Assembly (NCBI RefSeq): GCF_965638725.1
Contig: NC_134970.1
Location: 3,167,001 to 3,231,000, forward strand
Direction: 5' to 3'
From: Aptenodytes patagonicus
Taxonomy: Eukaryota > Chordata > Aves > Sphenisciformes > Spheniscidae
Length of the DNA: 64,000 nt
Shown in pieces: positions 1-64,000 of the stretch. Position 1 is the stretch's first letter. Each line of letters begins with the position of its first letter. The position numbers were made by a program, and so were the translations under genes. The notes under the pieces were generated by a model. That model made no database searches and was not told where the DNA came from. It worked only from the letters and a program-made list of their open reading frames with translations.

Positions 1-3000
1 TTGTGCCTGGAAGCTGAAATGGACTTCTCTGAAGTATTGGTTTTCATCTGGATAGTACAGCTGAATGGGAGGAGGGTAACAGGGCTGAAAGCTTCCTTTT
101 TCGTGCCTTTGTCTTGCTTTGTGCTTCATGCGACTTCGAGTCTCGGGCTGAAAAGTTTAGGCAGGGCTTGTAGGGAGAGAAAAATTTTCAGCTGCTCTGG
201 CAAAGCTGGAAAATGAATGAAGAAATACAAGATGGTTCTATGAACTCTAACAGAAGAATTGAGTTAGCTTTGGTTTATTGTTGCATTTCTTCAGATACTA
301 TAGCAGTGATTGAGGTCATATGAATTAGTAGTTGTTACAAGTACCAAAGAATGTGGTTAAGTACCTATTGGGTGGTTATTTTAATGTACATCCTGCTTAA
401 AACTTGGAAGAACATGCCCTGATCTCCTTCTTGAGATGTTTTTAATGTGCTTGGTTGTGGCATTCATACAGAAAACTGAAAAGCTTTCATGTTGGCTGAG
501 ACACTCTTCCTTCCACGCAGCATCAGTTTACTTTGGGCTATGCTGAGGTGCTCCTGCCATGTACCAGCATCAAGTACCTGAAGTCTTCCTCCTCTGTCCC
601 TTTACGCTGGCATAACTGAGGGTAGAAATACTGAAAATGCCAGCATCATGAAATTATTCCTCCACCCAGGTGAAACCTGTTCTCTATTTCTAGTTTTGCT
701 GGCTTAGTGATGTCTTTTACAGGGGAAGAGTTTGTGATCAGAAAAAAAGCATTGCTTCTCAGTTTTTGTGAGTGTGTACACCTCACAGGCTTTCTTGGGC
801 TGGCCCTTTCAGCAAAGGTAAAATGAAATTCCCTGATGAAGTGGGTTCAGAGTCATTGCACAAAGTCAAAGCAATTAACGTTCTGTAAAGGACAGCAGTG
901 TTTGCTGGAGACCAGAGCTGTAGTTCAGTTTTCTTACCTGGGATTCTATATAGAGTTACTGAACTTCTGACTCAGGTCCCCATGGAAACAGAATAAACTG
1001 GCAAGATCTCAGAAAAATTGGGGGGGAGTGTGGCGTAAAAAAAAAGTTCTAAATAGAAAATTCAGGGGTATATACATACCTCATATTAATAGGGAGGCAA
1101 TGAAATTAGATCACATGTAGTAAATGCAGTAACTGTCAGACTTCAGTAATTCACAGACTATTCTTGGAAGGCAGAGTATTCAAATTGGATTAGAAAAAGA
1201 CTGAGCTTGGCCTTCAATCATAACCTGCTTGGTTGGAGTTTGGGTAAAAATCTGACTAAATTGGGTTAGCTTCTTAGCACCTCCGTTAACTAAACAAGCA
1301 GGGATTAAACTGCCCGAAGCCTAGCAAAATAGGACAAGGCCCTCTTGGGATCTAGCAAATAAATGCTTTTTAACTGATTTGGAAACGAGGAATTATCTGT
1401 TGACTTAGTAAAATGGCACACTTGAGTGGTCCCTGAATGCACTTAGTGAGACTCCACTTGTCTTATTGTAGGTCAAGACCTACTTGATCCTTGATTTTAA
1501 TTTTTGTTCAGGGATGTGGGATGCAGTGGTCATCCTGGCATTGCAAGTCTGAATCCATAGATGAGTACGTAGTGTATCTGCATGGTATTCTCTTTAAACT
1601 GTATTTTTTGTATTGCTGTTGACAGCATCTGTGCATCATATTTTAAGTGGAAGAGCTGTAACTCTGATATTTGCGTACCTGATGTTCAGATTGCTAAGTG
1701 GGAAGCTTTGATATTTTAAAAAGGGCTGTTTAGTTATGGAAAACATGAATGAAGTTACTTGACAGCAACTTCATGCTTACAGCTCTGTCAGAAGTGTTCG
1801 AGTGTGTTCATAGCGGTGTGACCTTGTGAGAACCAGCTTTAAAAATTTCAGGAATCCAGTGTGAGTCATAGGTATTCCCCATATAGACTTGATCCCTAAT
1901 AGTATGAAGCTGCATAGACAGTGCTTAAACTTCTGTAGGACATTAAAAAAAAAAGGGGGGGTGCAGGGGCATGAAATATTGCTAATGCTCTTTGGAACAG
2001 CCTGAGAGGCCTCTATGGAAACAGAAGGACCAGTTGCTCACGCAGTGTTCGGTTGTCTGTGTTGGTTTTCTCCCTGTCTCCTAGAGACAGCACTGGCTTC
2101 CTCCTTTGTTTACAGTCGCTGGCGTGAGTCATCCGTCCTGGTGAATATTGCAGCACTGCACATCCCGTTCTGCTCAACCTCCTGTGCATCAGACAGGTTT
2201 GAGTTCAGCGCCGGGGAATCCCGTGGCAGTAATGACTTCCTGTTAGCTCTAAGAGCAGCTGGGAGATGTGGTCAAGTCTTTAATTTTTCTGATGGAGAAA
2301 AATGATTGAAGAATTCTTAATTATTGCCCCCTGTTACGAGTTGGGAAGACGGTACTTAAATGCTGTCTTCAGTTCAAATCCTTTGACATTTTCTTTCCTT
2401 ATTTTAGTAGAGCAATATATGCAATTCTAACACTCTTCTCGCATATCCAAAGGTGAATCTTGTCTACGTCCTTGGAAGGGAAGGAAGCAGGTTTCAGAAC
2501 TGGCCCTTTTTAGTAGGGTTAGTAAGAAGCGGTGTCAGCAGGAGCATATGACCAAAGCAGTGAAACTCTGTGCAGTAAGAAAATAAGTAAATAAAATACA
2601 TCTTTTAGGTTTTGGTTGGATTTGAAGAAAGTCATAACTAAGCTTGTTACAACCATCTGTTCCTCCTTGTCTGTCCTTTGGCTGTGAACTCTTTGGAATC
2701 GGTTATTGTGCTGCCTTTGTCTTGGCAGTAGTGGCTAGTGTAGTGCTTTCTACCATTGGTAGCCACGCTGAAAACTGACAGCATGAATATCTCCTCAAAG
2801 AGCTGCAGATCTGGTAAACATCAGTGGGAGGTTGAGAGTGTATTTACTGGGAGAGGTTGGTGCAAAATGGGTCAGCTATAAGCTGAAGAATAACAGCTAT
2901 TCTGTGATAGCACTTACCTGGGAAACTTGTTCTAAGTTTTGTTCTGAACTAGGCTAAAATTCAAAGGCACTTGGTACAAAATAAGAGTTTTGGAGTCCGT

Positions 3001-3228
3001 AGGTGCTAATCCATGTCTGGCCGCATCCCTGCGAGGGGGCTGTCATTAGCCTTGCAGGTAGGCTACATACTAAAGCATGATGCTGTGTGTGAGACTCCAT
3101 AACTGTTCTAAAGGGTTTGAATGTTTCTGGTTTTGCACTTTGTGAATGAATTATGGTGCATTTTTGCATGTGTCAGTTTTTAAAAGGATCTGTGCAAACC
3201 TATTTTTTTTTACTTCCTCACTTGCTAG
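1..3228 (+). other. DSTYK: DSTYK intron (incomplete at window edge)
   Basis: This is non-coding sequence ending in a good acceptor: a T-rich tract, then ttgctag just before the first recognisable DSTYK exon at 3229. The open frames here are short and resemble no protein I know. I see no repeat family, CpG island or RNA gene. The exon or exons for roughly the first 200 DSTYK residues must lie upstream of the window. Confidence 0.75.
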
Positions 3229-6200
3229 GAAGTAGATGTTGTGGTAGCACCATGTCGTGGATTCCAGTCTGCTGAAGCCACCTTGGGAGAGTATGTGAAC
3301 CAAGTCTTGCCTGTTGTCATCTTTGCCATCAGCGAGGCTGAACTTTCTTCATCAGATGAGAATGAACTGCGCGAAATCAAAGAGAAATTCTCTTTGCCCA
3401 TTTTCTTCTTCAAAGTGCCAGAGTTGGGGGTTGAGCTGATCTCTCCCAAAAAAACTGATCATGAAAAGTCCTCCCTTTACTGCCAGCTGATGGACTTGGA
3501 GTACCTGAGTACCAGCCACTGCAGCTGCGGGGCACCCGGTCCTGATGCTGATGCCCAAAGCATGCTGGTGGAGCAGTTTGAGAAGCTCCGTCTCCTAAGC
3601 ACTTTTTCCAGGCAGGTGCTTCAGAAGCATCTCGTGGAAGCAGCTACCAGTTTAAATGAAGTGCACTGCCGCTGCCTGAACATCTTCATCAATCAGGCTT
3701 TTGACATGCAGCGAGACCTGCAAATCACCCCCAAGAGGCTAGAGTATACCCGCAAGAAGGAGAACGAGCTATATGAGTCTCTGATGAACATTGCCAACCG
3801 CAAACAAGAGGAGATGAAGGACATGATCATAGAGACGCTTAGCAATATGAAAGAGGAGCTCTTGGAGGATGCTGCTAATATGGAATTCAAAGGTAACTAC
3901 TGGCAGGAGAGTAATGGGAACAAAGAGGCTAGGGGCTTTAAAGGAGAGTGCCAGAGTAATGTTTGCCATCTGCTAAGGGACGGATGAATGGCAGTCTAGA
4001 CAAGTGACTTTGCAAGAAAATTCAGAACTCATACACAAAGGATTTTTCTGTAGTGTCTCCTGGGTAGAAAGCACTGTCCTTAAATGAGAAGCCTGAACAT
4101 ATTAAGTCTTGATTTCTTGTAAATCAGACTTTTTTTTTCCTCCAGAGCTTGCTGGACAGTTCTGGATTAGGGTATTTTACTTCTCTGTTTTAATTCCCCG
4201 TTCTGCCGAAGAAGAAGAAAACGCTCTCAGCTCTGCCTCAGTGGTTGTGTTGAGACTTGGGAATAAATCTGTCCTAAGAAAAAAAGCTGTTTGAGTTTTA
4301 GCGGTGAAGGCTTGATTTGTACTTTCTGCTTGATTTCTTTGTCTGAGAGAGGTTTGCATAAGACTTTTGGGTATAGAACCTCCTAAAATGAAATCCTTCT
4401 GGGTAAGTAAGGTTTTCCTTTAAAAAAAAAACAATCAACACAACATATTGTGCTCCTGAGGCCTACGCTTGGTGTTTAGTGTGTGTTTTTTGTGAAATGT
4501 GAGAATTCTCACTACATCTTCTAGTACCAGAACTTCCAGGGACACACAAGCTGGAAGTATACAGAATGATGTGTAAACCGCGAAGGGCGAGAGGCTATCC
4601 AAATTTTGTCTGCAGGAATACGTGGTCTGTCATAAACATCAAAGCGAAGATTTGCAGGTTGATACTCCACAGCTCTTTTCTCCTCTGCTTGCTAAGCAGA
4701 GGTTTACCATAACAATCGTTTCTGTTCTAAGGAAATGCAGTTCACTGGGCTGATGGGGAAAGATTTTTCTATTTAAAATAAAATCAGAAATAACTCTAGG
4801 TTTAGAAGAAATTATTTTTTTGTGAATTGAGTGCTCTTCTGAGGCATGAGAGAGGTGAAAATTCTAGATAATTTTGTTTGTCTCGACTTCCTCCCAATTT
4901 CAAATTGGAGTGTTATCTCCTGGGACGAAGAGGAGAGATTATGGATTATGTTTAACCCTGCAGGTTAGGATCTGGTTGTTTTTGCTCCTGCAGGTGGGAA
5001 ATGGATTAAGATATTTCCTGTTTCTTGAAATGTTTGCTTTGTAGTGACCATGCAAAATGTCGTCCTCATAAAGAGCTTGTTTTAATTGCAACATTAACCT
5101 ATTTGCGTGCTGCAAAAAAACCCAACAAACTAGCATACGCTAGGGGTATAGTGAGTGTGTTAATTCTACCTTTTTGGGCTGCTATTGCGCCATTATCAGG
5201 ATAGGTAATAATTCCTGTATTCTGTCTGTCCCACTCTTTACAGAATTGGAGCACTGTAGTGCCTGAGTTTCAGGATTCTGTACGTGCAGGGAGTATGTTT
5301 AGGGGCAGCGCAAGCTAAAACACCCGCAGTAAATGTGTGTATATGTGTATACGCACAACAAATATCACTTAGATTGTAGAATCTTGTTGGCTATCGGTAT
5401 TTGAAGAAATATCCTAAAAGGAGGAAGATGTTCTTTTGAGGAGCTAATGCCATCTGCCGATCACTGGATTTTGTTTTAAGTAGGCTAGACTGGTTTTGGC
5501 CAAAATCCAGAGACAAGGTCTTCAGCTCCTGGTAGTAATGTAGTACTGCTCAGAGTGGTTACAGTGCATGAGCAGTGATTGCTCAGTGTTTGTTTAAAAA
5601 TACCAAGTGGTAATCAACCTTTTCAAGGTCCCAGGAAAAAAATTTCATGTAACCGGTGTGGCTGTTATATCACTTTCTTTGTAACATTCAACATCCAGCA
5701 GTGCTTATGGATTGCAGCGTGGCCTGGAAGAATTTCCTGATCTGTACTGCTTTAGATAGAAGGACAGCTTTGTGCTTCTGCCCTTTAATTTTTGAGATGA
5801 TAGTTGGCTTGTCATCACTGTACAACTGTTAAACCTGTAGTAGCTACAGAATGCTTGTGTAGAGTCTGTCAGGTGTTAAGAGTTGAGTATCCTGAGAATT
5901 TGAACACCAGTGAATGGAAGCAAACATCAGATTATTTTCCACCTTGGTCAGATCTGATTTTTAGCTTCCCTGAAACTGGAGTACCAGATGTGCATCCCTG
6001 GAGCTACTCTAATGCTTTAGTACTTTCTTTCACAGAATACCAAGTAAGTCAGAATCTGCAGGTTTGGTTTTGGGACCTCCGTAAAACTGGCATTGTAGCA
6101 TTAGACACGTAGACTGGCAAAAATTTTATCCTTTGTAATAGTCAGTATATGTGTTCTTCTGTTGCTCATGGGTTTCTTTGACTGTTGGCCTCAGGTTGAT

Positions 6201-9200
6201 ATATCTGGGTCTAAAGTAATGAACCTCTGAAGGAGCAAAACAGCAAAAGAGCGTTTGGAGTAGAAGCTGGCTGGACTGGGACTGTGCTGTAGCTCCTTTG
6301 CAAAACACTCAAAGCAGCTCTCAGTAGCTGTTGTGGCAACAGTGGTATGTTGAGTACAAAAGGTGCCTCTTTTCTTTTATGCAGATATCATCATTCCTGA
6401 GAATGGGGAACCTGTTAGTTCCAAGGACATAAAGTGCTGTATTAAGCAAATTCAGGAACTGATTATTTCTCGGTTAAACCAAGCAGTTGCCAACAAATTA
6501 ATTAGTTCAGTGGACTATCTGCGAGAGAGCTTTGTAGGGACTCTGGAGAGATGTCTGAAGAGCTTGGAGGAGTCTTGGGAGGTTTCAGTACATCCTGCAA
6601 GGAGTTTGGAGAAGTCAAAGGATGTTTCTGTACACATCACAAGCAATTATCTCAAACAGGTATGGTGGCTTAAATGGCTGTCTAGAATATTCTTAATAAT
6701 TGTCTTTATCCTGATCCAGCAAGGGTGGTAGGAGACTGAGATGCTCAGTGAAATTAGAGGAACACAACTCCTGGAGTATGTGTGGGTCTAGTGTCATTAA
6801 GGGAGGTGCTAAAACTGGGGAATAGTCACTTAAAGGCCTAGTACTTACCTTTCCTAAATCTGTATATAGGAATCAGATTACAGCCTGGAAACACCTATGA
6901 GCTTAATACAATAAATAAATTGAACCAAGTCAATCATGGAGTATCCCATACAGTGTCCATTTTTTCATTTTCAGAGGGTCTAGCAAATTTTGTAGTGACT
7001 ATAGCTTGCAAAGTTCCCATACTTACATCTTTCCTCTGCTTTCCAGATACTAAATGCAGCCTATCATGTTGAAGTCACTTTCCACTCTGGCTCAACAGTA
7101 ACCAGGATGCTGTGGGAACAGATCAAACAGGTATGGGCATCTTTATCATTTATTTCTAGTATGTGTCACTGTATAGTGAAATGTTTTTGGAGCAAAGAAT
7201 AATATGAATACTCACAGCTGCCCTCTAAACTTTGACTCTGGGCACATGCATTGTGGAAAGCCGTTGCTTCCCCACTCAGTGCTAAGGCTATGTGTATAGT
7301 TTATTCCTGGTGATGCTAATATTTAATTTAAAGCAAATACTTCTAGTGTTTTCTTTCTGTTCTGAAACAGCAAAGGAATGATGATCAGCATTTTGAAACT
7401 CTTGCTGTTTATGTTTTGGGGAACTGGTTATTTATTTGGGTTTTGGGCTTTCTTGTGGGTTTTTTTTGTTTGTTTGTTTTGCAATGTATCTTGATTCAGG
7501 TCAATTCACTCTTCTCCCTCCAGAGCAGACCAGATTTCCTCAGGTCTTTGTTTTAAATTTCTGCCTGTTAAAGCATTCATCTTTCTGAAGTTCCTGCTCT
7601 GAGCTGTTGGTGACCTTTACTGCCTTCTCCCTCTTGAGATTCCTTGTATAAAGGGTGAGAGGAATATGAGTTTTTCCCAAATAGGCGCAGTGCAGACTGA
7701 GCGGTAACAAACCTTCAGATTCCTCCTTCAGCCTGGGAGAAGGATCCAGACTGGGTGTGCAGCAGCTGGATTTCTGTGGCTTCTAATAAAGGGTGGGGCA
7801 GGGCATCTTAATCACCCAGCAATTTAAGGGAAGTGGTGCATACCGACACCTAGGACTTCCGCACCTTGACAGTGTGTCTGTCCAGCAAAAGGCTGCTTCT
7901 CTGTAGCTTTCACCAGTTTAGGAACATCTCTCTTCCTGAGTCTCTGGGTTACTGCTTACGCTGCCTGTTCTTTCAGCCTACAAGCTGCACCACAACTGTG
8001 TGGTTTTCCAAGTGTCTAGCTATGTATGCTCTCGGTTAGACGTGAAAGGATGGTTGGCTTGTAGGAATGAACTGAGCAGATCTTCAGAAAAATCAAATCT
8101 CTTCTTTAGTGTGCATGTACAACAATATTGTGATCAATACCTCTAAGTTGTTAGTAGTTACTATAAAGTAATTATTTAGCCCAATTCTGTGAGCAGATGA
8201 CTGCATTATTACAAGGTATCTAAGCAGTCTGAGTAAATTGACTGACCCTTTGCTTTTTTGTGCTAGTGCCTTAATTCTGTTTCCTGTTTTACTAGATAAT
8301 CCAGCGGATTACATGGGTCAGCCCACCTGCCATCACCAGTGACTGGAAGAGGAAAGTTGCTCAGGATGCTATCGAGAGCCTCAGTGCGTCCAAGTTGGCC
8401 AAGAGCATTTGCAGCCAGTTCCGGACCAGGCTAAACAGTTCCCATGAGGCTTTTGCAGCTTCTCTGCGACAGGTGAGTGTGTGGAGCTGTTAAGGAAGAG
8501 GTCTTGTTTTGTACACTGCCACTTATGGAAAGAGGATTTTTAATTGCAGAGATAGCTAAAAGAGCAGCCCGTGCAGTTAATGCTGCCATTCTGTAGGTGG
8601 AGGTGGCAGAGCTGATGTGAGTGCCCTAATACAAGGTCCTATTTCTAAACTAGGCATGCTTTAAGTAGGATCTCTACTCAGTTGTGCAAAGACCCTCAAC
8701 CTCATTGCACTAGGGCTTCAAACCAGGCAGGATTACAGTGTATATGCGGTATCTCTTTTAGTTAGAAGACGGCCATTCTGGCAGGCTGGAGAAAACAGAA
8801 GACCTGTGGCTGAAGGTGCGGAAAGATCATGCTCCTCGGCTAGCGCGACTCTCGCTGGAGAGCAGGTCCCTCCAGGATGTGCTGTTACATGGTGAGCATT
8901 GTGCTTGATGTTCTCTGTATTACCTTCTGCTCCCTCCTTCTGAAGCAGTCAGTGGGTGTAAAGGAGTAGGAGGGGTGTTTTGCTTTTCACTCAGCTACTT
9001 CGGTAAGCCTCCATCTGACACATACTGGGTACCTTGAACTGTGCAGCTGTTGGCCCATGAAAAGCTCTGGGCTGCCAGCCTGATAGTGTATGGGAAGAAA
9101 TAAACACGTTTTAATGTCTAACTAAATGGATGTTGTGCCTTACAGGCAAACCAAAGTTGGGCCGTGAGCTGGGCCGAGGACAGTATGGCGTGGTCTATCT

Positions 9201-12200
9201 GTGTGACAGCTGGGGAGGGCATTTCCCATGTGCACTGAAATCTGTTGTTCCTCCAGATGAGAAGCACTGGAATGACCTTGCACTTGAGTTTCACTATATG
9301 AGGTGTGTATCGTAAGCGCTTTTCTCATTCCACATGGATCTCCTTAACTTCGCTACTGCAAACAAACGCCGTTTGCATAGGCAGAACCCTGCTTGCTTGC
9401 TATAATTCTACTCTGCAATCAGTGACTTGAGCTCACAAAATGCTAAGCTGCCATTTCTAGCAAAGGCAAGACAGCTTGCCAGTTCCACTGCAAAAATGCA
9501 ACAGGCGCAGAATGGTAGGCAGACATGCTCCTTTCTGTCTTAACCTGATTTGAACAGCGTAGACGCCAGAGAATGCTTGCTATTTTGCAGACTAAATTAG
9601 AATTAATAGAGTATGATAGCAAACAGTTCTTCCTCCCCTGATTTTTGGTGTTGAATCATCCCTCCTTTCCCAATCTGTCTTCGTCCTACCTGAATTCACA
9701 AAAGAAAATGATGGGTCTGTGCTGCAGAAAACAGCTCGTTTTCAGTAAACAGCTGCAGGCAGGTGCTGCAGTACAGACGGCTGAAATAATACAGTATTTC
9801 TTTGGTACTATAACCTTTAATAGGCTTTCTTGAGTTTAATTGGGTAAGACAGCTGTATATTGTTACAGTCCTCAGAACTGTGGGGTGCTGTGTATTTTTA
9901 CTGTACGGCACATGGTATAGGTGTATCTTACTATTGTGCTAAAGCTGCAGCTGCTGAGCATTTTTCCTTTACAGGGTGAGGCTTGGCCTGGGGTGGAGGG
10001 AAGGATATAAAAATAACCAGCTTTCTGTGCTGAACTTTCTCTAGGTCTCTGCAGACACATGAGCGGCTCATACATCTCCATGGTTCTGTGATAGATTATG
10101 GCTATGGAGGAGGCTCCAGCATTGCCGTCTTACTGATAATGGAACGGTTGCACAGAGACCTCTATACCGGACTAAAGGTAACAACTATCTGTGTGTATGT
10201 ATATACATTTTTTATATATACATTAAAAAATCCATACCTAAGTATCTATTAATATGTAAAACAAAGCTAGAATTGCTTAGTCTTCAGTGTTTTTGGCAAA
10301 TAAGAGTAAGCAAAAGTAACTTCCACTTGTAGGAATTAAATCTGTGTTTGTTTATTCTTCAGGCTGGGCTAGAATTAGAAACACGATTACAGATTGCCTT
10401 GGATGTAGTTGAAGGAATCCGTTATCTTCACAGTCAGGGACTTGTGCACCGAGATATCAAACTTAAAAATGTCTTGGTAAGGAAAACTTTTTTGTATCTG
10501 GCTAATCCTGAAGTCTTATGAGGCCCTTTTAGTGGGAGGGAGAAGCATAATATAAGTGAAGTAACAGTTTTCTTCATACAGGATCTTTTAACTTGTGGTA
10601 TTGTTAGCCACAACGAGCCTTGCAGTGAGGTTTCCCTGACTCCTTTTCAGGCAGAAAGCCTAGGGGAAAGGGAGCCATAGAGTGACTTCTCTTGAAGGTA
10701 GAGAGTTTGAGCTACAAGTAGGACTTCCAGTTCGCAGTTCTATTAAACCCCAACCACACCCTCTACGTAGAAGACAAGTGAAGACATGTCTTGTTACTGA
10801 GCTTAACTAGGTAAAAGTCCAAGAGCAGCCAAGTAATCAGAGAAGCTTACTGAAGAATAAATGCCCAACCCTTCAAACATAAACAGAGGTTAAAGCCTTA
10901 ATATTAAAATGCAGTACTAAAACTGAGAAGTGTGGTTATCAGTTGCCTGTGTATGAATTCTTCTACAGCTTGACAAAAAGAATCGAGCCAAAATCACTGA
11001 CTTGGGGTTCTGCAAACCAGAAGCCATGATGTCTGGCAGTATTGTAGGCACACCTATTCATATGGCTCCTGAGCTCTTTACAGGTATGCTTGTTGATTGA
11101 ATCCGCTACTGTCTCACTCTGGCTTGAATTTTGAAGGCTGTTACTTTGAATTAATATCTCAACTTGCTTATGAGGAAAAAATAATTAAAATAAATCAGAA
11201 GACTGCCTGATTGAAGACTAGAATGCATAGTATGGTGTTTTTCTGTATTTTAAGTCTCAGTCTTAAATCTTTGGTTACTTGATAGAGAACTGTGGGATTC
11301 ATAAGCTTTGCTGAAGTGATGAATACCCTTTCAATTGGAAAGTTAAATTATTAGTTATTAGCAAGCTGGAAATATTTGGCTTTCATAGGCAAATACTTCA
11401 GAAAGGATCCCCTGTTTTTTTGAATGGATACCAAGTAAGGAATTTCCAAGCTGTTACTAACATGTGGAGTGTGTTCAAATTCACTGTGTGTTGTGCTTCT
11501 GGCAGGCGCTCTCTCTAAACTTTTTTCCTGTGCAAGCATCTTACGGTAGCGCTTAGAGGTCCATACCACACTTAGCAGAATCCTTTTGGTCTATCTGAGA
11601 TGCTATCCCTGCTTTGACAAGATTGCAGTCAAATCGAAGCAACCCTATTTGTGTTTAATTTGGAGAGTATTATTCAGGTGGTTCTCACTCTCACTGCTAA
11701 CAGTGAAATACTCGTGACTGGCAGGCTAGACCTTGACCTTACAGAGGAGAGCATTGGCTTAGCCCTTACGCGCTTACTGTGCTCAATCTTTTCTTATGCA
11801 GTGGGTGAACTTGCTATAAATGAGTAATTGCCAAACTCTGGATTGAGAGGCTGATGTTAGCTCCGTCAGACTCCTGGGCTAGCTAGCAGCAGAGCCAAAC
11901 AGAACTGATAGGCTTACAAATGTTGGTGTTTAAGTCTGAAAGACACCTGAGCACCTGTACCTGCAGTGGTCCGTGAACCTCAGCTTGGGAACTGCTGGTA
12001 CAGGTTAAGCGTATAAATCCTCTGAGAATGGAAGGTCTTAACTTTTATCCCTCCACCTTTGGCAATGCCTCCTGATGCGTTACTAGGCTTCATTCAAGCC
12101 TTGCCCTCCGGCAATGAAGTTGTGGTTTTAATTTGAGGAAGTGGAACGCTGAAATTAGTTCAGACTGCTCAGTTTCCAGAGATGAAGATGATGTTTGCCC

Positions 12201-13585
12201 TGCTGATCAAATGTGTTTTTGTCACAGGAAAGTATGATAATTCAGTGGATGTTTATGCGTTTGGCATTCTGTTTTGGTACATTTGTTCGGGACACGTGAA
12301 GTTACCAGAGGCTTTCGAGAGATGTGCAAGCAAAGATCACCTTTGGAACAATGTTAGAAGAGGTATAAATGGCTTATTTTGAACTCTGTTGGTTGATAAC
12401 TTACGCTTCAGTAAAATTTGAGAGGAGATTAGGAAATCCATTTTTATCCTCTTGGAACCGAAAGGTAAAAATACGAGTTGTATTGCTTCATTGACAGTCT
12501 GAAGAGTAATGTTATCTAGTTAAACTTGGACATATTCTACTGAAAGTCTAACTAAAATTAGCAAGGAATAACAAAAAAAAGGCTTTCAGTTAACCACCTC
12601 CTTGCCATAGTGTCATAGGAGCTGTGCTAGCACACCGCTTAAACCATGCGAAGTAGTACAACACTTAGGATGTAAAACAGACCCCAGAACCAGCCGGGCA
12701 TGATCCCCTAAAGAATGTTTAATCCCTTGCAATTTCTGGAGGCTGTGGAGATCTGTGCATTCAAGTGCTTAACATGCAGCATGCTGAGCAAGCTGGATGT
12801 TGAGTAAAACACACTCATAGCTTTTCCCCAAAATATAAACTTACTCTTATGCCTGTGTAGGTTTAGTGTAGCACTATATTTAGTGGTGGCTTAATCCTTC
12901 ATGCTGCATTGTGGTATCAGAATGCTTTACTACTTTGTGTCCTTAGTTCCTGTCCATATAATCTCTCCCCTTCTCATGTGAAAAAGATTAACTCAGATGA
13001 GCGAGTCTTGTACTCGGTCAGAATGCTGCACTCGCTGCTTGTTCTCATGTTGAACTTTCTCCCAAAGGCACCATTATGAGTGGATGTGGGAGGGACTGGT
13101 TTTCTTATAGAGGAGGGTACTCATTTTGTTCCCAAATAGCTTCAAAGAGGAGGCTCCAGTGAAACTAAATGTGTTGGCCATCCTCTGGAAGTGTGCATGA
13201 TCTCCCGAGCGACTTCAGCAATGCTCCCAAAGATGTCTCAGCGGCGTTGCTGAAATGTACGCCTTTATTAATAGCAGTAGACCCCGGACAGTCCACTTTA
13301 GTCACTTCAGCTTGCACCAAAGTAGTGAGCGTCAGACAAAGCTTCTCTCAGATTTGAGGTGTACTGATGGTTACCAGGTCCCTCTCCGTTTTTCCAGGAG
13401 TTCGCCCGGAGCGTCTTCCCGTGTTCGATGAGGAATGCTGGCAGCTGATGGAAGCCTGCTGGGACGGAGACTCTTCCCAGCGCCCTCTCTTGGGGATTGT
13501 TCAACCTATGCTGCAGGGGATCATGGACAGGCTCTGCAAGTCAAGCTCTGAGCACCCAAATAAAGGGTTGGATGACTCTACTTGA
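3229..13585 (+). CDS. DSTYK: DSTYK, dual serine/threonine and tyrosine protein kinase (3' eleven coding exons)
   Basis: Coding exons: 3229-3892, 6385-6659, 7047-7130, 8296-8472, 8762-8891, 9146-9302, 10045-10177, 10363-10476, 10969-11083, 12228-12362, 13398-13585. All junctions are GT-AG and the phases join without a break, giving 723 codons plus TGA. The family protein is about 930 aa, so about 200 N-terminal residues are missing upstream. The first large exons encode the long, partly helical N-terminal region. The kinase domain starts in the 9146 exon with the glycine loop [10 protein letters not shown] and the lysine motif CALKSV. The catalytic loop HRDIKLKN is in the 10363 exon, DLGFCKPE followed by [11 protein letters not shown] is in the 10969 exon, and the protein ends GLDDST. 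DLG in place of DFG is, as I recall, typical of this RIP-related family. The family is linked to FGF/ERK signalling and kidney development. RBBP5 follows on the same strand. Confidence 0.96.
9146..13585 (+). other. DSTYK: DSTYK kinase-domain exons
   Basis: Six exons (9146-9302, 10045-10177, 10363-10476, 10969-11083, 12228-12362, 13398-13585) encode the whole C-terminal kinase domain. The visible residues needed for catalysis are the glycine-rich loop, the Lys in CALKSV, the Asp in HRDIKLKN, the Asp of DLG and the APE motif (MAPELF). By these motifs the domain should be active. The 12228 exon holds the F-helix region [15 protein letters not shown]. Confidence 0.9.
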
Positions 13586-15532
13586 AAAGGAAGCACGGAA
13601 GAATTTTTAATTGTGGGAGAATTCTGAACCCCTAACTCTGCAGACGGCTTCTTCAGATGTAGCTCTTTGTGGCTAACATGAGTGGGACAGGTAATAGCAA
13701 CCAGAAGATTGCTCATAGAGGTGAGACCTTGGGGATGTTCCATCTTGAATAGCGGCCAGAGAAATCTCCCCCGGTACACCCCACTGATGCTAGTTACCCC
13801 GCTGCAGCTTTTATTATGGAGTTGTGCAAGTGAGATAAAAATCCACGCCCTTGAACTGAAAGGGATTTTTGCCAATCCCACACAAACACCAATCAAAGAA
13901 AAGCATCTTGTGTGTTCCAGGTAGTGTCTGCGTTGCTAGGAGCTGATCACGACAGTCTTTACTCAGTAAAGTAAAAACTTCCCATTAACTGATGGTCCTA
14001 GGCGGCCTTCGGTCCACACACAACTATCCCAATCACTTATCGATTGGCACCGATTACAGTGCGGTCGGAGAGGAAGGAGAAAGCAGAGGGTCTAGGCTAG
14101 AAAGTGTTTAGAAGCTAAGAGCATCTCTCTGTATTAGCTTCTTGCAACACTCAAAATGTTTACATTGACAGGAGCAAAGCTTCCATGTTTTACCTAAGGG
14201 GATTTATCTACTGTTCCACTGCAGTGCAAATACCCCAAGTTATAAGCTATTTATCTCTTACGTACCCTTCACCTCTTACTTATGTAAACAAGCTCTTTTC
14301 TGGTAATTTCGCTTCATAATAGTTATTTGAATGTCTGAAGAAACCTGACCTTTCTTTTACAGTCTTCTGGTAAAATGGAAGACTGCTCAGAGATTACATA
14401 TCGTAATACCGAAACAAAGTCATTACAACTAATGACTGTCCATGGGGAAAATGCCAATTCATTTTAATTAAATTTGGTTTTTGAATTAGTTGTAAAGGCA
14501 ATAACAGTTTTAAATTGTGCTAACTATGACAGACATATTTTTAAAAATAAGGTTTCTTCAGCTTTTTTAAAGTCACATGCTTGGTGAGAGCATGCTCGAG
14601 GGAAAACAGGTCATTCGTTCTTCTTCAGTAGCTGTGTATTGTGGCTGTGTCTGTTCATCTGATCGTTTCACTCTGGGATCTCTAATTTGGCTGTATTGAA
14701 AAGAATAAAAAATGGGGGGGGAGGGGAATCCTTTGCAAGGAAGGTATGGGCTGGGGTGGTCCTGCTGCCCTTCCCAAGAGGGCTGCTTTTGAAAATAATA
14801 TCCTTGCCCTTTGCCTTTTGCATTTCTGGGGCAAGGTTGGTTGATCTTAGTGTAACATACCTATGGGGTGGAGGCTGAAATAGAAAATGCACCTTGTTTA
14901 CTACGTGAGGAAATACAGAGTTGGCAAGTTCTCCCTGGGTTTACTGTTCCTCCCAGCTGCGGGGATGAGCACGCAATGGCTTTGTTTCCCAGGAAAGCTA
15001 GCATGCTGCATCCAAAGTAGTGTAGGCATGTGGAATTACTGCACCTTGTTGCTGGAATTTATTGGCTAGAATACAGCAAAATTACAACCAATAGTCTGGG
15101 ATACATAGAACCAATAGAAAGGGATACATAACCCTGCAGTATTAGTGTAAATCTTCCTTTCTTTGTGCAATAAACAGAATTAATGCTTTTTTTAATATAA
15201 AAAAAGACTTTTTTACTTGCACGTGTGGGCATTTTTCTGGTCTTGATGGCATTAACAGTGTGGTTCTATACAGATACAGCCTCGCCAGCTGCTCCAGCTG
15301 AAAGTGCAGCAACCAAGAACCACACGCGCAGAAGAACAAATACTTTTCCAAAGTAGAATCGTTAGGCGTTTCACTGCCTCGGTGCACACTCATGCCACCA
15401 ATGACACTAACAGTATTAACTCCGTTCTGCTGTGCGTGGTGGTTAGTAACCTTATTTAAAAGTAGGAGAGTCAAGGTCAGTCTCTGGCAATTAATAGAGG
15501 TAGCTTCTGTAAATAATAAATGTATGAATAAA
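13586..15532 (+). other. DSTYK: DSTYK 3' UTR (probable extent)
   Basis: AT-rich non-coding sequence follows the DSTYK stop. It contains several AATAAA hexamers, near 14704, 15170, 15515 and 15527. The 15515-15532 pair is the last cluster before RBBP5 and gives a 3' UTR of about 1.9 kb. I see no convincing coding frame. The true cleavage site is uncertain. Confidence 0.55.
15527..15532 (+). promoter_or_regulatory. DSTYK: Candidate DSTYK polyadenylation signal AATAAA
   Basis: A canonical AATAAA hexamer, with a second copy at 15515-15520, lies in an AT-rich stretch followed by T/G-rich DNA. It is the most distal clustered signal downstream of the DSTYK stop. The copies near 14704 and 15170 are alternatives. 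Confidence 0.4.
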
Positions 15533-17199
15533 ATTTAAATCTCTGTATATGCAATTCCAGAAATGTCTTGTATAGCTTTTCCTGTGTAGCCATCTCAGAC
15601 GCTTACCTGATGCCTTTTTATTGTTGTTTGTAGCTACCTTGCTATCTTGTTTCCATTTGGTTTGTCTTTTTGCATGTGTGGCATTGTAGATCCGCAGGTT
15701 TTCCCGAACTCAGTACAGCTGCTTCTCTGCATTTTTTTTTTCCTGTTGGCTATAAAGTCTGCCCGACTGAACTTGTTTTGAGAGATTTCACACACCCCGT
15801 TTATCTTTACAACTAGTGTTCTCACCCCCCTCCCATTAGAGCAAGGAAAACAAGATGAACAATTACTTTATTCAAAGATTCCACAGAACGTAAATTGGAA
15901 GTAGTACCAAACTCAAACACCTCTGAGCCTGGTGCACTGAGACGAAGCTGAGCCTGTACTCTTCTCCCAGATAAGGCTGCCTTTATCGCCTCAGTCTACT
16001 GAAGGCGTTTGTTACAGTATGTCTTAATGTTATGTTATAAAAGGGTACTTAAACTTGTGCATTGTACGATGTACCACATGTAGCCAGGTAATGGACTGGC
16101 TTCGGTTGTATATGGACACAAATCAGCATGTGCCACTCCAGTAACGTGATCATTGCCACTTAAAACAAGCTAAATACCAGAGGCTGAGGCTGATGGCCGT
16201 GAACGGTGAGGAGTAAGCCTCTGCTCTCCCATCCTGTAGCTCTAAAGTGAAGAACAGGCCTAAAATGATTTTGGAAAAAGGCTTTGTTTACAGAGGTGTG
16301 AGGTTTACATGCTGCCGTGGCTGAGGCGGCTCTGCTAGAAGAGTCGCTGAAGTCCTTGCGAGGTTCAAGTACGGCCCGAGAGGTGCTAGGAACTTGTTCT
16401 GCACTTCAGGCTCCCCAGCCCAGTTTTAAGCCTTTCCTTCACACTACGCTTAGTGGGACGAGCTGGGAGAAAACACACTCACATGAGGAACGGGCTGGAG
16501 GGCTTCAGCAGCCTGCCCCAGCGATGCTGCTTTCGCTGTATCTTGCTGCCAGAGCAGAAGTCTGCAGGACGCTTACTGCGCGTCTTGGAGCACCAGATAC
16601 TTAGCTTAATTCACAGGACTGTTACTTACACTAACCGCCTTGTTTTGGGACCGAAGAGCAGTGTGGAGTTTACCTGTAAGGGGGCTGGCTGGGCTCTCCC
16701 CCCATCCCACCCTGGTGCGGGATTTGGGGATGGGGAGAGCAGCCCCCCCCCCCCCGCCTTCCCTGGCCCCGCTAATTTTAGCTGAAATAAGAGTTACTTG
16801 TGTAACTTCCCCCCCCCCCCCTTTCTAAAGCAGAACTGCCCTTTTCAGGAGAAAGCGGCCCATTATCTGCTTCAAACTCCCTCGGGGCTTAAAATAAAAT
16901 AGCACTAGATGTTCTTACAGCGGCCTGGCGTGCTTGGCCGGGGGGAGCCCTGGTGCGTGTTACGGCGTTATAGGAAAATGTCACAAGCTTACCGAGCGCG
17001 TACGAGAAAGTGCAATAACCGGAACGACCGAGCTCAGCCGTTGTATTTTATTATTATTATTATTATTATTATTGTTGTTGTTGTTGTTTTTTGTATCCGA
17101 CCCGCGCGGTACTATGTGTCCCCGTGTCCCCCCCCCCCCCCCCCCCGTGTGTGTGTTGTAAGAGACGCGGCTGTGAGTCCAGCCGTCGCCTACCGGGCG
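15533..17199. other. DSTYK-RBBP5 intergenic region
   Basis: This is about 1.7 kb without a supported gene. The composition shifts from AT-rich to GC-rich towards the RBBP5 promoter. It carries two 13-base C-runs (16743-16755 and 16809-16821), a microsatellite near 17047 and a 19-base C-run at 17128-17146. Open frames here come from low-complexity sequence and contain stretches such as polyproline or poly-isoleucine. Confidence 0.6.
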
Positions 17200-17706
17200 C
17201 CGCACAATAAAGCTGCTCTGAACGGCCGCTCCCCGCCGCTGTCGGTGGTTCTTCCGCCGCCCCCGGAGCGCCGCCCGCCGCGCCCCGGAACCTCGGGCGT
17301 GCGGCCGCGGGGCCCGCCCGGAACCCTCCCCGCGCAGGCGCCGGGGCTGCCCGCCGCGCTGCCTGAGCCCCGCCGCGCCGCCTGAGCCCCGGCCGCAGCG
17401 CGGGGAGGGGGCGGCGTTGGGTCGGGTCGCGCCGGGCCGTGAAGGGCCGCGGGGCCGGAGGAGGAGGAGGAGGAGGAAGGGGGGAGCGGGAGGTTCGTCG
17501 GGCGAGCGGCGGGGCGGCGGCAGCGCAGGCCCCCAGCGGGGTCCTTCGGCGGCGGGGACGGAGGGAGCGGGACGGCGGCCGCGATGAACCTGGAGCTGCT
17601 CGGTGGGTCCGGGGCGCGGGGGCCGCGCCGGGGGCGGGGGGGGGCGGCGGGCCGGGGGGGCCGCGTGTAGGCGGGCGTCGAGCCGTCGTCGTCCCCCCCC
17701 CCCCCC
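16743..17706. repeat. Cluster of long C-runs upstream of and within RBBP5 intron 1
   Basis: Four homopolymer C-runs occur within 1 kb: 16743-16755 (13 C), 16809-16821 (13 C), 17128-17146 (19 C) and 17693-17706 (14 C). Further G-rich stretches lie near 17630-17660. On the opposite strand these are G-runs that could form quadruplexes. They flank the likely RBBP5 transcription start. Homopolymer lengths are prone to assembly error. Confidence 0.85.
17047..17088. repeat. Compound trinucleotide microsatellite (ATT)n(GTT)n
   Basis: About nine ATT/TTA units run directly into five or six GTT units just upstream of the RBBP5 CpG island. No coding role is visible. The repeat creates artificial poly-isoleucine/valine and poly-asparagine open frames on the two strands. 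Confidence 0.9.
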
Positions 17707-18110
17707 GCCGGCGGGGAGCGGCGCAGCGCGATCGGCCGGGGCCGGGCCGCGCCTCGCCTCGCTCAAGCGCCGTCTTTGCCTTTCGTTGCAGAGTCCTTCG
17801 GCCAGAACTACCCCGAGGTAAACCTCCTCCCCGCCCCGCGGGGCTGCCCCCGTCCCGCCGGCTGCTGCTGCGAGCGGCTCGGCGGCCGGGCGGGGCGGCG
17901 GCCTGACCGCCCCCTCCGCTGCCCTCTCCCCGCAGGAGGCCGACGGCACGCTGGACTGCATCAGCATGGCCCTGACCTGCACCTTCAACCGCTGGGGCAC
18001 GCTGCTCGCCGTGGGCTGCAACGACGGGCGCATCGTCATCTGGGACTTCCTGACCAGGGGCATCGCCAAAATCATCAGCGCTCACATCCACCCCGTCTGC
18101 TCGCTGTGGT
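17200..18110 (+). promoter_or_regulatory. RBBP5: RBBP5 CpG-island promoter, 5' UTR and first exons
   Basis: About 0.9 kb is very GC-rich and dense in CpG, in contrast to its flanks, and covers the first three RBBP5 coding exons. I see no TATA box at a sensible distance from the ATG at 17584. This fits a housekeeping CpG-island promoter with dispersed starts. The 5' UTR probably lies within about 17400-17583. The exact start cannot be placed from sequence. Confidence 0.75.
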
Positions 18111-21100
18111 GAGAAAAGGCTCGGGGTTTGTTGCTGGTTTTTTTTTTTTTTTTTCTCTCAGAACAGCCGAATTCGGCGTTTGGCTGTAACTGAGCTCGTA
18201 GCCGACGCGCTGGGTACGAAAGGCTGTTCTCATTTTTGTTAGAATTTGTCCACGCCTGCGTTTGCTGAGCGTCGGGCGCTCCGATACCCTGGCAGCTCTC
18301 GACGCCTGGCCGTGTTGGTTGCTGAAATGGCAGCCCGTTGCGGGGTACTTGGTTGCGTTTTAGGGTAGTTTCCTTTAAGAGAGTTTGGAAACGCGTTACG
18401 CCTGTGAAGTTTTTGGGTGTTAGTTTATTTTTCAGGCTAACAGATTTATATCTGAGCTCGATAAGTCGGCCTGATAATTTTAAACCCTGGGTGTATGTTT
18501 TACACGTTTAAGGAGCAACTTTCAGTTGAACTGCCTCTCGTTACTGTAGCTGGAGTCGAGACGGTCACAAACTGGTGAGTGCCTCGACCGATAACATCGT
18601 GTCGCAGTGGGATGTGCTCTCTGGAGACTGCGACCAGAGATTTCGATTTCCTTCGCCTATCTTGAAAGTTCAGTACCACCCGCGAGACCAGTAAGTCCCG
18701 TGTAAAAAGGGTCGAATGCTCTCGTTTTGGTAGAACTGCTCTGGCTTTGGTAGAACTAACGATTGTTAAAATGCTTTTATTGCAGTTTGCAAAGTGATTT
18801 TTTCCGAACCTAGTAGACGCCGTCAGTGTATCTTCTTTTTGTGATCAGAACCCTAACTGGATTTGTAGTGGCTCTTTTTATTATGAAAATGTCGGGAAGG
18901 GAGGAGAGTAAACAAGGGAATAATTCTTAGAAACGTGTATAGGACTGTCTCTTTGAGTTTACAAGTTACTGCGTAAACTTGGAGAGGCTTCCAGAAAAAG
19001 AAAGGAAGTGAAAGTAGACACCGGCTTAATGTGATTTTGTGATTTTTAAAGTAACAAAGATGAAAGAAGATGATAAAAATACAGGGGTATTCTATATTTC
19101 TTGATACGGGTTGAGTTTTTTTTTCTACTTCTAAATGTGGAAACTTCTTTTCCAGAGAAGAAACTGTTGACTCTTCTTGTTCTGCTTTGCAGAAACAGAG
19201 TTTTGGTTTGTCCCATGAAGTCGGCGCCGGTGATGCTAACGCTGTCAGACTCCAAACATGTTGTCCTGCCTGTGGATGATGACTCTGATCTCAATGTCGT
19301 GGCCTCCTTTGACAGGCGAGGGGAATACATTTATACGGGCAATGCCAAGGGGAAGGTGAGACTGTAGCAGGCGGCGCTGGGTGCAGTAGCTTAGATCGCT
19401 TCCTGTCTTTATCAAGACGCTTAACGTTTCTGGGTTGCGTTCTTTGTTTTAATACACAAATAAGGCTTCTGGAATGTCTCTTGAATAACTGATACCGCGC
19501 TGATACGATCTTCTGAATAAAGCATCACGCTTTGTCTTTGAAGATCTCTAGACTATGATACTTTGAGTTAGGTCTCTGTGTTGCTGTTGTCTTTGACCGT
19601 GTTTGTTGGATCCTTTTCCAGTGTAAATAAACCAATGTTTATGTCGCAGAACTGTCGCAGAAACTGTAGTAGAAACTGCAGTTGCAGAATCCCAACTATT
19701 CCTGTGTAGATTGCTGAGGCTTCTGTTGTCAGGGTTAGTAGCTGATGCGAAAGGTACCGAAAGGGGAGTGAGTTGTTACGAAGACACTGATTGCCTTCTG
19801 TCTCCTTCATCTTCAGATCTTGGTCTTAAAAACAGACACTCAGGATCTAGTTGCTTCCTTCAGAGTGACGACTGGAACCAGCAACACCACAGCTATTAAA
19901 TCGATTGAATTTGCTCGGAAAGGCAGGTGAGTTACTTCCTCTATCAGGTGGTATCTTTAAAGATGAATTGAAAGCTCTAGGGTAGATTGACAGAGCATAC
20001 AAGGTCTTAAACCCCCCCCTTCTTTCATGGAACATATTCTAATTCTTTTTATTTTTTTAGTCTTCTAACGCAATGCATGTTCTGTGCCCTCTTTCCTACA
20101 GCTGCTTTTTAATAAACACAGCTGACCGGATAATCAGGGTGTACGATGGCCGTGAAATTCTAACTTGTGGACGAGATGGGGAGCCTGAACCGATGCAGAA
20201 GCTGCAGGATTTGGTGAACAGGTAAGAGGCAGCAGAATGGCTGGTCAGCCTGGCTTGAAAAGGTGAGGTTTGTGTGCTCTGCACTAACTGAGTCTCAGGG
20301 CTCAGTGTCTCATTCAGTGTAACGGACAGATGCTTTCATATGAAACCTGTCTGGCACAACCTGAAGTGTAAATATTATTTGTGAATGGGAGCGTGCAAGA
20401 TCCCAGTCTGAAGAACAAGCCCACTCCTCCGTCCTCCGTGTTGTGCCGTTGTTTAACTGTTTAGCTTGCGATGTTGTTTTTGCACGCAGGACACCGTGGA
20501 AGAAGTGCTGTTTCTCTGGTGATGGTGAATATATAGTGGCAGGTTCAGCACGACAGCATGCCCTGTACATTTGGGAGAAGAGTATCGGAAACCTAGTGAA
20601 AATCCTCCACGGGACCAGAGGAGAGCTGCTCTTGGATGTAGCAGTAAGAAAACTGTCTGCTATTACAATGTTTCTTGTTATTTCGAAAACTAAGCTTTCT
20701 TAATTCCATTTACCAATTAAGTTTCTCCTCTTTTCCCTTTCAAATAAATCTAGTGGCATCCTGTCCGACCGATCATAGCTTCTATTTCAAGCGGTGTTGT
20801 GTCAATATGGGCTCAGAATCAAGTGGTAAGCGTTTTAGGTCATTTCCTTAAGAGGATTCCCCAGTGGTCTCCATACTAGTAGGGTGAATTACTGCATGTT
20901 GAAATCCTTTGTTAAATCCCAATTCGACAGGCTCGTTAGGTTCACCCGTCTAACTTGAAATATGTTTGCCATCTTGTTGAATGTGAGGAGGGTACTCGCG
21001 CTTCAGGGGCTGAACTAGTTAAGCTTTGCATTAAAGTCTTAAGTATCATCGCAGGGACATTTTATGTGTGTCCTGACTGTGTCGTGTCAGTGCAGGAAAT

Positions 21101-24100
21101 CTGTGTGAGTGAGCCAAAACGTAGGTGGCTAAACATGAACGTACAGCTCTGGGTGTAGCAGTAATTATTACATACGGTGCAATATTTAAGGACTATTACG
21201 ATGTCATATTTTCAGTAGGAACTAATTTGTGCAGTTTGTAATTTGCCACATGACTGTGGACCCGAATGAGGCTTGATTTTTATGATCCCGCGCGTGGCTT
21301 GGGGGATTTTAATGCAGAATGAGATTGTAATCACATGAGTCCTCACTACGGCTGCTGTTCCTTTGCCTGAGGTAAAAATTGGTTTGAATTTGTGGTTTAG
21401 GAAAACTGGAGTGCCTTTGCGCCTGACTTCAAAGAGCTGGATGAAAATGTAGAATACGAAGAGAGAGAGTCGGAGTTTGACATTGAAGATGAAGATAAGA
21501 GTGAACCAGAACAGACAGGTACTGCATAAACTGTGTTTCTATGTAGCAAATAGTTCGTATTCTGAATACGTGAGTGTAGCAAAAATTAAAACTAGTGGTC
21601 ACGGTAGTACACGTGGGCGTTAAATGACAAAACAGGAGTGGAATAAATGAAAATGTATGAACTAGCACAATCAGTATGATTCCTGCCGATTGACATGCAA
21701 CATTTTTTTTAGAAATGCCTCCCCTCTCCAGTACCTGTTTAAGCAAGAAGCAATAGCAAACAGGCGTTTATCGTTGTACGGGCTTGCTCTCGGCAGAAGC
21801 AGTGCTGAATTTGAATCAGTAGCAGCACAACCTGGCCACTTGGTGGTGCCAAAAAATTGTGTACTGTGAAAGGCTGTAGTTAAACTATGGAGAGGAATAA
21901 GGATTATTCCCGGCATACCACAGAGCTCTCCTCATTACCAGGCTTTGCAGCACTTCTCATACTTACGTTAATTGTTGTTTAGCAGTTTTTAATATTCAAG
22001 TGTAACATTGGCTTGTGCAAATTAAGCATTGAAACAAATTTCATCTGATTAAGAACTATTTTAGTGAAAACAACAAAACATTTGGAAGATGTAAAATCTT
22101 CCGTCTAGCTTTACTACTAGTGTTTTATAGCAATAGGTCTGTATTAGAACATAGAAAAAAAATAAAAACCTGATGGATTTAAGAGGAAATTCTTTAGGTT
22201 TGTTTTCTGCTTTAGTTTTCATTTCTGCATGCTGAGACATTTAAGTGCAGTCCCGTTCTTTTGAAGTCATTTGGTCTTTTCCTTACTGTCTTTAATTCTT
22301 CTTTTTTCCCCTCGTTCCCAGGTGCTGATGCTGCAGAAGATGAAGAAGTGGATGTAACTAGTGTGGATCCCATTGCTGCCTTCTGCAGCAGGTGAAAGAG
22401 TAATTGTTTTCTTTAAAGTATGAATAGAAAATGTATCCCTAAGATTCTCTGTATAATATGTTACAATAACCCCTAATTTTAAATGAAGGCAAATTTTTTT
22501 TCTTTCACAGCGATGAAGAACTGGAGGACTCCAAGGCTCTGCTTTACTTACCCATTGCTCCTGAAGTTGAAGATCCAGAAGAAAACCCCTATGGGCCTCC
22601 ACCAGATGCGGTTCAGAGTTCTTTAACTGATGAGGGAATAGGTTCTGAGAAGAAGAGGCAGTCCTCCTCTGATGGACCTCAGGCACCAAAGAAGAAGCCC
22701 AAAACCACCAACATTGAACTACAAGGAGTACCTAATGATGGTGCGTAGAAGCTGACATTGCAGAATAGGCAATAAAACATCTGAGATGGTCTGAAGACCA
22801 GAAGTTCAGAAGGTCACTCCTTAATTTTCATCTTCCTGTGAAGTCCCTTCTTACAGCAGTTATTAACGGTCACCAACTGCAAATTTTGCTGGCGTTTTGC
22901 AAAGCGGGAATGAGTAAAGGCATCCCGAAACTGTAATTTTTAACGATGTATGTGCTGATAGAAGCATCCCAAGAGATAACTCGCTTTGGTAACACCTTGT
23001 CTCTCCACAGAAGTCCATCCGCTGCTGGGTGTGAAGGGAGATGGTAAATCCAAGAAGAAGCAAGCAGGCAGGCCTAAAGGATCAAAAGGTAAAGACAAAG
23101 ATTCTCCATTTAAACCGAAACTCTACAAAGGGGACAGAGGTGCTTTACCTCTGGAAGGAGCAGCGAAGGGTAAAGTGCAGGCGGAGCTGGGACAGCCTTT
23201 GACAGGTAAGGAGAACCCAGCGTGAGCGTCGTTGGCTTGCTTGGTGGCCTTGCTTTGTACAGACCCTGACTTAATATAGTCATAGCATTTTATCTTCCCA
23301 AATGGCACTTGCTCACTAAACGTTTAGCTGCTGTCAAGGATAGGCAAAATTTTACATTTTTTTAAGTGGAAGTGCTTTCAATATTTTTAATAAAACTGAT
23401 ATCCATGCCTGTGTTGTTGCATATAAAGAGCATGTAGGGTTTTTAATAGAGATTGAGCACTATTTCAAAAGCAAAAAATCTTTTCGATGACTTTAATCTT
23501 TTTGATAACTTCTATCGACTCTTACATAAACAGTAATAACGTTTGGTTTTGCTGGGTTGATTGGGGGGGGGGGGATGTAAATAGTGAAGGATTCTGAAGC
23601 TTAAATTGACATTTTGTGCCGTCAATACTAGGCAGAGCGATGAAGAACAGAAAAGTTCTGTAAGCGGAACTAGGAAATGGAGCATCAATAATGGTCCGTT
23701 TGATACACGAACCCTGAGATAAAAGTCAGGAGCTGAATTTTCTATTCCTAGCTATACAGCAGCCTTAGTTAAATTCCAGAAAGTACAGTTGCTGTAAATG
23801 AGGATAGATTTTGGTGGACTTTTCTCTCTTTTTTTTTTTTTTTTTTTTTGGACATATTTTGTCGGTTGTGTACTAAAACAGGACTGTTGCAGTCACCTTT
23901 GGGGCTCAGACTTAGTCTCAGAGAGACTAAACGTTTCCCTTCTGTCTCATTTGCTACTTCAGCTTCTTATTTGGGAAAAGTTCATTCAAGTGTAGTAAAG
24001 AAAGCACGTGTTTGGATTAAGTGATGTGGACTCCCTTTTTTTTTTTTTTTTAGATTGTAATGAAGAACTCAGGGTTGATACATAAACGGTTTCAAAGACA

Positions 24101-26625
24101 CAGTGTAGTTGATCTATCAAATTTTGCTTTTCCTTGAACTCAGCAGCTGCTGCTGTGGATTTTAGACTCTACAGAAGTGGTTTTATTTTTCCCTCCCTTC
24201 CTTCCCTCACCGCTGGTCCTATGCTACCCACCTTGCTCATTGTCCTTCCTGCTCAGCTCCTGTTATGTTGCTTGTACTAGTACTGATAATTGCTATTTGT
24301 AGAAAACGGGAATGTGATAAAAGAAACGTAGTCTATACATGGAAGAATGTGGTGGATGTTTTCTGGGCTTCCATTTAATCCTTTCACACTGCACCTTGCA
24401 AAATCCAGAAATGAAACAGCCAAGAATATCCTTAGCCCTCGTTTGTACCCTGGGAGGTACTGAGTAGCTTCTAGTGTCAGATTTACCGGACAGGGTAATT
24501 CTCTTTTGACTTCTCAAATCATTGGGAGGCATCCAGTATGTTTTAAAGTACGATAGTAAGGAATTGTCTGGGTTGTGTAGGTCCTCAGATGTTTTTGCTG
24601 GCACCTGTTACACATCCTGATTGCTCTGTTGTGCCACGCTGGATGGACAAGACCGGTTTGAAGACCGAATTGAGTATAACCGTTAGTTTCATCAGCAGGC
24701 CTGTTGATTGCTTTCTTTTATCACGCTGCTAATTAACACGACCATATGCAAAAGGATATAGATGAGAAAGGATCGTGCACTGGAAACAACAATGTGGCTT
24801 CCAAAACGAATTTCAGTCATTTGCTTCAGAAAATCAATGCTGTGTGTTTTGACTTTTCCATGTTTAAGTAGCTGTATAAGCAGTCTGTTTTCAGAGAAGT
24901 AGTTTTAATAGCAAGTATTTTTGTTCAACTTTTTCAAGGTATGTTTATGTAAGTTTGTTATCCGCTTGTTTTACTAATTTGCTCGATCTACGTTTGTAGA
25001 CAGATCTCAGCGTACTTTCTTCTCGCAGCTTGGGATCACTATTGCATCGGTCTGTTCCGAGAGCTGGAAAAATAATACTCCCATTTCCTCTAACGCATTT
25101 CAAATGAAGCAACATTCTAGGCAGACTCCTTGTTTTTTACACATCCTTGCAAAGCCGTATTTGGGAGGATTTTTGTGTGGTTTTGCTTGTAATGCTCCCA
25201 TGCAGTTGTTATAGTCTGACTTGCTATAAAAGACAGCAGTGGAATTTTACTGGCTACTGCTGCTGAGCTTGGGATGTGCATACCCGTGCCAGTACAGTGA
25301 GCTTTGGGTTTTGGACGCTGTAAAATGGAAATTTTCTTTTCTTACGAACAAATGGGTTTAGACCCAAGTTCCCTACTTACTTTACCCATCTGTTGGAGGT
25401 GGTAGAGCTTTCTAAAATTTACTTTTAGTCTTTGTTGCCTGTAAGCACTTTAAGGTATTTTTCCATGTTGGTGTTCTTTAGCTTGACTGAGCTATGGGCA
25501 AATAATTAATATTGCTATAATGGACTTCTGTCTCTCATTAGGACCTGTTGTTATGCTCCCTTCTACAGTACTGTTGACTTAAGAGGATCTGATAGATCCG
25601 TGCAGTAGATCTCAGTAGTCAGTGTTGGAAGTGTCTATATGAGTCATGTTATAAGAACAGACTGTCCGCTGAAAGAAACCGTCGCTTGGATCTTTCCAAA
25701 CTCACAGTAGTCTTTCAGTCCATGAAGTTCATGTCTGTCTTCCTCTGTTCTCTTTATGGCTCCCGCTTAAAATTCCTGTTTTGGGTAGCCAGTTTTTTCT
25801 TGGGGTGGTTGGTGTTCCACCACGTGCTGATACACACTTCCAAATTCAAATGGCCACCTGCCTGGGATCCTGGAGCCAAGACTGCCTTTTCTGTCTCTCG
25901 TGCATGAAGCTGTTAATTCTGCTAGTTCCTTGTGCGCTTGCTTTCTGAAGTAACTAATCGGTCGCTAAAACAGTCACACAACAAGCATTTCTCCTCTGGA
26001 AACTGTTTGCTGATATGCCATAATACAGTGTCTTTCTGCAAGCTGCGTGGCCGGGACTTGGAGCCCGCTGCAAGTGCGTCTGTGTCACTGTGCTGTGCAG
26101 TCTGGCAGTAAATGTCTTATTCTTAAAGCTGCTGTGTCAAAATCAGGTTTTGTGTAAACAAACTGAGAGGCTTGATCCATTTTATAGTTTTAGAATAAAA
26201 TCTTACGGCGATCTGGTTTAACCCAAACTTAGGTGGAACTTGTTGTTTTCAGTTGTGCTTTTGCTCTGAGATTTTGGGATTGGTGAATCAAAAAATTTTA
26301 CACCAGGTAAGTTTGCTCGCAACTTTGTGCAGTAAAAGCTCAGAGTTGCTTAGCCACCTTGTCCATGCCTGTGCACGTGATCTCAAATACAAGTGCAGAA
26401 ATACTAGAGATCTTAATTTGTCATAGGCGGTGTCTTGTTGATTATATCTCATTCTGGAAAGAATGGTTTTATCTAGAAAATCTTGTTCTCTTTCAGTTTT
26501 TTTCTGGAAATGCTACCGTATTTGGTGGTCTCTGGTTTCTGGTAACATCTGTTTGAGTCTGATTACTTATTTTTCACCTGTCTTTGATCTCTTTAGCAGG
26601 TGGTGCAATCTCAGAATTGTTATGA
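17584..26625 (+). CDS. RBBP5: RBBP5, retinoblastoma-binding protein 5 (complete, 539 aa)
   Basis: Coding exons: 17584-17602, 17792-17817, 17936-18108, 18550-18690, 19193-19355, 19817-19926, 20102-20221, 20490-20643, 20754-20825, 21401-21518, 22322-22391, 22511-22740, 23011-23205, 26597-26625. The total is 1,620 nt, or 539 aa; the human protein is 538 aa. RBBP5 is a core subunit, with WDR5, ASH2L and DPY30, of MLL/SET1 histone H3 lysine-4 methyltransferases in the nucleus. Residues 1-325 form the WD40 propeller, for example IVIWDF and VSQWDVLSG. The 21401 exon carries the acidic ASH2L-binding segment ([11 protein letters not shown]). The 22322 exon carries the WDR5-binding motif EEVDVTSVD. The tail has basic NLS-like runs KKKPK and KSKKKQ and an AT-hook-like GRPKGSKGK. 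The start is the family [15 protein letters not shown] and the end is AGGAISELL. The three tiny or small first exons lie in the CpG island. Confidence 0.97.
23206..26596 (+). other. RBBP5: RBBP5 last intron (3.4 kb)
   Basis: This is the longest RBBP5 intron and separates the 23011-23205 exon from a terminal exon with only 29 coding bases. It is AT-rich with several homopolymer tracts (G-run near 23563, T-runs near 23830 and 24040). I see no embedded gene or recognisable transposon. Reading through the donor adds only a few codons (GKENPA-like) before a stop at 23225, so intron retention would give a slightly different C-terminus. Confidence 0.8.
26597..26625 (+). other. RBBP5: RBBP5 terminal coding exon with NAGNAG acceptor
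   Basis: The 29 coding bases finish the conserved C-terminus AGGAISELL. The acceptor is a tandem tagcag. Using the first AG gives the alanine seen in the human ending ([11 protein letters not shown]). Using the second AG, three bases downstream, removes that alanine. I chose the first because it reproduces the human residue order. Confidence 0.9.
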
Positions 26626-28415
26626 AGACACTCTTCTCTATCTTCCTGTACTCTTTCCTATATTGGCACCATAATGTGGAAAACAGATGAAATGCTCAGT
26701 CAGAGTGGACTGACTAAAACAGCAGACTGATTGTTCACGGATTCAGGGAGTGACTTTTGTAAGAAATGAATATGGAAGAGGAAACGGCCTTCGTTCCTCC
26801 TTAACTGCCTCTTCATGGAACAGTGTAAGATGCTGACTCTCAGGTCATGCGATTTGCAAAGAGACTAACTGGACTGCCTTTGGGTTGACATATGTATTTC
26901 TCAAGTGAGCCGGTACCCAACGTTCTGCCACTCCACAGCTCATCAGCCATTGTCTTTAAATATTTTTTTTCTTTTGTTCCTGGATTGAAGAATACCCAAA
27001 GTCTGTATTTTTATTCCCGATGCCGTATGACTGTGTATCCTGCAAACTTCCCTTTCTTTGCTGTTAATTTTCCTTTCAGTGAGTTGTAAGTCCTTCTATG
27101 CCAGCTGCATTACCTTATCAGCTTTTCTGTTAGCTCAGTGTGATGTCTTCTGTGCTGACATGCTTAGTAAAGCGCTGCTGCTGATGTGCCAGGTTTGATT
27201 TCATCTCAAGTGGACAGAGATCCAATGTGAAGAATCAAGGCACCCTCTGAAGTCTGCAAAGAATGAATCGTCATATTGTGAATATTTTAGATGTGAAGGA
27301 TGACTCTGCTTACGGGAAGAGGAACAAGTGGAAGTAGCTCTAGATAAAATACTCAGTTTATATGCTTTCTTCTAGCCTGTGATATGAAAAGCTGTGTTGG
27401 CAGTTTCTTTCTCTCTTTGCAAGTGTTTTTATTCTGTCTCTTTCCTGTGAGGTGCCCTACCAGAAACAACTGGTTCCCTCCTTAGCTGGTAGGTACTGGC
27501 AGCTGGAGAAGAAACAGAACCAATGTTTCTCCGAACTGAAACAGTAGGTTTTCAGGGTTTTTTTTCCCCACTTCTGGATCAAGAATGGAAGAAAGATGAA
27601 TGCTAACAGCTCATTCCCAGCCATGCTTCAACCTTTTAATCCTTAAAGACGGTTGTAATATTTTCCTTGTGGGAATGGGAAGAGACGCTTTCTCTATCCA
27701 ACACCTACAGCCTCTCTGTAGTACCTCTCTCTACTAGACCAACCGCCTGTTAAAAGAAAGTTTTCATTCCTAATGCCCCTTGTTTTATAGACTTTTATAG
27801 TTCCTATGCAATTACTTTCAGTTTTTCCCTAGATGTAATTATTGAGATTATCACTACGTATTTAAATTTTCAGTGTCCTGCAGACATGAAAAACCAAGAA
27901 GAGGAGTCATAAAGAGATTGATTAATTTGCAGTCGGAAGTATGCATAGTTGCATGAGATATAAGCGTGGGAAGAGAGGAGACATTTTAAATCGGAAGGTT
28001 TTTTAAAACTGGTATTTTCATTTCTGGCTTTGGTACAGTGGCCTGCTTCATTTAATGAAATTCATTCCCATGCGTACAGTATTAGTTCTCTTTGTTCGTT
28101 CTGCTTGTAGGATGACTCGCATCTTTCCTGGAACACTGTTATGTCAAATCCACCCATACGTGGTGTGGCTGAGCCCACAAGCTTTGAAAGATGCACAGGC
28201 AATGGTTCTCTAGATTATTTTAAAGCATATAATTTGCCACAGACTCCAGCCTTCATTTCTGTTAAAACTTCTCTGTACAGTGTATATGTCCTTGGTTTAT
28301 GTTCTTCCATCTTTTATTTTATTTTTTGGTATCTGTAGTTTTGTATAATATTTGTCGGATACTGGCTTGATGGTAGTATTTAGCAGTGATGTTAGTTTTT
28401 GTGTTTGTAAATAAA
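26626..28415 (+). other. RBBP5: RBBP5 3' UTR (probable extent)
   Basis: T-rich non-coding sequence follows the TGA at 26623-26625. An AATAAA at 28410-28415 is the clearest polyadenylation signal before TMEM81, implying a 3' UTR near 1.8 kb. The open frames inside are short and lack family resemblance. Shorter forms are possible. Confidence 0.55.
28410..28415 (+). promoter_or_regulatory. RBBP5: Candidate RBBP5 polyadenylation signal AATAAA
   Basis: A canonical hexamer sits in a T-rich context (gtaaataaagag) with GT-rich sequence downstream. It is placed after the RBBP5 terminal exon and before TMEM81. Confidence 0.45.
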
Positions 28416-30111
28416 GAGGTATGTTTTATTTCCTAAAGTCAATGGGTAAGTTTTGGCTTTTCCATACTTCCGTGATTGTTTATACTGTGACAATGTTTAG
28501 GAATCCTACAATACAGCTCCGCTGCAAACGCAAACATACTGTGCCTTCACCACAGCTGGTGCGTTGTTGTTTGTTTGGTTGTTTTTTTAGCGTGGCATTT
28601 GGTTGATGATCTCTTTTCAAGAGACAGGAGTAAATCTGTAGTCCAATAAAAGCCCTGTATCCCCGAGTGCAGCCTAGGCGCTCCGAGACAGACGTGCGAA
28701 AGGGGAGCTGAACACACAGCGTGCTGGGCGTAGAGTGCACCTCCAGGGAAACTGAATGTGGAAAATACATCTACTAGATCTTCAGAAGTCTTCATTTTAA
28801 TAAATTAAGGATTTTTAGGAAGAGAAATAAGGACATTCGTTAGCAGAGCTGTTGAAGAACATGGCAATCCAAATCCTTTCTGCAATCCATAATTCAGGTG
28901 CTGGTAAGGAGATACTGATTATTGAACTGGCTTGACCACAGTTCAGTTACGCCATCAGAAATAAGTCACTTTGATTTTTTTTTTTTCATGAAGAACTTTT
29001 GTAGTAGTGCATTATTCTTTTGGGACGCTTGAGTGTTCACTAAGTGAATTGTTCTGGGTGTACGAGTGGCTTCTGTTTTACAGATGCATCAGTTGAACGC
29101 GGAGATTTTGGCTCAGATTGCTCGTCGGAGTCAGTGGCTGTATGTGGCGCAGAGCGCGGGGCTCAGGCTCACAGCTCCTCTGAGTGATGTTGCGAGGCCA
29201 GTGCTGTTGAATCCCTTCTGAGTCTGATAGTGGATGTCAAGAGCCTTATACGATGCTTTTGTGCTGAGTCCTCATCTCGGAGGACTCGCTTTGGCTTCAG
29301 ACTTAGGGAAGTTCTTTGTTCTCCCTCGGAAGGTTTGGGGCCGCATTCTGACCCGGGCAGCCGGACTGTGACATCGGCACCGCTTCCCCGGGAACATGGG
29401 CTCGCGGAGACGTGAGTGACCAGTGAACCCTGTGTAGAGATGGATGTCGTCAGTGACAAAATACTGTTCAGATTGCCTTTGATGGCAGTGCCATCAGACT
29501 GTCTAGACGTTGAAATCGTGTTTTTGTGATCTTGGTAATTTGGGGAGTGCTTTAGATTTTGGTGTATAAAACAACTGGTATATGAACCAGAACTGCGTAG
29601 GTGCTGCGTAAGGAATTAGGCTTTCTTTATGCTCAACAGCATTATTTTAAAGGTTCCAGTAGCGATTACTTATATTGTTTTATAGTTTGGTGGGAAAATG
29701 AAACTGGAACAGTACTTCTTTACAGTGGCAATTCATCTAAAATAGTACGTAAAATCTTACAGAGAAGGGAGGACTTAATCTTTTTTAAAATTGTCAAATA
29801 GATCCCAATTGCTGGAATATAGTGGATTAAAACATTCTGCTGCTGTGTTACACGAACTGGAATTTATGATTCACACTGACCAACGTAGTAACGTGTTGCA
29901 TCTTCTTTAGCAGTGTTGTACTTCAAGCCTGTCTTGTTGGAGGGTTTTTCCTAACAGAAGGATTGTGTCTTGAAGATGATGCTGGTGGGATTTCAGAAAT
30001 ACTTAGTTTGAAGGTTTACAAAGAATGATTTGTGGGTTCGTTTTTGGTTCTTTTTGACTACTGAATTTGCACAGCTTTAGAAAGCAGCACAGGTGATTGA
30101 TAACCCCCGAT
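28416..30111 (+). other. RBBP5-TMEM81 interval with candidate TMEM81 5' UTR exon
   Basis: No coding gene is supported here. A moderately GC- and CpG-richer patch at about 29100-29411 ends in a strong donor (gtgagt at 29412). A plausible acceptor (gaatttgcacag) ends at 30074, just before the TMEM81 ATG. This suggests a non-coding first exon ending at 29411 spliced to 30075. It is only a splice-signal inference. Confidence 0.3.
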
Positions 30112-30906
30112 ATGAAGACCTTGGGGAACAGCCACATCCTTGGGATATTACTTTGTGCTTTCTATCTAGTGTTGGTAGTTTCCTCTGAAACTGAAATTAC
30201 CATCCCAGAAGAGCTGAAGTCAGCTGTAGCGAAAATTGCAGTCAACAGCACATCCTGCAGCGTCACCTGTGGGCTGGGCTTCAAACTGGAGGAGATATGC
30301 GAGATCACTCCGGACGGAGGGAGGAGGAATTGTACCTTGCGCCGGTCGGGCTGCCTGACCAGCTGGGTTTGTGGCTTACTCCACTTCACCGTCCCTGTGG
30401 GCAAACCCTTCCAGTTCAGCTGCCTGACCTCGGACGCAGTCGGCTTTGGTAGCCGAGCCTATAGCTATACGTGGAGGCTTGCTCAAGGCCTTATCACCAC
30501 AAATGATGTACTGTTCAAACCTTTCAAAAACCCCGATTCTGTCATCAGATTTTCCCCTACCAGGGAATCTGATGCAGGGACTTACCGATGTGATGTGCAG
30601 ATGTTGAAGACCTTCAGAGTCATCAAGAGGGTCTACTTTGGGGTCAGAGTGATCCAAAATGACTTAGTGGATCTGAACTTTCAAAAATCCCTGACCTGGG
30701 AACAGAAGTTGGCGGCAAATAAGGAGGAAGGAAACACAGAAAACAGCACCCATGAAGAAGTGCAAGAGCAGCAGCACTTTTGGCAAGGAGAATTGTTTTA
30801 TGAATGCTTGGTAGGCATTGGAAGTGGAGTGATAGGGGGTGTCTTGGTGAGCATGGCTCTCTACTTCTTCCAGAAGATTTTGGGAAGGAGAGCTGCAGAG
30901 AAATGA
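30112..30906 (+). CDS. TMEM81: TMEM81, transmembrane protein 81 (complete, single coding exon, 264 aa)
   Basis: The start at 30112 (MKTLGNS) aligns with the human MKVLATS start; an in-frame TTG slightly upstream is not needed. Residues 1-25 form a hydrophobic signal peptide. Next comes a cysteine-rich segment (VTCGLGFK, CLTSWVCG), then an Ig-like domain with its two cysteines and tryptophan visible (FSCLTSD, YTWRLAQG, GTYRCDVQ). A spacer precedes one membrane segment near residues 230-252 (VGIGSGVIGGVLVSMAL) and a short basic cytosolic tail. Length is close to the human 255 aa. TMEM81 has been described as a sperm membrane protein acting with IZUMO1 and SPACA6 in a conserved fertilisation complex. 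It lies downstream of RBBP5 on the same strand, as in human, and converges tail-to-tail on the PDZRN-like gene. Confidence 0.95.
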   Translation: MKTLGNSHILGILLCAFYLVLVVSSETEITIPEELKSAVAKIAVNSTSCSVTCGLGFKLEEICEITPDGGRRNCTLRRSGCLTSWVCGLLHFTVPVGKPFQFSCLTSDAVGFGSRAYSYTWRLAQGLITTNDVLFKPFKNPDSVIRFSPTRESDAGTYRCDVQMLKTFRVIKRVYFGVRVIQNDLVDLNFQKSLTWEQKLAANKEEGNTENSTHEEVQEQQHFWQGELFYECLVGIGSGVIGGVLVSMALYFFQKILGRRAAEK

Positions 30907-32335
30907 ATGAGATTTAATGCAATTGCTTGTCTCTGTCTCCTTATTAGCGTTGATGCAGTATTCTGTGATGTTTGTAAATATTTTTTTTTTTTTCTGGCTG
31001 ACACAATCTATTTCCAAATATTTTCTTAAGCTTCGGAGTCTGGTAAATTAGTACAGAACTGTAGCACCAGAGCTTGAGTCTTAATGGAGTAGTGCAAACA
31101 GTAGCTCCAGATGGGGCAAGGCAGTTTGCCTCCACGTTGTGCGAAAGGATGGTCTGGAATGGTCCAGACAGGAGGTAGAGGACACTGAGCCACAGAAACT
31201 GCCCACTGCTTGCTGCTAACTACCTTGCCATGCTCCTCTAGCTGGCCTTTATTTTACCTCTAGGTGTTCGGGGTTTTTTTTTTATTTAGTTAATAACTTG
31301 CAATCCCGATTCCTGTCTTATTTCCTCGAATTTCTTCTGCTTTGCCCAGAACTCTGGTGATGTGAGCTGACACGGATCACAATTTGGTAGATGGTGTTTC
31401 TCCAGCAAGAGGTGCAAAGAAGTAAGGATGCTTTCGAGGTGGGCTTACAGACCAGGTTTCCTGGCTGTCTGGTGTCCTTTCCATCAGATCCAAGTGGTCT
31501 GGTCTCAGCAGCTGGGGGGCAGCGTGGGGACAAGGGGTGGACCACCACGGCCTGCTTCCTCTAGAGAGATTCATCTCCCCGCACTGCAGCCTGGAAAACA
31601 GTAAAGTCTCTTCAAGCGATAGCCCTGTTTCAGAGCTTGCCCTGTTTCCTTTGTAGTGTAGAATAGCGAAGCAGGGAGCATTGGGTAGCACAAGCAAATC
31701 TTCAATTTGAGCACTGCTGCTTAGGAACATAACTGGGTGATTTTAATCATGACTCAGAGCTGAGCTCATTCCTGAAACCTTTAAAGGGGGAGGAAGGAAA
31801 GAGTTCAGTGGGCTTGTGGATCTTTCATGTTTCTAGTAATTAATAAGTATAAAACATGCAGCAGCTCAGTAAGGAGTATTGTTTCCCCCTTGGTAGCAGA
31901 ATCCACAGAGGGACCTATTAAGTGCCTTCAAGACTTTCTGTCTCTTATTTCACAGTAAACAACTGTATTTACTAAGTCTGTTTCCTTTTTTTCTGTGAAC
32001 TAAAGTACAGGAATGCATAGCACACCCAATTCTGGGGAAAATAATGATACGACTCTAATATTAAAGATTGAAGCATACTATTTTTTTTCCTTTTTACCAG
32101 GACAATAACAAAAAAGCTTTAATATAGAAAGAGATGGATATAGAAGTAAATATCTTATTTGCAGAGAATCCTATATAAAAAAAATCAGGCTGAAACATAG
32201 TGAGCCAAATCTTCATGTACAGTCAAGTTGGTAATAAGTATATCGGGACAACAATCTGTAGACCCTGGGGTTGTCTAGCTGCATTTGAGTGGAGAAGCAA
32301 GCCTGTCATCGGGCTTGAATTCCCGGTTTGTAGTT
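30907..32335. other. Convergent 3' region between TMEM81 and the PDZRN-like gene
   Basis: This stretch contains the TMEM81 3' UTR (+) and the PDZRN-like 3' UTR (-). Possible signals are ATTAAA on + at 32060-32065, and on - ATTAAA at 32118-32123 or AATAAA at 31281-31286. If the distal ones are used, the two 3' UTRs overlap. No coding frame is convincing. Confidence 0.4.
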
Positions 32336-34639
32336 TTACTGAGTTCCCTGTTTCTGCGGGGAGACTTTAATGGCCACAATAACCAGCAGAAGTTTGGAAA
32401 TGTTGGGGGGAACCGGTCGGCGGTGATAGAAGATGCTTTCGGGAAGTTGCACTGTCCTTTCCTGATGCCTGGGGCGACCCTCTGGGGAGGGACAGGAGGG
32501 TTGCCACACAGTTGTGACAGACAGCAAGGGACTGTATGTCCTTCCATCTGGCGACCTGGTCCTGTGGGTCAGAAGCTCCTGAATGGTGATCCAGTTGTCC
32601 AAGATTTTCTTGTTTCTGTTCTTCATCAGCTGCTTCTGACTCAGCTCCACAATACTGAAGTTTCTCCTGTGCTCAGCGCTGGCTTTGTCTTCGCTGGGCT
32701 GTTCCCTCTGGCTCTGCAATGCTTTTCTCTGTTTCTGTTCCTCGGCTAGGAGCGTGTGCTGCTTTCTCTGATCCTTATTCCAGTATTTCCCAGTCTTTCG
32801 CTCGCTGAGGGCATCCTCATCTGTGGTCAGTCTGCTTTGTTCTTCTGCGATTCCCAAGGCCCTGTCCTTTAGCAGCCAGGTCTTGTGTTGCTTCTTCAAG
32901 GACCACTTGCTCCTTTCACATGCCAGCCTCCATCTGTTCCCGTTATCCCCTGCTCTGCCCTCTGGGCTCTCACTGCATCGCCTTGGTTTTGCTGGCACTC
33001 TTGCCGGGTCGCTTAAACACTCTGCAGCAGCCTTTTCCTGCAGCAAGATCATGTAGCTCCTGTAATGACGTGCGTGGTGAGGAATCGTAAGCTCTTTTGA
33101 GCCAGCAGTGATGTACGGTGGTGGGCACACGTCTGTGGCCTGTGCTGATGGTTTGTTCTCGCTGGCTTTATTTCTGTCCCCGCTCACTGCACTCTGCAGG
33201 CAGAGCTCACCCCTGTGCTGCAGCCCTTTCTCTCTTGGGGTGCTATTTTCATCAACCTGAAGGCACTTAGGGAGCCACTGGTCCTGTTTGCATTGCTTGC
33301 AGCCCCCCTCCTGGCCTCCTGACCCGTGAGGCATTTCTTGTTCCCTAGAAATTGGTCTGCACTGGCTGCATCTGCTTTCCAGGAATTCTTGAAATCTTCT
33401 GCACCCCTCTGTGCTTACGCTGCAGAAACTGGAATCGCTTAACTCATTGTAGGTGGGGAACTCGTCCGTAAGCAGTCCTCTCTGTGCAGGTGTACTGGTA
33501 CAGAGATCTGTGCTGGGACCTTCCTGGCCACGGGCTGGTTCTGCTGCTGCGTCAGGCCCTGAATTCTCACCTGGCTGAGTGCTGGTGTCAGTAAAGCCCA
33601 GGCCACTGTCCCACTCGGGATAGAGAAATTTCTGGTTTTCTTCTTTGCCTTCACTGTTTTCACTTTCTGCCTCAAAACAAACACCCACAAGCTGTCAGAT
33701 ATCTTTGGGGCTATCCTCCCTGGCTGAGCATGAGTCATCTCTCTAAGCATCCTCCAACTGTATGCAATGGCAGGATTTCTCTCTTGCCTTAAGCTCTCCC
33801 TGCTACTGCTGTAAACAGCCTGAGATGTGGCCTTACCAAGCTCCCAGAGACACTGGAGAGAGCTGCAGGGATGGAGTAACAGCTGCTGAAACTCAACTCA
33901 TCTTGATGAACGAGGGCTAATGCCTGAAAGAGTATAATGGGGGCAGGGAACATGCAAACCTGATGATGTAAGGCTGAGGTGACCAAAAAAGATTTTCAGA
34001 AGGTATGGAGGCAGAATGGGGTGGGATACCTTATAGTTCAACTCTTCTTTTCCCATGGCACAGGGTGCAGGAAGTGGATAATTAGATTCATTATCACTGT
34101 TGCAATTCTGTGGCTGCCAGTAATCAAAGAAAGCCCTGCGGAGAAACCAAACAGGAACACCGGTCCCTCCCCAGCCCAGCGAGAGGGGCTGGCTCTGTGC
34201 TTTGGCATGCTGAGGGCCATATTTTTGTTATTGTCTGAATGGCCAAACCAAAGAACCAGTGCTAGGCAGGAGCTAGATCAGCCTGTTTTAAGGTTAGTGG
34301 ATGCAGCTGATTAGAAATCCAGCTTGGAGAGATGTCGGCTGACCTTGTGCTTTGCATGCTATGCTATTGCTGCTTTCCAGGAGACATTTCTTTACCTTGA
34401 GCAACGCGTTGTACGTACCCATCTAGGCAGAGATTTAAACCTGATTTGCTGCAGTTCTCTTCCTTGCGGCATTGCTCGTTCCCTGCTCTGAAGTCCATCT
34501 GGGTTGCAGCATCAGATGTTCGGGGAGGCTTGTGGGCAGACTTCTGTCTATGCACTTCCAGCGTAATCTGTTCCCCTCTACTCTGGAGTATTTCTAGGAT
34601 CTCCTCTAAGCTGGCTCTGGAGATATCTTTTCCGTTGAC
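32336..34639 (-). CDS. PDZRN3/PDZRN4-family (LNX3-homology) gene, 5' end not found
   Basis: Exons in transcript order: 34639-34419, 34135-34030, 33923-33837, 33670-32336. They give 582 aa, phase-consistent. The first exon begins at the family splice position before VNGKDISRAS, the second half of PDZ1, and ends with ATQMDF, matching the family's TQTD-type motif. The second exon ends GKEELNYK, like the family's EELEYE. The third (ALALVHQDE) matches only the end of PDZ2. The last exon carries the family landmarks: DSGLGFTD (family DSGVGRTD), CRRFQEFLESRC (family CERFRELLELKC), ARHYRSYMILLQEK, TTDEDALSERKTGKYW, and near the end NKKILDNWITIQELLTH and SPLLSVTTV. PDZRN proteins are cytosolic scaffolds, and the long forms are RING E3 ligases. 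Oddities: no RING or TRAF exons found, PDZ2 core absent, and the stop after VTTV lost. The last exon's acceptor could instead be at 33691. It follows CNTN2 on the same strand. Homology is near certain; activity is not known. Confidence 0.85.
32504..33085 (-). other. LNX3-homology region with overrun of the canonical PDZRN stop
   Basis: This is the best conserved part of the PDZRN-like protein, from HHARHYRSYM to LLSVTTV. In PDZRN3 and PDZRN4 the protein ends at VTTV, a class I PDZ ligand. Here codon 32506-32504 is TGG instead of a stop. Translation continues for 56 codons of unrelated, low-similarity sequence to the TGA/TAA-type stop at 32338-32336. Confidence 0.85.
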
Positions 34640-35154
34640 CTGGTTAGAAGGGGAGTGGATTGCAAAATAGTCCATTCATACTTACTAATCTTGTGTTTTC
34701 TTAATGCAGAATTTCTTTGCCTTGTCAAAGAGCTCCCCTGTTGCTGAAGCTGGTAGCTCTACTCCAGACTTAACTGCTCAGAGGCTCCGTGGTATCTCCC
34801 CAAACTGGGAAGCAGATCTATGTAGGTAGGGCTCTTAATCGCCTCCTCATTCTGCTGCAGAGATGGGAGATGAAATCATATCTTTGTATCTCAAGTGTGC
34901 TTAAAAGATCAGTATGAAAAAAAGTTACAGTAAACTCCATGTTTTGCATTGGTTTACTGTTAATCTGCCCTGTTGATACCTGCATTAGGTTATCTGGCTT
35001 CTTTTATCTTAAAACTTATTTCTAATCAACTTGACTAGAACCACAGTGAGCCTCTTCTAAGCAGGGTGAAGCAAGTTGCCCAGATTTAACACCACAGTGA
35101 GCGAACTCTGCATACAGTGAGCCCTAGATTTCTGTCCTGCGAAACTCTTCTCAC

Positions 35155-35223
35155 CCCCAGGAAATTCTCCTCCTTCCACAGCCTGTAAAAAGCAGCAGCA
35201 CCATGCATGCAGTGTGCACCCAT
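35155..35223 (-). CDS. Candidate short first exon of the PDZRN-like gene
   Basis: This is 69 nt (23 codons) from an ATG (MGAHCMHG...) to a donor ggtgaga in phase 0, which fits the phase-0 exon at 34639. From memory, a short PDZRN4 isoform starts with a 23-residue MG-leading exon spliced to the same VNGKD boundary. Length, phase and the MG start agree, but the residues otherwise do not. A chance occurrence is possible. Confidence 0.25.
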
Positions 35224-35419
35224 GTTTCAGCCTCCTCGGGAGCCTGCTGCCTGCCTGCCGGCATTCATCTGGTCTAGATCTCTCCTGTCCATGGGTGTCT
35301 TTGTGGCAGGTGCCTGTAGCATACATCCTAGTGTGTGCAAAGAGCAGCCACCCTTTTTAATACATACAAGCAAAAATACAAATAGCTGATGAAAACTGAA
35401 ATAGGCACTTTCCACACAC

Positions 35420-35615
35420 CTGGTTTACGGAGCTCTTTTTGTCTACTGAACACGAAGAAATGGGCAATTGAACTTTGTAAATGAGAGACCCATCACAGGA
35501 GAGAGGAAGCCGCGTGCTGCTGCCTGCTCTCCTGTCAATATTGCTGTGTGGGACGAGGCCTCCTCCGGTCGCGTTTGGGGCAGGCTGTGGGATCCCCTCT
35601 GTGCTGAAGAACTTT
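35420..35615 (-). CDS. Candidate internal exon upstream of the PDZRN-like gene
   Basis: An acceptor (ttcctgctattcag) and a donor (ccag/gtgtgt) bound a 196-nt stretch open in the phase that would join the 34639 exon, ending SVNQ. No domain is recognisable in it, and it does not look like the first half of a PDZ domain. It may be a chance open frame. Confidence 0.15.
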
Positions 35616-38600
35616 CTGAATAGCAGGAACAGACATATGCTTGGTTTGGGAGCTAATGGTTAAAATCAACAAAGAGGAGCTGTCCCATCTGGAAGAGCCT
35701 CTCTGCTCTTTCTAATGTAAATGCAGGGGCTTGCACCCTGTGGGCAGCTGTGTTTTAGAAATGCAGAAAGATTACATGAAAGGTCCAGGACAATCCATTT
35801 TCTCACTGCTTAGCTGAGGAGGTCAGAGTGGGAGCCAAAAGGGTCCTTCATCTTTTTATTGTGTCTTTCTTTTTTTTCTCTGTTTTTCCAAGGGGAGCCA
35901 GATGCCCGGAGCATGAAAGATTAATATATATTTTTTTTAATGTTTATTTTAAGATGGAGGGCTGTGATGGATGGTGCAGGGCCAGCTATCAGAAAAAATG
36001 GGGCTGGGCCTCTTATTGGCATAGTTGCTGTTTGAAATGGCACTTTCCTTGTATGCTTTTTCTGTTTTGCAGCAATCTAAAGTATGTTGGCTGATGTTGA
36101 CATTAGCAGGTCAGCTGGGGGATGGAGGGGAAGGAAGGGAGAGCAGTCTGAGCTGAGGAAAAGAAAGGTCACAAAAAGGGAATAGGGGAGGTCGGAGGTC
36201 TAGGGAGGTCAGTGAAGGCAGCTGAAGCAAGGACCCTTCGAAACAGCATACCCTCCCCATCCCTACATTTCTTTCTGTCTCCTCCTGTAATCTGCCTGGT
36301 TGCTTAGTCACTGTCCCTGTTCTTCCCAACATAACTGGCTGAATTACAGGAAAAAAAAGTGTCTCTTTCTGCTCTGAATTGGTAACAAGGTGCCTAAACT
36401 TCTTTTTCCCACACTTGGCCAGTTTGTCTGCCTCACCTGGAGGAGAGGATGGCAGGGACTGCATGCAAAGCCTAAGTGCTATCAGTTCCCCGCTGGAGGC
36501 TTTTTGTGGTACAAACTTCTGCTGCCTGCGGATGGTCTTAAGTATTAGGAAGCAATTAGTATTGTACATGCTAAAGCCAGACAGATTGTGTGAGGGAGGA
36601 AGTCAATTTGCTAATGGAATTAGCACTTGGAAAGAAGGAGGTAATAACAGAATGGTGAGGCATAGGCAGCTGTTTAAATTGCTGTTAGCTACTGAAGCTT
36701 ATCTAAATTGAATAACTAGATTGCCTTAACTGAACTTGAATGGCAGCAAAGAGGAAAACAAACCCCATATGCTTCTTTTGCACCAAGATGGGGCTGTCTG
36801 ACTCTTCCATCCTTTGCACGTTGATCTGTGTCAATTCTTTTACTTGTTCCTGCAGTTGCTTGCAGCAGTTCAGCGATCTGCCGGGATATATTGAACAGTG
36901 CAGCTCTCGGGCTGTTGTGTTCTTGTTCCGCCCTTTCCCACTCGCTGCTGCTTCTCATCTGCTGCTTCTCCTCTCCCTTTGGCTCATTTATTTAGTATCT
37001 CGTTTACTGCAGGCATTCCCTAAGCCTCACACAGGATAAAGGAAGTAACTGGAAATGCGGTAATTTTCTTTAATGACCTTTGGTTTTGTAAAACATCTTT
37101 CCTAGTCAGGTATTTCAGAGCATTTTACAAAATGGTACTCTGGTCCTGTGGAAGCAGCGGCTAGGCTGGTGAATGCACCAGCAATGCCGTCCCCATCGGT
37201 AGTGCTCAGGCTGCTTTGGAGGCTGATTGCAGGACAGACATTTACATACCTCCCATCGGGGTTTTTAGGAGGTAGAGAGTAAAATACTTTGCTTATGGCT
37301 AAGAAACGCATGTGAATGCGTAACTACTGGCTGCGTAATGCACCTCCCTTCCCAAGGACAGCGTGGGATCTCTTCTGCACTGTGCTGGGAACCACTTTGC
37401 CAACGAACATTTTCCAAGTCTACGGAATGATCCTTTTGAAAACCAGGGAAATTGAGTTCACTCTCCCCTTTCCTTTTGCTGGCTTTCTCCCAGCACAGAT
37501 ACATTGCGTAGCTATTGATGTTTTGCCTGTGTTCTTCCCTGCATTTTTTCTAGGAAACTGCAGCTTTTTGGCAGTCATTTCTGCCACAGAATACTGCGTA
37601 AATATGTTCATTTTTTGCGTACCTCTAGTGATGCTGGCTTAGACCTGTGGCGTTCATGTACAAAGCAGTGTGTTCAGCTAAAGCATGCTGAATACTGTGG
37701 GTTTAATTCGTGCGTCATCTTAGGCTGAGTATAGAAAAGCAAATTCACTATTGCAGCACTAATCCTAAGCAGGAGTGTTTTAGTTAACTCTAAATTAGTG
37801 TATGCTGAGTCAGATGTAGACCATAATGAGGGTTTTTTTGTGCTTAGTTCTGATGATTGTTAATTCGATGCCATGACTTAATTTAATCAGAACTTTTAGA
37901 CCAGAATTATTTAGCAGCATATGAAATAACTCTTCCCTTTGCTTTGACTGTTTTGAAGTTTCTTCATCTTTAGCAAAATTTTTGTCTTTGGCTTCAGTGA
38001 GGGTCTATAAATCAATGTTATTGAAGAGCAACTGAGAGTCAGTAAAGGACAAATTCTTTTTAGGCAGTAAAATACGGTTTTATGAGTTTTCAAATATTGC
38101 ATGCTGAGTTCTTTTGAAATTCTGGCTTTTATGGTAGGTAGTAACTCCTCAAAATGATTAAGACAGAAGCAAATAATAGGAGGATATGATTAAACAAAAC
38201 CAACTGTAGCATAGATTTGCACAAAGCTTTTAAGATGTTGTCCCTCCGTTGTCCCTGAGAGTGTAAGCACTGCTTTGTTTTGCCCCCTGTTGTCCACAGC
38301 AGTAAAAAGATCAACTGCTTATTTTTTGAGTAGGAATTTCATGAAAATGCTGGGTATGAAGCATCTTCAGAGTGGTAAGAACCTGTTGGCTTTGAAGATT
38401 TACTCTCAGAGGTAATTTACTTGTACCTTGATTTGGTCCCAAGAGGAGAGAAGAAAGATAATTTGCAAGCAGTTCCTCTTTCTTGGAGCTTTCCTTACCG
38501 GTTTCCCAGGAACGAAGCAGGCTCTGCTGATGTTAGAAGCCTAGTCTGACTTCTCTCTGCCTGGCTGCCCCAGGCTTCTGAGTTCATTCCAACCAGCGTC

Positions 38601-41558
38601 CGCCTGTCCCTTGCTTTTCTGTGTCCCTTACATTTAAAAAAGCTGCTGTTGTTTACCTTTCCGGGGCAGAGGGGTCTTTCATTAACCCCTGCCACCAGTC
38701 CCAGGCTGGTTTGCCTAAACATGGGTGCTCTTTGTGGAAACTGCCTGTTTCTTCCTGATGCTTTGTCATTTCCAAGGAAGGTCTACTTTTATTTTGTCCC
38801 TTTTACATCTGTTTTGTGAGAGGAGGGCTGGATCGGGGTAAATCCTTTGCTTGCCCATTCGGTATTTGCAAGTGAAGTGACGGTTGTATAGAAAACGATT
38901 AACAAAGCCTCTGTGTGAGTGTCCAGGCCGGGGACTCGGCGAGCAGCGTGCGGTGCTGTGTGGGCAGCAAACATGAGACTGAACAATGTAAGACCTAAAA
39001 ACAAGAAATCCTTTAAAATGCCCGTGGGGAAGTAATGAGGAGGATGTTTTCTGAGGCGGGTCACAAACCGTTAGCTCTGGGGTAGATTCCTTTTAATTCT
39101 TGGAGTGTTTTGATACCAATTTTAAGGGATTTGCTTAAACTGTCTTTTTCTGTGACTTTAAACAAAGGAGCAGTAAACCAATTCAGCTGCCCTTCCCTTC
39201 CAGGAAAAACCCCAAGCAACTCATGTGAATTTGAACCTCGTGCAGAAATGCTTTAGGTTTCACAGAAAGCTATCTACTTCCCCTTGATATTTATCTGTAG
39301 AAAAATACCTCTCTTGGGACCAGGCCTGCCAAAATATTGCAGCAAGGGCTGTACTCATAGTGGCTGCAGCCTTAACGCCCGAAACCTCTTGTAGGAGCCT
39401 TTGCTGGAAACACACTGACCCTCCTAGATAAACCATTTTTAGTTCTTAAATGCAGCTGAGCTCTCGTGGGGTTATAGTGATCAGCTGGTGCTGGCTCTCT
39501 GGGACTGATGGGCACAAGTGGTGCCTCACAGCATCCTTCATCCAGTGCCCGTGCAGCACGGCTTGCCGGTGTGCTCTCTCCGCAGGGCTGTGCTTGCGTT
39601 TCCAGTAGGACCCGCCTGTTTGTCAGCGACGGTACATTTGTCTCCTTAATTTATATCATGTGCAGCGGCATTTAATGATGGCTCTTGAGAAGGCAGGAGT
39701 GCTCTTGTGGGGGCTGAACTGGGGAGGGATTCATCTCAGTCTCGGCCGCTCCCTGCTGGTTTCTTTAATGATGCTGCCCTCACCTTTACAAAGCTCCATT
39801 GCAGCATAAATCCCTGAGCTAATTACGGCTCCGGTGATGAGCGGCCTTGCCTGCAGCCCTGCAGAGCGTGGGGCGGAGGGGCAGGAGCCTGCCTGGGGTC
39901 TGAGCACAGCTGAGCCCGGCCTTTTGGGGCCCTTTGCGATCGGCACCCGGAGGCCAGGAGCTGGGCAGTGTTATATGGCAACCAAATACACTTGTCCCCT
40001 CAACCTGTGGGTGGCTGTAGCTTCTGGGAAAAGGGAGGGAGCAGCTGCCCTGTGTCTGACTGTGGTGCAGGCTGGCTCCCTGCTCTGCCTGCTCACCGCT
40101 GCCCTGTCCCTGCTTCCCTCTGTCCTTCCCTCTGTCCTTAGGGGCTCAGAGGGGGGTCTTGGGAGCACATCTTGCTGCAGCCAGTGTCTGAGTCCCCCTG
40201 TGCACCCCGTGGTCAAGCACGGTGTTTCTTTTAGGGGCTACATGAAAGTGAATGCATCCAGGATGGGCTGAGGGAAAGAGTTTGGGTGAGACTCCCCACG
40301 CCCTGGTACTGCTGAGCCCGATTTCTCATCTGTCCGCTCTCCAGCATGACTGCGTCTGGCTTCAGCTTAACTCCAGTGGAGACCCTCAGGCCTGTACAGT
40401 TGCTCTAGCTGATCTCTTGACATCCTTCCCAAAGGTAGAAGGAAGCCAGTAGATTTTTTTTTTTTTAAGGCCAGAAGGAATGACTGATGAATTAATCTGA
40501 CATAACATAGATGAGGTGATTTCATGCAGCGCTTCCTGCAACGAAGGAAATTATTTTCTGTAATGTAAGTGAACATTTGCAAGCCTGCTAGCTTGTGGCT
40601 GATCTAGTGGATATCTTTCCTGGAAGACTTCCAGTCTTGCTTTAAAGGCTGTGATTGATGACGAAGCTTTTTGGCAAGCTATTCCAACAATCAGTTACCC
40701 TTTCTGCTAATAAGGTGCATGAAATTTTTTACTTTGAGTTTTCTAGCAATACTTCCTAGCCATTGGAATACCAGCCAGAGGGAGCACATTATATTAACAT
40801 CTCTAACCAGACCCTCAACACTTGCAATTCCTTGCTCCATGGACAGTCTCTTCTCTTTTGATTAGTTATGACTGTCATGGGATAGAATTTGAGTTTACTA
40901 TATCTTAATTGACTTAACTTTTGCTGAGGGGTCCAGCTCCGTGCGGATGGGGTCTCACTGGGTTCCTTGTTTGTACTGGTACGCGCTAATTGGCAGTCAG
41001 GAAATGTATAGCCCTGGGCCAGGGGGACTCCTGAGCAAGCAAGGTACTAATTGCATTTAAAGCTGGACAGAAGTACTCCAGACTCCAGTAGTTGTCTAAA
41101 GTCTCTGAAGATCTTTATTTATGAACTGCGTGCTACTGTAGCCAATAAATAACCATAATTACAGTAAGTACAGTATGCTTACAATGTTTCCCATTTTTCT
41201 TAAAAAAATAGCATACAACAAAGTCACTGAGAAGAAAACTGTCCTGTTTGTGTGTAGTGAAGCTGGATTAAAATATTCACAGCACAGGGTTTCTGTGGGT
41301 GGGGGATGGCTTTGTAGGTTTAGAGCAGATGGAATTTAGACCCCCCAGGCGTTAGCTGAATGTGATGCCTGCATTATCCAACTGATTCCTTGGGCAAAGA
41401 TACGAGTGTCTCCCATTCAGTGCACAACACTTAATCTGTCATGCTGCAAACGTGAGCCGCTCCTGATTCAAACTCATATAGCTGAGTGCTGAATTTAGCC
41501 CAGACAGCCTAAAACCAGAAGCACAATCTTGAGTCTGCAAGTTCAATAGTATCAGGTA
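35616..41558. other. Intergenic region upstream of the PDZRN-like gene
   Basis: About 6 kb in which I looked on the minus strand for RING, TRAF zinc-finger and PDZ N-terminal exons (cysteine spacing or a GFNIIGG-type motif) and found none. The longest open frames (minus 36111-36569, plus 39834-40271) have no family resemblance. The part at 39720-40240 is GC-richer and could be regulatory. No known repeat family was recognised before the CR1 copy. Confidence 0.5.
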
Positions 41559-42382
41559 GAATCATAGAATCGTTTAGGTTGGAAAAGACCTATAAGATCA
41601 TCGGGTCTAACTGTTAACCTAACACTGCCAAGTCCACCGCTAAACCATGTCCCTAAGTGCCACATCTACACATCTTTTAAATACCTCCAGGGATGGTGAC
41701 TCCACCACTTCCCCGGGCAGCCTGTTCCAATGCTTGACAACACTTTTGGTGAAGAAATTTTTCCTAACATCCCATCTAAACCTCCCTTGGTGCAACTTGA
41801 GGCCGTTTCCTTGGCTTGTTACTTGGGAGAAGAGACCAACACCCCCCTCGCTACAACCTCCTTTCAGGTGGTTGTAGAGAGCGATGAGGTCTCCCCTCAG
41901 CCTCCTTTTCTCCAGGCTAAACAACCCCAGTTCCCTCAGCCGCTCCTCATCAGACTTGTTCTCCAGACCCCTCACCAGCTTCGTTGCCCTTCTCTGGACA
42001 CGCTCCAGCACCTCGACGTCCTTCTTGTAGTGAGGGGCCCAAAACTGAACACAGTATTCGAGGTGCGGCCTCACCAGGGCCGAGTACAGGGGCACGATCA
42101 CTTCCCTACTCCTGCTGGCCACACTCTTGCTGATACAGGCCAGGATGCCATTGGCCTTCTTGGCCGCCTGGGCTCACTGCCGGCTCATGTTCAGCCGGCT
42201 GTCGACCAGCACCCCCAGGTCCTTTTCCGCCAGGCAGCTTTCCAGCCACTCTTCCCCAAGCCTGTAGCGCTGCATGGGGTTGTTGTGACCCAAGTGCAGG
42301 ACCCGGCACTTGGCCTTGTTGAATCTCGTACAGTTGGCCTGGGCCCATCGATCCAGCCTGTCCAGGTCCCTCTGCAGAGCAA
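41559..42382 (-). mobile_element. 5'-truncated CR1 LINE retrotransposon
   Basis: On the minus strand this encodes the C-terminal end of CR1 ORF2 (reverse transcriptase protein) with hallmark segments such as [34 protein letters not shown] and [11 protein letters not shown]. Its 3' end at about 41560 carries the CR1-type ATTCTATGATTCTA terminal octamers. Only about 0.8 kb of a roughly 4.5-kb element is present, the usual 5' truncation. An in-frame TGA near 42175 interrupts the reading frame, so the copy is dead. It lies between CNTN2 and the PDZRN-like gene and supports an avian or reptilian source. Confidence 0.93.
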
Positions 42383-45300
42383 GATTATTTTATGTTAAAT
42401 ATGAATAAATCAGAACTGTAAAGCTCCTCTCATTTGGGAGTCTCAAAACATTTCACCCTGTTGCATACTCCTTACAGCACCCTTGTCAGGTTGGTTTCTA
42501 CTACTGACAAGTAAGATGGACCCTGTGAAATTAGATGACTTTCCTCAGCGAGCCATTATAGTGCTGAGAACAAAACCCGTGGCACTTAACTCATCCCTGT
42601 AAGTTAATCTCTAAAGCAAATGCTCAGAGCAATTAAATGTAGGGGATTCTTAATGAGACAGGAAACTGATTTGCAACTTAATGCAATAGTGTAAAGCCAG
42701 TAAACTCTGTTAAGATATTGAAATCTAAGTTTTCTCCCCCAGCTCTGAACACCTTTCCTTTTAACCCCTGTGCTGCATTTTAGGAAGCTCTAACTGGCTT
42801 TACAGTAGGCTGCTTCCACATCTTTTTCTCCTGTTGGTGGCTCTGGCTAGGCTTTATACGCAGGTTTTTTTATAGCCTGGATAGAGTTTAACTAGGTACA
42901 GATGCTGCATTTGCACGTGCAAGTCCTTTTCTTAACCCCCTGATAAATAAAATGGCAGAACGGCCTGCCTAAGACAAGGCAGTCTTTGTCTTAACGTGGC
43001 TTGTGTCTCTGTACAAAAACTGAGCTGTCTTGTCTGGAGTGGGGTTTAGCCTGTAACCGTCTGGGCCTGAACTTGGCCTTTCTCATCTACCAGTGTTGCA
43101 CGTGGAAAATCTTTTCTGTCCCCCTCCCTCCCCAGCGTGCCCTGTCCTTCACCCGAGGTGTTTCCCTGTGCTTACCTGTAGTGTTTCATAGCGTGCCACT
43201 ATCTTTTCTGCTCTGCAGCTTTGGAGTATCAACAAATTCCCCCAAAATTTCAAAACAAATCTGTGGGGGGAGACACTGCCTGTTTACCATGTGCGTTTTT
43301 CAGAGTTTCTTTATGCTAATGCTCAGGAAATGTTGTCAGCTGAGCTGTGGCTGGCCGAGTTAGGTAAGGACTAGGTAGCAAAGACAGCACAGGTACAAGG
43401 ACAGGTTTGCCACCAAGGACTTGGGCAGTGGCTGATCAGCCTTGCTGAAGCCTGTGCTGCTGCTCTTTGTGCCCGAGCTGGGTAGTTTGAGTCAGCTCTG
43501 AATACCCTACGTGAGCTGCAGTCACGCCTTTGACAGCAGTGTGAATACACAGATACTTTCAAACTGCAAAGAACTTGCAAATACGCAATGACCTGCTTGT
43601 GCCTCGCTTTTCAGGAAGGGAAACTGAGGCAGCGAGTGGTGAAATAATTGCTTGGAGCCATAGATGGAGTCTGTGTCAGAGCTGGGATTAGAGCAAGTGG
43701 TTATAAGGCCATTGTGGTTATCACTAGGTCATACCTCTTTCCTTCTATGTTTAATCCTTAAAATGTTGTAAAAGCTCAGCAGTGTTTTGATTTAAAATGC
43801 ATACTGATGAAACTATATGTAGTGATGATTTACCTTTTCAAAAAAGAGGCATAGCTTGAATTCAAATTGAAGACATTTAACTTTCAAGGGGATCTACTTG
43901 TCACATGAAAGCTTTAGAAAATACTATCCCATCAGTTTTACAAATTAGAATATATTCAGCCCATTTGCAATGCAGAGCAGTGCGAACTGGAACATTTGAA
44001 ATCCAACTCACGTAGTTTTTCACTTCTTATATAAAATGTACCTGTGATCTAGTTTAACAAAGAAATGTATGGAAAATGTATTAACCTTCCCAGGGAAATG
44101 TTGCAGGTGGCTGCTATTTAAAACCCAGTGTCATTGCAGCATTAGATACTGTTTTAACCATGCAATAAAGCGTCTTGCTTTCCAACACTGTAAAGTTCAA
44201 TAAAACAGAGAGAGCCACTAGTGTTGCCAGACACATTTGGAAGCATCTGTTGAGACCAAGTTTCTGGAATAGGCATTGCACAGCCTGCGTGGTCAGACCT
44301 AGGCTGCTGCTGAACCTCAGCCCTTGAATTTCACAGGAGTACCTTGCTTCGCTTTGCTCACTTGTGAGAGTTCATCCAACGTGAGGTCCATCAAAGCACA
44401 TCCTTCTGCCCTGGAGGTGTCTAGCGTGCACCTCTTGAAGGGAATTAGCTGTGTCCGTGGGCATGCAGGCATAGCAGCCCCTTGGGAGAGCCGGCGTTTC
44501 GGCTGCCCTGGATGGGACTGGTGATGCACGATGGGGCGAACGCAGCTGGCCTCACACAGAGTCTGTGCCTGAAACCGGTATGAACCTCATGACTGCAGCT
44601 AGGCTGTGCACCGAAGCAGCTCTCTCCTGCTCGGCAGTTCCTCCTGAGGAGTGCAGCAGACTTCTTCGGTGTGAGAGATTTCTATTCTGGTGCCCCCCTG
44701 CAGAGCGCTGGCTACTCCGCAGGATTGGACCTGGGGTGCCTCCGGCGTCTGCATCTCCGTTCGGTGAAGGCTCTGGGCACGTCATTTAACCTTGCTGCTT
44801 TTGTTTGGTCCTCTCCCGAATGGGGCCCATGCTTCTGCAGGGCTGCAGTGGGCATCGTCCAGCAGCGCTCTGAAGCTCCACAGGTCCAGTTAGTTTATGC
44901 CTCCTAAATATTGTCACTATGGCTACCGCTAGTTCTGCATGTCGATCAGGTAACTGTTGCCCAAGCCCTAATTTGCTTTGCTTTTGAGCTAACACTGAAT
45001 TCCTAATTTTCCTTTCATCCCATCTTTTGTGGGAGAAAGGTTGAAGGCCCAGCAAGATGGAGGTGATAACAAAAATGCTGAATTAACAACATAAAGTATT
45101 TGCCAAACAAAGCTTCCAAATATCAATAAAAATATCTTAAAATCTTCAAGAACATAAATAATACAAAAATATAGTTTATATTTAGCTGTTGTCCTTCAGA
45201 AAGAAGTGTTTCAACCTGCTAGAGGGACCGAGGGGGTAATTCATGGAGATCTGCAGAGGGCCACGGAGGAAGCTCAGGACAGGCTCCGGGGGGGATGGTT

Positions 45301-46985
45301 CCCTGCCTTTGCTGCCTGCCTCAGTCTGCCACGTACCTGTGGGAGCTGTTGTCTTCTTTTTTCCACTTTATCCCAGGTGTTATTTGTAATGGAAACAGTG
45401 AGATACCCTTTCTTTTTGCTGCAGCTGTGCTCTAAATGTTTAGACTCTTTCATTACGTTTATTTTTCTTTGCCTGTTTCTGAAAACATCTCTCTTGTTTG
45501 CTGAACACATAGGAGCCCTTCTTCCTCAGCCCGGAGCCTTGCTGTTTGCATCGCACGGTGCGAACCTACTGGTGCATTTACCTTCTTGCTTCCAGGGTAG
45601 GCCAGATGCTAAAAAAATTGTGAGGGGATACTATGGATATATACAATAAGTACAACTCCGGGAGGCCAGGGATTTATGCATGTAATCTCTCAAATGCTCA
45701 CTAAGGCCTAGGACACGGTAGTTTTAAAATGATTAGCGAGGGCAAGGAATATGCATCTAGTGTAGAAACTGCGCGTCAGTGCCTTGCCGTTGCACAGTCC
45801 TGCAAGTGTAGCCCTTTGTCAGGTAATTCTGGAACTGAGATTGCTCAGGCCAGCAGTATTGTCTGCTGGGGAGGAGGAAGGTACGGGCAGGTAAAGGTCC
45901 CGAAAAGCACGCTTGGGATCTAACCAGCAAGCAATGTAAATCAGCTTCTTGTTAACTTTGGTCAATTGCTTTACCGGGAGACAGAGATTTTAATATGCAA
46001 CATCTATTCCCAACTGTTTTAGTTAATGGTGCACCTCAACATCCCTGTAATTCTTTGGGGTATCAGCCTTCCCATTTACATTAGCTGTATGAGCCTTGGA
46101 CCTGAAAACCAGACTGACTTATTGGTTGGATCTCAGTGTCCAGAGATCGTTGGACTTGCAGTCCCAAGTTGAGACTGGTATTTTGGCTGGATGGAGCCGT
46201 TTTTGTAGGGTGATGAATCTGACTGAGTCCAGATTTTCCTTGTTGCCCCAGTGATGGCTTCCTTGAGTCTCCAGTTCTTGGTTGAATTACGTAATATCCC
46301 TTTTTCTTCCTCCTTTAAGACCCTCTCTCTACTGAAACTGGATATGTTGACATCTCCGTTATTAGGCAGAACTGCCTCTCCGAATTAGCGGATGCTAGAA
46401 AAGTATCTCCTTTTTGCTTACCCCTTCTCCTCCCCAAACAAAAAGGAAAGAAGCAAACAGTATAACAAAAACACCCCAAAAGCATGTGGGATATGGATAA
46501 CATTGAACGTTGCACCTCACAGCATAACAGTTGATACAAACAATAGGCTGGGGTTGCAAGTTAACACCAGTGTCATAAAAAAGCTTTTCACAATCTAAAC
46601 TCTGTGTTCACCCATCTTCAGGGTGGGGCAGAGATCAGTCTCTCTTGTGGCTTTATCTCCTTGGGCTGGTTGCTGCAGAGTTTGGCTCATATTATGGGGG
46701 GGGCGGGGGGGAATCCTGTCCCATAATTTGTTAACGATGGCTGTGACTGGGATTGGTATGGAACATGCTGATCACTGTGAAATCCTCAGTCCCCATCCTC
46801 CCCTTACCCCCCCAAAATTCACTGTACATATTTAAAAAAAAAAAAAAAGTCAAGTTTAGCAGTCTGGTTATTTTAGTACATGGCTTCATAAGGCAGAAAA
46901 CCTACTGGATACAGTGTGTGGGGCAGTTGGCTGTCAGAATTCATGTAGAATTCTTCTTCGTTTTACTCAGTTCTTTTAAAAAATT
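42383..46985. other. Intergenic region downstream of CNTN2
   Basis: About 4.6 kb without a supported gene. The composition is mixed, with an AT-rich stretch at about 43740-44220, a GC-richer part at about 44300-44900, and A/C homopolymers near 46700-46850. The open frames are short and unrelated to known families. If the PDZRN-like gene has distal 5' exons they could lie here, but I did not find any. Confidence 0.5.
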
Positions 46986-46991
46986 TTTAAT
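46986..46991 (-). promoter_or_regulatory. CNTN2: Candidate CNTN2 polyadenylation signal ATTAAA
   Basis: On the minus strand this reads ATTAAA about 215 bases after the CNTN2 stop, in an AT-rich context. A canonical AATAAA much further on (minus, near 45459) would be an alternative and give a long 3' UTR. Confidence 0.3.
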
Positions 46992-47204
46992 TGGTTAAAG
47001 ACCCATGTCTTGTATGAAAGCTTATATTCTTCCAAAACAACAAAAAAAAAGCTGTTCCTTCCTCCCTTAAAACAATGTTGTCAAATCCTTTCTTTGTAAC
47101 GCTGCTGTGGTACAAACTTGAAGTTGCAGCAGCCAAGCATTAAGTAGTTCCCCACTGGCTTGGGAGGAAGCGTGTCCGAGAGTCCTCTGCTGCGCTGGCC
47201 GTCG

Positions 47205-47314
47205 TCAGAGCTCCAGGTAGCTGATCAGGGCCACCATTACTAGAGAGTTAGTTGTGATAATGACAGCATGTGGCACTGGCCTCATCACAGAGTCTTCCAC
47301 CATCATACTTGTCC
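47205..47314 (-). other. CNTN2: CNTN2 GPI-anchor signal exon
   Basis: The last coding exon reads [16 protein letters not shown] and then a hydrophobic tail ending [12 protein letters not shown] and a stop. The upstream NSGTSMM region offers small residues for anchor attachment, and there is no cytosolic tail. This fits the known lipid-anchored state of contactins. Confidence 0.9.
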
Positions 47315-50300
47315 CTGAAAGAAAGGGAGCAAGGAAGGAGCAACCATCTTGTTGCACAGACACAACCTGATGCCTTGTGGAAAGAGTCGGGAGGGTTGGT
47401 AAAATGTTAATTCTGGGGTTCTGCGTGCTCGTACTGCATTTATCTCTGATGAACCTCCCACGATCTGAAACAAGAATTTGGAGGTGGGCCCTGAGTACTT
47501 ACACCCTGAATCAAGGGAACCTGCTGGAGTTGGTGTCGGGGCCCTGCAAACAGAGTCAGGATTTCACTCTTAGTGAGTGTAAATTGGGCTTGCGTGGGGC
47601 CTCAAGAGCTTTAGCTGCAAATAAAATAAAGCTGGGTTCAGACTAGACTGAAAGGTTGCTCAGAGTCTGGGGAGAGGTTAGCTGATGGAGGGCTGGAGAG
47701 GAATATGTCAGAAGATCCTTTGAGTGAATGGCACAAGAGAGCCAAAGACCAATTCCAGAGACTCAACCTAAAACACCAGGGTCAGATATTCCCCCATTTT
47801 CCTGGAAGGGAGAGCGGGATTTTAAGACATAATGGCATTTATTGCTATTATGCCATGTTATGGCCAGGTAGGGGAGGAGGTATGACTAAGTCATTTACTT
47901 ATCAAAGAACAGGGGTAGCAAATGACAGGCAAGTAGTCCTGCAAATTAACTCCTCTCTCTCTGAGCTCGTTTTCCAGTGGTCTGTGAAGCACCCTGTAAA
48001 TGAGCATTTGTGCATGCAGCCAGAGGAGCGTACGTACCACTGTTTCGGAGGATGTGAACTTCTGCTGGGATTCCATCTCCCCCAGGGCCCGTCACCCTGA
48101 TCTGTACAAAGGCGTGAGTGAAGTCTTCAGGGACGGGGATGTCGATCCGGCTCTTGCTGGCCAGGTATAGTGTGGGAGCAGAGTGGGAATCCTGCCTGTA
48201 AAGCATCTGTTGGAAGAGGCAAGTCTGAGTTTATATTCAGTGTGATTGCCTTAGGGTCACTTAGAAGAGAAGGCCAGCTACATGCTGCCTGTACCTTGTA
48301 CCCCGTAACTGCAGACTCATCTGCCTTTGCCATCACTGGGTCCCACTTGATGCTGACTGTAGACCCAGAAAAAGTCCAGGAGATGTTGCCAGGTGGCCTC
48401 TTTGGTGCTAAGAGATACAAAACAAGACAGAGATTCAGTCAGTTGGGGACCAATGAGAAGGTTGTGCTGGTTACAACCGTCTCCTGAGACTCTACAACGA
48501 GTCGACAGGGCTGATGGCACCACGATGGTTGGTTTAAAGGGAAGTATCCCAGCAAACATTACTCTGAGCACAGATCTTCTCAGATAAGTGATGCACCGAC
48601 CACAAGACTGATCTGAGGCAATTCAGGGAACTGTTTTATGGACTACTGAAAATGGCGTTAGAGCACCAAGATAAAAAAGCTAATCAGTTAGCTGATCACT
48701 GGGGATCTTCTGGAGGAAGCAGCAGCCCCAGGGAGTACAATGTGCAAAACGATCAGGGCTCACTCACGTGGCTTTGTTGTCGTGACGTTGGTAGAGGGAC
48801 TGGGGGGGCCGGTTCCAGCCCGGTTGTAAGCTCTGACTGACACATGGTATTTCGTGTTGGGGTTTAGGCCTGTTACATGAGCCGATGTGACCAGCCCTGC
48901 TGTTCTCACTCTGTCAGCTGCCTCCTCTTTATCACCATCCTTCCAGTACCGGATCTGAATAGAAGAGGGTATGATGGGTTTAGTAAGGATAGAGGCATCT
49001 GCAAATGCCAGACTCAGTCCATCCACAGCCAACGCTGGAGACCCTTTGGTATTTGTTTCTATACGTTTTGCTTAGTATTATTATAGTATTATTATAGTAT
49101 TATTATAGTATTATAAATACTAGTATATAGTATTATTAATATAGTATTATACTTATTGCCCAGGAATAAGGTTACAGCCTGTGTGGAAAGGCAAGCGGAA
49201 ACAAAATGATGTTTCTCTCTTACTAATCTCTCTTGTGAGCAGTAGTACTGTCCCCGTTAGAGCCTCGTGCTGTCCATTAATTATCTTCCATCTTTGGAAA
49301 CAAAATGCTCTTTCCTTTCACCTCACTTAGCCTGGGGGAATTTTCTTTGCTGGGCTCTTGGATCTCAGTTCCAGTGTCTCTCATCCCCATTGCAGGCTCG
49401 TACCTCATAGCCCAAAAGCACTCCAGTCATGTCTCCCTGCTCAACGGGCTCCCAGGACACATCCATTTCTGAGGACAGAACAGCCTTGGCCATAACTCTG
49501 AAAGGAGCCGCTTTCGGTTCTGAAAAAGACATCAAAAGGGAATAAAATCCTTTTCCTCGCTCTGGGCAGCATAATCACCATACTGAAATGAAGGGCTCTC
49601 CTGCAGCACCATTACCGTGCAGCCAGACAGCTGGTATTATGTGTGCGGAGCAAAGCAAGGGGAAGAGATTTAGGGACTTAGTAGGACAAGCAGGGCCACG
49701 GCTGCGTGCTGTGAGGATCTGCGTCTGCTCTGAAGCTCTGGGTGTACAGTCACAGCTGGGCTTAGGGAAACATCTGTCTGTGTATTTGAAGTAGAAGATA
49801 AATGTTATGCTGAAATCACTGTCAGCTGCTCTTTGAGTAAAAGAAACCTCTCCTATCGTGGAGTTCCCAGACAGACACAGCTCTGCAGGGAGCTGGTTGA
49901 GGACACAGTGTTTGGTTGGACAAAGCACGGTGAATTCAGGGTCGCCGCAGTCCCCCTTTACCTTCTTCTGCAGAGTACACGATGGCAGTGAGGCTCTCCG
50001 GTCCCTCTCCTTTCCTGTTGTACGCTTTGATCTTCACTTCGAAGGGGGTGTAGGGACCGATGCTCTCGTTGCGGTAGACGTAGTGCAGCGATTCTGCATG
50101 CGGCACCCTTGCTGTCAGCCATCCCTGGGTGCCTTTCTTGCGAAATGACAAGATGTAGCCAAAGCCATCTCCGTTCTGATAGTCCCGCAGCGTTGGCTGT
50201 GAGGGGGGCAGAAAGATAGAGGACCCTTGGTCAGTTCAAACGAGCAAGACTTTGGACTAAGCACAGTGTTTGGCTCAACCACATATCAAAATTGTAATTG

Positions 50301-53300
50301 CAGCACTCATTTCCCAAAAGAAATGGCACGTGCTCCTCCCCCTGGCCCTCTCCCAGCATCCACAGCTGGTGCCGTGCTGCTGACTTACTGTCCAGTTGAT
50401 GATCAGCTCGTTGGGAGCCCCTCCGCCTCCGCTGAGCCCAGATGGTGCCACAGTAGGTGCTGTCGGGTCCCCAAACAAAAGCAGACAGCACAGGTTGGGT
50501 TAAGGAAACAGTAGGGATGAAGATGAGCAGACACCGCGCGGTCCGGGAGTAGCCAGGCTTTGACAGCTCGTATGAAAGTGCTTGTCTATATTTTCAGCTG
50601 TGAGTATTTCAGATTTGTGAAAATCAGGTCTAGAATACTGGCTAGTGCCTGACGAGCTTATTTGGAGGCAGCATGTCTCCGAGGGGACAAGAATCAAGCT
50701 CAAAAGCAGGGACATGGAGGAGAGCCTTTATTAGAAAGGAGTTAATATGCATTTGGTATGTTGAGAGCAGTTCTCCTGCTGTTCTTACATCGCTTCTGCT
50801 TACACGTTCAAGCAGCAAGATAGAATGAACATTCACAGCCATTTGCTGGGAAATTTACCTTGTCTTTGCAGAGTTGTGCTCTGTGATGGAATAGGGCTCT
50901 TTCCCCTTTCTAAGCATTACTGCCCAGAAGGTACAGGATTTGAAGCTAGGATTTATAGTGGTTTAATAAATTGTATCTAATGCTGGTGAAGTTAGCTGCC
51001 AGCTCTAGTACCGCTTTGTCTTTGACATGTAAATGGGCAAAAAGGCAGAAAATTTTGTGATGGCATCGCCTCTAGGAGCACTCAAGGAGATGATTAATTG
51101 TTTGGGACCAAGGCATGCTGCAAGTCGGCCTTCCCCCTCCAGCATGGAGGGACAGGTACCTCTGATTCCCCTTTCTACCTCTGAGCGTATCTGCACGTAC
51201 CTGCTTCTTTGGTACGGATTTTGCTGGAGGGTAAACTTGGCTCCCCAACTCCAAGAATGTTACTCGCTAAGACCCGAAACTCATAATCCATCCAAGGAAT
51301 GAGGTTCAGCACCTGGGCTGTCTCTGCGTTGCCTTCAATGTTTACAGGATCTATATAATCCAATAACATGAGAGGAGAACAAATAGAGCGAGTGGCAGCC
51401 AGCGTACGAGCACAGAGCAAAAACTTGTCAGTGAGCTGGTGCCCTGCAGCCAGCGTGGGCCACGCGACCGCTGCTGCCATCAAGACACTTACTGGTACGC
51501 ATTTGCTTCCATTTGCTGGAGAGGAGGGTCCGCGCCTCGATGATGTACCTGGCAATAGGGCTGTGGTTATCAAAGCCGCGGCTCCAGCTCAGCTGGACGG
51601 TGGTGTCACTGATGTCTCTCACCACCACGCCCCCAGGGGGGCCTGGGGGTCCTAGGATGATGGGAGACAGACAGACGTGTTACTAAGATGAAAGATTTGG
51701 AGGCTTATTGCTCTTTATATTGTGCAAGTCATAAATTTAAAATCAGGCCTTTCTTTTCTGGAGGCTAGGAAGCCTCACCTCCAGTTTTGGCCTCCAGAAA
51801 AGCTCGTAAGCCTATCCCATCTAGTCCAAATGTTAGATGGTGAGGTGGTCGCAAGGGAAGAGCGAGCTGATCCCTTGCAAGGACCATGCCATTACTTCAG
51901 GCTAGTAAGGAGCAGGGGACTTTACGATGGAGAAATTACCTCTGACAGTCAGCGTGGCTGACTCGGAAGCACTGTCCACAACTGTCTGGGCCGTACACGT
52001 GTACCGCCCCGAATGCTTCAGCTGGGCGTTGAAGATGCTGAGGTCCCCAATAGCTTCCTTCTGTGTGGGGAGGAGAAAAGGCAGTGCGGAGAGCATTTGA
52101 ACATGCCTGACCACAATCCAGCATTCAACATGCAAACAAAGAGGCCGTTAGTAGTTTTCTGTCCTTTTTGATGGTACATAATTGCCCTTTCTACTCACCA
52201 CACTGGCTCGCCGGTAGTGCCCCTCAGACTTGTCAAAGTCAATGGGGAAATCATCTAGTGACCAGGTGAAGGTTAGGTCCATAGTTGGATCGTGGGACGC
52301 GTGACATTGTAGAGTAAGGTTTTCACCTACATTGATATCAGCACTAGATGGTGCCAATGTGATCTTGGTGGCATCTGCAGAGAAAGAGCAGGGAGGGCTG
52401 TTAGCTGCAAATGTCCATGTACCAGATGTGTATTAATGCTGCAGAGCATCCAAACCAACTAAGACTTTCCAACTTGTCATCCCTCTCTAACAGCTGCAGT
52501 TTTACAGGAGGAAGATGAGGGATTACAGTGGTTAGAAAATGGAAATGCTTTTCTCAAGGACCAGTTGTTGGTAGGTGTGATTTGGTGGGTCAGGCAGAAG
52601 GTTAGCTGCTCCACAGGCTGAAATGTCTCTGATTCCCTGAGTACTGCATTGCTTTTTGGGAGTAGAAAGAGAGGAGAAATATCACATCATGGCATTCTTA
52701 GACGTTTCTTGCTTGACTGACCCCAAATCAGGGCAAACATCTCTACCTCGAACAGAGAGGATTCCAGTGCTGTTGGCTTTGCCCATGAAATTCTCAGCAA
52801 AGCAGGTATACTTTCCCTCATCAGATTTGCTGATGTTCTGGAGGATCAGGGTGCCATCTGTGGTAATAGTCACCCTGGAAAGGAAGAACAACCATACAAG
52901 AGGAAGGTTAAAATGTCTGTTCACTCTGTATACCTGACAATTTCCAGCACTTGCTGATTTTAGCGAAATTGGTGATAAAGACAGGACTGCAAAATAGGAG
53001 TTTTCTAAAGAAGAAACTAGAGGAATAACAAAGTGCTTGTGTTCAGGGATGTAGCAGCACACTTGGGTCATCAACTCCAGTTTTCTGGCAAGAAAAAATG
53101 TGATTTTAGCTATGGTTTCTAGGTAGAAGCTGACTCTGTGCTGCTACCTGCTACTGTTGATCAGAAGTTCAGTCCCTTTGGTCCAGAGCACAGTGGCTTT
53201 TGGTGCTGCTCTTGGTTGGCATGGGATGATGACCTTCCCACTTCGGGCTGCAGGTATCAGTCGCTTCACTGGGTTTAGTCTAAAATCTGGTGCTAAGGCT

Positions 53301-56300
53301 ACAGGGGAAAAAAAGAGGATTAAGGAATGATTAGAAAACCCTGCTATGTGAGCATTTCAACTGCCACGTAACTAGGTATTGATTTGTCGCTAGATGACTT
53401 GGTAACAGAAGCATGGAAATATCTGGTGAGCAAGATGGAGTGATTCCTCTGCTGCCGGGTGGTTTCTAACGCCTGCCGAGGCAGGTGTTATGTTATATGT
53501 GTCATACTTAGCGATGGTGATATGGCCCTAACAAGTGCAAGGTCTTTGAGAGACACAAGAACAGCTGCTTTTGAAAATGTAGAGGATATTCTCTTCAATA
53601 TCCTGACCAAAGTCACCAACGCAGACATCCAGCTTGCCTAAAACTCCCCCTGGAATTGCAGAGATAGAATTGGGTTTTATCTGTTGCCCTCATGCATTGC
53701 AGTGTGTTAATGTTGAACAGTTGATGCTTAGGGCCTTTAATTTATCTCTGGCATCTACTGACCACGAGGAGATAAGCTTTTAGACTAATGTGGAACAAGT
53801 TTGGCATCAGTCCAGTTCCAGTCACCATCTGTCAAAGCAGGCTGAATGGATACTGAACTCTTTCCTTTGACCTCTTTCCTCCAAAAAAGAGGAAGGCTCT
53901 GTAGTGGAAGAGAGCTTGTAGTGCTGCTGCTGTCTGTCCTGTACACTTTCTGTAGCTAAACAGATGTCCTTGATCTCTTTCAGCATTACTGAATTTACAC
54001 AAGATTTAAATTTTAAAGGGTTGTAGGGTGTCTTGTTGAAGCAGCAACTATATTTCCATGGTGAGTGAAGCAGTTTTTGTCTGCTCTTATCTTACTCTGA
54101 GATCGCAAGCACAGGATATTAGGAAGAGATCTAAAATGCTTCAGTGTCCCATTGAAACCCAGAGCACTGGGAAATGAGAAATTACCTTGCACTGTTAATT
54201 CAGCACTTGCATATACTGTGCCATGCTTGTTCTCAGCCACACACTGATACATGCCAGAGTCCTCCAGGACTAGCTTGGAAAATCTCAGCTCTCCACCGCT
54301 CACTTCGATGCGGTTCTGTGCAAACAAGAGGATGAACCCATTAGATGAGAAAAAACAAAAATGGAACTCAAGCCTTGTGTGTTCAGGGTTGAGTTTCATT
54401 ATAGCCTCTTATGCCAGTTTGAAGCCAGCCTGGTTTTCCATGGGAGAAAACGCAGGCCATTTTTTCTGTGTGTCCAGTCACTACCCCACATCGCTGTGCT
54501 CTGTTTGCTGAGACTTCTGAGTGCCTGAGCAGCAACGTGCAGGTCATACAAAGACAGGTACAAGGTGCTATTTATCCGCCCCGATAACTGGCTATGTGTT
54601 CCTGTAGTTGCATGAAGCAATGGCTGGGATGGCAGTAACGGGAGAAGGAACTTGCTGTCGGTAAGGACTGTGGCATTGCTTTGCAGCCTCATGGGGGCAC
54701 ATGGAATAGGGATGTGGGGTGATAAAACGGGGTTGAGATGCATTTGCAGCGAGGCAGGAGAGGGTCTAAGTCTGGAGTAGCAGGTTCAGTACTGCAAGTT
54801 CTGGTGTGCACTGGCTGAGCCGCTCTCGCTGTCAGACCTGCACGGCGGTACCTGGGAGGTCAGCGGCTGCCCGTCCCGAAGCCATCGGACTGCGGGCCTG
54901 GGTTTGCCAGCAGCCGCGCAGCTCCAGCGCAGGTCGGACCCGATGTCGGCTTCCGTGTCTGTGATCACCTTCAGCCACTCCGGCTGAGCTGCAAAGGAGC
55001 AAGAGAGGTGGCAGAGCCAAGATGATCAGATGAGAGGTTTGTTGTGCCAGGCAGGCAGAAGGATGCTCATTGTGTCATCTCTGCTGGCAGATTTATTTAT
55101 CACAGCGTGTTTCACCATAGTAACAGCCTTCGCCTTTTGTGCAGTGATGCAAGGCTGAGTCCTCTATGGGTCTGGCTGCAGCTGTGCATGTGGACTGCAC
55201 AAAATTCTGGCAGAATCCAGATCTGAGGAAGAACATTATGGTTTCTCTTCTTAAGAGTAAATACGGTCTTTCCTGAACTTCAGGAAAGACTGGATTCAGA
55301 CTAAGAGAACCAGGTTAATGGTTCAGAACCAGATCTGATTAATAGCTGCGAGCATTAACCCTTGTGGAAGTACCCCAGGCTTGGAGAGGACCTTGGTTGA
55401 GAGCCAAGTTTGATTTTTACCACTATGCTTCTTTCCCTGGTTACCTCATTTTTGCTAGAATTATTTTAGAGCAAGTTAGGAGCTCTCTCTCTACTTGCCA
55501 TAGCCTAAATGTATCCAATGAGGAAAGGTATCAGTGACCTCTGCAGGTCTTTGTTAGGGTTTCGCAATAGGTTTAATTGTGGCTGATACGAGGCAGGATC
55601 AGAGGTGGTGGTTTCGCTCCCAAAGGCTCAATCCGTTGCCTGGGGCATCTTGCCGTGCTCTGGCAAGGCGTGTGTTTAAATGTGTTACCTTGAATGATGA
55701 TGCGGCCCTGGTAGGTGTCTCTCCCTTTGATGTTTTCAGCCTCACACTCATAAGTGCCTTCATCCTCAAAGCCAACATCCTGGATCTGCAAGAGGGGCTC
55801 GCTGCCGATCCACTTGGAGGACTGCGAGCTGTCCAGCTTCCTCCACTTTATTCGAGGAACAGGGCTATGTAAAAGTAAATCTGGTGAAGGCCAGCTCTCA
55901 GGTACCCCATGCTGCATTACAGCGTAGTGTAACTCAATTCCCCGTTAGCCACCCAGGTCCCATTCCAGCTGGGCCTTGGCCAGCAGGACAGATGGCTTTA
56001 GCCAATTCCTCCCTCCTCCTATTCCCCCTCCATCTCTGGTCTACGGTTGAAGAGAGGGGTTGTGAAAGTTGAAGGTTCTGCGATGCCCTCCCCGTCCTGA
56101 GCCTGAGCGACTCAGATGCTGCACTCACTTTCCAAAGGCAAAACACTCCAAAGTCACCATCTGCCCAGCCAGAGCGTAGGTGTCTGCAGGAAACCTGGCT
56201 TTTATGCTGGGTGCATACTGCCTGGCATCTGTTAAAAGGAAAGCACTGTTGAGGAGTTCTGGATGACTTTAAAATGGCACACGTGAGGTCTTAAAGGGCA

Positions 56301-59300
56301 GAGGTACCCACAAGGTTGCACTGCTTTGCAAAACCTTCATGTGTTTGGATAATTTACAGGTGGCAGAGGCTAAGTTTCATTTTCCTCTCAAAACAGGTCT
56401 TACTAAAGTCTCTAAAAACCTCTTTACAACATCTCTCCTTAATCTTCTACCTGCTTAACTCCCTTCGCCCTGCCCAAGAAGTATCTTCAGCTGCACCTCT
56501 GCAAGGTCACCAAAAGCAGAGGAGAGTAGTTTTGGGGATATGTGCGCCTGCACAGGCTGCACCTTGTGCCATTTCTCTTTTACAAACATACAGAGAAACC
56601 CCATGGATGGGGTTTGTAGGTGCACAAGCAGCAAAGCCTGGAGAGGGGGCTGCTTCCCCCAGGTTCCAGCCAATTAATATTTTTGTAAGCTCTTAAGCTC
56701 CCCTGAGAGGCTGGTGGGTGATTTGTGCACTGCTGGAGTCCTGTGGAGCCCAAGTGCTTTGCAGTGGCTTGTTAATTTTGCATTTTGCCCAGTCCCCTTA
56801 TGATAATCCAAGAGCACTGACCCTCTGCAGCAAGGCTGAGCCGGGAGAACTTGCTGAAAACACTCTTGGTGATGAAGTCGATGTGGCTGGTGGCAAAGCA
56901 TGAATAGTTCCCCAGGTCGGAAGCCTCTGTCTTGGCAATGTAAAGGTTTCCTGTGGTCTGAGAGACGAAACGCCTTCCATCGGCTGGGATGAAATTGGGA
57001 AACTCATTCAGGAGCCATCGATAGGATAAGCCTGTGGGGAAGAGAAAAAGGAACAAACTGCACAAGTTGCCTGTGTCCTCTCAGGTGGGACTAAACCAAG
57101 CAGGCTGTCTTCTAGACCAGTCTAAGCTGAAATTGGTCCTTGGACGGTACTTGTTTTCTCCACATGCCGAGTCCTGTCTCTGTTTTGTTTCTTTACAGAG
57201 CCTGAATTAAAAGCAGATTTGCTTCCCTAAAATTCCCAAAGAAAAGCAAGGAGTGATTCACATGTCTGGGAATCCCTTGCTCTGTTGCATCCCTCCACCT
57301 GGCACCAGCAGTGCTGCTACTCCCTGCTAGTAACAATGCTGAAATGCAAACCCTTACCTGGGTAATGGGGAGGAGGGCTGCAGGCGAACATCACTCCCCA
57401 GCCTTCTGTAATCTTCACGGGGTCTCGCTCTTCTGCGGAGAATTCCTGCAAAACTAAACATGCAAAGTGAAACCTGTCCGTGGATGAAGAAAACAGCTGG
57501 AGGTATTACTGTATTTTATCTCCCCCTCCACAGGCTGGTCTTCTCAGTGGTTGTCCAGAGGGAGATCCAAAAATATTACTGACTTTCTCCGTAGTGCATC
57601 AAATTTCTGCTGCACCTCCATGTTAATGGAAAGTGCCAGGGGATTCCTCCAAGTGATGGTGTTGGGTACCATGCACCGGAGAGCTTCTCTCCAGCCTTTA
57701 TTAATGCGAGCAGGGGGGCTCAGTTTACCCCCCGCATAACTGTGGCTGCATTTCATTTACCTTGCGGAGACAAACTTACAGCCAAAGCGGAGGGAGGCTT
57801 CCCTGCTGACGACCGTGCCCCTGGAATTAGATGCCACGCATTGGTAGGAGCCAGCATCCTTGGCTTTCACTGGGTTGCTTATCACTAGGTCGCCTGCAAC
57901 CAGCCTGTAACGGGAATCTGGCTCCGTCTTTATCTCTGTGCCATTCATCTTCCACCTGCCAAGAGCAAGTGTAAAGAAGTGAGAGGGGTAAATACTCATT
58001 GCAACTGCGTGCTTGCGTGGTGCCTTGTAGGAGGCTGTGCTTGGTGTTTTTCTAGCTTTGGTGTGTTGGGATTTGAGTTAGATTTATGTCTGCTCTGTGA
58101 CCTGGGTGGTATTGTACATCACATGTAGACGAGGAGGCTGATTCTCATGTTAGTGATTTTCTTTATATAAAAGTGGAGAACGGAAAGCAAAATTCTTGAT
58201 GGTTGTGTCCCAGTCCTGGTACAGAGAAGAGAGCAGGCGAGCTCACCTGTAGGTCGCAGGAGGGCTGGCTCTTGCTCGGCAAGCCAGCGTGACTTTCTCT
58301 TCTGCTGAGCCTTCAGGGAAGAGGGTGTGGACAGGCTGCTCTTCAAACACGGGCCCGTAGTTCCTTGTGCTACTCTGTGCTTGGCACCAAACTGCAAGAG
58401 AGGGAAAACCTGCTCAGCTCAATTTAGCTTTTTCTAAAGTGTCTCATTTTTAGTTTTGTAGGGTGTCCCTGGCAGCGTCAGAACTGCATCTAGAACAAAA
58501 GAAGGAGCAATGTGAAAATCACAACCCATCTGTCACCACAGCCCAGCCCCAACCATGGCTTTGGGCAGATAGCGTGCGTTTCCCACTGAGCATCTCACAC
58601 CATCTCTGCCGTGCCAGAGGGACCAGACATGCTTAAAGCGTGCAGATGAAGGAGTACTGAGACATGCCTCTCGGAAAGCCGTGCACAGACAAGACTGGAG
58701 CTGGGAACCCCGGGATGCCCTCCTTGTCCCTGGCAGTGAGGACGTGCTGGTTCCTCCTCTGTCTTGGCTGGTTGGTTCCTCCTAAGTCCTCTCCAGGACA
58801 AGGGAGGAGAGAGGAGAACCTGGACCTTCACACTAAGTTCTCAGCTCTGCCACTGCCTCCCTGCACACGCCTGGCAGATCCCCTCCATCCCTGCGTCTGC
58901 AACATCATCAGCTCTTGACGACTCGAACCTGCTGCTTGCTGGTGTGCAAACCAACGCTGCAGGTTATCAGTTCTACTTTTGAACTAACAAGATGAGCTTG
59001 AAGCTTCCCCTGTAGTGTTCAGACACGGGTTTGATTCTGATCTTGCTGTCATGTGTATGGCTCAGGCATAGGCACAAGAGGAACATAAGAACCTGCCTGC
59101 CTTCTCCTACGCTGTGCCTGGGCCACCCTTTGGTGCGGTGATGATGTTTCACTGGAAAGTGCCAGCTGTCCACAGTGAGTGACTCCGTGTCTCAGATAAA
59201 CGGCAAATCCTAGCAGACCCCCTTCCACACAGGCTTTATGGAAATGGCAGTGCAAATAAGTAAGAACAAAGCAGAAGCTGCCTGGAAATCTCTTAACTGC

Positions 59301-62300
59301 AGAAGCGGCTAGTGGGATAACGATCGCCAGCGAGTCTGTTCTCTCCCTGGCACCCTGAGAGACGCCTGTCCCTTAGCAGGGATGGAGCCACCCTCAAGGC
59401 AGTGTGCTCCCAGCACAGTCCCCCTCTGCCTCTGCAGTGATAAGCTCGGAGATGCTTAGCTACCCCCAGGATCCTTCTATGCTTTGTAATTGAATTAATA
59501 ACTGTCTTAAAACTGCCATGCCAACTAGCAATCTGTTTCCTTCCCTACAGTACACAGCATGGTCACTAGTTAAATTAAGTGACACCAATAAGTGTGATGT
59601 TTTATGCAAGAGTAACTTCCAGCAGGGAATGGCCAGCTCAGCTCTCCCGGGCTCGGGGGAAGCAGCCCTGTACCTGTAGCTCCTGGGGTTCGTCTCATGT
59701 TCCGGCTGCTCTTGCATGCGGAGATGAGGGTGAGACGGGAGAGGGGCTCCGCTAATTGGCTCAGTGGGTTCAGAGCAGCTGTCGGCTGCTCCTTGTGTCC
59801 GAGCATCAGGCAATTACCCGGGCCCTCGGCTCCGGCAGCGGGGATGTGCTGCTCCAAAGGAGCCACGTGCAGGCAGGACCCTGATGGTCCCTGGTGTCAC
59901 ACGGGGGAGAGGGACTGTAGCCTGTGTCTAATACTGTGGAATAAGAGAAAAGCAGCTTTTTGAGGGTTGTATTCCCTTCAAGTCGGCGTAGGTGCCATTT
60001 TCCTTCTAGAATAGTTATATTCACAAAGGAGAAGCTTGTGTAAGCTGGAAATCTTCTCTCAGTTGGGTCACCAGCGGCTGTGCCGAGCAAGTCTCAGCTG
60101 GAAATAACTCTGCTGACCAGCAAGTAAAATAATCATGAGTTAATGGAGAATTAATAAGAAAGTAGTGTATTAATTGTGTTCTGATAGATGGTAGTGAATG
60201 GATTAAGTTTTAACAGCTTTACATTTTGAGATTAATAGGTAGCATATGGTAAATAATTTCTATATATTTAACAAATAAAATATATTATTAACACTCACGT
60301 GCATGCCTTTTCTCATAGGATGCTCCTTCCCAATGAAGCCAAATTACTCTAATTATCCCTTCTGATTCCACCCAGAGCCTGCACCCCATTGCTATCTGCT
60401 GCTGTCCCCTTTTCTCTGCCAAGGTTATGGACTACAACCGTCAGGCATTGATTTTCTCAAACGTAATCAATGCCAGAAGTCCGGACGAGTTTTTATCTAC
60501 AGTTCCAAGGTGTCTGGTTGGTGTTGGGGGTGAAATGCCTGGATCTCACTCATTAAGCAAAACAGCTGTTAGATTAAAGTAATAATTAAACAGTTACAAG
60601 TTCAGGATAGGGTTAGAACTAAGAACTGAGAGCAAAGCAGGGTGGTAAATCTCAGTACCTCTGAGACTGATCATCTGGACTACTTCTGTCACCCCAGAAC
60701 TCTCATTTTTAATATCACCAAGACAGGTAGCTTCCTTGGGCTCTTATCATTTGGGTAGCAAGGAAAAGGCAAGCATAAAATAAAGGTCTTCAAGCCTGCA
60801 AGCCAAATTTGCAGGCTCAGAATTGGGCATGCCTTATGCAGCCCTACTTTCTGTGTTAAAATCCAGCTAGGTGAGCAGAAATTATGCTAAATATGCTGCT
60901 ACATCTGGCTAGAACAACATTCATTATTAGAAAAAATAAATATTGACACCAAAATAAATAGGAATAGGTGATAATGGAACATCTGAAAATTAAGATTTGG
61001 AAAAACAGCTGCAGAAATGCTTGGTCAGTTCAGACAGCGCTCCAAGAGTGACTTGTGCTATTGTTTGGGAGAGTGAAATACCGTATCATGAAATACACCA
61101 CCAAGGACATAGCAGTCTCTGTGAGTGTAAAAAAATCCCAAACTTTATACCAGATATTGCTGGAATAGACAAAACTCAAACCTTATCTCCTTTGCCACTG
61201 CAGGGAGGTGACTGCCAGTGGCAGTTGTGCAGTGGCGCTTTGTATTATTAGTAGTTTTTGGAAAATATTAAAAGTCAGACCTGGAAAGCCCAGGTGTCCA
61301 GGAGGCTGAACGCTTTCCCTTTGTGCTGAGCTCCGCACTAGCTTTGGAGACCAGGAAATTATAGATGTCTGAGTTGAACGTTTTCCAAGGTGTATTCCAG
61401 TTTATGAGGGCATCAGCAGCAATCCTTTTATTGAGCACAGGCAGCGTAGCCATAGCTCCGGAGCACTGACCACAGCCTGAAGCCTTGGCACATGAGGGAA
61501 ATGGGCAATTAATTGGTTTTATAGGAAATCTGAACACACGTGCACAAAATCAAAGCAGTTATTTTTAAAGAGCAGCTCTCTGAGGAGCAGAGGGTTATTT
61601 TTAACGAGAAGCTTTCTGAGGAACAAAGGGACAGCGCTTTGGCTAGCCTTAGACTTCAAGATTTTCCACGGCTTTCACTGAATGAAGAAAGGCCAGAGAG
61701 ATTTTTAGACTTTCCCCGACAGCCTTGTTCATTAGAGAGCCTTCTCTGTGCACTTCATAAGCTTTAAGCCTTTACATATTGCTGGGAAGTCATCCTTTCG
61801 GTGCTACGGCCGAGGGAGGGGTGACATTGCCCACCCAGCTTCCCAGGGCTGGAGCTGACAGCCCAGACCTGGAGGCTTTGGGTCTTCACCCACTCTGGAA
61901 TGTTTCCTTGAGCCTCATCTATAGCTGGCATTTTTTTGTCCCTGGTCCCTCGCTCATGTTCCCAGTGAGGATTTCTCTCTGTTCCAGCTGGCTCCTGAGA
62001 TCCATTGCATCATCAGCCAAAGGTCAAGAGAAAATAACCCTCACAGGCTTTACAGTGAGTAATTTTTTGTGGGCTCAGCTTGGACGGGGAGCGAGTCGCA
62101 CAAACTCAGCTGGTTAATGGGAGAGCCCAACTCCATCTTGCTGCCTCTACCAGATTTGGGTCAGACCAATTTCCAAACAGGCTAATTGCCTCCCAATCTA
62201 GGGCAGCCACCCCTCCCTCTGCCTCCTCGGGGATCCAGAGAACATTAAAAGGTAATTAGATATTTATAAGGACAGGCGAGCAGTCTCTGCCTGGGATGAT

Positions 62301-62993
62301 GAATTAGCTTGAAGACATTACCTAATTCTCAGTTGGTTGAAATGAAATGTCTCCCTGATGAAAAGGGACCTTCAGAGTGCAGCCTGAGACTCCCCGAGAT
62401 CCAGAAATGGTCCCCAATGAATGGGGGAATCTTTGCAGTCAGAGTCTGGCCAAAAAGGCATCCCTAGAAAAACCGGGAGGCGAAGTGGCTTTGCCATGAG
62501 CGAGTCCTGCTGGTGGGAGGAAATTCCTCCTTGTGCCGAGGCCAGGACAAGCCTGGGCAGCACGGGCTGCAGAGGGGCGCTGGTCCTGCCAAGGCTTTGC
62601 CTGAGGATCTGCAACTCCTGCACTTCACCTAAATGTGAATTTATAAATGGCGAGACTTGTGCGTCAGCTGTTCCTGTCCTCTTTCTTGAGCGGTACAAAG
62701 AGAGGTTGGACGTAGCACAGACACATCCCCCGGTTGCATAAACCACCCGGGAGAATCGGGCTTCAGCATCGCTGCAGCCACAAAAGCCCTGTGCAGAGCA
62801 CGGAGCGGTGCGTGCCGGGCGAGCAATGCAACACGTACATCGCGTGCCCTGGGCAACGTCCCGCTTGGCACCTCCGACAGCCTCTCTCCGCTCTCCCACG
62901 GAAACCTCCGGGCCGGAGAGGCGAGGGGCTGCTCTTACCCAGAAAGGTGACAACAGCTAGGGATGTGCGGACAAATCCAGCGGCGCCTCCCAT
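47205..62993 (-). CDS. CNTN2: CNTN2, contactin-2 / axonin-1 / TAG-1 (complete, 1,036 aa)
   Basis: Twenty-two coding exons in transcript order: 62993-62939, 58391-58247, 57955-57780, 57453-57358, 57031-56822, 56228-56129, 55864-55689, 54988-54852, 54315-54186, 53298-53148, 52874-52747, 52374-52199, 52060-51940, 51651-51493, 51350-51201, 50459-50389, 50196-49962, 49519-49404, 48954-48768, 48407-48295, 48206-48038, 47314-47205. They total 3,111 nt with continuous phase, 1,036 aa, the length I recall for chicken axonin-1. CNTN2 is a GPI-anchored neuronal adhesion molecule for axon guidance, and it clusters potassium channels at juxtaparanodes. Approximate layout: signal peptide 1-28, six Ig domains 38-600 (two exons each; [27 protein letters not shown]), a [10 protein letters not shown] linker, four FNIII domains 607-1000, and a GPI signal. 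The start [15 protein letters not shown] has a hydrophobic core. No frameshift is seen. Confidence 0.97.
48038..51651 (-). other. CNTN2: CNTN2 fibronectin type III block (four domains)
   Basis: FN1 comes from 51651-51493 and 51350-51201; FN2 from 50459-50389 and 50196-49962; FN3 from 49519-49404 and 48954-48768; FN4 from 48407-48295 and 48206-48038. FNIII landmarks are visible: [50 protein letters not shown] and SIKWDPV. Each domain uses two exons. Confidence 0.92.
49073..49151. repeat. AT-rich 11-bp tandem repeat in CNTN2 intron
   Basis: About four copies of the unit tagtattatta are followed by degenerating copies, in the intron between the 49404 and 48954 exons. It has no coding role and may vary in length between individuals. 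Confidence 0.85.
51940..58391 (-). other. CNTN2: CNTN2 immunoglobulin block (six domains)
   Basis: Twelve exons encode six Ig domains. Typical second-cysteine motifs are GSYQCVAS (57780 exon), GNYSCFAT (56822 exon), GTYECEAE (55689), GMYQCVAE (54186), GKYTCFAE (52747) and GRYTCTAQ (51940). The first four domains form the horseshoe used for adhesion in axonin-1, according to the known structure. Confidence 0.92.
58392..62938 (-). other. CNTN2: CNTN2 intron 1 (4.5 kb)
   Basis: This is the largest CNTN2 intron in the window, between the signal-peptide exon and the first Ig exon. It contains AT-rich stretches with many TAAT cores (about 60120-60300 and 60540-60960), which could be homeodomain-type enhancer sites. 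Its 5' part, about 62400-62930, is GC-richer. Large open frames there (for example minus 62372-62953) read through the donor and show no homology. Confidence 0.7.
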
Positions 62994-64000
62994 CCTGCGT
63001 CTCCGTCCGGGTTATGGCCTCCGCGGCTGAGCCTCTGCGGGTGAGTGGGGACAGCAGCCCTGCGAGAGACAGAGAAAGGAGTTATCTGCAGCGCTTCTGT
63101 GGCTCTGCTCGGGGGGCCCGGCGTCCGGCTGCACGTCCCCGCTGGCCACGGGCCCGGGGTGAGAGTCACTCGGGAGCAAACGTCCAGCTGCCCGGTGAGG
63201 AACACACAGGGGTTTGAAGGAGCTCTTTTTCTTTCTGACATGACAGATCTGGTTGGGAAATTTTTCCTCCTCCCTTGCTATCTGCTATTCTTCCTCCCTC
63301 CTCCAAAAATAATGCTTCCTTCCTAGCATTTTTTATTAAAAAACGCAAAGTCAGAAGCACACAGGATATTGGATGGGGGGAAGGAGGCAGAAGTAATTTG
63401 TTCTTGTTATTTTGTGAAAAAGGCATCTTTAACTCTTTAGGCGGGCAGTGACTGTCTTTGGGTGTTGTGCCAGCCCCGAGTCTCTCGTTCTGGAGAGGTC
63501 GGGGGGACCCAGCTCGTCACCGTGCACTGCACCCCAGCTGCAGAGCATCCCCGTGGTGAGCTCACGCTTGCAGGGCGGCGTGGAAAGCGAGCGGCACAAA
63601 GTGGCTGCACAGGGAGGTCTCCGTGGGGCTTCGCTGCAGCCTGCTGGGTCATTCCCTGCTTTTCTTCCAAGTGTAACGCATTTGAATAGAATCAAGAGAT
63701 AACGGGAGCGCCAAGGCATTTCCTGATGCCGTGAGACACATTAGTAGGTGGAGCAGTGACTTCCAGTCCCCTCCACAGACTCCTATCTTCCAAGATCTCT
63801 CAAAAAAGAAAAAAACCCAAACAAAACACCGAGCTGTTTGTGCAGACCCTGGTCCCTGCCTTCTCCTGGCTACACCCACTGCGGGATCAGCTTCAGCACA
63901 TGCATCTCTTTCCTTGTAACTCTGATGGGGATGTTGGGCTGGGGTTTTTTTTCCCCTCTTTGTTAATAAATGCTTTTGAAATAATGCATTGAAGAGCCCC
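62994..64000 (-). promoter_or_regulatory. CNTN2: CNTN2 5' UTR exon and upstream region
   Basis: The bases before the ATG, 63034-62994, form 5' UTR joined to an acceptor (cactcacccgcag). At least one non-coding exon therefore lies further upstream, possibly beyond 63035. No strong CpG island or TATA box was recognised. The remaining sequence to 64000 holds only short open frames without family resemblance. Confidence 0.45.

What the first reader, a model, noticed from the sequence alone, without database searches (positions are those of the whole stretch)
32336..34639. A third PDZRN gene beside CNTN2: probable ohnolog absent from the human locus
The minus strand between TMEM81 and CNTN2 encodes a PDZRN3/PDZRN4-type protein with the LNX3-homology C-terminus. 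From memory, human CNTN1 is followed by PDZRN4 (12q12) and CNTN3 by PDZRN3 (3p), each on the same strand with the contactin upstream. Here CNTN2 is followed by this gene in the same orientation. I recall no PDZRN gene between human CNTN2 and TMEM81. The simplest reading is an ancestral contactin-PDZRN pair duplicated by vertebrate genome doublings, with the CNTN2-linked copy kept here and lost in human.
Basis: partly seen in the sequence, partly recalled or inferred. Interest (0 to 1): 0.9.

Follow-up and report, generated by a model that had tools for sequence, protein, structure and literature searches.

The report
Fourth PDZRN-family gene beside CNTN2
A bird-like genome keeps, next to the nerve-cell adhesion gene CNTN2, a stripped-down and fast-changing sister of the PDZRN3/PDZRN4 ubiquitin-ligase genes, most likely an ancient genome-doubling duplicate that a published gene list for the human locus does not contain.

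Summary
On the minus strand between a TMEM81-like gene and CNTN2 lies a divergent PDZRN3/PDZRN4/PDZK4 relative ("X"). Its last exon, 33670-32336, is open for 444 codons and 40-41% identical to recalled human PDZRN3, PDZRN4 and PDZK4 around the C-terminal LNX3H domain (best E 3e-42). Exon A has weak hits of its own; exons B and C are inferred. Searches of the window's own genome found three such genes: X, PDZRN3 and PDZRN4. Each follows a contactin on the same strand (CNTN2-X, CNTN3-PDZRN3, CNTN1-PDZRN4), with an L1-family gene within 1 Mb (NFASC, CHL1, NRCAM). X is as distant from bird as from human PDZRN3/4, so it is not a recent copy. The ohnolog reading is well supported by synteny; trees do not place X and no other vertebrate could be searched. 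X is no ordinary PDZRN: no RING or first half of PDZ1 was found in the window, the PDZ2 core is gone, and the VTTV PDZ ligand is buried by a 56-residue run-on. Best reading: an old, RING-less, nearly PDZ-less LNX3H protein, coding now or until recently, perhaps a decoy or adaptor. It is a fourth LNX3/4/5-type paralog, since PDZK4 exists beside human L1CAM.

The parts
34419..34639 (-). Exon A: second half of PDZ1 (VNGKDISRASLEEILEILQSRG...) and linker; starts in phase 0 at a cag acceptor, ends in phase 2 at donor GATGG|gtacgt
   Evidence: same phases at both ends in this genome's PDZRN3
34030..34135 (-). Exon B (inferred): AFFDYWQPQ...KEELNYK, counterpart of HEYYDPNDY...DELELE in PDZRN3; phase 2 to 0
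   Evidence: open frame, splice sites and phases matching PDZRN3; similarity alone weak: 23 of 400 control segments scored as high
33837..33923 (-). Exon C (inferred): ALALVHQDELSFSSCYS..., degenerate counterpart of the first PDZ2 exon; phase 0 to 0
   Evidence: open frame, splice sites and phases matching PDZRN3; similarity alone weak: 30 of 400 controls as high
32336..33670 (-). Exon D: last coding exon; acidic linker, WDSGLGFTD motif, RRFQEFLESRC motif, LNX3H domain; SVTTV ends at 32507, ORF continues to the stop codon 32338-32336
32507..33085 (-). LNX3H domain (193 aa), 44% and 43% identical to this genome's PDZRN3 and PDZRN4 in this alignment
   Evidence: 44.0 and 42.1% in the six-row alignment
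32339..32506 (-). 56-residue run-on after VTTV: the codon after VTTV is TGG here (TAA in this genome's PDZRN3, TGA in PDZRN4)
   Evidence: (extension)
32118..32123 (-). ATTAAA poly(A)-signal-like hexamer, 213 nt past the stop
   Evidence: pattern match only, one of five such hexamers down to 30.9 kb
47205..58077 (-). CNTN2, same strand, directly upstream; stop codon ends at 47205; 5' end not determined
   Evidence: stop; two exons tested, the other exons recognised by eye
30097..30906 (+). TMEM81-like gene (Ig domain), convergent neighbour; name from gene order and recall

Best explanation
X is the CNTN2-linked member of a gene quartet made when an ancestral block (L1-family adhesion gene, contactin, PDZRN gene) was copied in the early vertebrate genome doublings. 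The copies are NRCAM-CNTN1-PDZRN4, CHL1-CNTN3-PDZRN3, NFASC-CNTN2-X and, in human, L1CAM-PDZK4. [Shown: three blocks in one genome, neighbours and strands, age greater than the bird-mammal split. Inferred: genome doubling as the cause; loss in human.] X lacks a findable RING exon, first half of PDZ1 and PDZ2 core, and its VTTV PDZ ligand is buried because the stop codon is gone [shown in the window, within search sensitivity]. It still encodes the LNX3H domain in an intact frame [shown]. It therefore should not work as a RING ubiquitin ligase or as a normal PDZ scaffold. Most likely it acts through LNX3H: as an adaptor, or as a decoy that competes with PDZRN3/PDZRN4 for the kinases and degradation machinery that act on this domain in Wnt5a-Ror signalling [inferred; about 0.3 for this last step].
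For: Homology E 3e-42. Three LNX3H loci in 1.35 Gb: 3 of 12 and 3 of 5 scored candidates. Six contactin loci among 42 scored candidates, and the three PDZRN-type genes lie 14-362 kb downstream of one on the same strand; the three contactins concerned were identified by solved structures. Three L1-family tails of 4 candidates, on the same three chromosomes. Splice phases of exons A-D equal to PDZRN3 at every boundary compared. Equal distance to bird and recalled human paralogs. Past protein-level constraint: X-PDZRN3 codon positions differ at 0.35, 0.34, 0.61 over 190 codons, and 47 of 84 identical residues use a different codon. Simulated neutral decay: 2% divergence breaks the gene model in 98.5% of 400 runs. 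61 of 116 LNX3H positions invariant in the other five sequences are kept, and 13 of 22 Ser/Thr columns shared by PDZRN3 and PDZRN4 are Ser/Thr in X. Wnt5a-Ror control of Pdzrn3 needs LNX3H phosphorylation (passage of PMC11164867); GFP-Pdzrn3 is a degradation reporter (passages of PMC11219042).
Against: Trees do not place X: end branch 5.19 (2.28 on LNX3H alone); the best trees put it on the PDZRN3 side at 80/96 and 48/24, neither starred, while single sites lean to PDZK4. Many positions invariant in the other five have changed (only 24 of 79 kept upstream in the last exon, 61 of 116 in LNX3H). No start codon or first exon was established. No bin at 30-48.3 kb passes a CpG-island rule. Stop loss and lost domains also fit a gene on its way out. 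Exons B and C have weak similarity. On C8 the CHL1 gene is on the other strand from CNTN3-PDZRN3. No expression data, no ortholog. Which three LNX3H residues are phosphorylated was not seen, so their state in X is untested.
Confidence: 0.75

Rival explanations
1. X is the bird ortholog of mammalian PDZK4/PDZD4 (LNX5), which sits at a different place in birds. PDZK4 also lacks the RING and the first half of PDZ1 (recalled sequence), and neither PDZK4 nor an L1CAM tail was found in this genome.
For: No PDZK4-like locus in two whole-genome searches. X shares 8 LNX3H residues with PDZK4 alone, 7 of them at columns where PDZRN3 and PDZRN4 agree, against 1 and 0 columns for the two other quartets (read from the list). 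Holding X with PDZK4 is not rejected (p-AU 0.335 and 0.353). [quoted passage not shown]
Against: Human PDZD4 is listed between SSR4 and L1CAM (PMC5356410), so its block partner is L1CAM; X lies at NFASC-CNTN2 in the slot matching NRCAM-CNTN1-PDZRN4. X and PDZK4 are both long branches, which attract each other. Human PDZK4 is recalled, not fetched.
Confidence: 0.12
2. X is a dying or recently dead gene (unitary pseudogene in progress): the ohnolog origin is right, but it makes no useful protein.
For: RING, PDZ1 half and PDZ2 core not found, lost stop codon, long branch, no CpG-rich bin, no first exon established.
Against: 526 codons in four modelled exons with no stop and canonical splice sites; neutral drift of 2% would break such a model in 98.5% of 400 simulations. 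Third-position excess shows long-lasting protein constraint, though not constraint today.
Confidence: 0.25
3. X is a later, lineage-specific copy of PDZRN3 or PDZRN4 that landed next to CNTN2.
For: The tests do not exclude a pairing with bird PDZRN3 (p-AU 0.163 and 0.462), and the best trees put X on the PDZRN3 side, unstarred.
Against: X is no closer to the bird than to the recalled human copies, while bird and human PDZRN3 and PDZRN4 are 93.3% and 98.5% alike in LNX3H. Pairing with bird PDZRN4 is disfavoured (p-AU 0.0115 and 0.0433). It keeps introns, so it is no retrocopy, and it lies in the syntenic slot.
Confidence: 0.03

Closest known systems
PDZRN3 (LNX3)
   Same: LNX3H domain 44% identical, same splice phases, downstream of a contactin on the same strand
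   Different: PDZRN3 has RING, zinc finger, two PDZ domains and a free VTTV end; none of these was found complete in X
PDZRN4 (LNX4)
   Same: LNX3H 42-43% identical; same order L1-family gene, contactin, PDZRN gene on one strand
   Different: as for PDZRN3; this genome's PDZRN4 is 98.5% identical to recalled human PDZRN4 in LNX3H, X evolves far faster
PDZK4 / PDZD4 (LNX5)
   Same: no RING, first half of PDZ1 missing (recalled sequence), next to an L1-family gene; shares 8 LNX3H residues with X alone
   Different: PDZK4 keeps one PDZ domain (PMC3162930) and the VTTV end and lies beside L1CAM in human; only 40% LNX3H identity to X
RING-less and PDZ-less invertebrate LNX3H proteins (e.g. Drosophila Slip1)
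   Same: an LNX3H domain without RING, some also without one or both PDZ domains (PMC3162930)
   Different: presumably independent losses; sequences not fetched or compared here

Membership tests
LNX3/4/5 (PDZRN3/PDZRN4/PDZK4) subfamily by descent | C-terminal LNX3H domain | tested here: met
   E 3e-42; 40-45% identity over about 190 aa
LNX3/4/5 (PDZRN3/PDZRN4/PDZK4) subfamily by descent | shared exon boundaries and phases | tested here: met
   A 0 to 2, B 2 to 0, C 0 to 0, D from 0, as in this genome's PDZRN3; exons B and C were chosen partly by phase and have weak similarity
LNX3/4/5 (PDZRN3/PDZRN4/PDZK4) subfamily by descent | C-terminal class I PDZ ligand (TTV) | tested here: not met
   SVTTV is encoded but followed by TGG and 55 more sense codons; so X is filed here by descent, not as a typical member
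PDZRN-type E3 ubiquitin ligase | RING domain | tested here: not met
   no significant RING or zinc-finger hit by tblastn over the 64 kb window, no CpG-rich bin at 30-48.3 kb; an exon outside the window was not searched for
PDZRN-type E3 ubiquitin ligase | two complete PDZ domains | tested here: not met
   only the second half of PDZ1 and a possible remnant of PDZ2; 166 bp lie between exons C and D
2R ohnolog of PDZRN3/PDZRN4 | lies in a paralogous block with other ohnologs | tested here: met
   L1-family, contactin and PDZRN-type genes on C1, C8 and C22; order and strand match for contactin-PDZRN in all three, for the L1-family gene in two
2R ohnolog of PDZRN3/PDZRN4 | duplication older than the bird-mammal split | tested here: met
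   equal identity to bird and recalled human copies
2R ohnolog of PDZRN3/PDZRN4 | separate clade in a rooted tree | tested here: inconclusive
   long branch, no outgroup, nothing starred around X
2R ohnolog of PDZRN3/PDZRN4 | orthologs beside CNTN2 in other vertebrates | not testable with these tools
   no other vertebrate genome is held; viral and prokaryote collections gave no relative

The most novel reading that the evidence does not exclude
A fourth vertebrate LNX3/4/5-type gene, apparently undescribed, survives next to CNTN2 as an LNX3H-led protein without RING that antagonises or tunes PDZRN3/PDZRN4 turnover in Wnt5a-Ror signalling, completing a four-copy L1CAM-contactin-PDZRN paralogon.
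Probability: 0.25. Interest if true: 0.7.

Novelty: new member of a known kind. Interest (0 to 1): 0.55.

Why it matters
It fills the missing corner of a gene quartet linking two families of nerve-cell adhesion molecules with PDZRN genes, and suggests that the block existed before the genome doublings. It gives a case in which little but the LNX3H domain is kept, so what LNX3H does without RING and PDZ can be asked directly. It also adds a candidate to the genes missing from the human locus.

Tried and rejected
Looked for a first exon of the MGC type that I recall for PDZK4 and a PDZRN4 isoform: none convincing at 34.6-47.3 kb. A frame MLQWSFVK|gtgagg near 39784 and an in-frame ATG at 34675 that reads through the acceptor of exon A (MDYFAIHSPSNQ|VNG) are possible starts with no support beyond the frame.

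Trees on 619 and 194 columns, six rows of which three are recalled human sequences and one (PDZRN4 of this genome) is the last exon only, did not place X. Besides the tests named elsewhere, holding X with both PDZRN4 rows was not rejected (p-AU 0.309 and 0.447). Viral and prokaryote contig collections held no relative. The codon-position figures printed for the main frame are one base out of frame and are not used; one search gives the right start (33670). The script stopped on an error after printing the X model; later printed the PDZRN3 splice sites.

Papers: 10 searches; several listings were capped (15 of 66, 10 of 22, 8 of 26). I saw no fourth LNX3/4/5-type gene in the titles and abstract starts listed; only open-licence papers are held, and automatic genome annotation could not be seen. 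Of PMC3162930 I saw the abstract, sections 7, 8, part 1 of section 11 and found passages. Of PMC7765395, PMC9099044, PMC10792479, PMC6368563, PMC5356410, PMC11164867 and PMC11219042 I saw found passages only.

Full report
What is there. The window is C22:3167001-3231000 of a 1.35 Gb genome in 618 contigs, bird-like by its chromosome set and an apparent CR1 element (my judgement). Gene order in the window, named partly from recall: DSTYK and RBBP5 on + (frames), a TMEM81-like gene on + at 30097-30906, the gene in question (X) on -, and CNTN2 on -. An NFASC tail exon follows on - about 22 kb beyond the window's right edge.

Gene model of X. Exon D (33670-32336) is certain by homology: recalled human PDZRN3, PDZRN4 and PDZK4 match it at 41, 41 and 40% with E 3e-42, 1e-41 and 4e-34. 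Exon A (34639-34419) is the second half of PDZ1, with hits of E 0.001, 1e-4 and 0.006. Exons B (34135-34030) and C (33923-33837) are inferred from open frames and canonical splice sites. The phases (A 0 to 2, B 2 to 0, C 0 to 0, D from 0) equal those of this genome's PDZRN3 exons at every boundary compared. The similarity of B and C alone is weak: 23 and 30 of 400 control segments from elsewhere in the window score as high. Joined up to VTTV, the model has 526 codons and no stop.

What is missing. No significant hit to the RING, zinc finger, first half of PDZ1, or the later PDZ2 exons was found in the window. Only 166 bp separate exons C and D, so the PDZ2 core is deleted; the one PDZRN3 exon of that stretch that I printed in full (INGIEV...) is in phase 0 at both ends, so losing it keeps the frame. 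No 300-base bin at 30-48.3 kb passes a simple CpG-island rule. The family's stop after SVTTV (TAA in this genome's PDZRN3, TGA in PDZRN4) is TGG in X, and the run-on has 56 residues. The PDZ ligand is therefore not terminal. The start codon is unknown.

The paralogon. Searching the whole genome with exon D gave three loci of 12 scored candidates: X, C8:20838608 (-) and C1:32856827 (+). Searching with the full C8 exon gave the same three of 5. The C8 exon is 83% identical to recalled human PDZRN3, the C1 exon 89% to PDZRN4. A CNTN2 exon found six contactin loci of 42 candidates: C22 (CNTN2), C1:32.53 Mb (+), C1:213.20 Mb (-), C8:21.20 Mb (-), C8:22.16 Mb (+), C8:22.75 Mb (+). Solved structures identify C1:32.53 as Contactin-1 (1.8e-46) and C8:21.20 as Contactin-3 (1e-30); the other three were not tested. 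The L1-family tail domain (Bravo_FIGEY) found three loci of 4 candidates; read with recalled knowledge of the tails, they are NFASC (C22), CHL1 (C8) and NRCAM (C1). So NRCAM-CNTN1-PDZRN4 (+,+,+) and NFASC-CNTN2-X (-,-,-) are collinear. On C8, CNTN3-PDZRN3 (-,-) keep the order while CHL1, 0.9 Mb from PDZRN3, is on the other strand. In human, PDZD4 (the same gene as PDZK4, from recall) is listed next to L1CAM in Xq28 (table passage of PMC5356410), which supplies the fourth block.

Age. In LNX3H, X is 44.0% and 44.8% identical to bird and recalled human PDZRN3, 42.1% and 43.2% to bird and human PDZRN4, and 39.9% to human PDZK4, while bird PDZRN3 and PDZRN4 are 86.9% alike. X is thus no recent bird copy; it is old and fast-evolving. 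The trees leave X unplaced: the best ones put it on the PDZRN3 side (80/96 and 48/24, unstarred), and of the four groupings put to an AU test in each call only X with bird PDZRN4 fell under 0.05. Counting LNX3H columns, 7 join X with PDZK4 against PDZRN3 and PDZRN4, 1 joins X with PDZRN3, none with PDZRN4. This may be true sisterhood from the second doubling or attraction of long branches.

Is it alive? For: intact frame, and a simulated neutral drift of 2% breaks the gene model in 98.5% of 400 runs (indel and transition rates were my assumptions). X and PDZRN3 differ at 0.35, 0.34 and 0.61 of first, second and third codon positions of LNX3H, and 47 of 84 identical residues use a different codon, so selection on the protein shaped it for much of its history. 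Against: stop loss, domain losses, unknown start, no orthologs or transcripts to look at. I put a living gene at about 0.75.

How it may work. Without RING and complete PDZ domains X should not do what PDZRN3 does. LNX3H is the conserved module: 61 of the 116 positions invariant in the other five sequences remain, against 24 of 79 in the rest of the last exon, and 13 of 22 Ser/Thr columns shared by this genome's PDZRN3 and PDZRN4. A passage of PMC11164867 says that Wnt5a-Ror signalling controls Pdzrn3 abundance and that phosphorylation of three residues in LNX3H is required; the cited study itself is not held. An LNX3H-led relative could occupy the same kinases or degradation factors and so tune PDZRN3/PDZRN4, or work as an adaptor like the RING-less and PDZ-less LNX3H proteins of invertebrates (PMC3162930). 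This step is inference.

Known or new. [quoted passage not shown] I saw no fourth gene in the listings of my ten paper searches, some of which were capped. Automatic annotations of bird genomes may already carry it under a 'PDZRN4-like' name; I could not check. I rate it a new member of a known kind.

Noticed in passing
own genome C1:32237852-32857510: NRCAM, CNTN1 and PDZRN4 lie within 0.62 Mb on one strand; from recall human NRCAM (7q31) and CNTN1/PDZRN4 (12q12) are on different chromosomes, so this genome seems to keep an older linkage.
   Followed up: partly
own genome, whole: Neither PDZK4 nor a fourth L1-family tail (L1CAM) was found: lost, or missing from the assembly.
   Followed up: partly
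own genome C33 and C34: Several PDZ hits on C33 (48.5 Mb) have near twins on C34 (89.7 Mb), perhaps W and Z gametologs with many shared genes.
   Followed up: no
window 41640-42400 (-): A reverse-transcriptase-like tail of an apparent CR1 retroelement between CNTN2 and exon A of X (name recalled).
   Followed up: no
window 34640-34675 (-): An in-frame ATG 36 nt upstream of exon A would give MDYFAIHSPSNQ-VNGKD by reading through the acceptor; a possible alternative start.
   Followed up: no
window about 16980-17390: A trinucleotide repeat (poly-Asn and poly-Ile frames) beside the GC-rich region at the presumed 5' end of RBBP5.
   Followed up: no
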